Shown here: positions 1-64,000 of the stretch, piece by piece
Layout of the letters: every line of letters begins with the position of its first letter
Numbering within the stretch: the first letter of the stretch is position 1
Assembly: GCA_950295325.1 (NCBI GenBank)
Contig: OX485803.1
Span: 42,235,554 to 42,299,553 of the forward strand
Source of the DNA: Polytrichum commune
Taxonomy: Eukaryota > Streptophyta > Polytrichopsida > Polytrichales > Polytrichaceae
Direction: 5' to 3'
DNA length: 64,000 bases
Translations under genes and position numbers: made by a program
Notes under the pieces: generated by a model
The model's input: the letters and a program-made list of their open reading frames with translations, nothing else
Database searches by the model: none
What the model was told of the DNA's origin: nothing

Positions 1-3858
<3,858 letters not shown>

Positions 3859-4598
3859 GGGTGTACCTTACCCAAAAAGGCACCTGTTAGTCCTTGAAAG
3901 GCATGGCAGCTGCCAGCGGCAGGTTGTAGAGATTGGGCTATTTGGGATCACATGGTGGTCATGGATCTTCACAGACAACAAAGAGATCGTGAACCCAGGA
4001 AGACCAATTGGTCGGGAGAGTAAAATTTTATCATGAGGGTTTGTAGCTTGTAGGTGTTTAGAGAATGTAAACCAAATCTTCTTTTGCACAAGGATAGTGC
4101 TGATATGAGGATCTAAGGATCCCTTTTAAAGTACAGAGTAACCCATTTTGGGGCTTTCATGCTACAACTCCCATGTTTGCAACAGTCTTGGATGGATGGA
4201 TGTGCTGCCACTTATGACTTGGTGTGTAGCTGGTAATTTAGTTCAAAAGCTGTTGATTGGAACCAATCTTACGCATATCAATGGTGATCATGTGATGTAC
4301 TTCATTTTAGACTTTTATGCTTCTATTACTATTTCCATTGTGTTTCATCTCGGTCAACTTGTAAATTGTGTCTAGGTGTAGTATACAGGAGTGAAACATG
4401 TACATTTTTATGTATCCTCTATCAACCCCTAAAAGCTGAGAAGGCATTTCTTTGTTCGGGCAGTCACCTGTGCCTGACCACACCAGCGTACGTTTCACAC
4501 CATAATCTTCTGATTATGGATCTGTGGATGGCCAAAAGTTTGTGGGAACAACCCCTTATTAACAAAGATGCCGTTCCTATGGTCAAATCCTACATCAG
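3859..4598. other. INO80 3' UTR and downstream flank
   Basis: No coding signal is seen after the INO80 stop. The region probably holds the 3' UTR. Short open frames here have no recognisable family and look like chance. Confidence 0.5.
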
Positions 4599-5060
4599 AG
4601 GGGTAGAATTTAAACACCCCTCATGAACTTTCGGGGGTGTTAGATCCGGGCTGGGGCAGCCTGACCAAAACCTGCTGCCTGCCCCGCCCAACTTCATAAA
4701 AAAGGCCGCTTGACTACAAATCCCATATTGAGTGCACTTCACCTTCAAGGTCTAAAATCCAAAATATATGTGCACTTCCACTTAACAAATAAGCAATTGA
4801 TAGGGATTTCACTTTCAGAAGTAAAACCATCAATGCAGTGTGAAATTAATTTGGAAATAAAAAACATTACAAAATCCTCATGAACATTGAGGGTATAATT
4901 TATGCGACTTACCATTCGAAATTGTCTGTGTCATTCTGAAATGACACTTAAATTAGTGTGATGATTTAGTATGTATATTTTATAATAATTTAGGTAATGC
5001 CTTCTACTTTACAAGTATTCATACATAATTAATTATAAAATGTACTTACTGGAATGAATT
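4599..5060 (+). mobile_element. Single diverged arm of the Mutator-type foldback element
   Basis: The stretch aligns by eye with the left arm of the palindrome at 18193-19495. Shared runs include CAAATCCCATATTGAGTGCA (4720s and 18350s), the following CTTCAAGGTCT-type segment, and the later stretch about fitting ACAAAATCCTCAT. The outer part is similar in layout, with a C/G-rich end and then a GCCCGCCC-like tract, but diverged. No second arm and no target duplication are visible, so it is a truncated or recombined relative. Confidence 0.6.
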
Positions 5061-5764
5061 AATCACTAGAATCACATATGATGCCCAAATTTTATAGTTC
5101 ACATAGTGGATTGCAAACCCCAGTAGAGTATTAGGTGGCGACCCATTTCGGGTTGCTTGAGCATTGAAGGGTTAATCCTGACCGAACCACATACCAATCC
5201 AATATGGGCGCTGGGTAAAGAAAGCGAGCCACGTGAGACCCATCTACCTTATACGTGGGAGGGGGTACCATAGGTTTGGGATAACAAGGAGGAGTTGCAA
5301 GGGTGAGCCGGCCACTGGGGAACTACCACCCACGCGGTTCTCCGCCACAAACTCCCTGCACTTTTCTCTTTCCCTCGTGGAAAGCCACCTCCCTCGTTGC
5401 GTTTCCCCTGCTCTCATTCCATCGCTCCCAAATTGTGGACACAACAGTTCCCTGGACTCATCATAAGATTGGCGACACGGACTGACACCAGGAGACTCAT
5501 TTCTCTGCTCGGCGTCGACGATTTTGCTGCTGCCGGGCCACAATCGAATTGAATCGGAGTTTGGCAAGGCGAGGCAAAGGAGGGGGGATGGTTTGAGGGA
5601 CGGGAGCCATGTGTGGGGCGCGAGGGCCGTGGCCCTCTTCATCCTGCGCGTCGTGTCGCGCAATTCAGACTTTCGGCAGCTCCTCGCGCCAAGCTCCTCG
5701 CACCGCTATTTTTCTCGTCTTGAATCCGTACGGGAAAAAAACATTCTTACACCCCTGTGATTGA
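5061..5764. other. Intergenic; GC-richer stretch before the PPR gene
   Basis: From 5230 to 5760 base composition turns GC-rich with short open frames on both strands, none recognised. It could hold the promoter or a non-coding first exon of the downstream PPR-SMR gene, but nothing in it decides that. Confidence 0.35.
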
Positions 5765-6650
5765 GAGGATGCGGAGTTGTGGTGATTGATTAGTCAGAAA
5801 CTTGAGCATATGCATTGTTACAACGTTGTGCTGAGAAATTTGGAAATGGAGTGAGGAAGCAATACGCATTTACAAATTTCTCATAGGCAATCATGTCCGT
5901 CGGAGGTGTTAGCTCAAAATGCCAACTATAATTACTCTGTGTTGAGGATGCGGAGTTGTGGTGATTGATTGAGTCAGCTACTTCAGCACATACATTGTTA
6001 CAACGTTGTCCTGGAAAATTTGGAACCGAGAGTGAGGAAGAAAAATGCATTTACAAGTTTCTCATACGCAATCATGTCCGTCAGAGGTGTTAGCTCACAA
6101 CTCAGATCCAGATGTTAACCTGTTATCGTAAATGCCCAATATCATTCTCCACATTTCTTGAAAGTAGCAGAGCTTTTAGACGTCGCACGACATGGCGAAT
6201 ACATGTAACTGCGTTGTAGAAGTTTAGAGGAGCTTGTAGGAGCTTGTTAGTCCCCTATAATATTGACCTGGTTGTAATCTTGGAGATCTGTATGACAGAC
6301 GACAGTGGAATATCATTTGAACAGAATCTCCATTTTATTTACCCTTCATAGCTTATAGGAGTGAAGGGAGTACGTTAGCAACCTTCCAAACGAAAGATGA
6401 CTTCATAGCTCGAAGTAATAACAATCAAAGCAATGGATGACTATCCGAGTGAAGGATATGAAGTTCTTCATTGTTCCAATGTTGGTCTGAAAGGTTGGAA
6501 GGGATTTAGGAAGCTATGCATTCACAAAATCTTGATGTCAACCACAGTCCTTGAAGCTGTGAGCTCCGAACTCAGGGCGGGACAGAAATCGGTTATTAGA
6601 GATTGCGAATGCCATCCTCCACATCCCTAAACGTGACAGCCTTTAAAGAT
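5765..6650. repeat. Tandem 179-bp repeat, two clear copies and one diverged copy
   Basis: Copies start with GAGGATGCGGAGTTGTGGTG at 5765 and 5944, a period of 179 bp. Both share the order TTGTTACAACGTTGT, a TTTGGAA stretch, GAGTGAGGAAG, CATTTACAA and CAATCATGTCCGTC. A weaker third copy lies at about 6440-6650 (TTGTTCCAATGTTGG, then a GAACTCAG and a CCTCCACAT segment that also follows copy two). All frames are interrupted, so this is non-coding. It sits directly upstream of the PPR gene and may be part of its leader. Confidence 0.7.
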
Positions 6651-6913
6651 GGTGCATCAAGAAGGAATTTTCTTGTAACCACCAGAGCTTGTGTAAAAAT
6701 CTGATACTGTACAATATTTTAAACAGAATCCTCAGATTTAAATGGTTGCAATTCTGAGTAGAGTAGTTGTAGGTTTGCTTGATGATTTTATTTTTTTGCA
6801 ATTCGATGTGCTGAATCTTGCAGGAGGTAAGTTTCAGCAAAGGTCACATATCAGAGAGGTTTCAGCTGAATCAGTTTTCTCGCTGTGTCTCCAGGAGTCG
6901 AAGACAGTCGAAT

Positions 6914-9900
6914 ATGCGGAATGGTCTCATGGAGGCCACCGAGAAGATTATTGTGGGCAAAAGAGACGACTCGTTCGTATCATTCCCTCTTGCACCGATG
7001 AATGAATCCTCCTTTCTAAAGGGCACATCGTTGCACACTGGAAATAAACGATCACCAAGTCCGAATGCTGAGAAATGCACCGTTACTTTGATAAACCTCA
7101 TGGTCTCTCCTACTATGAACCTTGAAAAGCTTGCTGTGTGGAATAGTGACGACAGTGAAAAGATCAGGAGTTTGAATATTGAAAAGGCAGTGTGGATGAA
7201 AAGGCCACAGTTGGAGATACGGAGACCAGGGTACAGTGCAGATGAAGTTGATACGCCAGTAGTCAAACTAGTGCATCCTGTTGATTCGCATAGCAGCCGT
7301 TTGCATGTGAAACCGAAACTACAGGTAAGAATTGTTTTTGGTTGGCAAATTGCAAAGCGCCAGCATTTTTCTGGGATAGCATTGTCAACTTTGGGAAGCT
7401 CCAGATTTTGGGGGTGTTAGTAGTTTTAGATGTAGAGAAAAGTACGTCGTATGGCCATAATATTGTTCTGTTTTCGAATCTCAATCTGCTAAGTTCTTTC
7501 GGGCAATGAAGATTTTTTTCTTGATTGAAGCCGTGATGACAACATTTGGAAGTGGTCTCGACCTGTCATTGCAGGTGATAGTTTGGTTTGTATGGTTCAC
7601 ATTGACGAGGTTAAGAGTGTGCTCTTAAAGTATTGGTAAAATGGCTTGTTCTAGCCTTAGTAGGATGCTAAAGATATTTTATGATTCAGGTGAGGCCCAG
7701 TAAAAATTCCAGTGAAGGAAAGCATGGTAGATCAAAGCTTCCAAGATTTCTGCCTGCACACCGAGAGTCGCGGCCGAGGGATTCAAAAGGAGCAGTGTGC
7801 AGCCCAGCAGTTTATGAAGTGGTGGAATCATTACGGAGGTCATGGATCCAACATCGGAGCATTAAGGATGCAATGGAAAATTTTGAAAAGACTCTGTCAC
7901 CCCGTGATATTTCCTGCATTCTTACCGAGCTCCAACGACAGCACAATTGGCAATGCACTTTGGAGGTTTTTATCTCACCCTTTCATCCAGTCAATGGAAG
8001 CAACCTTGGTATTCCTTGGATAAACATCACAAAGTTTATCTTAGTACACTACTTCCATAAATTCAAAAGTTATTGCCAGTCAGATGATTACGAAGCCCTG
8101 TTTTTGAAACTGCTCACAACATATTGAAGTGGGACTGGGTGAATATTTCAAAGGGCCTTTTGTGTGGATGTAGCAAGTACAGAAACCATACATCAGGTTC
8201 TCTTTAATCTCATTATTTGGATGCCCTGAGTGCAACATGTTGACATGACAGCTTGAATAAAGAAATATTTTGGGGTATGTTGTTGGTTCAGGTGTTCTAT
8301 TGGATCAAGAAGCAGCCTTGGCATCGGCCCAACAGTCGATTGTACACACGGCTAATTGGATTCTTGGGAAGAGAGGGTCAGGTTAGAACAAGTCAAGGCT
8401 CACCTTATTTAGTATATCACTGCACATTGTTACATCTCTTGGTGTTGGAGGCTTCAGTATTGTTGGTTAGGTAGGGTGTCAGCTTTCTGTAATTTTTTGA
8501 ATAAAGTTTCAGTTGTTAATTAATAACCAGACATCCTTTTGTGAATGACACCAGGTAGAGCGTGCTACTGTACTCCTCCAAGAAATGTTGCTGGAAAAAT
8601 GTAGACCCGACCAGTATACATTCACAGCTCTCGTCAATGGATATGGCAAAGCAAGAATGTTGAAGGATGCACTAGCAGTGTTCAACTATATGAAAGAGTG
8701 CCCTGAGCCTGAATGTCAACCTAACACAGTGACATGCAACGCGCTTCTTGATGCACTTGTGAAAGGGGGCCAATATGATTTAGCTCTGACTACATTCTTT
8801 GATATGCGGAATGGCACCAATGGTCTTGAACATGGGTGTAAGCCAAACGTAGTTACATACAATATTCTAATTGATGCACTTTGTAAAGAAGGCTTTGTTG
8901 AAATTGGTGTACGAGTGCTCCATCACATGAGAAAAGAGGACGAGGACTATGACAGCAAGGTTCCTCCAAATTCAGCCACTTATAATACACTTATTAATGC
9001 TTGCGGGAAAATTGGGCTTTATGAGAAAGCTGAAGATTTGATGGAGGAGATGGTGCAGCATGGGGTCCAGCCTGATCGTATTACATACACAGCCCTGATT
9101 GATGCATATGGAAAGGCTGGGCTTTGGGAAGCTGCGGAGAACACATTCAAAGGCATGACAGGAGCAAGTGTTTCAGCTGACGTAATGACTTATACAGCTA
9201 TGATCGATGCCTATGCTAAAGAGGGTCTACATGACAAAGCTGAGGAGATTTTCAAGATGATGCAACAATCTGGGATTAGGCCAAACCAAGTCACTTATTT
9301 GTCACTTATTGATGCATATGGAAAGGGTGGCTTACCAGAAGAGGCTAAGAATGTCTTTGCTAAGATGCAAGCAGCAGGTTATGAAGGAAATGTGTTGATA
9401 TACAGTGCTCTTATCAACGCTTATGGAAAAGCTCAGCAACACAAGAAAGCCGCTGATATCCTGGAACTGATGAGGCTAGCTAGTTGTCAACCAAATCTCA
9501 TCACATATGCAGCTGTTTTTTCTGCCTGTGGCAGGTGCAAGTCTTGGGATGATGCCCTGGAACTTCTTCAAGTCTTTGAGGTGACTTGGATTCATCATAT
9601 GATTGTATCTTCTGGATTTGTGGCTACTGAAAATTATATGCTTATGAGATGAAGTAAAGGCCGATGGACTTCTTTTTGGTAGTCCCTTTTCTTTTGCTTC
9701 ATCCACAAACTTTGATTTGGTTGGCAATTGCTGCAACCTCATCCATAAGGCCACCACCACAGATGGTCAAGTTGTTCACGATGTTCTTGGAAATTTATCT
9801 CATTTCCCTGCATTCAGGTTTTCACTGAAGGCTGAACGCCCATCTTTTCCATGCGTCCAATGTGCGTGTAGCATGCAACAAATGTGGTCATCTCATGACC

Positions 9901-10866
9901 TTCTCCTATGTAGTGAGGAGTCTGCTGTACAGATGGAGGACTTGCACTAACTCATTTGATGGTGTTGCAGAACTCACAAATTAAGATGGAACAAATATTG
10001 TACAAGGTTGTGTGGGGAGGCTCTATCAGTGAAAAGCTATGGGAAGATGTGTCTAGAAGTTTAGAAAAAGTTGTTGCAAAGCAGCCAAAGGTCACTCAAG
10101 TTTCGTTCTTCAACTCCTTAATAGAGTTCCTCTGGAGTTGTGGGCTCTGTGGTCGAGCAGCTCGTTTTCTATCTATCGCAAAAGTGGTTGGAGTGTACAA
10201 TGACGATAAGTGCACCACCTTCACAAAATCAGAATGGTGCCTTGACCTTCACAGGTGACTGAGATCTTCTGTCTCTTTTTGATTATTGCAGCATGCATTG
10301 TCTTCTTGTTGATTTACAAATGAACAAAAAAGGCCCCCAGCAACTGTTGCAGCACACATGGCCAAATGACCACATTATCTAGTAGTAATTGCCAAGTTAT
10401 CTTGGTCAACCCCAGCTCTGTTGTCCATGGATGATCATGTAATAGCATTATAGAATGTCTGGTTGTGAGATGAGAGTTACTACATTTTCTATATGTGTCC
10501 TGTTTTGACAGAGATCCCTGCCATTGCAGATTCTCAGTTGGTGCAGCCATGACAATGTTACTGACATGGCTGGAAGCGCTTCACCTGGCATGGGTCTGGG
10601 GAGAAGATCCTCCAGAGACAATTGTAGTTGTTACGGGAAAGGGCAAGCACTCCAAGAACATGGAGTCAGCTTTAAAGGCACAGATAGAATCACAACTATC
10701 ACAACTTGGTTCCCCTTTCATGCAATGTGGAGACAATTCAGGCCGTTTGTCTGCCTCAGGAACTGCACTACAGGACTGGCTTTTGTCACCTGGGATCAAG
10801 CAGCGTCTGAGTCTGGTGGACACAAAAAGTCCCCGGCCTTCCTACAAGAATGGGCTTGAAAAGTGA
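6914..10866 (+). CDS. P-class pentatricopeptide repeat protein with C-terminal SMR domain
   Basis: Exons read 6914-7324, 7690-7965, 8292-8381, 8555-9580, 9971-10254 and 10530-10866, giving 807 residues. Exons 3-4 hold about nine 35-residue PPR motifs (for example VTYNILIDALCKEGF, ITYTALIDAYGKAGLWEAAE). The end is an SMR domain: LDLHRFSVGAA is formed across the last intron, with TGKGKHSK further on. PPR-SMR proteins bind RNA in plastids or mitochondria, and several act in plastid gene expression or retrograde signalling. The acceptor at 10529/10530 was chosen over 10509 because it restores LDLHRFSVGAA. The start is uncertain: 6914 is the first in-frame ATG, but the frame stays open back to 6815 and an acceptor-like TTGCAG lies at 6818-6823. 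The predicted N-terminus does not look like a transit peptide, so an upstream exon may exist. The exact orthologue (GUN1, pTAC2, SVR7, SOT1 or another) cannot be told. Confidence 0.88.
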
Positions 10867-12511
10867 TGGGATAATTCTGGAGGTTAAGCAAACATTGGCA
10901 TTTTGACCCTTCAAATCCAGGTATGCCAATGTGATGTCTGTCTACAGCTTTACATAGGTATTGTTTTGTAAAATTTCAGCAAATTTAATTTAGGTTTATC
11001 TTCAGTAATGGTTCTGATTCAATTTTGTTTGTTGACAGGCATTACAATACTATCGGCAATGCTTTTACAGCAAACCTTGCAATGTATTTTTATTTCTCAA
11101 ATGCACGCCCATCCTATATTGATAACTTTGTAAAACTAGTAGGTACATTCATTTGCACAAATATTTTAAAAGACCCATGCCAGCCGTCGTGTAGTCAGGG
11201 CAGATCTTGTAGATTGAAAATCTGCAGGAACAATTGGTGTGACGAATGTACATGCCTGTGTTGGTTCCTGTAGAATTCGCTTTGTATTCTAGCCATCACC
11301 CCTTTGTACTCATGGGCTGTTGAACAACCCAGAAAGAATGAGATTGGCTGAAACAGCTACTGCCTGAGGCATGATCTGTACCATACCTTTCAGTGCTAAA
11401 TATTTTTTAAGCCTGATTTTCAATTATCACCAGCGTTCTCTCCATTGTTTTCCTTTCAGTGTATGTAGAATGCTATCTTACGTGAACTAATGTTCAATGA
11501 TGGAAATTTCGTGGCAAAAGGTCTAATTTTTCTTTGTTATAAAATGTACTACCATGAGGAAATAACCAGGTTGTCGATATGATAGTATCTGCCATTCTCC
11601 ACCATCTTATGCAACTGGTGGTTATAGCTACTGAAAACTAATCTCAAGAATTTTTTATTTATTTTGAAGAGAAATGCTCCTAAATTCATTTCCTGAAGAT
11701 CAATGATAGACTACATTGTTGCGAAATTTGACCTTCTGAATGTAGTCTAATGTCACCTTTCATATCTTTATTTTCTTATGTGATCTCCAAGTTAGACATG
11801 CAAAGCATATTTTATAAGGCAATTTTGATTTGAAGTGCACCCCTGGGACTTCAAGGGCGAAGTGTATCTCTTTTTGTCTGGGTGATGTTTTGAAGCACCT
11901 ATCAAGAGGGAGAGTGATTGCTATATAGAGCTGATTGGTATATAGAGCCCAGGTATTCCTATTTCTAGATAGCTTAACATGTAAATTGGGTTCAGGGGCC
12001 TGACTTAGTTTATTGAGGTAAAATTAAGATGAATCATCAACAAATTTATAGGGGCATGTTATTACCAATGTTGGATTGGTATTGTCCTTTACCGAATAGC
12101 ATTTGGGTATCGATAATGAGGATTTCACATTTTTTGATATCAATAGGGTAATGCCATGTATTTGAGAATAATTTTGTTGTTGATACCATTTGGGTCTATA
12201 TAGACCATGCAAGGACCTTCCTACCTAGGTAAAGTCGTCCTAGTGTTCATATGGTTTAAATAGGTATTAACCCAAAAAACAGTTTGGGTTGACAAGCATT
12301 CTCACATCTTCGAAACCCACCAAATATTAATATTTTGGCTACATTGATTATTTCAATTAGTAAGGTGGTATTAATTTTTGAAGCACACATTATTTAGCCA
12401 AATCTCAAAGTTACTCAGTCATTTTATGGAGTGACTGAATTCATGACTACGTGCCTATTTATCATGTATTTGTAGAGTAATAGAGAAAATTAATATGGAA
12501 ACACATACTTG
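10867..12511. other. PPR-SMR 3' UTR and intergenic DNA
   Basis: No gene, RNA or repeat structure is recognised. The first few hundred bases are probably the 3' UTR. Confidence 0.4.
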
Positions 12512-12712
12512 TCAATGAACAGTGCCAAGTACCAATACTGTTAATGAACAATGCCAAGGGCCGGTGCTTTCATTGAATAATGCCAAGTGCAAGTGCTTTC
12601 AATGAATAATGTCAAGTGCCGGCACTTTCAATAAATATTGCCAAGTGCCATCGCTTTCAATGAATAGTGCCAAGTGCTAGTACTTTCAATAGATAGTGCC
12701 GGAATGAACAAT
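12512..12712. repeat. 29-bp minisatellite, about seven units
   Basis: The core TGCCAAGTGC recurs at an exact 29-bp step, with its T at 12523, 12552, 12581, 12610 (variant), 12639, 12668 and 12697 (degenerate). Each unit has the form TTTCAATGAATAATGCCAAG followed by a variable nonamer. It is non-coding. Confidence 0.85.
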
Positions 12713-13229
12713 GCTCACTAGTTCTTTTGGTGACACTAATTTCATAGCATAAAGAAAATTTAATATCACCTTCACTAATGTCCCGCACTCACTATTAGCC
12801 CTCCCTCAGTAATTAGGATGATCAATGTAGTATCACAATTTTGGTACCCTTGGGTAGGTTCTTTGATATCATTATTGATACCAAGCATTCACCTATATAC
12901 AGGTTCAACATTGGTTTCACCACTCCCCGAAATGGTAGGTGCTGAGAAATGAAATCTCCTCTGTTGGCTTGCTTTTGAAAATGGAATGAAAATTATTATC
13001 AGAGCTAATTGTTGGTTACATGTGGTATAGAATAAGAAAGAAGTCGACTCCGAAATTACACTATGCACAGCATTTAGATTGCTGAGCATAATCTAGTCTC
13101 CAAATGCAACCTGAGTGGGGTCATGGAGTTTTGAAGATCTTCAGATTCCAAAGAATTTGTGCGACTGTTGCAATGTTGACACCCAAGTTCACTCTGCAAC
13201 AACGTGCTTGGTGGAGTATGAAAATAACA
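12713..13229. other. Intergenic, nothing recognised
   Basis: AT-rich DNA between the minisatellite and the MITE; no feature is supported. Confidence 0.4.
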
Positions 13230-13638
13230 CCCGGGGAGGGCACTCCATTGTCAAGTTGAAAACCATGTGCAACGGAAAAAATCTACTTTTTCTAAAAAGC
13301 ATCAACAAAATGGGTCAAACTTTTATCAAAAAAAAGTTATGAGTACATATACATGGTATCTATTACATAGTAAAAATTGATAACCAAAATTGATAATTTG
13401 TTTTTTCTAGAAAACATACCGTTTCTAACTAGAATGACGCAGAATTGATCTAAAACAATTACTAGAAAAAATGGAGATGACTAAAAATTTCAAATAAATA
13501 TACAAAAGATATTATCAATGGACATGTATATATAGAAAATTATCATAATTTTTAAAATTATCTATGGCATATAATATAGGGGTAGCAAACTTCCCTTGCA
13601 CATGGTTTTCAACTTGACAATGGAGTGCCCTCCCCGGG
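13230..13638. mobile_element. 409-bp MITE with about 42-bp terminal inverted repeats (hAT- or Mutator-type)
   Basis: Left end CCCGGGGAGGGCACTCCATT reappears as its reverse complement at the right end, and the match continues inward to CCATGTGCAA, about 42 bp in all. The flanks carry a direct repeat AAATAACA at 13222-13229 and 13639-13646, an 8-bp target duplication that suggests hAT. A 9-bp Mutator-type reading is possible because the next base is shared. The interior is AT-rich and has no transposase. Confidence 0.85.
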
Positions 13639-16600
13639 AAATAACACAACAAATAGCAACCAGCAACTTGAAAAGCCAAGGATCTCTATCAGCAAGTTTC
13701 TGATCCAGAATTCTCGTCTACAATTGGAAGTTCATAATTCTGGTTTCGAATTGGTCTCCATTGGCCATAAGGCTCCGTAAAGTCTTAATCTCTCATTTAT
13801 CATATGGCGAACAATACATGTAATAATGAGGAATTTATGATTATACTCTTGTGTTGGAGCCAACCCTGGAGTGGGTATCAAGGCAAATGTGATCAAATAT
13901 CCAGAGTAAATTGGCATTAGTGGAATGAAGATGTCACCGATCCTGTTGAAGATAATGATTATTGCATACACTCCCCCAGGGCTTGGTATGAGATGGCCCA
14001 CCATAAGGTAGGCTTTAAACATTTACCTTTGTACCAAGGGGACTATTGAACGAGATAGAACCATTGGGTTCAAACTCACATTAGTCAAACATCGACATTT
14101 TTTCTCTTTTATGTTTCCTAGTAGGAGTTGGTTTTTTCTTGGAAGATGAAACTCAAAATTTTCATTGTTGTCTTTGCATTTTCAAGAATTCTATACGTGT
14201 TAATTATGATGGAGGAAGTAAGGATGCTAATTATAACCTCTTCCTATCACTAGAAGAAATCATGTCCAAATCAACCCTAGATCCATTACAAAATTGTTCA
14301 TGAGAGAGGAAAACATTTTGTTTCAGTGAATTCAATAACCTTGAGGTTGCAATGTCCAAACTTATTGAAATTCCATCCACCACAGTGTGGCCCTAGTGCT
14401 ATAGTGTCAGTGCACTCTAACTTACCACCCACTATTGAGCCCAAATTTTCTTAAATATTGGAAAGCACATGCTGTATACTCCCTCAATCCAATAGTGATA
14501 AGGTGAGCATACCTAATTCGGTAACCTCTCATAAACAAACTCCTATTGTGAGTGGTGTATGGTAAGACGTGACCCTAGAATGGATATTAGAAAGACACAT
14601 TTGAAAAGATTTGGACTTTATGCTAAAAAATTGTTAATTACTCTTGAATTTGTAGTCAACATTAGTTAAAGAGACCTATAGATCATTTAAGAAGAAAAAT
14701 CATCTTCACTTTCATAATGAATAAGGTATTGATATGAAATCTGAAAAGGATAAGGAAGATAGATACATCCTCAATTTGGATTTTCTATTTATCTCATACA
14801 AATCACATGTTGAATATCCTAAAAGAAATCGGTGCAAAACTGCACAACCAAAACTGTCCATTCTAGGACCACATATACCTTATGCTCTTCAAGAGCAATC
14901 AGTGTTCAGTAAGATGGACTGTGTCCTCTCTATAGTGGACCCTTTGCACTGATCATGTCAACATTTGCATTTGCAGGGTTTCTATCAAGCACTGAACTGA
15001 TTCCAGCTGACCAGACTTCATGACGAACATCTGAATTAAAAACTCATCATCACAGTGTATTCAAATCTAGTTACGCTCAATGTTCAGGAAACGATGTGGT
15101 TCAAACTTTTGAATCGGAACATCTCAGCAATGAGCTTTGATTTCCAACAGCAATAACTGACAATTGCTGAAAGCATTGACACGATTTGCAAAGGCATTGA
15201 TGTGTTATGGCATAAGGCCATTGGTAAAGTGTCATGGCCTGACCAAGAAAGGCCTTGAGAATACATGTTAAAAACTTACCCCATATAGGTTTATGGCTAC
15301 TTTATCTCAGGTTCACATCACAAGACTAATTAAGTGTTTTTCATGCTTATTCCGGGGGTCAAATCTGTTTTTTTTTTAAAGAAAATTCCAAGCTATCAAG
15401 GGCCCTTCCCATATTTTCCCTTTGAGTTACAAGACTCCCATGAGTTCTTGACCCCAAATCAATGATTTCGTTCTGCACACAACATTATTTAACCGTCGTA
15501 CGATTCACTCTGCAGAAGGAATAATACTCTTCAACATTTTAGAATGAACATGTCTTGATTGTGGAGATCCAAATTTCCGGATAGAATATGACAGTTCCTG
15601 CTCAGTGCTCTAGCCTCAATTCACGCGAGACAATGTCCTTATTTGGAGGAGAAATCGGACATTATGAAGAGAAGTTAGGAAAGTGGCAGGATTACTCTAA
15701 GTCGGAATGGAGAAAGTGAAGGACTACGTTGTTGACGAATGTTATGCAGAAGATCTACCGCCAAGGAATAATAACTGAATACAGAGATGTGAAGCGTATA
15801 ATATACCGCACTGTTCCTGGAATTTCTAGACGAGAAGGCTTCAGGAATGCGTGTTACCGAAATTAAGACTTGATTGTCCCCGGCTCTCACACTCAGATCG
15901 GACCAAAGCAAAACTCCCAGCGATCTACTTCCAGTCCTCCAGGCGAGAATCATGACTTGCGTATTGCAGTACTCGAACCGTTTCCATATCATTCCACTCA
16001 TTGAAGTGATACACACGCATGTTTTCCAGTGGCCATCTCCATTCGTGCAGCCACGTACAGGGAAAGACGTGTCATCCTAGATACTCGCTGTATGGAACAA
16101 AGCTGAGGAGTACTGTATAAACGTTCCTCATGCCTGTACATGCACAGGCACTAACACCACTCATGGCAGCTACCAGTTACATAATCGCAATGACGGAAGC
16201 CGGCTTGCTCACACTCGGAGAATCAACAACACCGAAAGAACTTGCGATGAGATGCACTTATCATGTCGAAGAATTGTCTCGCCAAATAATTGGAACAAGA
16301 GATAGGATCATCGCTCATTGAGAGCAGAGTGTGCAGTAAAAACTAAATGTGGGTAGTTACAGATTAAATTTTAATACGGAGTGTTGATACATTAGCATCA
16401 AAACCACCGGAGAAGCTTATTTAACAGTTCTACTAAAAATAGTGATTAGCTACTGAGGTCACGTCAAGCTCTCAGATTAAGCAGGCGGAAACCAAAACAT
16501 ATTTGGCAAATCGCGCGCCTTTATCTTAAATGATACAAAAACTCCAAGAATGTTCGGCGCCTTGATTCTGTCTCCTCCTCGACTCTGCTGCTGCAAAGGC

Positions 16601-17077
16601 ATCGGAGGCTGCAGAGGAACAAGAGAGTCCTCAATGTCGTCAAAGTTTGCAACGACAAACCTGCAACGTTCAATTTCATTAATTCCTTATCCTCCTAGTT
16701 CAGTGCTCCATCTACGTAATGTGACAAGATCGACTATTCGCAGCTATTCCCGCTTCTCTTATCCTTCAAGCTATGTTGTCATCCTCTCTGCGCCAAAAAC
16801 AATATGGAACATCCTTCATCCATAAGCTGGTGTGGCCAGCCTGACATCTAAACAAATTTTCCAATAACTGCCTATTGCGTCTTGCCATAAAGAGATGCCA
16901 CATCCTCTCCTCTCGCTCCCTGTCTTCCGTACATTCTTCGCAGACACAATGCGTCAAACCGTGTCTGGAGGTACATATCTGCCACTTCCTCCTCCCAACA
17001 AAACCTTGCTACAACGCTCTCCAAGCACAGGTGAAGATTCAAACGTGCAGCGCACCTGCGTTAGGGCAGCGCAGGAG
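13639..17077. other. Intergenic, no supported gene
   Basis: Open frames of 60-113 codons occur on both strands. The best are a 96-codon frame with hydrophobic segments on the minus strand at 13732-14022 and a 113-codon frame at 15675-16016; I recognise neither family. No transposon ends were found. Base composition becomes GC-richer after about 16500, towards the RALF gene. Confidence 0.35.
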
Positions 17078-17464
17078 CTATGGTCCTCTTGCGCACCGCG
17101 TAATGGCGTAACACCCTCTGCGATACGGCTGCGCTGGACCACGCTGAGAGTTGCAATTAGGAGTGTAGTATGACCTCCCAGAACGAGCAGGACACGGCGA
17201 CCTATTTCCGGACAAGGCACCGTAGCCAATGAAAGACCGGCGTCGCTGTGCGAGCATGCGCCTTGTGATGTCATCCAGAAATTCGTCTTCTCCTTCGAAT
17301 GCCAGCTCCAGCTGCTCTTCCAAGCTGAGCGCAGCAGGCGATGAGAATTCCATCATGCCGTAGCTAGCCTCTGCTTTGTCAACGAACTGCAGCAACAGGC
17401 AGCTTACAAGCACCGCAGCGACGAGTACCAAGACGACTCCATAACGACTTCCCTGCATCGCCAT
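17078..17464 (-). CDS. RALF: Rapid alkalinization factor (RALF) peptide precursor
   Basis: Single-exon 128-residue precursor. Residues 1-33 form a signal peptide with a Val/Leu-rich core (GVVLVLVAAVLVSCLLLQF). An acidic propeptide follows, then the subtilase site RRML (68-71). The mature basic peptide holds FIGYGAL (78-84), the counterpart of the YISY receptor-binding motif, and four cysteines at 91, 104, 118 and 124 with PYRRGC and ITRC. RALFs are secreted ligands of CrRLK1L/FERONIA-type receptor kinases. They raise apoplastic pH and control cell expansion. The ATG at 17462-17464 was chosen because the signal peptide starts there; the longer open frame upstream is translated from a dinucleotide repeat and is not plausible protein. 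No break is seen. Confidence 0.93.
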   Translation of the reverse strand: MAMQGSRYGVVLVLVAAVLVSCLLLQFVDKAEASYGMMEFSSPAALSLEEQLELAFEGEDEFLDDITRRMLAQRRRSFIGYGALSGNRSPCPARSGRSYYTPNCNSQRGPAQPYRRGCYAITRCARGP

Positions 17465-17484
17465 TGTGCTAACTTCTCCCCACA

Positions 17485-17519
17485 CCCCCCCCCCCACACA
17501 CACACACACACACACACAA
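17485..17519. repeat. Poly-C plus (CA)n microsatellite in the RALF leader
   Basis: A C-run passes into about 12 CA dinucleotides ((TG)n on the RALF sense strand). It ends about 20 bases upstream of the RALF start codon, so it lies in the presumed 5' UTR. Confidence 0.9.
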
Positions 17520-18183
17520 GTGCTAAGCAGACAGTGCGTTCCTCTTGAAAGCTCCAACGCTTCCAAACGGTGCTACACAAGATGGATTTTGGCAAGTTAG
17601 TGGCTCCGTGGAGCGGAGATCCATGCAATAAACTACATGGCGATGGCTATGGTGTGGTCAGCGAGATACTGTTTTTACCAAATGAGACGAAAAGCAGGAG
17701 GAGCGGAGCGGCGGACCAAAGGCAACCTCGAGTGACAGCCGAGCTTCATCACTGCCACGCTTGACCTGTTTATTTTCTCCCACCTGCCCGTCCTGCCCGA
17801 AGGGAAACAGGGCAGGTCTACGTGGGCCCACGCGGACAAAAGTGGTTCAGGTTTTCCTGGTTTTCTGCCTACCATATAGTTGCATACGTAGATTTACGTT
17901 GACATTTGGATGTTAATGTTATTATAGTGGACTAATTAATATATGTTATTTAAGTTACTGTATTGAGATACCAGCTGCGGCCGGTGGGGGCCTCACACCG
18001 CCATCTTGAATGTTTTAATTTGAGATTCATAATTGCAACAAATTCATGATTCATAAATTTATTTATTTTGCAAATACAGTTGATTCCGATGGTCTCATAT
18101 TTAGTTTTGATCCTTCAGGAAACATGGCTACTATTTGAAGCATTGTGAGTTTGAAAAGTGACAAATTGGGCTCCGGGGAGGGG
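17520..18183. other. RALF upstream region
   Basis: Presumed promoter and leader of the minus-strand RALF gene. No motif could be placed with confidence. Confidence 0.4.
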
Positions 18184-18192
18184 ATTTCGGAG

Positions 18193-19495
18193 GGAGGACG
18201 TTAAGTACCCCCACGAACGTTTCGAGGGGGGGGGGGGAATATTCTATCAGGGGCAGGGTTCGCCATTTTTTCTGCACCCGCCCGAAAATTGCTGCCCGTC
18301 CGCCCGATTTCAAAAAAAAAATTGTACTTGGATTTTTGAAGGCTACTTGTCCACAAATCCCATATTGAGTGCACTTCATTTTCAAGGTCTCAAATCCAAT
18401 TTATATGTTCACTTCCATTGAGTAAATAAGCAATTTACTAGATTTCATTCTCAAAATGAAAACGCCAATAAAACATGTAATTAACTTGGAAGTCAAAACT
18501 ATTACAAAATCCTCATTAGCATTAATGTTATAATTTTTGTCACTTCCAATTCAAAGGGACTTTGTCATTCTGAAATCAAACTAAAATTAATTATATTTAG
18601 TTATTCTCGAATAATTTTATATAATATATAATATAGTTAATACCTTCTACTATCACAAAGTTTTCATATGCATTAAACTAGTTAAGTAAGATTGAATGCA
18701 ACTAAGTCTAATATATTCTGATTAATCCCAATTAAGCCCAATTAAATCAGAAAATATGCTTACCAAATTAATTAAGCCTAATTAATCATAAATTATATTT
18801 ACTGGAGTTAATGCCATTTAAATCATGATTAATTCCAGTAAGTACATTTTATAATTAATTAGGGTTAATTAATTTGGTACAAATATTTTCTGATTTAATT
18901 GGGCTTAATTAGGATTAATTAGGATTAATTAGAAAAATTATTAGACTTAGTTGCATTCAATCTTACTTAACTAGTTTAAATGCGTATGAAAACTTTGTGA
19001 TAGTAGAAGGTATTAAATATATATATATTATATTATATTATATTATGTATTAATATGTATTAATATGTATTAATATATTAAAATATATATTAAAATATAT
19101 ATTTTAGTCTGATTTTAGAATGACAAAGTCCCTTTGAATTGGAAGTGACAAAAATTATAACCTCAGTGCTAATGAGGATTTTGTAATATTTTTGACTTCC
19201 AAGTTAATTACATGTTTTATTGGCGGTTTCATTTTGAGAATGAAATCTAGTCAATTGCTTATTTACTCAATGGAAGTGAACATATACATTGGATTTGAGA
19301 CCTTGAAAATGAAGTGCACTCAATATGGGATTTGTGGACAAGTAGCCTTCAAAAACCCAAGTATAATTTTTTTTTGAAATCGGGCGGGCGGCCAGCAGTT
19401 TTCGGGCGGGTGCAGAAAAAATGGCGAACCCTGCCCCCTAACAGAATATTCCCCCCCCCCCCGCAAAGTTCGTGGGGGGGTACTTAACGTCCTCC
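18193..19495. mobile_element. Non-autonomous Mutator-type foldback element, 1.3 kb near-palindrome
   Basis: The element starts GGAGGACGTTAAGTA and ends with its reverse complement. A 9-bp target duplication ATTTCGGAG lies flush on both sides (18184-18192 and 19496-19504), the signature of Mutator-like elements. Almost the whole element is two arms of about 640 bp, folding around a short centre near 18840. Matching blocks in both arms include the C/G-run near the tips, the CGCCCGAT-type tract, CAAATCCCATATTGAGTGCA, and the AT-rich inner segment. No transposase is encoded. A transcript would fold into a long hairpin. Confidence 0.93.
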
Positions 19496-19611
19496 ATTTC
19501 GGAGAACCAACCCATACTCTCGTTCCTTGTTGGATGCCTAAACCCTTGCCTCCAAGGAACCAATGTACGGGTTGGTTTGCCCCAGCCCCAGGAGGGAACA
19601 CCAAATTAACA

Positions 19612-19830
19612 GGAAGAACCGATTGTTGGTTACAGATGAACCAGTTGAGTTTGAGAGATAACTAGTTGCAGTTCTACGACTTCAAGAAAATTATTGATCG
19701 TTTTTAGAGGAATTTAGAGAATATACCTCAAATTAATAAAGAAAAAACCGAAAGATGTCAACATCTAAATGGTCGAATTTGGAAACGCCAATTATGCCCA
19801 AAAGTCTCCCCAAACACTCGGGGAGATAGA
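19612..19830 (+). mobile_element. Short interspersed repeat, SINE-like family, copy 1
   Basis: Similar by eye to 51420-51670 (+) and to the reverse complement of 37060-37232. Shared blocks: CAGTTGAGTTTGAGA, AGAATATACCTCAAA, GATGTCAACAT, and near the end an ATGCCCAAAA-CTCCCC segment. In the other two copies the stretch after GTTGAGTTTGAGAAATAA includes a pol III B-box-like GTTCRAGAC; here that site is degenerate. No coding potential. Confidence 0.6.
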
Positions 19831-20250
19831 CATTACTTGGAAATAAGGTTGAGGCATCCATAGTTAACTATTTAACCACTCATTATGGTATCTTTCATGT
19901 TGGCATGAATGAGATTTGTTGGTGGTTTGTGTTTTTTAGGCAAACAGAGCTAAGATTTATGAGGTGGCAATTTGTGATTGGTTACTATCATAAGTGTTTT
20001 GACAACTGTCATAGCCAAGAATTAGCATTTAAATGAGGAATTGTGAGTTAACCTATAAATTGATTGTGTGTTCCAATAAACTTTACTGCTTCAAAAGTAG
20101 TAGCAATTTCCGTATTCATAAAAACAAAAGATTGTATTCTCCTCAAATTTTGTTCCTCTTCGCAAGAAAAATAATCCCCCGATATTACTCCTCATAAACA
20201 AGTGCAAACTCTTTTTTTTCATTGGTTATAGATGCCTCAACCTTAAGGAG

Positions 20251-20288
<38 letters not shown>

Positions 20289-20773
20289 CGACCAACACAA
20301 CAAATCATGCACACAGCCCACATCTTACCCCAACAAGACTCGGCACAACAAAACCTCAACCAAGATACCATTCACCCAACTCAAAGAGAAGAAGAAAAAA
20401 TCCACTACAAAATTCAATGGTAACGCTCATGTACACCAAGAAAACATGCCACCACCACAAGCTGCATACGAGATCTAGATCCAACAACAACAATATCTTA
20501 CGCAACAACCAACATACCAAGCAATGCAAATATCCACAACATAACTTAGTGCCACCAATGGCATGACGGCCAATAAACAACATCACGATGGCGAAACCTT
20601 GGCCGCCACCTTACCAAGCCTACCAGCACCTTTTCACCCAATTGCACACCCTTCAATGCACAACGGAGAAGCGCAACTCCAACTTCAAGCTCCTCCAATC
20701 CACCTCCTTGCATCAACCATCCCCATTGCAACAATTACAATGAATAGCTCATCCCTAGCCTCCCAACAATGTG
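19831..20773. other. Unassigned repeat-like DNA with a (GA)n microsatellite
   Basis: A GA run lies at about 20251-20286. After it the + strand is poor in G and rich in CAA/ACC triplets, encoding Gln/Thr/Asn/Pro-rich short frames on + and Trp/Leu/Val-rich ones on -. It may be the far side of the neighbouring gypsy element or another degenerate retroelement. No domain is recognised. Confidence 0.3.
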
Positions 20774-21302
20774 TCGTGTAAATACCGATCGTGTGTCACT
20801 GCAGCTCGAGTACCAACCACCACTAACAAACAACACTAAAACATAGCAAGGTCACACATGAACAACACATCTCGACAAAGAAGGAAGAGAGTAGAACACT
20901 CATAATTGCTCTAAATCTCTCTTCAAATGCACACAATTAGTCAAGCTATCTTTCACTCCACCAAGGGAGAATCCAAGAGTGTAAGTAGAGGGAGAAGAAC
21001 TCAAGATTTATTGGAAAATCATACAATCTACACCTCACACAAACTCTCTCCACACACTAACTCACAAGACTTGACTTGGCAAGAATGCCAAGCCAAGGAG
21101 GAGGCTCCTCACTTTCCAAAACTAAGGTTCATCCATCCAACTCTAAATGGATGAAGCCCAACGGATAAGGTGCGGCCGCCGACGCCGCATACCGTGACAG
21201 CTATCGTGTAAATACCGATCGTGTGTCACTGCAGCTCGAGTACCAACCACCACTAACAAACAACACTAAAACATAACAAGGTCACACATGAACAACACAT
21301 CT
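20774..21302. repeat. 99-bp direct repeat pair flanking 331 bp; candidate LTR segment of the gypsy element
   Basis: 20774-20872 and 21204-21302 are nearly identical; both begin TCGTGTAAATACCGATCGTG and run to AACAACACATCT. The second copy sits right beside a minus-strand polypurine tract, where the gypsy 3' LTR should begin. The intervening DNA read on the minus strand contains an AATAAA site near 21012. I could not find the matching LTR at the other end of the element, so LTR status is inference. Confidence 0.55.
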
Positions 21303-21306
21303 TGAT

Positions 21307-21320
21307 ATGCCCCCCTTAGC
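21307..21320 (-). promoter_or_regulatory. Candidate polypurine tract of the gypsy element
   Basis: The minus strand reads GCTAAGGGGGGCAT. It lies downstream of the integrase-PHD reading frame and next to the 99-bp repeat, the expected place for plus-strand priming. Assigned by position and composition only. Confidence 0.55.
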
Positions 21321-21466
21321 TGACTATGGAGTCCCCCTAAGCAGCTAGGACCAACGTCAATCCAAAGGTATGGATAATGAAGGATTGCTCTGCAACCAAC
21401 TAGCGTGGCGAATGTCATCACAAGGACTTGTAGGCTGGGTACAGTGTGAGCCCCATCCTTAATCGC

Positions 21467-22206
21467 CAGGGTTGTCTATCGCGACGTCATGACGGGGTCG
21501 TGCCGTCATGACGCGTCGTGTCGGTTCGGACCCCTCCGTCACGACACAATAGGCTCCTCGTAGGGTCAAACTAGGGTCAACCTAGTAGGGTGGGTAAAAT
21601 ACTTACCTTCTTGCCAAGGTGCCGTCCTATGTGGCAAAAAATGCCGACGTGGATGTGCATATTTCCCTTGGCATGTAAACCATTTTGCCATTGTGTTTAC
21701 CATTTTGTTAAAATCAAAGTAATAAATTATTACTAAGGAGGGTGTAGGTCGGACGGGGGAGAGGGTTGGACGGGAGGAACGGGTGGGGAGCGCGGGCGGA
21801 CGTGTGGAAACGCGGGGGAACGTGGGGTCGGACGGGGGGGGGGGGGGGGAAGGGTCGGACGGGAAAAGGGAGGACAGGAGGGAACGTAAGGAACGGGTTA
21901 GGGAACATGTTAATGGGCTAAGGGAGCGGGGTTAGGGTACGGGGAACGGGGGCGGACGGGAGGGCGGACGGGCGCTAGTAATTTTATTCCCCACTTTACC
22001 TCTACTTTGCTGACGTGTCATCACACGTGGACATCGTAACTCCTACGTGTCCGCAATGGGGTAATGTAAATACACAAAAAATTCGGTAAAATTCAAATCC
22101 GGCAGGATAAAGACATCATCCGGCATAATGTCGTGACGGATACGTGTCGTGACGGCACGACATTATGTCGGGATTACCCTCCGTCACGACACAATAGACA
22201 ACCCTG
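21467..22206. mobile_element. 740-bp non-autonomous hAT element with G-rich core
   Basis: Terminal inverted repeats CAGGGTTGTCTAT / ATAGACAACCCTG are flanked by the 8-bp duplication TTAATCGC (21459-21466 and 22207-22214), both typical of hAT elements. Subterminal copies of CCGTCACGACACAATAG and GTCATGACG lie at both ends. The middle (about 21735-21975) is extremely G-rich on the + strand, with runs such as GGACGGGGG and a G run of about 14. No transposase is encoded. It sits in the 3' untranslated part of the gypsy element. Confidence 0.92.
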
Positions 22207-22340
22207 TTAATCGCCTCTGATGGTTGGCCATCAGATTCCATAGAATTAATTTCACCGCCTCATATCAATTGCGTCTTTAAGCCATAACCCCTCATCTTCC
22301 ATTTGGGTAGGCACAAGATGATGAAAACCACACATGATCA

Positions 22341-23792
22341 TTAAGTACGATTGGTGGGAGCACCAAGTACCGAAGATCCTCGACACCGAGGACAACTCCA
22401 CTGTCCAGATGGTAGAGAAGTCAAGGGTGACCTCAAGCATGTCATGTGCCAACCACGTTGACACTAATCACACAAGAGCATAGTAGCCGCTCTTTTCTTC
22501 TCTCCACACACAAAAAATGGAAAACCCTCTGGCACGACGGCCAGTTCAGAATGAACTGTACCCTCAATGGGTAGATGACATGGGGCACAATTTTTGGAAT
22601 GCTCGCGACATTCCCTGCCATCCTTGCCTTCCAACAACAACAAACCACTCGGCAACACCTCCTTCACCTGAAGGATAGTGCGGCCCGCCCTGACATCCAA
22701 TGTCATGGACGCTTCACGTTGAAGATAAACATAATCCCCTTGCTGAAATCTCCGCAACTGAGGTTGGTAAGCACCACTGCGAATGCGTGCATAACGCAAT
22801 GTGTCACGGTGCTGAGCAATGGACAAATTCTTCATAGCCATAGGTATGGCTCTCTGAAAAAATTGAGCCCGCTCCTGCAAACACTCTGCCCAAATGTTTG
22901 GGTCATCTAAGTCCACAATAGGAGCTAAGTTTTTCCGAATAGAACTCGGGAGAATAGGCTCACGTTCGTACAATAACTGATACGGGCTGTAGGATGCCAA
23001 AGAGGTCTGCCTATTAAATCGATAGCCCATAGCAATCCAATGCAACATAAGGTCCCAATCCCGGTGGCTTCCCCGAAGTAATCCATACTTCCTCAAGCCA
23101 TGTTTGGTTGTCTGAACAACCCATTCAGCCAAGCCATCTGCCTCCGGATGATCCCGAGAGGTGGTACGGTGATCTATGAGCGCCTCAGTGCACAACTCCT
23201 AAAAAACACCAAGGAACTCCCTCCCTTGGTCCATCAACACCTCAGCTGGTGCTCCAAAACGTGCTAACACACGATCCAAAAAGGCGGCCACGGCCAACTC
23301 TACAGAATTTTGGGGTAGAGCAACAAGCTCAACCCACTTGCTAAAATGCTCCACCATTACCAAAACGTACTTTGCTCCACGTGGTGTAATCACCAACAGT
23401 CCTGCAAAGTCCAACGACCAACGGTAGCCCAATCCCATGATAGGTAAGGGCTGTAACTGAGGTGATAAAGTGTTAAAGCTAGACCTGACCCGGTCACAAA
23501 CTTCACACCTCCCGACATAGGCAACCACCTGCTGATACATGCCAGTCCACCAATATTGGCCACGCAACATCGAATGTGTCATGCGTATGCCAAAATGGCC
23601 CAGTTCCTCGTGCACTTGTCGCACCAAGGAGGCTCTCTGATCCGGCCTTGGGACAATACATCTTGTCCCATCCGGCCACAATCGAAATAACAAACCGCTC
23701 TCCCAACGGAACCTTATTATTCGATGTCCAATCATATCCCATTCCATTGCCGAAATAGACAAAGGAAAGGTACCCTGTTGAAGCTTATGCAA
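22341..23792 (-). pseudogene. Gypsy integrase with C-terminal PHD finger
   Basis: The N-terminal zinc-binding module has HEELGHFG and CEVC. The catalytic core shows WSLDFAG, VLMDQGREF and the glutamate in HPEADGLAE, 34 residues after the second Asp. A GPY/F-like stretch is followed by a Cys/His cluster at 22382-22520. It ends in LLCD, then C-x4-H-x2-C (CQRGWHMTC), 14 residues, and WSCPRC, the spacing of a PHD finger with its Trp two residues before the last cysteine pair. The first expected cysteine reads Phe (PFFVC). In-frame TAG codons interrupt it at 23196-23198 and, inside the finger, at 22464-22466. Integrase inserts element cDNA; a PHD finger normally reads histone H3 tails and could bias target choice. 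Not functional in this copy. Confidence 0.85.
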
Positions 23793-23868
23793 TACGGGAA
23801 GATCTTTCCATATATCCGCAATAGCTTGAGGCCGATCAGTCTCATCATCCGAGCCCTGTATCGGAATC

Positions 23869-24657
23869 TCAATAGATGCACCAGAAAATAAAGTGAGGTA
23901 AGCAGCCGCGTGCCAACTTGACCCCGATCAAGTCCTCATCCGAAGGACTTGGATTGCGTGAGAGTCCATCTGCATCCATGTTGGTAATCCCAGCACGGTG
24001 TACCACCTCAAAGTCATACTCTTGGAGCAACAACGCCCATTTGGCAAGCTTGCCAGTAAGCTTATCCGACTCCATGAGCCACCATAATGGCTGATGGATA
24101 GTCACCAAAGTAAAGTGCTGACCATAAAGATACAGCCGAAAGTGGGCAATAGCCCATACCGCCGCCAATGCTTCTCCCTCGTAGGACGAATAATTAGCCT
24201 CCGCCGTATTATTGCTTCGCGAAGCGTACGCAAGAACATACTCCCGGCTAAAATCATCCTTCTAAGTAAGAACTGCTCCCAAACCCAATGAACTCCAATC
24301 CATATGCAACTGGAAGGATTTGGAGACATCCGGACGTCGCAGCACTGAATTCGCACCTAGTTTCTGCTTCAATATCTCAAATGCTTGCTGCTACTCACGA
24401 CCCCAAGTCCAAAGTTGGTCCTTGCTCGTGAGAATGGTGAGAGGCTCAGCGATCAAGCTAAAGTTCTTGACGAATCACCGATAGTAATTTGCCAAGCCCA
24501 AGAATACATGAAGTCTCGGCACATCGACCGGTGTCGGGATCTTCTGCAAGGCATCCACCTTAGTTTGCTGCACCCCAAGACCTCCTGGAATAATCATATG
24601 ATCTAGATATGCTAGTTGGTCATGGAAAAACTTGCACTTGCCATGGTGCAAGGGCAA
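23869..24657 (-). pseudogene. Gypsy RT end (thumb) and RNase H domain
   Basis: Continues the reverse transcriptase in another frame after a frameshift near 24660-24680. 24475-24657 holds the RT-RNase H connection ending LGLANYYR. RNase H follows: MDWSSLGLGAVL, NYSSYEGEALAAVW, QPLWWLMES and HRAGITNMDADGLSRNP, interrupted by stops. The aspartate usually found before HQPL is replaced (TIHQPL), so the site is damaged as well as broken. RNase H degrades the RNA template during cDNA synthesis. Confidence 0.85.
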
Positions 24658-25436
24658 TCCCCACCGCCGTAATCGCTAAAAACGGCTTGAAGATGCCTTA
24701 CATGCTCCTGAGGTGTTTTGCTGAAGATGATCACGTCATCAATATAACACCGAGCAAAAGGCAAGCCAGAGAGGACTTGGTCCATCATTCTTTGAAACTC
24801 AGTAGGCGCATTCTTGAGGCCAAATGGAAGAAACTTCCAATGGTATAGTTGATCATTCCCATCATGATCAACTCCCGAAAATGCAGTTTTTACCCGATCT
24901 CCCGTAAATAATGGGAGCTGGTGATATCCGGATCTCAAGTCTAGGGTGCTAAAGACCCGAGAAAATTCTATGGCATCGAAGAACTCCTCCGGGATTGGCA
25001 TGGGATACCAATCCGACTTGGTCTTCCGATTAACTGGACGGTAATCCCCACACATCCGCTTCTCCGTCCAATTGCCAAAGATACCTTTCTTCAATGGCAT
25101 AACCATAGCACAAGCATACTCCCCGTTGGTAAGTTCGATTAGCCCTGCTGCCAGGAGCTCTCGGCAACGAGCCTGAACACCAATCCGCTCGGAAACACTG
25201 AGCCTGTAAGGTCTCCAAAAAATGGGATGGTCGTCCTCCAACTGAATGTGGATGGGTTTTCCTTTATAACCTTCAAGATCTTGAAGGCTAAAAGCGAAAC
25301 ACCTACGATACGAGCGAATAAATGCTCGTACATTCCGTGCCTCAGCACCAGTGAGATGAGGGCCTAATTCTAATGGCCAATCATCAAACTCTGTAGTCTC
25401 CCTCTCCACCAAAGGAGAACTACATGATGCTGGCAC
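24612..25436 (-). pseudogene. Gypsy reverse transcriptase
   Basis: The frame holds palm and finger motifs of a Ty3/gypsy RT: MCGDYRPVNRKT, FSTLDLRSGYHQLPL, FLPFGLKNAPTEFQRMMDQ and the active site CYIDDVIIFS near 24736-24747. It copies element RNA into cDNA. It is in the same frame as the methyltransferase and protease upstream, separated only by stops (TAG at 25449-25451). The frame is lost after the HVRHLQAVF stretch near 24670. Confidence 0.92.
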
Positions 25437-25727
25437 AAACTCTAATTGCTAATGAGAGGAGGGGGCATTAACCATGCCCCCAGTCTCAGTGCTAGCACTA
25501 GAGTCTAACATTTCTTCATCACCACCAATATGTGATGACGAAGCTACCACTGGAGGCGAAGAAGCCGAAACAATGTAAAAATGTTGAGCCCGAAGCTCGT
25601 CCATCACATGCTGCTCGAATTGATAAATTCGTTCGGTTCTCCAACCATGGCGTGAATTCCTTCCTCCATGGATGTGGACCGCTGTGCCCCCTGACCATAG
25701 TCCTCTGCCCCCAGAGACAACCACTGG

Positions 25728-26712
25728 TCACCATGATGCCTTTGCAATGAAAGGCATAAACCAACAGTTCACACCATGGTATGAAGATCCATGCATGGCT
25801 TAGCCCAACACAAAGCGGTATTGGCCCTCAGAAAGGCCGGGAGCTACGGTGGTGCCAGTGTTGACTCCCATGGCACGCTCCCGTTTGTCAGCCAATGGTT
25901 TGGTGTGGGTTTGAGTGTGAGCATCCCACACCAGACCCGGCCCCCGATCGCGGAAGACGAATGACTGTGGAAACGTCATAAAGGTGGGAAATGCTTTCCG
26001 TGGTGCCTTCACTTTGTTGACCAATGCCAACGGGGGTAAATCATCTCGAACAACCGCCAAAGAGGTCCAATGTGGATCCAAGATGTCATCCACCTTTTGA
26101 TCCAAAGGTGGAGGTACTGCAGAAAATGTTGCAGCTAAAGTAGATGACGGTGCGAGGTTGGTCAAAATCCACCGAGGCCGGTGGGCATAAGAACCAATGC
26201 TCGCGGCATCCACAAAAATGAGATCTCCAAGGTATGGACGAACATAATGATCGCCTTGCAACACCTTGTCCCGGGAGTCTCCCAACAAAGGTACATTCTC
26301 AAAAATATACCGTGGAACGGAAGGTTGGTGGGAAAATCACCACTGCATGAGGCGGATGAGGTCCCAAAATAGACTAGACCTGGGATCCTCTAGTCCGCCG
26401 CCTGCTCTAGCACGTGAATGGCCCTGGCATGGCCATCCTACAATCACCATATCCACCGGACCCAAGTGTCGTAAGTCGGCCTCACTGATAAGTGTGACAT
26501 CACGAGGAAGACGTGAAAAACATCCACGAATGGCAGTTGGGTGTAACTGATGTGGATACAACACCATCAACTGGTGAAAATGGTGACGAGCCACACAGGT
26601 GGATACTTGAGAGTTGTCCACATAGACATATTGTTTGACCGTGAGGCCAGCCTCCAATACAGCCGCTAATCATGTGCCGATGCCCCCAAACAACTCCACC
26701 AAAGTAATCCCA
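25728..26712 (-). pseudogene. DNMT3-like cytosine-C5 DNA methyltransferase domain inside the gypsy polyprotein
   Basis: Motifs in canonical, unrearranged order: I, LVELFGGIGT (near 26670-26705; SAM binding); IV, VGWPCQGHS (near 26414-26440; catalytic Cys); VI, FENVPLLG (near 26281-26303; catalytic Glu); VIII, SYAHRPRWI (near 26166-26194); then a target-recognition-like stretch and RERAMGV with VLG (26 residues apart; IX/X-like region). SSLFWDLIRLM before motif VI, AHRPRW at VIII and the C-terminal pattern resemble DNMT3 more than DNMT1/CMT. It is not circularly permuted like DRM. PCQ rather than PCN at motif IV is DNMT1-like. Stops: TGA 26670-26672, TGA 26337-26339, TAA 25800-25802, TGA 25728-25730. 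The frame equals that of protease and RT, so the domain is part of pol and not a separate insertion. It would methylate cytosine in DNA. Confidence 0.88.
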
Positions 26713-27713
26713 GTGTCTGGAGGACGCCACAAAATGGGGCGTGCCAACGTGGATGGACTATCCAGTATAAATGGTGTGGTATGACTGAGAGAGAGGACAA
26801 TGTCGTCACACCTGTGGAATAACCCGGCGGAATCATGCCACGGAGGTAGAGGGTCCTTGGGATGTCGCACCAAGGAATGCCTAGGTGCCATCTCCTGTGG
26901 GTCTTCAACACTCCCCATGAATGCTAATGACTCCTCCAATAATGCGGATCCATGAGGCAATGTATCCACCATAGCACTGCATCCAAAAACCATGGATAAT
27001 GGTGCGATGGTGGCGGCCGCTGCGAATGCCACAAGAATGAGTTCCCTACGACCGTCTCCAGCCGACCAATCTGGGCGGATCCAAGCCTCCTCAGTCCAGT
27101 TGTCCAACCCAAAACCAAGAGGGTAAAGTGCTTGCTGACCAACTAAAATGTCATAGTTGGTCGCATCCGTCACCGCACACCTAAGAAGAAGAGGTGCGGC
27201 TGATTCTGCAGGCTTCAATCGAAAGCTAAGTTGTAATGGCTCCCGAGTATAACCAGTGGCCCATTCCACGTGGCCAATAGATGTAACGATGGTAAATGGG
27301 CAAGGAGCCAAGTCCTTGGCCATCAATCGCAATTCCTGCGTAAGTTTTTTGTCGATCATAATAGGTTGTGCTCCTGAATCCATCATCACATACTGGGGAG
27401 CAACTTGAATAGGGTTGCCTCCAGCCCGACTGACCATCAAAATGCCGGAATCATTCACCATCCGTACAATGCCAGGTTGAATGCCTCGACGCTCGCGTGC
27501 AGGTCGAGCAGCTACATCTGAAAGATAAGCTGCACCTACGGAAGCTGGTGAATCATAAGATGAGGTTGCCTCCTGGTCATCCGAGGTGTGTTCGTCAAAA
27601 GACGCAATGGCCTCCTTCGCAAGCCTCACCCGTCGTTTGGCGGCTTCCTCAGGATCCTCCGTGGTAGGAAGGTCAGCGGTTACTTGAGCCACAGTCAGAG
27701 AAAAGGGGATTGC
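26713..27713 (-). pseudogene. Gypsy aspartic protease region
   Basis: An open frame of about 330 codons from the CACTA insertion to the methyltransferase. The retropepsin active site reads MMDSGAQPIMID (DSGA at about 27369-27380), and NYDILVG further on matches the second conserved strand. The N-terminal part is acidic and low in complexity, probably a gag-protease spacer. It cleaves the polyprotein. It joins the methyltransferase without a gap, frame intact until the TGA at 26670. Upstream it joins gag if the CACTA element is disregarded. Confidence 0.85.
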
Positions 27714-28141
27714 CACTACTAGAGATTGTGTACAATCTAGACATGTAACAAGACATTTATTAAAGTAAACAAAGACGTGACCTAATAGCATATATTACTA
27801 GAAAACATGTTGTCTACGACATGTCTTGGGAGACCATGTCCTACACCCCATGGATTGTCTATTTGGACATAGCGAATATGTTTAGGACCATTGCTTATGA
27901 TGTCTAAATATACTAAAAGTTTTACGGGCTCCACACTAAATTATTACTTAACGTTAAAGCGTGCATGTATGTGTAGGGCTATCATTGGTTGATATGTTGA
28001 ATAATGAGTGGTCTTATTTTATAACAAATGAATGCCATTTAAAAGAGATATCCACCATTAGTAAGTCCAATCCTCACCTCCCGAGCCTCGCCATCTATAA
28101 GTACCTATAGTACCAAATGCCTAAACACTTACCTAGTAGGC

Positions 28142-28225
28142 TAAGCCAAGGGCGGGGGCCAAGGGATTTGATCCTTGAACCTCTTGGCTCCCACATAGAG
28201 ACCTTAGCCACTAAGCCACCACTCC
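28142..28225 (-). mobile_element. tRNA-derived SINE head inside the CACTA element
   Basis: The minus strand reads a pol III A box TGGCTTAGTGG, 34 bases, then a B box GATCAAATC, with GGTTCAAG just before it. This is the arrangement of plant tRNA-derived SINEs of the Au type. It is not an intact tRNA gene, since no acceptor stem pairing is evident. The tail is unclear and may extend to about 28050. Confidence 0.7.
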
Positions 28226-28254
28226 GCGCATGATATATTAAAAGTATTTAAAAC

Positions 28255-29030
28255 ATTTGTATATAGAGGCCCCAAGTTATTTTTTATTTTTTATTTACTA
28301 TATACAATATAATATCAACTATATACGGCATATATTATTCATTGTCTATTATTTACTGCTTATAATTTATTATCCAGTATTTGTTGTATACTGCCTATTA
28401 TTTATTATTAAGTGTCTCATATTTGCTATTTATTGCCTCGTATTTACTGTTTATATTATCATATTTACTATGTACTGCCTAATATTCACTGTTTATAGTT
28501 TGTGATTTACTATTTATAGTATTTTATTAAATATATTATCTTTATTATCTTTATATTTATTATTTATTATTTTCAGTATGTTATTATTATTTACTGTATA
28601 TAATATACTATTATCTATTTATAGTATGATATTTAATAGTTTCTATTTATAGTATATTATAACTATTAATGGTATGGTGTTTATTATTTTTTATTATCTT
28701 TATTTTTATTCTTTTCAGTATGTTATTATTATGTACTGTATATAGTATATTTTTTACTATTTATAGTCTGATATTTAAATTTCAATATTCATAGTATATG
28801 AGTACTATTAATGGTCTTTTGTATATTATTTATATTATTATTTATTATATATAGAATATTTTTATATATTTTTAGTATGCTATTATTTATAGTATGCTAT
28901 TTTTTTAATAAGTTCTATTAATGGTGTGCTATGATTAGTTACTATTTATAGTATATTGTTTTACTATTGATGGACTTTTATTTATTATATATTGAAAATT
29001 ATCTACTATTTACTATGTACATGATTTTCC
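28255..29030. repeat. AT-rich degenerate short-unit repeat
   Basis: About 780 bp made almost only of variants of TATTTACTATTTATAGTAT. It looks like a decayed minisatellite within the CACTA element. Not coding. Confidence 0.8.
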
Positions 29031-29271
29031 ACATACGTCCTAAAAATTACCGACCATAATTCATACAATCTATTGGACAAATTGTCTGATTGTTTATAGG
29101 ACGATGTGAGTCGTCCTATAAACAATATCGGGGCGTCAATGTGTCCACAATGACTATTTTCCAACACTTATACTAGAAACATGTCGATTTCTTTTTTTCC
29201 ATGAAATGTTGGTCCAATTAGCACATGCATGCTAAAATACTGTACTAAAAACCCTTGTTTCTCTTGTAGTG

Positions 29272-30946
29272 TGCCTTCCCTTCTAAATTCCTACCTGCTA
29301 GGTGAAAAACCTTAGCTGGTGGAATATCAGATGACGACCACTCCATCGCCGTAAACAAAGGGGTGTGCAACACTTTGGATGCCAAAGTGTGTACCACATT
29401 GATCGCCGGATTCGAAGCTTCCAAGCTCGAATGAGGAGCACTAATAGATTGGGCAGCATCAGTCAATTCAAAAGACAATGGCATACGTGCCTGGCCAATC
29501 TGATCCGTGGGACTATTGTCCCGAGCACATAAGCTGTCCACAAACTCCCCTGTGGTCGGAGGCGTGCCTCGTGACACAGTTCGAGCACGTGTCACCGTTG
29601 TGAAACTCACCACCTGTCCTGAAGCTCCGAACATAAAATAATCTGGAGTGGATGAACTAGCCTTAGTGCCAGAGGTAGAGGGTGAGTCCAAAATTTGGCT
29701 GGATGACGCCAAAGTTTTGAACCTCTCCTCCAAGACACCAATCTTCGCCTCCAACGTTTTTTTCCGTTCGGAAAGAAGACGTTTCTCTGGATGGAGAGCG
29801 AAGCAGTTCTCCACCGCGTGATTGTTCCGCCCACAATGGGAACACTTCAACTGTTTGGGTAATTGATTACCCGTCCCTTTTGCTGAACCCTTAGCGGGAA
29901 CAAATGGTTTTTGTTTTGGAGTAGTGACGGTTTGGGCTTACCTTTGCTTCGAAGGACAATCATTTTTAGCATGGCCCGCCTGCCCACAAGACCAACAATG
30001 CAAGGTTTTGTCCACCTCTGCCTCTGCCAACCCCGCAGCCGCAACCGGAACCTTCCGGGATCTGCTAGAATCCACTAGCATGGACACCAAGTCGTGGTAA
30101 AGTCATGGCGTCGTGCTGACATAAGGCACAATCACACTGCTCAACAATGGCGAAAGCTTCCGCAAGTGTCACTCGGCCACCATGATCCATGATGATCATG
30201 AGCAAAGCTAAGTCAATGAGGCGTTTCTCAATCTTTGACAAAAACACCTTTACCAACTGGCTTTCGGCGAAAACACCTCTAAATTCCCTGGCAAACCTCG
30301 CTAACCTCGTGTATATGGTACGAGGTGTGTCATCTTTCTGCCGTCGAAAGTCCTGGATACGCTGCATTTGATTGCGGCGGAAGCCTCCATATTCCTCCTC
30401 CAAATGGAGTTGAAATTCATGCAGAAGATCAAAATTTGGCGGAGCTCCTAAAGAAGCTAATGCCGCCTGGGTAGCCTAGGCATAACGTGACAGTGGAAGA
30501 ATGGGGCTCGAAGTACTCGCCGCAGCGGGAGCAAAACCCTTAGCCCTCGGCTCACTAGGAGGAGTTCCCTCCACATCCATCACATAACCTCCCTCCGATA
30601 CCTTTGGCTTAACTTCAGGAATGGCCATCAAACTGGAAGTTGCTCCTTCCTTCAATGCGGACACCAATTCAACCCGAGTCTCCCAGTACCGCTCCACCTG
30701 GCGCAGCTCTATCCAATGAGCATCCGTCCATTGCTCATAGGTCTGGAGAGCTTCGTGCTCCAAATGTTGTGGCAGAAGCTCGAACGCATACCAATCGTTA
30801 AAGTTGGTATTACGTTGATGTTTCTCCCTCATCCATGTTTTGAACCGAATTTTCCAATCTTGAAGGGAAATGGTCCCCGCTCGACCAGAAAGTCGGTCCC
30901 GGATGTCGCCTCGCGTCTCCTCCTCCATCTCGTCAAATGATCCCAC
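29272..30946 (-). pseudogene. Gypsy gag with two CCHC zinc knuckles
   Basis: The start is taken at the end of the open frame near 30946; the first ATG is about 15 bases further in. The capsid-type part has SLQDWKIRFKTWM and FLSKIEKRLIDLAL, with one stop at 30476-30478. A one-base shift near 30100 changes frame. Two nucleocapsid knuckles follow: CWSCGQAGHAKNDC (about 29962-30006) and CSHCGRNNHAVENC (about 29802-29850), with a stop between them. The frame then runs to the CACTA insertion at 29271; discounting 1,561 bp (element plus one TGC) brings it into the protease frame. Gag packages the element RNA. Confidence 0.85.
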
Positions 30947-31160
30947 CCAAAGGACGTGAGACCGAGTGGCAGTCCCCCACGACGAAGTAGGCTAAAAAGC
31001 CTCGTCGGGTGCTACCACGGGTTCACTGTCCAAAAGGTCCGAAAATCGACCTTACGATGATGCCGGAGACAAATAACGATAATATTGGCTCCGAGTTGTA
31101 ATCATAAATTCGCAATGGATTTGGTCACTAGAGCCAACAACCTAAACTAATGTGATATCA

Positions 31161-33560
31161 GGGTAAAATACAACATGCACCTGCAACCACCACCAAATTT
31201 TATGGTCTGCTGGTCATCAATTCAGCCTCACCATAAGGGAATACAAGCACCGCCCACTTAATGCACACACAAGGGTCTCGTCAGACATTACTCCGACCTC
31301 ACCCCCACAGTACTTTATCACAAACTAGGACAACACAAAAATGGGGCAATGTTGGAAGACTCCAACACAACAGTTCGCCACGGGGGAAGGTACCACAACA
31401 AAATACAATGAACAATGCAATAACAACACTGGATTCTCTTCCCCAAAACAACACTTAAACAAAAATTGAAAGCGACCGCGACCATCCGGCACCCGCCTGC
31501 GGTTGGTGGTCAAATTGAAGAGCCCCTGTTGCTTAAGAAAAAGAAATGCTACCTATGCACATCTCTCATCTTCCCATTGCAACCTAAGAATCCACTCTTA
31601 CAAGAATGCCGGGAATATATGTTGACAAACACAATTCGACTTTAATAATAATTTATTTTACGCCAAACGGAAATTCCACATGCCACCCAATCTCCAATGG
31701 CATTCCCCTCAGAAATTTCGTACAACACAACCCCTAAAAAGAAATCCCAAGTATTTTTAATATTTCATAAGAGCTTAGGTTTTCTTCCTTGTATCCTTGA
31801 GCCCAAGAAATTAACCTCTTAGAGAGAAGAGAAAAATGAGAAGTTGAAAGGAAATATAAACTTTTTAATTAATTTAATTAAAATAAAAAATCGGGTTTTT
31901 AATTAATTAATTAAAACAACAATAAAAATAAAAATGATTATCAACGCGTAATCGATTGGACTTGCAAACACCCGGGTCCCAACCAATTATGCCCAAATAT
32001 CTCCCCGATCCAAGAATTGATTTAATCCACCCTAGCTGAAGGAGGGGGGATTTAGTTAATGTAGCTGTACCCTGGCATGCAGGTACGCTAGCAGGCAGGT
32101 TGCTGCCGCAGGCAGCCGCCGGGGACCGACAGATGACGCTAACAGCCGTCGAGGGACCTCAACAACGCTCAACCTGGATACACACTCTTAGCACATACAT
32201 TCCTCCCATACTTTCAATCCTCCACCCTTCAAAGTAACCCCCAAAAAGAACTCCTACGCCTCACTAGACATGCTAAACTCCTCAATACATACCATACCCC
32301 CCCCCCACCCCATAAACACCCTAATAGTTCTCCATAAACCATGTCCCCCCAAAATGCAATCTAACCCTCCGAATAGGCTTCCCAACTAGGAGTCTCACCA
32401 TATTAAGACGCATTCAAGCTCTCCAACACCTGTTTGAACCCCCAAACACTCATTGCCCTATCAATCGAACACATCACATAATAACCAGATGACAACATCA
32501 AATCTAACAAATTGAACAACATCACACCCTCACAATCCACACTCCAACAAATATTCCTTGCTCGTCCATTTGACATCATAAGAGAATCCCTAAAAATCAT
32601 AGAACCAATCCAAGGTTCCTCAAACAATCCACACCAAAACCCTAGTCCACCAAAAATCCAACTTACAAACCCAACCTCATATATATACTTTGACCCCATC
32701 ACATGCATAACATGAAATTGTGGACATATCAATACAAGAATACAAGACATCCATCAACTTACCACCGTAAATGAAACCCCATCATTACTCATATTCATAC
32801 AAGAAACAAAAGTTCCCAAAGATATATCCACAATTTTATAGATGGAAAGATAAAGTTTCCATCTATAAAATAATATACAATGCAATCAATGTTCTTACAT
32901 GCATAAGACGACCTTGCATCCAATACGCTCCCACAAGGGTGGCCTACTCACTATAGTACACAAATCCATCGCCTTTTTGGGTAATATCTTAAAAACTACA
33001 ACACCCATTGAACTTACACCTTGTCTACAAATCATTACAATCACCAACAAACCCCTTACCCCCTTACCCCCATACCTTTAATCCATATATGTACACTTAC
33101 ACATGACAAAGATACACCCTTAATACCCCTAATTTGACAAACAATAAAACAACCCATGACAAATACCCATCCCATTTTCCATTACTTACTAGAGACTTTA
33201 ATAGAGATATTTTCCTTATGTGGTATCACAACACACAATCCCTTACGCCACCAACAAATGACAATAACAAATAGCAATTATTTACCAAGGAATTGCAACC
33301 CTCACGAATCTCCAACATGACACCATTTACCAAACAAGGGGGACTCAACTATACTCACACTAGCTTAATAGACAAATACTACATCCCCCACACCCATGCA
33401 ACCAACCATCAACACGCAACTCCACCTCAACTCAAACCATTTCTTGGTAACTCTAATCCCCCCCCCCCCCCCCGGTCCATTGTCGGAAGGACCATTACCA
33501 CAAACAACCACATCCCTCTCCCCTAAAACTGGCTAGAAGCGCAAAAAAAAACTTAACATC
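31161..33560. other. Degenerate repeat-like DNA; no supported gene
   Basis: The gypsy 5' LTR should lie here, but no match to the opposite end was found. 31930-32010 shares a short ATTATGCCCAAA-CTCCCC segment with the SINE-like copies. From about 32160 to 33560 the + strand is strongly depleted in G and has several C runs (32300, 33460). A phrase like TSLIDKYYIP near 33360 vaguely recalls an L1-type endonuclease, too weak to call. Confidence 0.3.
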
Positions 33561-35263
33561 ATAATAGACTCCATCAACGAAACCGCCATACAAACATGTG
33601 CCGCCCCACTCCCTCACCCTCACAACACAAATAAAAAACCAAAGAGGTTTCCTACCCCAAAAACTCCAAAAACAATGGAAAAATATCTTAGTATTGTAGT
33701 TAATGTTTTTCGTTAGGCTTCAAACTAACCCAAGGAAACAACTCAAGAAACTAGGTCTCAAGGAAGATTGAGCTAGTGTCTATAAGGGTTAACGTCACAT
33801 TGAACTAAGGATTTTAATAAAAATTGAAGTTTTTGACTCCTTTATTTCTTCTTTATCAAACCTAATCTCCACTCTCATGGTTTCTCAATCGTGTGTGATT
33901 TAGTCATATGTGTGTGTGGACTTCTATCACTCTAATTCCATCCTCTAAATGAGTCTTGAAGCTCAAAATCTTGGCAAGTAGTAAATGATTCATTGACAGG
34001 ACATATGTCCAGGGTAATGTATTTTGAGTAATCACATTGTCTTTAATTGCCATGAATTATGCTTGTGATAATGTCAAGTTTAGTTCATTCTAATTAACTC
34101 ACAATCATCATACCGATCTTCACAATTGTAATCACCACCTTCATTTTTAGTGGACCTAGCAACTTATCTCAATGTTCAACCACATAGATTAACTTAACAT
34201 CAACACATCATCAAGATAGGCCATATTCTTTGGTTACATGTTCTTAATCTATATTTTATTCTCAATCAATCTTCATAATGTATCCACTTACTTCGGTAAG
34301 GTAAATTTCTTCTTCTTTCAAGTTAACGTCTTTTGCAACACATAGCCCTCACAAAATAACCTTAGGATTTGTTACTACTACATGTAGCCTCTATCTTTAC
34401 CCGACAAGGTGTAATAGATCTAACTTGACTTTATTGGCTCTGTCTGTAGGATAGAGACTATGCATCAACTTCTTCGTTTCAAGAGCAAATTTCCTAACCA
34501 CTTTGCGTTCACACTTGGACGTTACTTGTTCTTGTTATTTTTGGTCCACTTTATATAATGTGGATGTTATGGAGAGAGAGAAAGAGAGAGAGAGAATGCA
34601 TTGAAAGAAATCTAATTAATTATAGTTATTTCAACAGTTCTTGATTATTTATTTTAAAATTTTCGGGTGATAAATGAGTAGCTTCAATACTTGACCTGCA
34701 TTTGAGAAGAAGGTGCACAAAATCCAAGAGAGGTTTAGTATAGTAAATAGCCATGGATTGACATGAGCAAAGTGGACAACTACAATTATAGTCTTTCATA
34801 GTAAAGGTCAGAGCCTCACGGTTCTACCGTTTTCTTGTTCTTCAATATTTACCATAAGGTAATATTTTCCATTCACTTGCCTATATCCTACCATGGTGCT
34901 CACCACATGGTAATGTCTTATTCATTTATCTCACTCTCAGTCTCTATCACGGCTATGGCCTATCATATTCATTTAGTCGTGACCTAATCTCAGGCATGTA
35001 AGCCATTACCATAAGGTTGTGCCTTTTACTATAATGGTTCACTTTCAATTAAGCATCGGCTATATCCTACCATTCTCACATGGTAATGACTGTGCCCATC
35101 ACAAGCCTTTCAGTCTCTTCCTTTCTCACCCTAGCTAATTGCTTATCTTGATCTTTGTTCACTTGCAACCTTTGGGTATGTTGCATGTTCACTCTCCTTC
35201 ACACAAGCTATCATCTTTCCTAGGATTCTCAACCATTTTTTTATTTTGTTCTTTTTTATTTTA
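33561..35263. other. Intergenic; (GA)n tract and short CATGGTAATG-type repeats
   Basis: Contains a GA run at about 34573-34594 and several scattered ACCATAAGGTAAT / CACATGGTAATG units between 34840 and 35090. No gene is seen. Confidence 0.35.
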
Positions 35264-35402
35264 CTGAGCTACCTACCCAAGGAACATGCCTCATCATCCA
35301 CAAAAATTATCTATAACACCTACCTTAGAAACCTTTCAAAAGGCAAGTCCCCAGGTTTAGACAACATACCAAATGACATCCTCAAAGCAAGGGAATGCTA
35401 AA
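35264..35402 (+). pseudogene. L1-type LINE reverse transcriptase scrap
   Basis: One frame reads KGKSPGLDNIPNDILKARE, matching the N-terminal RT block of plant L1 elements (GKSPGxDGxPxxxLK). Only about 45 codons survive before a stop; no flanking LINE domains are recognised nearby. Confidence 0.6.
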
Positions 35403-37059
35403 GTGTGAGCAGGGGGTGGTGAGCAATGAACAATATGAACAGTGAGGTTAACAAAATATTTGGAGATACACCCACTAGTATCCTATAACTATGGTATGTT
35501 GGCATGAATAGTAACATCGATGTTTATAATAGTATGTTTGGAAAGTTCACACAAAATGCAATCACTCCATTCAATGCCTTATTTTACTTTTAGAATCGAC
35601 AACCGCAAGCTTGGCATGAGACTTTAGAGATGATTTTTAACATTGTCATTAGATTCAACATTTATTTAAAGAAAAAAAGAAAAAAAGAGTTGCAAGCACT
35701 TTCCAAGTATCGAACATGCTCTATACTATTTTTCTAGAATTCATGTAGGTTTGAGAAATGCATTAATGAAAGCATAGTGGAAAATTCAAAAACTGACGTT
35801 TTGGACATAGATGGAAGTACAATAAGACATTACATGCACATATCAATGTCCACAAAGTAATGAGCATATTTAATGTAGTCAATGTATGACCATGCATAAA
35901 AGCTCCATAACAAGCCTTCTCTTCTTTCATTCCCTCCTCCTCTTTGTCACACGTTCAATGCCCTCCTTCACCTTGTCAACTATGAATGGCAAGATGCAAT
36001 GATCATAACTTGATGACCTACTTTAATGTGATGGTGTTGAGGTTGGATCCACAACCTTTGTGACTGCCTTTGCATGCAATGGGATAATTATGCAAGTGGG
36101 AATGGACATCATTTTTCATTCAAAAAAACAAAACTCAATTGGTGAGCATTCAATATTGGAGAATAAATTATTGAATGACTCCAAAATGAGCCCCTGAGCC
36201 ACCACTATGAGGCGAGGATAGAGTATTGTATGTGGTGCCAAGATGACATTAAATATGGCGGAGCCTCTCTCAAATGTAATGAAGTATCGCTACTACACCA
36301 ACAAGAATGAATAAACGCATGAGCAATCCACATAGATACAAAGACTATTTTCATTGTTCGAAATCCATGATTATATTTAGAAGAAATCACATGTAGATTG
36401 ATACACATCAAAAATTGATTATGGTTTAATCAACGCCTTTATTAAGAATTGCAAAGACTTCAGTTTTCTTTTCTTGTCCACCTTTCCATGACATATTTTA
36501 TTTCATAGTAAAATGTGTGATTATGTAGTAGTGTGATTTAAAAAGGTTGGTTGTTTTACTGAAATGTTCTCTACTGCCCATGTTAGCAACCCCTTACATT
36601 ACCCTTCTACCTAGACCTTATTACTACCATGATACCAATGACATTTATCTTGAAGGTTGTATTGGTACCCCCCACCCCCGATATTGGTCGAGACTCATAA
36701 ATGTACGACCTTATCATTTGACCTACTTACAACCATATTTATGTACTAATTATATGATATGTCTTTTGATTTACTCCCTTGTATACCAACAATGTCATAA
36801 CCCTCCACCATGTGATTGATCTACCATATTTACTTCTAGCATCTTAATTTGATTCATATATGACAAAGATTACTACACTATACTATAGATGGTGGATCAC
36901 TAGCCGGTAGTGATATGGAGGGTTAACTAACTTAGGTTGACCAACATAGTCCCCTTAACTCTAATGTGGTAGATACTTCTTGTTATTGGGGACAATGAAT
37001 GTAAGACATACCAATGCCTAGGAAGTCTTTGGGCATAGTCAGTCAAGGCCCTTGTGATT
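35403..37059. other. Intergenic, nothing recognised
   Basis: AT-rich DNA with short chance frames only. Confidence 0.35.
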
Positions 37060-37232
37060 CTAAATCCAACCGGTTACATGTTGACATCTTCATGTTTTCT
37101 TTCATTCGTTTGAGGTATATTCTATAGATTATTCTCAAATGATGGGTATTTCTCCTAAAGTCTCGAACTTCAACCGGTTATTTCTCAAACTCAACCGGTT
37201 CATCTGTATCTAAACCGCTAGTTCTCCCCGAG
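37060..37232 (-). mobile_element. SINE-like repeat, copy 2 (reverse orientation)
   Basis: The minus strand carries GAACCGGTTGAGTTTGAGAA, then GTTCGAGAC (fits the pol III B-box consensus), AGAATATACCTCAAA and AAGATGTCAACATGTAACCG, as in copies 1 and 3. A TAGCGGTTTAG stretch about 45 bases before the B-box could be a degenerate A box. Derivation from a tRNA is inference. Confidence 0.6.
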
Positions 37233-37689
37233 CCTTGAGACGTACATAAGTCTTGTCTCTCCAAGATTTATTGGAAGTAATTGCTTTGACAAACCTTATC
37301 ACAACCACAAACAAGTTAGGAATTCCTTCAAACCCAAACACTAATTTCCCAAGGACCAACATTATTACATTTATTAGCAAGGTCATACATCGCAAAACTT
37401 CACCACTCCCTTGTACTTCTCACTTGTTTTTACAATTTCTAAGTAAGTTCTAGGATTTGTGGCCTAAGAAACCCTCAGTTTACTATCCTAACCACCATTT
37501 CTTATGTGGTCATTCTCATGGTTTCAAGCATGGCTCTTATATTTAGCCTTCATACATCTCCTCCTTTGCCAATAGTTGTGGTTGCCTTCTCGAAAACAAC
37601 CTAATTCTACCTTTGGCTAATTACTTAATAAAGCACAACTCCTTGTCATAGGAGCATGTATTGAAGTTTTGATAACATCATTTACAAAG

Positions 37690-38290
37690 CATTTGAAGAA
37701 AATAAAAACATTTTGAGCTATCTTCAAGGATACTCAAATGTTGATATTTGTATACTTGGTACCGAGCACACAAATTTCAATTTCTTAGAGAATGTTCAAG
37801 GTCACTTTGAAAGCCCTTGAAAAAGATGCATATTTGAGAGTAACAAATGAAACTTTGCACCAACCTTAAAGCTCCCAAAATGTTGATATTAGTCACCTCA
37901 TTTCATACTCTTAGAGATTTGTCAAGGATGCTTCAAAAGCCTTGGGAATCGATTCCAAGGCAATTTGTAGCCAAAATGACTAATTTCAAAAAAATTGAAG
38001 AGTTTTCAAAATTGCTTTGCAAGCCTTGGGAAGCATTGCAAGGGCCATTTATAAACAATTTCAAGAAAATAAAGGAAACTATGTGAGCAACTTAAGGGTA
38101 CCCAAATGCTGATATTAAATCAACTCCGCATTGAGATGACTAATTTCAAAAATTTAAAGAGTTTTTAGACTCGCTTTAAAAGACATGGAAAACGTTGCTA
38201 GGGGCGTTTGTAAACAATTGGAGAATAATAAATAAAATTGTAAAACACACAAAAAATACCCAAATATTGATATAAGGATAAAATGTTAGA
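37690..38290. repeat. Imperfect tandem repeat, about 200-bp units
   Basis: Three diverged units share the order CCCAAATGTTGATATTA, ACTAATTTCAAAAA, TTGAAGAGTTTT, a GCCTTGG-AA-GCATTGCAAGGG segment and TAAACAATT. Not coding; satellite-like. Confidence 0.6.
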
Positions 38291-39138
38291 GTGACCATGG
38301 AGTTCAAGGTCCCCAAAAGATATATTTTAAGGCCTACATTATGCATTGACATGGTCCAACATGTTTTGCAATGGGAGAGTCAAAAGAGGTGGTATGGTAG
38401 AAAAAGGTTGGGGCCCATGGTAGAAAAAATGTTGTTGTAATAAAATTTCGGTGAATTGTTTTTTGGCAATTGTGGATATAATGGTGGCTCCCTTTTATTA
38501 CATAATAATTTTATACTTTGAAACCACAATAGAAAGGGCCATTATTTGTAGCATTATCCCATTTCTCTGACATCCTTGTTGTGGCATGGTTTGGATAATA
38601 GTGTATCAATTTTTTTTTTTCCAAAACATGGAGTGATATATTGCTAACGAGGAGTCTCGTAGAGAGTTGCAAAGAAATGGTCACAAAATTCACAACGAAT
38701 ATAATAAATGACAATTCCAATTTTCAAGAGTAACCAAACATGAATGACAACTCAAATGCTACATGGTCCTAATTTGCTCCCCTCTCCTTTTGATGCATTT
38801 CGCCCTCTTCCAATTACACTCATGTTCAATTTTTGGCAAGGAGGACAATTAGAGAGTCTTCCTTCAACTGTTGGAGCTGAAATCTTACAAAGAAAGAAAG
38901 AAGTGGCAACAACAACAAAGAAACAACTTGTTGGCCTACCACGGCTTCATTATACTACTTTATTATCAAGTTTTGTTATTATATTTATTATATGCAAAAT
39001 GATCACCGATGCGCCTTTCGAGCGCCAGTGAACATCTCCCCCCTTTGTCACCAAAACCCTAGAACGACGCTGCGAGCGACCGTATGCTCCTCGAACCTGA
39101 AAAAGAGAGAGTGAGTGTGTGGAGGATTGCTTTTCGCG
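38291..39138. other. Upstream flank of the DUF1764 gene
   Basis: No feature apart from the presumed promoter; it becomes GC-richer from about 39010, close to the start codon. Confidence 0.35.
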
Positions 39139-39519
39139 ATGGGGACCAAGAAGGGGAAGAAGGCTCCACCGCAACCGCTACCAGAACTTCCTCCTGAACC
39201 CAAACTGAAGTCCACCAGCGAGATTGATGACATCTTTGGTCACAAAAAGAGGAAGAAGGCAGCGGACCCCGAAGCGGAAGCCACCACTAAACAGCCCTCG
39301 CAAGCCGTCAAGCTGGATGCCAACGGCGAGATTGTGAAGCCGAAGAAGTCCAAGAAAGCGAAGGTTGCTGCCGCCAAGGCCACGACCGCTGGGGCGCCTA
39401 CGTCGAGAAAGAAGACTGACGACGGCTTCACAGTTTATTCTGCGGAGGAATTAGGGTTTAACAAGAAGGGCGCGGGAGGGACTGCTCTTTGCCCATTTGA
39501 TTGCGACTGCTGCTTCTAA
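39139..39519 (+). CDS. DUF1764 family small basic protein
   Basis: Uninterrupted 126-residue single-exon gene starting at the ATG 39139 (MGTKKGKKAPP). The first two thirds are Lys/Ala/Pro-rich, with a STSEIDDIFGHKKRKK block of nuclear-localisation character. The C-terminus DGFTVYSAEELGFNKK followed by CPFDCDCCF is the conserved end of the eukaryotic DUF1764 family. The function of the family is not established to my knowledge; the basic stretches suggest a nuclear or nucleolar protein. It is an isolated gene between blocks of transposon debris, yet its frame is intact and its end motif complete, which argues that it is a living gene. Confidence 0.85.
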   Translation: MGTKKGKKAPPQPLPELPPEPKLKSTSEIDDIFGHKKRKKAADPEAEATTKQPSQAVKLDANGEIVKPKKSKKAKVAAAKATTAGAPTSRKKTDDGFTVYSAEELGFNKKGAGGTALCPFDCDCCF

Positions 39520-41662
39520 GATTCCGTGGACGTACGACACACCACGATCCCGCGCTACAGAAAGTTGCACACGGCCGGATGGTCTAAAAGTGAGTCTCGC
39601 TTCAAAATTCTTCTTAAAGCAGGTGGCGATGTGTTTCTAGGGTTTGAATCTTTTTACAAATCTCTGACGTTATCAAGCACATGAAATTTTGTCGCACTTT
39701 TCTCTTTTGCCTATCTCATGTGTATCAATGAGTTCTTTCTCCGAAGCTCTATGAAAAGTAATCGCTGTTTCTTAAATTTCAAATCAGGATACTCGTTACC
39801 CTAGGCACAGGGATGTTGTAACAGTGCATTCTGTTCTTCCTGCCAAATGCTACCGTACTTTGCAATTGCTACTTCAGAGGAGTTTATTCTCCCTCTTGTC
39901 AATTCATTTGACCGAGAGCAATTAAACTCCCCTGCTACTTCTACAGGTAGTCCATTCTAACCAATCTACTTTTGTGCTAATGAGCAGGTGGATTGAGATG
40001 CCACATCAGCGTTGAGCAGATGTGCCATCCCATCATCAAGATGGCTACAGTTCCAACGTTTTTTCCCAACCAAAACATCTTCCCATGTCCTAAATTATTC
40101 ATAAGCATCATTTGCTAGAACTGCTCGCCTTTGTCGCACAATAGGGAATTTCCGCACAAGAAGTTGGATCAGAGATAGGGAAATTGTCTCGTGATTCAAG
40201 ACAGGACTTTGGTATATGGCCAGGAAATGGAAAGTCTAATTCAGTTTGCTGCAGATACTGCTTGGAGGGCCCTCTGTGTGGAGCAGCAAATCTGCAGTAG
40301 ACTCATTTGCAGGTGCTTCTTCCAACAATCTGAGAATCTAACCTAGTCTGAATCTCTTAGTGTCTTGGATATGCATAGGCTGTTGAAGTGAAGTCAAGAG
40401 TGGTTCTTACTGCGTTTCATGAGTGCTCATTTGTAAAGAGGCCATCCATTACAAATACTTGAGAGCATGGACGTCTTGTCCTATTAGTCCAAGCATTGTT
40501 TGTGGCTTGTAACTTGCAAGACCATTAGGCTGTGGCATCCTCCTTTCCGGTCCTAGACCACTCTAAACTCCGGCCCTTGCTCTCTTTGACTCGCTTGGGG
40601 GATTTCACAGGACATTTCAAAGAATTTTCTGTGGACCTGGTGGTCTTTACTGCAGTGTACAATCTCCAGCACATGATGGGTGCAAGCATATGATGGGTGC
40701 AAGGGATGCTTCTAAGTCATGGTGATTTAGTCGTGGATTCGATATCAGTGCAGTAGAGTTATTTGCAAAGTCCACAAAGAGGCACCAATTAAAGAGTTTG
40801 GTACTTCTTTGAAAGACCTTTCTTAGAGCTTCTTGTGTTGGACTCTAATTTTCACACATTGGAGAGGACATTGAAAATATGACAAGATAGGAAGCTGATT
40901 TTTAATGACCTTTTAGCATTTAAATTCAAGCTTTAATAGAATTTGGGGTCTCTTTATTCATAAGCACTGAATTCGCCCTCTAGCCAACTCACTCGGAGTG
41001 TGCCCCGAAGGGTTTACGGGTGGGCCTCTGTCTAGAAAACTGGCCAGTCATGTGGATTTAAATTGGTGTTTCCTTGAACCAGCATCTTGGTTTTGGAGCC
41101 ACGGCTAGGCTCAAGGAAAATATTTTTGGTCCTGCAACCAGCAGGATAAGCTCCAAGTTTTGGATTCTGAAATCTAATGGACCGAAAACAATCAATGCAC
41201 AGTACAAACATACCTACTTTTATGGAACAACCTGGGCAGTGAAACTTGGATCCTCAACTTGGCAGCCTTGGAAGTGCTCTGCTTGAAATTGGTAAGGTAT
41301 ATAAGTAAAAAATCAACTAAATCGGTAAGGTATAGCAATCGCATGCAGTAAATTGTTTAAAGATTTCTAAGCCTGTTTCACCCCTGGTCATATAACATAA
41401 GAAAAATTCAAGTACCACCTCCTTGTGGCAAGAAAGGTCATATAGAATATTGAATTATTGTACATATGTTGTTTTTGGCATGCAAGAGTTTTGTAAAGTG
41501 ATAACTAAATGTTGGTGGTGCATATTAAAAGAGAGGAGGTCACAAAACACATGAGAGTACACTGACTCTCAAAACTGAGTCAATCAGCAAAATATGAAAT
41601 TTTGGGAAGTCATATTTGGAAGAGTAGGCATGGATTTTTTGGCTAAACTATAAATTTGTTAG
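39520..41662. other. DUF1764 3' flank and intergenic DNA
   Basis: The early part may include the 3' UTR and downstream introns. Nothing else is recognised. Confidence 0.35.
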
Positions 41663-42525
41663 ATGTGCAACCAAGCTAGCTATCATCCTTCTAAATATGA
41701 GCTAGAGTATTGTAGCAATGAGATGACCTTGTTGCAGCATGGACGGAGCACATGTGAAGTGTTAAAATTGTTGGGTATCTTTCAATCTACGTGCTCTAGG
41801 ATTTGTAGAGTGTTCCTCATATGGAGCTTTCAAGACAAGGGCATCCAAAAAGCATCACCCTTGCTCAACAACAAGCATGTGTAAGAGCCATCACAGTTGG
41901 TGGACTAGATAATGTTGTAGATGTGAGGAATGCTTTGAGTGAGCACCAACACAATGAGGCGTGCACTACATGAAGCATGTCTGGGTCATTCGAGAAGCAG
42001 AAGAAGCCGTTGCTCACAGTCAAGAATGTGCTTTGTAGGTTGGAATTTGCTCAATGTCATCAAGATTTGACTATCCATAATTAGTGTAGGGTGATTTTTA
42101 ATGATGAGACTAAGATCAATCATTTTCAATTTGATGGCTCTTACACATGCTTGGTGTTCAATGAGGGATGGAGAATCTCAATTACAAGCTCATCATGTGA
42201 ATAAATAGTTAAACATGGAGGTGGTGCATGGGTTACATGTGCAAGATAGAGGGGAGGATGACACAAGGTCTGTATCTTACCATTCTTCAAGATGGGGTCA
42301 TGAAGACAATTGAATGATACCTTTTCAACCCTTCTCGTGTTATATTTCAGCATGATAATATTTTAAACATACTGCAAAATTGGTTAAGTAGTCAGTCAAT
42401 GCAAAATTTTGATGCACTTATTTGGCCTCCTCAATCACCTAACCTAAAACCAATGGATTATGTGTGGGCACTTGTGAAATGGAAATCAAATAAGTATCCA
42501 ACATCAAACAAAGGAATGCTTTGAT
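41663..42525 (+). pseudogene. Tc1/mariner (Tc1-type) transposase remnant
   Basis: A helix-turn-helix-like HGRSTCEVLKLLG-FQSTCSRI lies at about 41735-41810. The Tc1 hallmark KKPLLTVKNVLCRLEFAQCH is at about 42003-42062, then VIFNDETKINHFQFDGS (first catalytic Asp), VKHGGGAWV, VIFQHDN (second Asp) and WPPQSPNLKPMDYVW. The third acidic residue reads Asp where Tc1 usually has Glu. Stops and frame changes break it throughout, for example TAG at 42072-42074. No terminal repeats were found. Tc1-type transposases cut and paste DNA at TA sites; they are common in animals and fungi and seldom noted in plants. Confidence 0.85.
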
Positions 42526-43389
42526 TGTGGGAGTGTGCAAGCTTCTTTCCATCCCATCACTCATGAGCAATGTCAAAAGTTTTATCTAGCACGTTCATTC
42601 ATATCCAAGTTGTTTTAGTTTCTAAAGGAGGGTGGACAGATTTTTTATCTATAAGTAGATTTAGGTTACAAAATTGGGTTAATGTATATAGTTCTCTTCA
42701 AATCATTGTTTCTTCATGTATAGTTTTGCAATACATGAAACTTTGGAAATGATGTATTAGACTATGACTATTAACTTAGATAGGTAAAAGTTGGTACATT
42801 CTTGTTTTTGTTTGCATGACAGTGTGTGTGAAAATTGATGTAGTACTCATTGACTCATTTTTCTATACAATCTAAGTAACAAAGTTTTAAATTTACCCTT
42901 TTAAGTTTATCGGGCCTCGGAAATCAACCCAAAGGCTTTGGATTTATGTAATGGGACTCAATTGGATTGAATTAAACCCCAATTGCCTACCTAGTGGCCA
43001 CCCCAAAATGGCCTTGGAGGCCTCTTTGTCAAAAGCTAAACTTCTATCATGTTTCCTTCCACATCTAAAACTTTATTGCCAAATCCAACCATATGTAACC
43101 TACACAATGTAACCTCACGTTTACAATGTGTAGGTGGCAAGCACCTTGAAAGTTTTTAGCCGTCCAAGTATCTCTAGCTAGGATATTAAAAGTTTATGTG
43201 ATGAGGTGTGAAAATAATGGAATTTTTTTCTCCCTAATTTCTTATTGAGATCCATACTTTTGGTTAAGTGTATTGAGTTTGGTGATACACCATTAGCAAG
43301 GTATCAAAAACTAAAACTACAAGCAACTTACAAATCCCTGAATGCTGCATTTAAAAAAAAAAAATTGGAAGCCCTTGCTATGGAAACCA
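42526..43389. other. Intergenic, nothing recognised
   Basis: No supported gene, RNA or repeat. Confidence 0.35.
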
Positions 43390-43761
43390 CACTACACATG
43401 ATATTTAGTGTCATATGGTATTTTATGTCTGCATGGTAAATGTTTGGATGGCACTGCTTATGAATAAGTGAACAAATATTGTCATGGATGATGGATGTGT
43501 TCATCCACTGGCCAAAACCCTACCTGCTCTTGTCAACAACTTGCGATGAAATATTGTCATGGATGATTGAAATCTGGATGAAAAATCACTTGGTAAGTGA
43601 TAGTAATTGCAACAATGTTAATCTATGATTCCCTCAAAAAATTACAAGGAATGACAAATAGTGTTGGGATAACATTTGGTGTTGGTGACAGTGCACTGCA
43701 GTTTGCAGTAAGCATTGAGCAAAACAATTAGAATTGGTGGCACTAACTATCATATTTAGTG
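43390..43761. mobile_element. MITE with CACTA...TAGTG ends, copy 1
   Basis: About 370 bp, colinear with 61465-61823. Shared blocks include TATGAATAAGT, TATTGTCATGGATGA, TTCATCCA-TGGCCAAAA, CTTGTCAACAACT and CATATTTAGTGTAG at the right end. Ends are CACTACACATGATATTTAGTG and TATCATATTTAGTG. No clear target duplication. Confidence 0.7.
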
Positions 43762-46486
43762 TAGACATTGTTGGATCAAATCCTTATCTCTTGACATAAG
43801 CACTTGTGGACCTCCCCCCCCCAAAAAACTCCTAGAAGCACATGTGTCACGACGAGATTGGATGATGTGCTCATCATAGTAAAGAAAACCTACATGATCA
43901 ATGAAAGAATCGTTCATTTTGACCTCTTATATCTTTCGCATCCCAACCCCGATTACGAAACCCGACATGACAAACCCTTGTGAATCACAAAAAATGTTCA
44001 TGGAACGAGACGATTTTTGAGCTGATCCATTGACCACAAACGACTCGGGAGTTGAAAATGCCCACAATAGGGCCACATACCTTAAGGAGTGGGTGAATTT
44101 GCATGCACGCCACGAACCCGTGGCCTATTCAATGTTGGAGTATTGAGGCCGTTTACATCATGTACATTCATCCGATACGAAGGCGTTCATCCAACCATGT
44201 AACCAACTTGGAAAGATATATTTAGAGTGACAGTCTGGCAATCGTTTCCCAAATAGAAAGAAAAGGTCGTTTCGTTTTGATGACGAGGCAACTACTGAGT
44301 CCTCCCTCTATGCTTCCCGTGGGGGATCATTCGAGCTCAACTGTAATGTAACTACCTCATGTCACCATGTGACACCTCCCTTGAGGAGCTCGCCCTTATT
44401 ATTACCCCATCATAGCAGCCAGTACATCGCAACATGAAATCTAGCTAGTCGCCACTCATATGTTTGAATGAAATACTTAAGAAAAGCGTCCCTTCCCAGT
44501 GAGTCCAAGTCCTGAAACCCTCTGACGAACCCGAGCTCCTCATTACTTCACCGAATTTCTCCAATTGAATACGCCAGTCGTATGTGTCGCCCAGCGATTG
44601 AAAGTTTGCTTTGTCGTCGGACTAATAAGAGATAAATTCGAGGAGGAGTGGTAGAGATAACAGCTGGGTCTTGAAAGTTAATGCGGGCTTGACTACATCA
44701 AAGTGCATATCTTAGAGTCATAAGCTTATATATTGGCCTCTTTGATTGATGAAAGAAGAAACCATAAAGATTGGAACTTTACAATGATGAATCGTTCTAA
44801 GGTAGGAAAACCATGACTCGTGAGAATAAGGTGATTCGCATTGAAGATTTGGTCTGACAATCATGCGATAATTTTCCAAGATAGACGAGAAGGATTCATG
44901 GAGAATGCAAGTCGTTTCATATATTTTTTATACAAAAAAAATGCAAGTTGTTTCATATTGTTCTGCCTTATACAAAAAATGCTACAGTTTTTCAAAGTGG
45001 AAAGTTGTCCAAACCCCTACTCGTTCACTAGATTCTCCCTACACCGAACACGGTAATCCGCATTTCCATACAGAACATCGCATAAATCGGTTACCTCGTG
45101 AGTACATTAACACTTGACTCCCATTGGCTACACTAAGTGTACACGCATTGGAGTTGCCGCCGAGCCATGATGCGTTTTAAAAATGGCACTTCACCATTAT
45201 GACGGCTGTCTAGTGCACGGGTAGAGGGTGGTTAACGGGTCATGGTATTTCTACCTTATCAAACAACAACATCATGTGCAAATCGGGTGATAATTGATCG
45301 TACTTTCATCGATGAGTGCAGAGAGGGGGTCTTATTGCATACGAGCATACGTCTCATCCAGTCAGGTCAGAAGCTTGAACTCTTATAAGTTTTTGACATG
45401 ACATTTGCAGCAAAAGAATCTCTTTTGCCTCCTTTCTCACTGCAAAACTCGTTGGACCATGATAATGGAAAATGTAGGCATGAAAGGAGGCCTTTTGGGG
45501 ACCTCGAATTCCATGCTCACTCTTACATTTTTTTTCTTCTTGATGTAGACCAAAGTGGTCTTAGGATGAGTTCAATGGTCAATCACATGTTTTAGAGGAG
45601 CAGGGGACGACTTCATGGTCCACGATGTGAACAACCACTAAGTTAACTACGTGAGGACCTCACCGAGTGCAATGCCGTTGAGGAAGATATGAATGTCTAA
45701 ACTCTATCTTGTATTGGGTTTGTAGTTGGCCGAGGAAATGAAAATGCAAACGTATATATGACAATGACAACACCACCGGGGGCAGATTCTTCTTACCACA
45801 TATGAACTGATGTGAGTGTAAAAAAAATATTATTTGAGGCACTAGCGTACACATGTACATAATTAGGAATGCTATGCACCGAGTTTTAACACGCTTGATT
45901 TTTGTGGGCGAGGTGGGCAAATTAGGAGGTGGCAACTTGGGCAAATTAAGGTAGAAATTTTGAAGACGGTGAATGACAACTACACATGGAGGTGGACCCT
46001 TCATTACGTATGAGCTAACGTGAGTTTATGAAGGGGTATTATTTGAGTACGTTTGAAAAGGCTATTAATAATGTTGAAGTAAAGGTAGATGTACAAAAGG
46101 GGCCCTACAATTTAAAGAAAAATTGACAATAGATGTGTTAGTTTCATTCATTGTTGTCATATGGTAATAGTCCTTAATCATTACCTTTCCCATTCTTGTT
46201 GGGGTTGGCATTTGGGTTCTAGGTTTGCACAAACTGGAGGCTCTTGAAGTGCTCAAGGGCTTCCTTCAATTTTGCACTCTGGATTGTGGCTAAGTTATAA
46301 TGCTCTTGTCTTTGTTTGCTTGATGCAACCGTTGCATTACATGCTATAGATGACAAAACGTTCAACGACTTTCTCAATGGACGTGAAGTTGGAGTTTATA
46401 TGTTATAAATCCTTATTCAATTCAATAATATTATATTGTATATGTCATGGAGGCAGTTATTACATTTCATTGTTAAACATTCTATT
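43762..46486. other. Intergenic; weak internal duplication only
   Basis: No gene is recognised. Around 45750-46060 two segments resemble each other (ATGACAA-AC, ACATATGA/ACGTATGA, TATTATTTGAG), a diverged direct duplication about 240 bp apart. Confidence 0.35.
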
Positions 46487-46620
46487 ATAAATATACGAGT
46501 CCATTTTCTAGCACGCCATTAGTACGTACACATTTGCGTTCTCTATAAACTTCTCGTTATAGGGGGTTTAATTTCATAGTGACCCACACGTCATTAGGTT
46601 TCCAATGAAGTGTCCACTCC
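46487..46620. repeat. Direct repeat, copy 1 of a pair
   Basis: Matches 48228-48360 by eye: a TATA-like ATAWATA, then AGTCCATTTTCTAG, CCATTAGTAYGTAYACATTTG, a CTAKAAAYTTCT stretch and CACACGTCATT/GCACGTCATT. The pair lies about 1.74 kb apart in the same orientation with a MITE between, and could be LTR remnants of a small retroelement. Confidence 0.6.
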
Positions 46621-47652
46621 TTGGGGCACTAGACTAGGTGTAGATTGATTCTTATGATTACCCAAAATGGCTAATTATAAAAGTGGTAATTTGAAAAGGA
46701 TGTAGTGATAGGTGGGATGCAATGATTGGCCAGATAGGTGCTATTTCACACCACTTAAGATCACTTTTGGGTGCCATTGAGTTAACCATTTGGTGTGCAT
46801 TTTTATGTAGAGTAGGATATTTTGATGCTCATATTAGGGAGACTCTAGTGTCTAAATAGGGGGTCTAACGTACTTGCCTCTTTGGGAAAATGTAACTAAT
46901 TATATGCAAGGAACAAAAATACTCGCATTCCTCATCATTTCCTCTACTACATCTTTGAAAAAGATTGCACAAATTTCAAGCCACTCTTTTTGGTTGAATC
47001 AACTTAGTTTCATTATTTTCTGTATATCTATCTTAGGAGGTTGCATGTGGTTGTGAGGTGCCAACCAACTTGTATTGTGGGTATTTTATAATAAAAAGCC
47101 AATTTGGCAACATTTTATCTTACCCGTGATCACTTGAGAGACATGACACAACCAATATTGGCATTAAACTTGGACTTCATTGGCATATGACTTGTGTAGA
47201 ATCTGTTAAATATTGTCGTCCACTTACACAACATTGAACAATAAAAGAGTTCTCCCCTAAAACACCAAATTGGGAAGCAGAGTATCTTTGATTCCGGAGC
47301 CTAGATGAACACCTTCCTCAATTTTGATTTGAATGTTTTTCAAATTCTTTAATATGGATTTGCAATTGCTAGCTTGCTCAAGCTTCTAATTCTAGAAATC
47401 ATTGATTGGATGATTCCACAAAGCTCGAGGTATTCACATTAGAGTCATCTACCTTACCCCTTCTTACATTACATTAGTTTGTACATGGTACGAAGAGTCC
47501 ACCCCCAAGTGCCTTAGCTTCAATGACACGTGTTTTAGGGTCGGATTATGAGAACGCCATTGAACCATTTTTCATCCATAGGTGCCTTAGCGTTCAATGA
47601 CGTTCTCATTGGAAAGTGGAAGTAAATTGTATATGCAATAAAGACCCACTAA

Positions 47653-48172
47653 TGCCCCCTCCCCACCTAACTTTACCAAATAACCAAAGTCTTACCTAAA
47701 ACCCGGGTAAAGCTCCCTTGGTTATAGGGGAGGCATCCAGCTATCCCAATGCACCTACAAGAACTTGCTCTGGAGATTTTTGAGTAGGTTTTAGTTAAGT
47801 AGCTTTCACACATGTTCATGGTTTTATCTACCAAGCAATGAATGTTGAATAGTTTTTGTCCCATCTCCAAATCCCTTACTACTCATCTATCTCACCATCG
47901 GTTTTTGTTAATGAAGCTCCTCATGCCCTCATAGCTAAGACTAAAAGCAACCAATCACAAGGGCGGGAGGCGACACTTTTAAGAGTCCTATATTCTTGCC
48001 TCATGTCTAGGTACCAATGGGAGGGTCGGTGCTTGGGGCTTAAAACCTCCACTTTTAAGCCATGCCACATCATTTGCCAACTAGGCTTGGCACTAGATAA
48101 TGTCGATGGTGTGGAGACCGTGTTTTTAGAACCAACTTTTAGGCTTTGCTAAAGTCAGGTGGGGAGGGGGCA
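47653..48172. mobile_element. PIF/Harbinger-like MITE, copy 1
   Basis: 520 bp with terminal inverted repeats TGCCCCCTCCCCACCTAACT / ...AGTCAGGTGGGGAGGGGGCA and 3-bp duplication TAA on both sides (47650-47652, 48173-48175). The whole element matches 55446-55972 in inverted orientation. A 65-codon frame on the minus strand (47673-47870) is open in both copies. Confidence 0.88.
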
Positions 48173-48227
48173 TAATTTATTTGTAAGTAGTGAAGGTATT
48201 TAACACAATTAAATGGAAAGACCTAGT

Positions 48228-48360
48228 ATATATACATAAGTCCATTTTCTAGTCAACCATTAGTATGTATACATTTGTTTTTCTCTAGAAATTTCTTGTG
48301 TACAAGGGATTAAATTTCTTAGTCATCCTCGCACGTCATTTAGGGTTCGAATGAAGATCT
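48228..48360. repeat. Direct repeat, copy 2 of the pair with 46487-46620
   Basis: Same blocks as copy 1 in the same order (AAGTCCATTTTCTAG, CCATTAGTATGTATACATTT, TCTAGAAATTTCTTGT, GCACGTCATT). It lies 55 bp after the MITE. Confidence 0.6.
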
Positions 48361-49302
48361 AGCCCTCGGGATAGCAACCAGATGCGTTGATTATGAGTTT
48401 GCAATATACTTAGATCCACACATTGTTATGTCTATTTATGTGCTAAATTACATGGATCTTGTTGCCACTACAAGGTAGAATTTTAAAATCCCAAATCGAT
48501 TGCTATATTAGGCTTGGGACCCCTGAAATACATTTGTAGTCACAACAAATTACACTAAAGTGTCTTATTAATGTGGGCCACAATAGTTTTCTAGAACCCA
48601 CATTAATATTCAATCCCAAATGTCTAGCTTAAAACCAATGCATGCCCCATTACTTGTTTAATAGAAAATCCATGTGGACGACTATTTGATTCTATGTTCC
48701 TTTTGTTCTTGAACTAGTACTCAAGTCGTTGGTCGGAAGTCTCCATGAGGACTTAGGGGAAGACCCAAGGTCTAGGGCCCACATTATTTTCACCATGATT
48801 TGATGATTAGAGTGGCGCACATCAATATTTCCCACATTAAATTTCCACTCACACTAATAGGACACTCTACTATAGTGGCAACAACCCATGATCCTTGCAA
48901 TGTGACCGACTGGAAAATGTGGATTTTGAATAAGGTGATATTAGGTAGGGTCACTTTTGACACAACCAACTAAACATGCTAGCATGTAGCTCCAATACCG
49001 ATTACGGTTTTAATTGAATCTTTAAGATGCTTAGGCAAAAACTTACAACACTCTTGAACGAGATCTTCATTGAGGTAGGCAATGCAAGGATGTGGATGAG
49101 CACAAGCATGTTGTCTTGGTTTTGAAGTTGTGTTGTGTTTCATGTGCATGGCATTGCTAGTGAATGATATTTGATATACTATTGCCATGCATACTATTCT
49201 ATGAGCTCTTCCATGGTTGCCATGTTTTCTCGAGTCAAAATATGTGGACCTTTGCATGTTTTCGTCCCATGTTTACCTCGTTTGGTTCCTTGGGAGTCAA
49301 AC
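48361..49302. other. Intergenic, nothing recognised
   Basis: No supported gene or repeat. Confidence 0.35.
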
Positions 49303-49332
49303 CTTTGTTTGTTTGTTTGTTTGTTTGTTTGT
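49303..49332. repeat. (TTTG)n microsatellite
   Basis: About seven TTTG units upstream of the 75-bp tandem repeat. Confidence 0.9.
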
Positions 49333-49413
49333 TACCTTGGTATACTTACCGTCCTTATATTTCGACACAATCAATGAAGAAGGTTCTTTCACTTCATCAT
49401 GGTCACGTGGTTT

Positions 49414-49638
49414 CGGCCTCCTCGCTATCAAACATAGTCTGTCTTCATGCTGGAATACTATCAAAATTTGATGGAGATCCTCATTATTCGGCCTCCTCGC
49501 TATCAAATATAGTCTGTCTTCATGCTGGAATACTATCAAGATTCGTTGGAGATCCTCATTATTCGGCCTCCTCGCTATCAAATATAGTCTGTCTTCATGC
49601 TGGAATACTATCAAGATTCGTTGGAGCCTCTCATTATG
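49414..49638. repeat. 75-bp tandem repeat, three units, open on both strands
   Basis: Units start CGGCCTCCTCGCTATCAAAY at 49414, 49489 and 49564. Units 2 and 3 are almost identical; unit 1 differs at a few sites. As 75 is a multiple of three, 25-residue repeats appear on both strands: a + frame 49164-49649 (161 codons; unit phrase SLSNIVCLHAGILS) and a - frame 49297-49725 (142 codons; unit phrase RILIVFQHEDRLYLIARRP). The minus frame is charged and more protein-like. I recognise neither and cannot say that either is expressed. Confidence 0.85.
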
Positions 49639-50528
49639 AAACTCGATGACGATGATGCAAGCCACCGTCCGTAACAAAGTGTTTTGACGAATCTCTCTGC
49701 AACATGATTTTGCTATAATGCTCATTTACCTGCCGGTAGCAAAACTGTAAGGTTACATGAAAAGAAGAGAAGCGACCAAGGACCATTGCTAAACAAAAGA
49801 GAGGATTCAAGTTATGCTAAGGGAGATGGGTCTTAAGCGGCTTGTTTTCTTAATCAGACCCTGGTATTTGATTGGTATGTGGTTCGGTGAGGATCAAAGA
49901 GCATACATCATAAAAAAAAACACATGTTTAGAAGAGGTGTGACTATATCTTCAAATATCAGGTACTACTTTACACTCAATAGTGAACACGATTGGGAGGA
50001 GATCTACAATTTCCAATGAAGAAATCAACAAACATACACTTCCAAGAACCATCATTGAATAAGGAGAAGGTCTGGTCTTTGCATATGTGTAGTCGTAACA
50101 TGAGTTTTGTTACGTAAATCTAATCGGTAGAACATGAAAAATGAACCAAATAACAGCCACATACCTTATGCTCCCCCACATGCTTTGCTTTCACGCGACT
50201 TTGTAGTGATTGATGTATGATATTTGCATCTCTTTGTACACACCTAGCTTCCAAAGAGAGGTATTTACAACATGGGCAAACCAGTCAGATTTAGGATACC
50301 TACCCAAGTCCTTAAATGGCCGCAGATTACAAGCAGTAGAGCAATTTTATGACTACGTGGGGTTGGTGCTCTATATCCTCAAGAGACATAATGGCTGTGT
50401 TCACCAAATGACTTGCCCCCTTTTGTCATGGTCACACAGCCAATCTCTATGTAAGTAAGTTGGTAGACTCTGTTGGATCCTGGGCCAGCTTATAAGCATT
50501 TACCCCAGGTGTAGCATGGTGTAACTTA
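49639..50528. other. Intergenic, nothing recognised
   Basis: No supported gene or repeat. About 20 bases at 49873-49892 match the reverse complement of 5183-5202 (accgaaccacataccaat), probably part of an old repeat. Confidence 0.35.
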
Positions 50529-51404
50529 GGGCCACTTCACACTATGGCCGTCCAAGTTGAGAGGCCGTGGGATTGAGGGCCGGTTCACACTATGCCCAAG
50601 TCGAGAGGAGAAGCGTCACTTTGCTGGACCAAACTGCGTTGAGAGGAGAAGCTATATTCATATTTTGAATATTTGAATGAAAAAAAGTTCGGCCTCTCGA
50701 CACAAGTTTGGGTTGAGCATTTTGCTCGACCCAAACTTTGCTCGACCCAAACTTTGCTCGAGAGGCCGAACTCTTGGCGCCATAACTTCCTAAAAGTGTT
50801 GCCACCTAGGCTCTTTTGGAGGCGACGTCCTTTGGACTTCGGCCTTTAGTGTGAAGGCCGAGAGGACGGACTTTGGACATTTCTGCATTTTCATTGGTCC
50901 AAACGCTTCTCCTCTCAAAGTTTGGCCATAGTGTGAACCGGCCTTGAGTGGCCAAACTTTGTTGAGAGTCCAAACAAATGGGCTGGAAACAATTAACCAA
51001 TAAAATATAGGAATTGGAGCCTTCATGCGGGCATAGTGTGAAGCCTCGAAAGGCCAAGCCCAACGCTCAATGAAAGAAGGAGCATCCCACTTTAGTCCTT
51101 GCTTAAAACAACCTCTCCAATCTAACGGTCAAGATCTTGTCGGTTTTTTTAATTTGTTTATGAAAAAAAAATTTGATGGCCTCTCGACCATACTTTGGGT
51201 TTCCATTCCTGTCCGACCCAAACTTCCTTCGAGAGTCCGTCGCCTTGGTTAAAAAGCGCTCCCATGAAGGCATTTTGGAGAGTGAGGGCCTTTGAACTTT
51301 GGCCCGTGATGTGAAAAGTCGAGTGACCGGATTCTTGGTTTCGTGCAATCTGATTGGTGGAAATTGACGGCATCTCAACCTTTGGCAACAGTATGAAGCG
51401 GCCC
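50529..51404. mobile_element. Outer MITE of a nested pair, TTA duplication
   Basis: Ends GGGCCACTTCACACTATGGC and, read inward from the right, GGGCCGCTTCATACTGTTGC, flanked by TTA at 50526-50528 and 51405-51407, as in PIF/Harbinger MITEs. It contains the inner element at 50578-50943 and further CATAGTGTGAA-type motifs at 51031-51044. Confidence 0.7.
50578..50943. mobile_element. Inner MITE, 366 bp
   Basis: Perfect terminal inverted repeat GGCCGGTTCACACTATG / CATAGTGTGAACCGGCC flanked by a direct repeat TTGAG (50573-50577, 50944-50948). Its ends resemble those of the outer element, so the two are probably one family. The interior has repeated and inverted ACCCAAACTTTGCTCGA and GAGAGGCCGAA units. 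Confidence 0.82.
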
Positions 51405-51419
51405 TTATTAGTAGTGCAC

Positions 51420-51670
51420 CAATGATCGGAGAGAACCGGCAATTAGTTCTTGATAAACCGGTTGAGTTTGAGAAATAACGGATTGAAGTTCAAGACTGCA
51501 GGAAAACAGTCGATCATTTTAGAGGAGTTTATAGAATGTACCCCAATTTCATAAAGGAAAACTGGAGGATGTCAGCATGTAACTGGTTGGAGTCACCAAC
51601 AATAGGATCTCAACCGAGTATGCCATGCTATGCCCAAAAATCTTCCCGATCACTGTAGTGCACTCGGATT
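51420..51670 (+). mobile_element. SINE-like repeat, copy 3
   Basis: Carries ATAAACCGGTTGAGTTTGAG, a B-box-like GTTCAAGAC, TAGAATGTACCCCAA, GATGTCAGCATGTAAC and ATGCCCAAAAATCTTCCCGA, colinear with copies 1 and 2. Confidence 0.6.
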
Positions 51671-51821
51671 TGAAAAAGGGGCGTTGAATGCTTTCCCTTA
51701 CAAGGTTAGGTCAAAATCAGAATGCGGTGCACAGTGCATAAAAGCGCCTAATTATGCCAGAGCGCAGAAATTTATGGCTGGGTAGTAATGAAAATCTTGG
51801 CAGAAATGATGACTTAAGTGT

Positions 51822-51858
51822 CCTGCTGCTGCTGCTGCTGCTTCTCCTCCTCCTCCTC
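51822..51858. repeat. (CTG)n/(CTC)n trinucleotide tract
   Basis: Six CTG-type triplets pass into CTC triplets. No recognised frame uses it. Confidence 0.85.
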
Positions 51859-52067
51859 GAGTTATGTCATGCAAGCAAATGCTGATGATGCTCCTGCCCC
51901 AGCCCCAGTTCCCGAGATGGGAGGGAACCTCAGGAAGCCTGGCTGGGCGAGTAAGAGTACACAGTCCACCCTTCTCTAACTGTTACCTTTCCCAGTGTCA
52001 CAATGCCATAAGTGGTACATGTTTCATACTCCCTTCACAAATACACTACTAATTGTTATGACACTGT

Positions 52068-52331
52068 TGTCAATGACTAGGTGTCCCAACCTCGTCATTT
52101 AGAGTGAAAAGATCTATGTACATAGAAAAGGAAACTTAAGTCTAAGATTAGTAAGACTTAAGACTTCTAAAAGTATCTCCTAGATACTATGGATAAAGAA
52201 GGATAAGACTATGAGTTCCTATGGGGATATAAAAGAGAGAGCTCGGAGGAGGTGCTCTAAAGGGTTAATGCAATCTTGCTTTCATGATGTGCTTCTTATT
52301 TTTTTATTTTTTTTGTACCCGTTTTATATCA
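52068..52331 (+). repeat. 5' LTR of the copia element
   Basis: About 264 bp, TG...CA, nearly identical to 55167-55438. Both contain CTCGTCATTTAGAGTGAAAA, a TATAAAA promoter-like site within GGGGATATAAAAGAGAGAG, and end in TTTTATATCA. The sequence immediately after (CGTTATCAGCACGAAGC) is the expected primer-binding position; this phrase is common behind plant copia LTRs. Confidence 0.88.
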
Positions 52332-52660
52332 CGTTATCAGCACGAAGCTCGAAGCAACGGAGTTGTGATTTTGTAGTGGATTTTTGTTGAACGGTGCTTT
52401 TGTTGAGTGTTGTGAGATGAAGGAAAGAAATACGTAGCCAAATATGATGTCATGATATGAAGGAGAGAAAGGCGTAGTGAAATATAGTATAGAAGTATAG
52501 AGCGTATATGATATTTCCGTATAGGATTTGTAGCACTAAATTTGGGGTTAGAAATTGTTGTTTCCTTGAAGCCACTAGCGTGTTAGGGAGGAAAATAATT
52601 GTTTGAGAGGATAGTATACAATATAGAGTTGTTTACTTACCAACGTCCACAAGGAATTTA

Positions 52661-55032
52661 TTGAGTTTCAAGGACATTCGTCGCAATGGTTTTCACCTTC
52701 GTACAACTGAGGAAGACAATCAAGAGTTGTTACAGTTTTTGGATCGTGAAGGATGCCCAATTGAAAATATCCCGGCATACTCCTTAGGTATGTACATCGT
52801 TCCTTTAATTTGTTCGTCCGAGGGGGAGGATGCTGCATTTTGTGTGAACACATGGCATGAGCGCATGGGCCATCCGGGAGTTTCTTGGGGTTTCCATCAA
52901 CACCCTTTTCGAGTGGGTGTAAGTATGTAAGTTACCTAAAAAACCCAGACCCAGTTGTTTCTAAGTCACTTGGAATGCGGATTTGTTGTTTTCACAAAAA
53001 AAAAAAAAAACTTCAACATCCTTGGGAAGAGGGTTTAGAAAGGAATGCATTGATTGATACCATTTGTGTCTGATTTGAGTTAAGTTAGCTGATAGACTAC
53101 CCAATTCATTCAATAATGCAGCAAATGTGACCAAGTTACACATTCATGCTTGTCTAGAGAGACCCGCTATTCAAACCACACCCATAAAGAGAGGTCGTAG
53201 TAGAGATCTTCAACCTCGCAAACGACGTACCCAAGGAGAGGTATGTGTGGCACGTGGAGGTGTGCTTTCAAGCATTGAGTTGGATGACTCTGAAAGAGAA
53301 ACACCGGTTGATTCAACAGAGATTGTAATCAACTTTATGGAGACATGAAAAATATGAGACCGTACGCTGGTAAACCTAGATGATGCCTTTTGTTTCCATA
53401 TATCACAATACTTGGATGATGATTGTGATCCGACTACTGTAGCTGAGGCTCATAGTCAAAGTGATTGGCCCATGTGGGAAGAGGCCATGAGATCTGAACT
53501 AGGGTCTTTGAAATCAGGGAAGGTGTTTAGTCCAGTTGAGACTACGCCAAAAGGAGTTAACCCAGTGGGTTGTAAATGGGTGTTTGTAAGGAAACGATAT
53601 CATTTTCGAAAAGTTTCCCGGTACAAAGCACAGCTAGTTGCCCAAGGCTTCACCCAACGTCTAGGCATTGATTATGAAGAGACATATTCCCTTGTGATGG
53701 ACTCAATTACGTTCATGTATCTCTTAAGTCTTGCAGTTGACAAGAAGTTGGAAACAAGGTAGATGGATGTGGTTACCGCGTACTTGTATGGCAGTTTGGA
53801 TATTGACATATACATAAGAGTTCATGCGGGGTTGGTGGAATTCCAAAACTCTAAAAGATAGCCGCAATATTTTAAACTTGAAAGGACATTATATGGTCTT
53901 AAACAGGCCGGCAGGATGTGGTACAAAAGTCTAAGAGATTTCTTAATAGATCGAGGTTTTAAGAATGATGAAGTTTGTCCATGTATCTTCATTAAACGGA
54001 GTCACACAGAGTTAGTTATTGTGGCCGTATATGTTGATGACCTCAACATCATTGGCACGACTAATGCCATCTCCGAGATTGTTTCACAACTCAAAGGTGA
54101 ATTTGAGATGAAAGATTTTGGCAAAACCACCTTTTGTCTTGGCCTACAGATTGAACATCTTGCAAGAAGTCTTTTTCTACATCAGAGTTTGTATACTCGT
54201 AAGCTATTCAAGCGTTTCTTAATGGATGCAGCTCACCTACTAAGTTCCCCAATGGTGGTACGATTATTGGATCCGAAGAAGGATGAGTTTAGACCATGTG
54301 ATGAGGGGCAGAAATGTTTGGGACCTGAAACTCCATATTTGGTAATAGGTGCATTGATGTATTTGGCAAATTGCACCAGACCTGACATTGCTTTTGTTGT
54401 TAATTTATTGGCTAGATTTAGTGCTAAGCCAACAAAACGGCATTGGAATGATGTCAAACATATCCTACGATACCTCAAGGACACTAAGGATTTAGGATTG
54501 TTTTATAAAGCTGGAGAGGATAGCAACATCAAAGGATACGTGGATGCAGGTTACCTTTCCGATCCACATAAAGGAAAATCACAAACAAGCTATGTTTTCC
54601 TTAGACAAGGAGCAGCAATATCTTGGAAATCAACGAAGCATGATCTTGTAGCAACATCATCAAACCGTTCAGAAATCATAGCCCTGCATGAAGCTTCCCG
54701 CGAATGCATTTGGCTGAGACTGGTGGATGGCTTCATCAAAGGTTTTTGTGGTTTTTCCAATGTTCCAGAATCTCCAACAATGATCTATGAAGATAATGCA
54801 GCTTGCATTGCTAAGATAAAGGCGGGCTACATCTAAGGAGATCGAATCAAACACATCTTACCAAAGTTTTTTTTTCACTCATGAATTGTTAGGATCAAAT
54901 ATAGATGTGATGCAAGTAAGGTCTTCTGATAATCTAGCATACTTATTCACTAAGTTATTACCAACAACTAGGCATAGGCAAATTGTTAAGGGAATAGGGA
55001 TGCGGAGGTTTTCATCCCTACCTGACATGTAA
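52661..55032 (+). pseudogene. Copia pol remnant: pre-integrase, reverse transcriptase, RNase H
   Basis: 52661-52930 carries the pre-integrase HERMGHPG motif. Then the integrase core is absent, replaced by about 450 bp of broken frames. RT begins at 53412 (WEEAMRSEL, GCKWVFVRK, YKAQLVAQGFTQ). After a stop at 53760 it continues (LYGLKQAGRMWYKSL) to the active site VAVYVDDLNIIG at about 54025-54060. RNase H is recognisable by TRPDIAFVVNLLARF, ISWKSTKHDLVATSS and YEDNAACIAKIK. In-frame stops lie at 53760, near 53858 and at 54834. Integrase before RT is the copia order. Confidence 0.9.
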
Positions 55033-55166
55033 ATAATCATGTTTAGGCCCTTCTATTCTTTTTCCCTTCACTCGTGATATGTTTTACCTCAATTGTGAGG
55101 AGTTTTTTTTAATCACGGTAAGGTTTTTAACGAGGGAAGGCAACATGATAAATTAACTTGACTCGT

Positions 55167-55438
55167 TGTGTTATGACTAGGTGTCTGTAGACCCAGCCTC
55201 GTCATTTAGAGTGAAAAGATCTATGTACATAGAAAAGAAAACTTAAGTGTAAGATTAGTTTGACTTAAGACTTCTAAAAGTATCTCCTAGATACTATGGA
55301 TAAAGAAGGATAAGACTATGAGTTCCTATGGGGATATAAAAGAGAGAGCTCGGAGGAGGTGCTCTAAAGGGTTAATGCAATCTTGCTTTCGTGATGTGCT
55401 TCTCATTTTTGTATTGATTTTGTACCCGTTTTATATCA
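55167..55438 (+). repeat. 3' LTR of the copia element
   Basis: Matches the 5' LTR over its length with scattered substitutions and a small indel near the start. The MITE's TAA duplication begins five bases after its end. Confidence 0.88.
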
Positions 55439-55445
55439 CATTTAA

Positions 55446-55972
55446 GGCCCCCTTCCCACTTGACTTTTAGCTAAGCCTAAAAGTTGGTTCTAACAACACG
55501 GCCTTCAGTCACACCATCGACACTATCTAGTCCCGATCCTCGTTGGCGAATGACGTGGCATGGTTTAAAAGTGGAGGTTTTAAGGCTCTAGCACTGACCC
55601 TCCCATCGGTACCTATACATGAGGCAAGAATGCAGGACCTTCAAAAGTGTTTGCCTCCCGCCCTTGTGATTGGTTGCTTTTTTGTCTTAGCTATGAGGGC
55701 ATGAGGAGCTTCATTAACAAAAACTGATGGTAAGGTAGATGAGTAGTAAGGCGTTTGGGGATGGGACAAAAACTATCCAACCTTCATTGCATGGTAGATA
55801 AAACAATGAACATGTGTGAAAATTACTCAATTAGAACCTACTCAACAATCTCCGGAGCAAGTTCTTGTAGGTGCATTGGGATAGATGGATGCCTCCACTA
55901 TAACCAAGAGAGCTTTGCCTGGTTTTTAGGAAAGACTTTGGTTATTTGGTAAAGTTAGGTGGGAAGGGGACA
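55446..55972. mobile_element. PIF/Harbinger-like MITE, copy 2 (inverted relative to copy 1)
   Basis: 527 bp with ends GGCCCCCTTCCCACTTGACT and ...AAAGTTAGGTGGGAAGGGGACA, TAA duplication at 55443-55445 and 55973-55975. It is the reverse complement of 47653-48172 throughout. The shared 65-codon frame is at 55755-55952 (+). Confidence 0.88.
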
Positions 55973-57230
55973 TAAGTGTTATTTGTTACCTTGTTACAAA
56001 AAATTACCCCATTCTTGTTCATTTTCATTGTATAGCTGTTATTTGCACAAACATTCATGAAACATATACTCTAATGATATGAATTGATGACCATTACTCT
56101 AAAATGATAATGTTGGAGGGTGCAAGGTGGAGGGTGGAGAGTGAGCCTCACCAATTGATTCACATATGAGCCTTTCATTAGGGTTGCGAGGGGTTCTATT
56201 GTTGAGTGTCAAAAAAATATGGATACATAAATGTTTGTTTGTTGAGTCATTGGTATCCTTTGTCAATGTCTATTCCTTACCTTAGTTTTCTCTTCTTATG
56301 ACTTTCATTCTTGTGATTGCACATGTGTCAAGTGCTCTTCACTTGGTTTGTTGTATACTCCAATAAAGTATTGCAAGTGCAAGTTACCACTAGGATCTTA
56401 TGCATGCCTTGATTATGCTGTAAAATCGAGAAGGGTTGAGTGCCAATGCTTGGGTAGATACAAAAAAAAACTCCCTATTTCTTTTTGTAAATGTAGTTAG
56501 ACTCTCCCACTTATCAATAAGAGTAGGGGATAGTGAGTTTATAGTGACATTGAGTGCAAAGGAATATGTGCATTTCGAAGTTGAGTTTGATCTTAATCAT
56601 GCTTATGTTCCAACTGAGGAAGATATCTTGAATATACTTGGTGCGTCAAAGGCATTTGAAACCATTGAGGATGATTCGGGAAATTAGTGAAGTGGTAGTT
56701 CCTAATGTTTCAATTTCTCAAGCTCATGAAGCAATGACAACCCTATCTACATTTCAGACAAACATTTTGGGATATTAAACTTTGGGGAGTAGGACAATAA
56801 TTTTGGGACGGAGGGAGTACAATAAATAAGATATTTAGTGTTTGACACACTAAATACAAACGCATACACTAAATATTAACAACCCTATGAAAATAAGTAA
56901 CAGTAAATTTAAACTCAAACACTAAATATCAACTTTGGTAATATGTGGAAGTTACATGTTTGAATTTAGTGTTAGTAAGGATATGAAAAAAATGATATAG
57001 TAAGGGAGGTGGCAGTAGGGAAGGTAGCGGCACATTTATGTCTAACACTAATTGTGAAGGAATTGAAAATTAGTGTTGAGCAGGGTAGGGTGGTGACAAC
57101 ACTAAATATCCTAATTAGTTTAGTTAGTATGCATACCGAAGAACATGATATAACTTAGTTGGTAAAACAAACAATGTTGGTAAGAAATTATAGCAACACG
57201 TGACTCCGAAGGGTGAGCCACACTAATTAG
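55973..57230. other. Intergenic; Stowaway end and CACTAAATA cluster
   Basis: Holds a Stowaway-type terminus at 56801-56819. From 56830 to 57120 there are at least eight copies of ACACTAAATA or its reverse complement TATTTAGTGT, like the subterminal repeats of the MITE pair at 43390 and 61465. An 83-codon frame at 56436-56687 is unrecognised. Confidence 0.4.
56801..56819. mobile_element. Stowaway MITE terminus (single end)
   Basis: TTTTGGGACGGAGGGAGTA is the classic Stowaway/mariner-MITE end with its TA. The matching CTCCCTCCGTCC end was not found upstream, so the copy is truncated. Confidence 0.6.
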
Positions 57231-57979
57231 GCAACACAAGTGCAGTCCAGGAGCGAGAAGACTTTTGTGGGGGGCGGTGACGTGGCGAATTGCTCTTCAG
57301 AGAGTGCTACGAGCACTGAGCTGTATTAGTTTGATGTACTTACCCCTCTCACTCGCTTCTGAGCTTTCACCAGTAAGTCCCCCTTATTAATTATAGGCGA
57401 AGTGGCACCTCCACTGTCTTATGCATTCATTAATGCCACCCCACAAACTGCGGCGAGCCCAATGTTGGTTTCGCCTTCCCGCTGATCTGAGTCTCGCACT
57501 GATCACACCTGATGAAGGATCGCCAGGCTTCGCCCCTCATCAATGCCGCTGGAACTACCTCCAACCTCCAACCGTGATGAACAACCTTCACAACTACTTC
57601 CTCCGCCTTGTGGGTCCAAGAGATCCGCTCAGGGAGCCTCCTGGACGCAGTGGTTCAGCTCCCTTTCCCTATTTCTATTCCTCCGTCTCTTCTTCTTCTG
57701 CTCAGCCTGCTTCTCTTTCTCTTTCTCTTAGTCCTCTTCTTCTGCCGCGAGTCTTGGGTTCTTCCTTTCTTTCTTTCTTTCCTTCCGATCCCACTAAGGT
57801 GCTGAGAAGTAGCCTAGTCAACCGCCAGTGACGGCAGTCTCGCACCTAGGCTAAGGTAGAGAGAGAGAGAGTGGTGGCCCAGTCAAGCTGTGCGAGTCTT
57901 GGTCATTAACGACTTCAGTTGTTGCTCGGTCACTCGCTCACTCACTAGAGGATTTCCACTGTTTGCGTATGGCAAGTTG
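57231..57979. other. Promoter and leader region of the desaturase gene
   Basis: GC-rich and pyrimidine-rich (CT tract about 57710-57735, GA tract about 57857-57871). A 136-codon frame at 57421-57831 is proline/serine-rich with no recognised family and is probably chance reading of the leader. Confidence 0.4.
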
Positions 57980-60676
57980 ATGACGACGGCTACGGGGCTC
58001 CTGGATGCTCGGTTGAGCATTGCCGCCGGAGTAGCGTTGAGTCCGTCGCTATCTGGGTGGCCAGCTTCGACATGTGGTGCCGGGAGGAGCAGGAGATCAG
58101 CAGCCAAGCAGCTGCCCAATGTGGTCATGACGATTTCGGTGCCCAGGTGAACAAACACCATATTTGCAGTCTGCTTTTGAGTGCGTTGAGTGCATTGAGT
58201 GCATTCAAAAATTTGTGGGCTGTTTTTTTTTTTGGGGGGGGGGGGGGGTAGGGGAAGAGGTGGTAATGGGCCATGGAGGGGTTTGTTGGTCCGTCTCTAC
58301 CATTTTCTGCTTCCAAGCTGGGGGAAGGAACTGGACGGTGTAATTCTCAGTACCGGTGCCATTTTGACAAGAGTGTGGAATTCGTTGCAAATCACCCGGC
58401 TCTGGTTTGTGCCTGGAATGAAGCAATCCGTTGTCTTTTTTAGTTTGTATATTCTGGATTGAGTGTAGGTTACCTGAGGAAGCATTCCTCAATGTTTTTG
58501 CGAGGTTTTGGGAAACCTAATCGACAAGGCACTATCTGCAAACATGTTTCCGGTTTGAAATTGCGAGGAACCAAAAATGTCCATTATTGAGCTATGGAAC
58601 CTCACAACACCTTCTTCGGGGAGTTGTTGACATGTGATCATGGCGGGCTGCTTCACAATGGGAAGAATTCTTCGCGGCACAAATATAATTCGAGCAAAAG
58701 GGCAAGGGGAATGATTTTGTGTGCTGCCCACAGTGACTAATTTGATCATTGGTGTGTTTTGCGTTGCGTTCAGGGGGACAGACGCAACGGTGGAACCCTC
58801 GCACCACAAGGCAATGACACCATTCCAACAGTGGGGACGGTACTCCGACCAAATGGTTCCCACCCTCGCATTCCCGAAGCTGGAGGTGATTAGCTCCCTC
58901 GACACATGGGCTCAGGAAAATTTGCTTCCCCTCCTGAAACCCGTGCAAAATTCGTGGCAACCGCAGGACTTCCTCCCCGACGCATCCTCGGAGAACTTCC
59001 TGGACGAGGTGATGGAGCTTCGACAGCGGGCCAAAGCCCTTCCGGATGACTACTGGGTGTGTCTGGTGGGAGATGCCATCACCGAGGAGGCGCTTCCCAC
59101 GTACCAGACGTGGCTCAACAACCTGGAGGGCGTGCGGGACAACTCGGGGTGCGATCCTACATCCTGGGCTGTGTGGACCCGGGGTTGGACCGCCGAAGAA
59201 AATCGCCATGGGGACTTGCTCAATCGGTACCTCTTCCTCTCGGGCCGAGTGGACATGCGTATGATCGAACGAACAATCCAGTACCTGATCGGCTCTGGCG
59301 TTGTATGTCTCCCACCAATCCATCCCACACAATTGCAATAGTTTTCGCACAAAGCGCAACGCAACTCTTCGAAATCCAATCGTTCAGGGTACTTTGATAG
59401 CGTCGATTGTGACATGTGCTCTAAGGTCACTCCATGTTAGTGAAACGAAGTTAATTAGAAATCTATGAGTGTGAATGAATGGAACTCAATAAGGATTATG
59501 TAGAAGTTGAGGTAACTCCCCGAATAGGCATGGTGGAAGCCATGGAGGAGAGGAGAGGTTAGGATCAAGAGATGATTTTAAGCTTCTGGCTGTTGGGATT
59601 TTAGGTGGTGGCTAAACCTCTCCCAATACCTCACGCAGCGGTGGTTCATGCCTTATAGATGATTACAGTGATGATGTGTGCTTGTTTCTTCCCCGTTTCT
59701 TCCTTCCTCCAAGCTTCTGGTTGTTGGGGTTTTAGGTGGTGGCTAAACCTCTCCATTTTCTCCAGTAGCACACGGAGTGGCGGTTCATGTCTTATAGATT
59801 GTTACAGTGCTGATGTATACTCGATTCTTCATTCCTCTTGGTGTTGGTGTTTTTGGGGCGCAAACCTACAGTTGTGGAAGTAGCGACCGACTTGCAGAAT
59901 GTCTTTACGTCTTCGAATATTTTCAATGGATTAGGGAGGGGTGGTTCATGCCTTCGAAAAAAACTGTTTGTTAGTTGCAGTGATGATGTATGCTCGATTC
60001 TCCTTTCTTATTTGTATTGCGGTTTTTTGCCGGCGCGAACCTCAATTTGTGCAAGTTGTGTGATAATGTGCAGAATGTGAGAACTGATCAGGACCCTTAC
60101 AATGGCTTCATCTACACCTCGTTCCAGGAGCGCGCGACGTTTATTTCCCACGGCAACACTGCTCGTCACGCCAAGGAGCACGGCGAGCATCGGCTGGCCA
60201 AGATCTGCGGCTTCATCGCCTCAGACGAGAAGCGGCACGAGATCGCGTACAGCCGCATTGTGGGGAAGCTCTTCGAGCTGGACCCGAGCGGGGCGATGCT
60301 ATCGTTCCAGGAAATGATGAAGAAGAAGATCACCATGCCCGCACACCTCATGTACGATGGCCAGAACCCCAACCTCTTCAACGACTACTCCTCTGTAGCA
60401 CAGCGATGTGGAGTGTACACCGCGCAGGACTACGTGAGCGTGATGGAGCATCTCATCTCCTACTGGCAGATCGAAAACTTGAAAGGATTGTCCCCCGAAG
60501 CACAAAACGCGCAAGACTACGTGTGCAGACTCCCCTCCCGGTTGCAAAAATTGGCTTCCCGAGCTGCTGACACCGATTCCAGCAGCAACAACAACAACAA
60601 CAACAAAGCAAATCACTCCCCTCCCTGCATGAAGGCATTCAGCTGGATCCACAACAAAGAGGTCGCCCTCATGTAG
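57980..60676 (+). CDS. FAB2: Plastid acyl-[acyl-carrier-protein] desaturase (stearoyl-ACP Delta-9 type)
   Basis: Exons 57980-58146, 58774-59302 and 60074-60676 join in phase to give 432 residues. Residues 1 to about 60 are Ser/Ala/Arg-rich and acidic-poor, a plastid transit peptide. Di-iron motifs of the soluble desaturase family are present: EE at 160-161 ([12 protein letters not shown]), EENRHG at 197-202 and DEKRHE at 283-288. [36 protein letters not shown] and the C-terminal FSWI are family landmarks. The enzyme introduces a double bond in stearoyl-ACP (or a related acyl-ACP) in the plastid stroma, with ferredoxin as electron donor. The first exon is chosen from the only transit-like ATG frame that ends in a GT donor in phase. 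An Asn-repeat (AAC)n sits near the C-terminus. Exact regiospecificity among paralogues cannot be told. Confidence 0.92.
58222..58248. repeat. Poly-T/poly-G tract in desaturase intron 1
   Basis: Twelve T followed by about fifteen G. Confidence 0.85.
59580..60010. repeat. About 131-bp tandem repeat in desaturase intron 2
   Basis: AAGCTTCTGGYTGTTGGGRT followed by TTAGGTGGTGGCTAAACCTC starts at 59580 and 59711, a 131-bp step. A third, weaker copy starts near 59838 (TTGGTGTTGGTGTTTTTGGG) and ends with GTGATGATGTATGCTCGATTC. Confidence 0.75.
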
Positions 60677-61464
60677 ACCCGATCAAATCACATCGTGACA
60701 TTGGATTGGAAAGGAAAGGAAAGGGAAACGCTTGGGATTTGACACATGGCTATGGCGGATCTTCCTTCCAATGTTGATGGTGCCTTTGGAAGATTGTCTT
60801 GTTACATCGTCGGTTGTGACACCTAACCCCGCTCAGAAGGGGCTTTATTAGGTCTCTCTCTAAGTCACTCTCAAACATCTGCCTATTTATTATATACATT
60901 TTGGAACTGTGGAACGGCAACGGCGCATGGGGGGTGACTCCGCAGTTCAGTTCACACTTTGGAAACGGATGGGGTGTCATGGGCCTTTGACATAGTTGGC
61001 TTTCAACAGTGCATGCATGCAAATGGGTGGTGATGCAATTCACATCTATTATGTATTTTGGAAACGGACGGTGGCTGGGTATGTGGATACTACCACAGTT
61101 CGCTTGGGACGGTGATTGGACGGTGGTGGGGGGGTTCAATGATAGCTTATTGAGCAGACAAGAGATGGCCCGAGACATTTATTATGCATGGGTGCAATGG
61201 GGCGGGATGGCAAAGGGCCAAACTAGTATATGTACAATACTAGTAAGTATAGTATTTACTGCAGTAAGTATGTTTGTAATATGTACTCACACAAAAGACT
61301 TTTGACCTTTTTACCGAGTTACGGGAAGAATTGGGAATTAACACTTGCTGGTTGCTGGAAGCAGACGATAGGATATGTCTCAAGAAGTTGGGGGACGTTG
61401 TCTTTGATATTCCTCTAGAAAGGTCGGTTTGGAATTGGTTCGGAGCCATTTCAACCGGTTACTA
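60677..61464. other. Desaturase 3' UTR and flank
   Basis: No gene. Two GC-rich segments near 60900 and 61060 resemble each other (TTTTGGAA-CGG-CGGTGGCTGGG type), a possible old duplication. Confidence 0.35.
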
Positions 61465-61823
61465 CACTAACTATGATATTTAATGTCATATGTCACTATG
61501 GCAACTTTTTGGATGACACTTATGAATAAGTAACCAAGTATTGTCATGGATGACGGATGAGTTCATCCATTGGCCAAAAATCCTACCTTCTCTTGTCAAC
61601 AACTCGTGATGAAATGTTATCATGGATGATTGGACTTTGTATGAAAAGTCACTTGGTATTGTGACAGTAATTGTAACTCTGTAAATCTAAAATCCCTCAA
61701 AATTTTACAAGGAATGACATAATGTTGGGTTAACATCTAGTGTTGGTGGCACTACACCATGGTTTACAGTTAGTATTGAGCAAGACAATAGACTTGGTGA
61801 CACTACACATATCATATTTAGTG
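61465..61823. mobile_element. MITE with CACTA...TAGTG ends, copy 2
   Basis: About 360 bp, colinear with 43390-43761. Terminal inverted repeats are CTACACTAACTATGATATTT and, read inward from the right, CTACACTAAATATGATATGT. No target duplication is clear. Confidence 0.7.
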
Positions 61824-62635
61824 TAGCTCTCTTCTACATGTGTATTAATGTATTTGATGTTTGTGTGTACATTCACATACTGGTCTTTTCCCTTGTTAGC
61901 ACTAACCAACGGAGGTGATTTTGGAAACCTGATCTAGATTTTAAGTTTTCCAAATTGAGTTGGTTTCCAGGAACTCACATTCAGCACTGTATGAAGAAAT
62001 CAAAGAATATTTTCCTTCCTCTCATATGGGATGTTTGGCTGTTGCAACTGCTTAGTTTGTGGAAATTTGGCTGTAGGGAAAGATAACAATGGTTAACCTT
62101 AACTTCTTGAGAGGCCATTCTTGGGCTTATGAATGACTCACGAAGGCACATTCATCCAAAAGGAAGGTCACATTAGGTATCATTGTGTTTCTCATGATTT
62201 TGGCAATGGTGTTGATCCCACCCAATTTGAAGAGATAGTTGTTCACAAGAGATTTGTAAAGTCAAGAATGATCACTTTAATTTGTTGGTACATTATTATA
62301 TATGATAACTTCATGTTATTTTGAATGAAAACTATCAACTTTTTATTGACATTTTTTCTCACCTAAAAGTGCATATATATTCTTGATGTAATCTTGAATG
62401 TTTGGACTATAATTTCATTGCATATATTTATCAAAATTTCTGGAATTTTAGTGATTCTAAATCAATCATAAACTAATCCTAAAGATTACTAAATATTGCT
62501 ACTAGATTGATGTGATCTAGGAAGCTTACTTTTTAGATGATCTAATGAAACCGTAACACACTCCAAGAAGTTTAGGGTTCATATGCCCTCAATTGTTCAC
62601 GAGTTACACTATGTACTATGTCATAATTTTGACTA
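61824..62635. other. Intergenic, nothing recognised
   Basis: No supported gene or repeat up to the pogo element. Confidence 0.35.
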
Positions 62636-63799
62636 CAGTCTAACCTTGATAATGTCACACCATCCGTTTCACCAAAAAGAGTGATATAAACAAGGTGTGA
62701 CATATTTGATAATGTCACATTTTGAAGATTTGTGCATAATGTGATATTATCAAAATCAAAAATAGAAAATCAAAATAAAATTACAATGTAAAAAAGAAAA
62801 TAACAAATACGAGACTTCAATGTTTTTGAATGTAAAATCTAATTCAAAATTGTGAATAACAACAAGAGCACATCATAATGTGTCATTGAGATCAGGTAAA
62901 GACCTCTCACTAGAGACAAAGAAGCTTCTAATGTCACATTGTTTTGTTGATGTTAAATGTGCAACACCAATTCTAATGAGTTTGTCATGGATTTTTTCCA
63001 TTCCTAACAACTCCATATATAGTGTTGAAAATTTGATAGCCTTGGCTAGCCATAAAATTCAAAACATCTTTAGCATATTTTTGTGCATTGCTTAGCTTCA
63101 CTACTTTAGACTTATCATCACTGCTATCAACAATCAATGGGTCTACTTCCATGGAATCAAGAACTTGTTCGCCATCTTGCACTAATTCCACAAGCTCCTC
63201 AGTAGAATATTCCACCTCAAAATCATCTTCACCTTCCATGTTTATGTACTCCAAAGGACAAAGCTTTTCTACAGGCTTGCCTTCGACATCCAAACCCAAA
63301 TTCAATGCGGCGATGAGATTGCCCAATTCCAAATTTGCTTCCTCCATTTTGGATTTCATACGTTCATCAAAATTGTTGATATATGCATTCCACTCTGTAG
63401 GCAATATGGCGGACTTTCTCCAACAATTTCTAATGGTTTGATCATCTAATTCATGCCATGCCGCCACACACCATAGCATAGCTTGAAATAGATCAACATT
63501 CAGTTTCCCCAAATCGGGTTGGTGCATGATCAAGTTCCAAGAATAGCATTGCATTTATCATGGGGCGGCGCATGACCCTTTCGGCTACTACAATATGTCC
63601 ATCCAACCATCATATACAATCCATCCATACTTGGTATTATCACATTTACACTACGGATTTTGGAAAAAAATAATGACATTACCAAGGGTGATAGGGATAA
63701 TAACAAGGGAGTTTTACACTATGAAAATCGGTTTCAAACTTTTAGGTGACAATATCAAGGTGTTCTATTAACAAGGGTGACATTATCAAGGTTAGACTG
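62636..63799. mobile_element. Deleted pogo/Tigger element
   Basis: Terminal inverted repeats CAGTCTAACCTTGATAATGT, continuing CAC at both ends, flanked by TA (62634-62635 and 63800-63801), the target duplication of the Tc1/mariner-pogo superfamily. Length 1,164 bp, about half of a full element. Internal copies of GATAATGTCAC lie near the left end. Confidence 0.9.
62985..63554 (-). pseudogene. C-terminal part of a pogo/Tigger (DDE_1) transposase
   Basis: 189-codon frame inside the element. The start WHELDDQTIRNCWRKSAILP is the conserved block found just after the catalytic core of Tigger/jerky-type transposases. The rest is acidic (EDDFEVEYSTEELVELVQDG). The DNA-binding and catalytic parts are missing, so it cannot act as a transposase. 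The frame itself is uninterrupted. Confidence 0.8.
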
Positions 63800-63801
63800 T
63801 A

Positions 63802-64000
63802 CCCAACACACATCCAATTCACAAGCAAATATAGATCAAACTAATTACAAGACTTCCAAAATCGAGATGGTGTGGCCTTCAGGGGGCCTACAAATTTGGC
63901 TCTCTCTCTCTCTCTCTCTCTCTAAAAGGGATAAGCTATGCTTGAGGGGTGGATTCCTCATTGGAAACCTAAATGATGTGTGTGGGTGACTATAAAACAA
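63802..64000. other. Flank with a (TC)n tract
   Basis: A CT run occupies about 63900-63924; nothing else is seen before the window ends. Confidence 0.6.

Follow-up and report, generated by a model that had tools for sequence, protein, structure and literature searches.

A decayed Ty3/gypsy element in the moss Polytrichum commune with a putative DNMT3-class cytosine methyltransferase and termini suggestive of integration from circular cDNA

Cytosine methyltransferases (MTases) borne by retroelements have been described in a charophyte alga and in dinoflagellates (PMC5890265), a precedent that the original prediction for the present locus had given correctly. The closest described element is, by description only, KnitGypsy-Dnmt3 of the charophyte Klebsormidium nitens: a Gypsy element with an unpermuted Dnmt3-class MTase in its coding region, with conserved key residues and reported purifying selection, and with "DIRS-like" repeats in the order A-coding-B-A-B, for which the text gives no mechanism (PMC5890265). 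The dinoflagellate SymbioDIRS-Dnmt3 and SymbioLINE-Dnmt are described as independent acquisitions; in a yeast assay two SymbioDIRS MTases were active, with SymbioDIRS-Dnmt3 acting on CG, whereas those of KnitGypsy and SymbioLINE were inactive, a result called inconclusive there (PMC5890265).

The window considered here, a stretch of 64,000 nucleotides from P. commune, is confirmed to hold a decayed Ty3/gypsy element in which a C5-cytosine MTase lies between the protease and the reverse transcriptase (RT). When text and figure legends are compared, it shares with KnitGypsy-Dnmt3 the Gypsy type, a Dnmt3 within the polyprotein and the A-coding-B-A-B repeats. It differs in residing in a land plant rather than a charophyte alga, and in that its MTase closes a gag-protease ORF, whereas the KnitGypsy-Dnmt3 text speaks of a Pol ORF. 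In the main text of PMC5890265, a search by term found mention of neither a PHD finger nor a protease, and "stop codon" only in another context; no protein named Klebsormidium stood among the matches listed in our MTase protein searches. The dinoflagellate elements are likewise MTase-bearing retroelements, but they are either DIRS elements with a tyrosine recombinase or LINEs, whereas the present one is a Gypsy with a DDE integrase. The finding is real, and a Gypsy with a Dnmt3 is an already known kind. What is new, within the literature searched, are the land-plant hosts, an MTase placed by its predicted leaky stop at Gag level, the PHD finger, a second layout, and termini pointing to circular integration; among the open-licence papers listed by those searches, none described such an element in a land plant or an integrase of it bearing a PHD finger.

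The element found here, on the minus strand between 20.8 and 31.5 kb, is one decayed member of a Ty3/gypsy family present in high copy number. Open copies of its parts are found in a public contig of 9285 bases, here L001, with gag, protease and MTase in one frame and RT, RNase H, integrase and PHD finger in the next, which starts directly past the stop. L001 is filed under a cyanobacterial MAG (AVDCRST_MAG81), in which its content, a retroelement of eukaryotic (plant- or alga-) type, is probably contamination; its ends overlap by 127 bases, as might be expected had the assembler closed the element into a circle. In the order of the element, the parts in the window are:

31173-31528, minus strand: remnant of the 5' leader, 61-63% identical to the L001 leader (8278-8555) in two stretches
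29245-30991, minus strand: gag in three broken frames (30476-30991, 30065-30475, 29245-29937), open frames resembling the gag part of L001 ORF1 by eye
27795-29244, no strand: AT-rich stretch (~1.4 kb) separating gag from protease within the element; it contains a 142-nt repeat and, by eye, a tRNA-like stretch
26721-27794, minus strand: linker and aspartic protease (MDSGAQP), the frame continuous with the start of the MTase
25803-26720, minus strand: putative DNMT3-class C5-cytosine MTase domain with ordered motifs I to IX, interrupted by two stops, with a third at 25800-25802 and with motif X downstream and out of frame
25443-25451, minus strand: TAG-CAATTA, an in-frame stop that parts MTase from RT and has the UAG-CARYYA leaky-stop context
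24612-25448, minus strand: RT (RVT_1, E 2.4e-21)
23869-24261, minus strand: RNase H (RT_RNaseH, E 9.5e-24)
22518-23927, minus strand: DDE integrase with zinc-binding domain, core and C-terminal part (Integrase_H2C2, E 5.3e-17; rve, E 8.8e-12), one stop at 23199-23201
22380-22517, minus strand: PHD finger, C-terminal in the integrase, interrupted by a single stop (22464-22466), 76% identical to the L001 PHD finger over 55 residues
21202-21305, minus strand: repeat B1, which begins no more than a few bases from the purine tract AAGGGGGGCAT; a 102-nt direct repeat at 98%, homologous to L001 6903-7087
20876-21199, minus strand: repeat A2, with the bases GC (21201-21200) between B1 and A2 and the junction ACACGATAGCTGTCACG from 21209, an arrangement common to other copies
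20772-20875, minus strand: repeat B2, the 3' end of the element (...TTTACACGACA) followed by host CATT, from direct-repeat comparison and reading of the junction

The order protease, RT, RNase H and rve DDE integrase, together with a target duplication, identifies the element as Ty3/gypsy. Its more decayed parts are recognized in varying degree. The first gag piece matches DUF7893 weakly (E 0.0022, short of the curated cut-off), and the window protease reaches Pfam gag-asp_proteas only at E 0.095, though it is 54% identical to that of L001 over 302 codons, which itself matches Asp_protease_2 just under the cut-off (E 7.8e-4). The L001 PHD finger has a C4HC3 zinc-binding sequence and matches PF00628 above cut-off (E 4.3e-10), and PHD fingers in the PDB are matched with E values down to 2.4e-14. 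The AT-rich stretch contains repeats at 28542-28825 and 28288-29012; L001 ORF1 is open across the gag-protease junction where the window has this stretch. Rfam (at gathering threshold) and tRNA scans of the window returned nothing. No A1 repeat was found upstream of the element in the window, and self-comparison of the window found no LTR pair, which fits the layout of A and B repeats described below with A1 missing.

Elsewhere in the window lie genes for PPR repeats, a RALF peptide and a fatty acid desaturase, a content that points to a land-plant host, and a Copia remnant at 53358-54836 (RVT_2, E 7.2e-26 in 53862-54833). There are also a 1.3-kb palindrome at 18193-19495 (85% from end to end, with up to 96% complementarity in its arms), to which a stretch at 4702-5023 is related, a short in-frame tandem repeat at 49164-49725 that yields repetitive open frames on both strands, and a repeated stretch of ~380 bases, 80% identical, at 43386-43764 and 61461-61826.

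Translation of the window places the C5-cytosine MTase motifs on the minus strand where the original prediction had put them, and the coordinates agree with its claim of a single reading frame for protease, MTase and RT. Motif I (FGGIGT) forms the end of the 26670-27794 frame, GWPCQ lies within the piece at 26340-26669, and ENV, AHRPRW and RERAMG...VLG all lie within that at 25803-26336. What the prediction had missed is that three stops (26670-26672, 26337-26339, 25800-25802) break this frame, and that, by eye against protein P0001, the frame is lost between ~25800 and ~25700, leaving motif X out of frame. The profile match that the prediction depended on was found: the middle piece of 110 aa matches Pfam DNA_methylase (PF00145) with E 1.1e-8, a score that passes the curated cut-off, and the L001 MTase matches the same family at E 6.8e-12. 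The piece of 178 aa has no Pfam match on its own and has 53 homologs among database proteins (best E 1.3e-94; best identity 84%). Motifs I, IV (PC), VI (ENV), VIII (RxR), IX and X and the catalytic Cys, as in C5-cytosine DNA methyltransferases, are all found, and across 62 aligned rows the catalytic residues are nearly invariant (Cys in 60, Glu in 62, Asn in 61).

The assignment to the DNMT3 class, proposed from the start, is supported by sequence profile and predicted structure (Foldseek, VIA-align) and by a motif order, I to X, that is unpermuted. Animal DNMT3A/B/C share the fold and motif order and provide the best profile and structure matches, but the element MTase is only about 20-25% identical to them, has PCQ where DNMT3A/C have PCN, and showed none of the ADD and PWWP domains of animal-type DNMT3 in a Pfam scan of L001 ORF1. 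With plant DRM, a rearranged DNMT3, it has a DNMT3-derived catalytic core in common; the host's DRM-like loci, however, run motif X then I, and this difference rules out a DRM identity. A target in RNA (the genome or a primer tRNA) rather than DNA might also be considered, since the related DNMT2, which the element MTase matches at E 3e-8, is a tRNA enzyme, and packaging at Gag level would place the MTase beside genomic RNA; the DNMT3 profile match (~1e-24) is far stronger, and such a target appears very unlikely.

The host genome itself has two DRM-like loci (L031, L032; motif X before I) and two DNMT3-like exons (L103, L104). For this plant, the suggestion that the element captured a host DNMT3 is not supported: over one short piece, a single short exon per host gene, 17-21 of 64-65 residues in the retroelement MTases agree with the DNMT3-like exons of this genome and 24-26 of 58-62 with mammalian DNMT3C, and relatives are found in Closterium and liverworts as well as in this plant. 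A recent capture from this host's DNMT3 is unsupported by this comparison. No named host DNMT3 occurred among the 120 of 121 proteins listed from the MTase profile search.

The claim that the domain belongs to pol was correct in making it part of the element and incorrect as to its place, for the MTase closes the gag-protease ORF and RT comes after a UAG in a readthrough context. ORF1 runs through gag, protease and the putative DNMT3-class MTase to this UAG, and RT, RNase H, integrase and PHD finger follow in the same frame. The TAG at 25449-25451, directly before RT, is found at the same site in most copies examined and hence is not decay. Of 48 genome copies examined, 41 have UAG-CARYYA separating MTase from RT as the first stop past the MTase, namely 27 of 28 copies of one subfamily (the first rows of a 119-copy list) and 14 of 20 of the window's subfamily (a selection mostly with long frames), all of them related copies that are neither independent nor random; in the remaining 7 another stop comes earlier. 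The signal reads TAG-CAATCA in L001 and TAG-CAATTA in the window with differing flanking bases, and this context accompanies 8 of the 1927 TAGs in the window and L001, both junctions included. Of 82 proteins that include the MTase end, 74, many of them fragments, are without RT, RNase H or integrase and 8 are with them. The stop is not universal: P0077 and P0081, outside the window's clade, carry MTase and RT in one frame.

A parallel exists in tobacco mosaic virus, whose leaky stop is followed by CAR-YYA, and stop suppression is also named for soybean SIRE1 (PMC2194720). The element has the same kind of stop and following hexamer as the virus, but differs from both systems in placing the stop between gag-protease-MTase and RT-integrase. 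The sequence context is thus that of a putative readthrough stop of the UAG-CARYYA type between MTase and RT, and an MTase at the end of the gag-protease ORF, ahead of such a stop, should be made at Gag level, probably together with the shell protein. Alternatively, the TAG might be conserved as the ordinary end of ORF1, with RT made from a spliced or separate message: a Marchantia gene model (P0076) does join ORF1 to RT in one product, and readthrough is itself predicted from context. This appears quite improbable, as ORF2 is in the same frame, begins directly past the stop and has no Met before residue 117 (L001) or 115 (window), with no ATG ahead of the RT core.

The genome searched is an assembly of 408 Mb in 64 contigs, seven of which (C1-C7, 42-78 Mb) hold ~406 Mb. 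The L001 MTase retrieved at least 119 further copies from it (119 of 580 candidates scored, all matching). By hand count, the matched MTase is free of stops in 68 of these 119 and has a stop in 51, and 15 of the 68 lie in open frames of 1386 aa. With the window's own MTase piece as query, 150 of 483 candidates were scored. Besides the piece itself these comprise, by hand count, 138 copies at >=66% and 11 members of the other subfamily at 59-60%; the 119 copies above have 14 in common with the 138, and the two lists together cover at least 243 places (hand count). Since many copies carry the MTase inside long open frames, the view that it belongs to the element stands, and a separate insertion with its own ends is ruled out. 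Bacterial contamination or chance is ruled out by the presence of copies on the seven chromosome-size contigs. That the MTase is a passenger or an assembly artefact has a negligible probability: the window copy is itself broken, but the domain recurs in the 119 scored copies, in Marchantia, in Calypogeia and on other contigs, with its catalytic residues conserved.

Beyond this genome, the L001 MTase matched 36 proteins, including five from Marchantia polymorpha, one from Calypogeia fissa and one from the alga Closterium; the profile search matched 121 (120 listed), relatives also occur on further contigs, and scans of viral contigs found none. Mp_4g09160 of M. polymorpha belongs to the same family. 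Two layouts emerge from a domain scan of 89 proteins: full-length relatives of L001 have gag-protease-MTase, and P0086 and P0087 have RT-RNaseH-MTase-integrase-PHD. In P0084 and P0088 the MTase likewise lies upstream of the integrase, and all four have the PHD finger. In a tree of 64 rows, built by a quick method with long branches flagged and rooted only on two partial mammalian DNMT3s on a long branch, the first layout comprises 51 rows (SH-aLRT 96) and the second 8 (SH-aLRT 99), with P0077, P0081 and P0109 outside both; the window groups with P0005, P0099 and P0106 (SH-aLRT 99). The identities of MTase, RT, integrase and PHD finger rank broadly alike across relatives, a pattern that fits, without proving, one old lineage in which the MTase changed place.

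The termini differ from those of a plain LTR element, with identical complete LTRs at both ends. Among 20 copies, read from separate 5' and 3' pieces and again related, neither independent nor random, 15 have the layout A-internal-B-GC-A-B, three have A-internal-B, and two (L078, L080) are unresolved. Written out, the fuller form is TG[A]-internal-[B]CA-GC-TG[A][B]CA; the element starts TGTCACG and ends CGACA, B1 and A2 meet at GACAGCTGTC, and identical 4-bp target duplications flank all 18 resolved copies. The B-A joint is also present in L001, and in the window with one base different. A DIRS identity, which would call for a tyrosine recombinase and no target duplication, is ruled out by the rve integrase and by the 4-bp duplications. 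B1 adjoins the purine tract, and A1 continues into the internal part of the element; as these are the usual limits of an LTR, the reverse-transcribed LTR would be B-GC-A, with integration cutting at CA and TG inside it, and the integrated copies indeed start with TG and end with CA at points inside the LTR. The A2-B2 joint, where both expected cDNA ends meet, is present in 15 of the 18 resolved copies. Its position is constant within each subfamily for 10 of the 11 joints read exactly, those of L070, L082, L092 and L100 (4 of 15) not being placeable by exact matching and left out, along with the A1 context of L066. The L076 joint lacks the last ~19 bases of A and has shared bases there, as end joining would leave. 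A1 and A2 are >99% alike in 13 of 14 measured copies (94.6% with gaps in L070), which indicates a recent date for most of these insertions. Recombination between B1 and B2 could account for the three A-internal-B copies.

Integration ends inside the LTR at GACAGCTGTC fit integration from circular cDNA, and the simplest reading that the termini suggest is end joining into a circle that integrase would then open at the palindrome. For retroviruses, a two-LTR-circle model once had integration proceed by cutting a palindrome in circular DNA, and was dropped in favour of linear DNA. Both schemes would cut a palindrome in circular DNA; here the palindrome is conserved and lies inside the LTR. Were a two-LTR circle opened at either of its LTRs, the mirror form A-B-GC-A-internal-B would be expected as well; it occurs in none of the 18 resolved copies, which counts against a circle. 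This one-sidedness would be explained if A-internal-B-A-B were made during reverse transcription, the linear cDNA already being TG[A]...[B]CA and no circle being involved. That route is a serious candidate but an unlikely one, in that B1 follows the purine tract and the end of A1 has a fixed position ahead of the internal sequence, both usual LTR limits, the A2-B2 joint is the meeting of just those two ends, and the L076 joint resembles end joining. By analogy, circular-cDNA integration may also explain the "DIRS-like" repeats of KnitGypsy-Dnmt3.

Between the window and L001, with synonymous sites near saturation, dN/dS is 0.16 and 0.13 for the MTase, 0.09 for RT and 0.04-0.05 for integrase; among eight young copies pN/pS is 0.35 for the MTase and 0.26 for RT. 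CpG is not depleted (observed/expected 0.67 in the element, 0.57 in the whole window), which lends no support to long-term CG methylation of the element. From the sequence, we nevertheless infer that the element may methylate its own DNA. Gag-PR-MTase would be the product of most ribosomes and the complete fusion that of a few; the particle in which cDNA is made would contain the MTase at Gag level, and the enzyme would there methylate the element's own double-stranded cDNA; this, as a circle, would be the substrate that integrase opens at GACAGCTGTC; the PHD finger may read histone H3 and so steer insertion; and the new copy would arrive marked like silent plant DNA, to be tolerated or shielded from defence. 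The best explanation overall, combining leaky stop, Gag-level MTase, self-methylation of cDNA and circular integration, may be regarded as moderately probable. Its weakest step is the benefit to the element. The MTase might instead restrain the element by methylating new copies and limiting their number, to the gain of host and element alike, an option offered in PMC5890265 and in keeping with the many decayed copies, such as the 51 with a stop in the MTase. The abundance of scored copies and the near-identity of A1 and A2, though, speak of recent and abundant transposition, so that restraint would be weak at best, and we consider it improbable.

The fuller claim is that of a plant LTR retrotransposon that packages a DNMT3-class MTase and a histone-reading integrase, and whose methylated circular cDNA is opened by its own DDE integrase at an LTR palindrome and inserted as circularly permuted copies; this is put forward tentatively, as something short of an even prospect. 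Genomic parasites are normally the targets of DNA methylation, whereas here a parasite of a land plant carries a methylating enzyme and is present in many recent copies. As the same genome has DRM-like and DNMT3-like loci of its own, whether a transposon gains by self-methylation becomes testable. The termini, for their part, suggest integration of circular DNA by an integrase of the retroviral type. Marchantia carries relatives of the element, and thus a laboratory plant exists in which such tests might be made.
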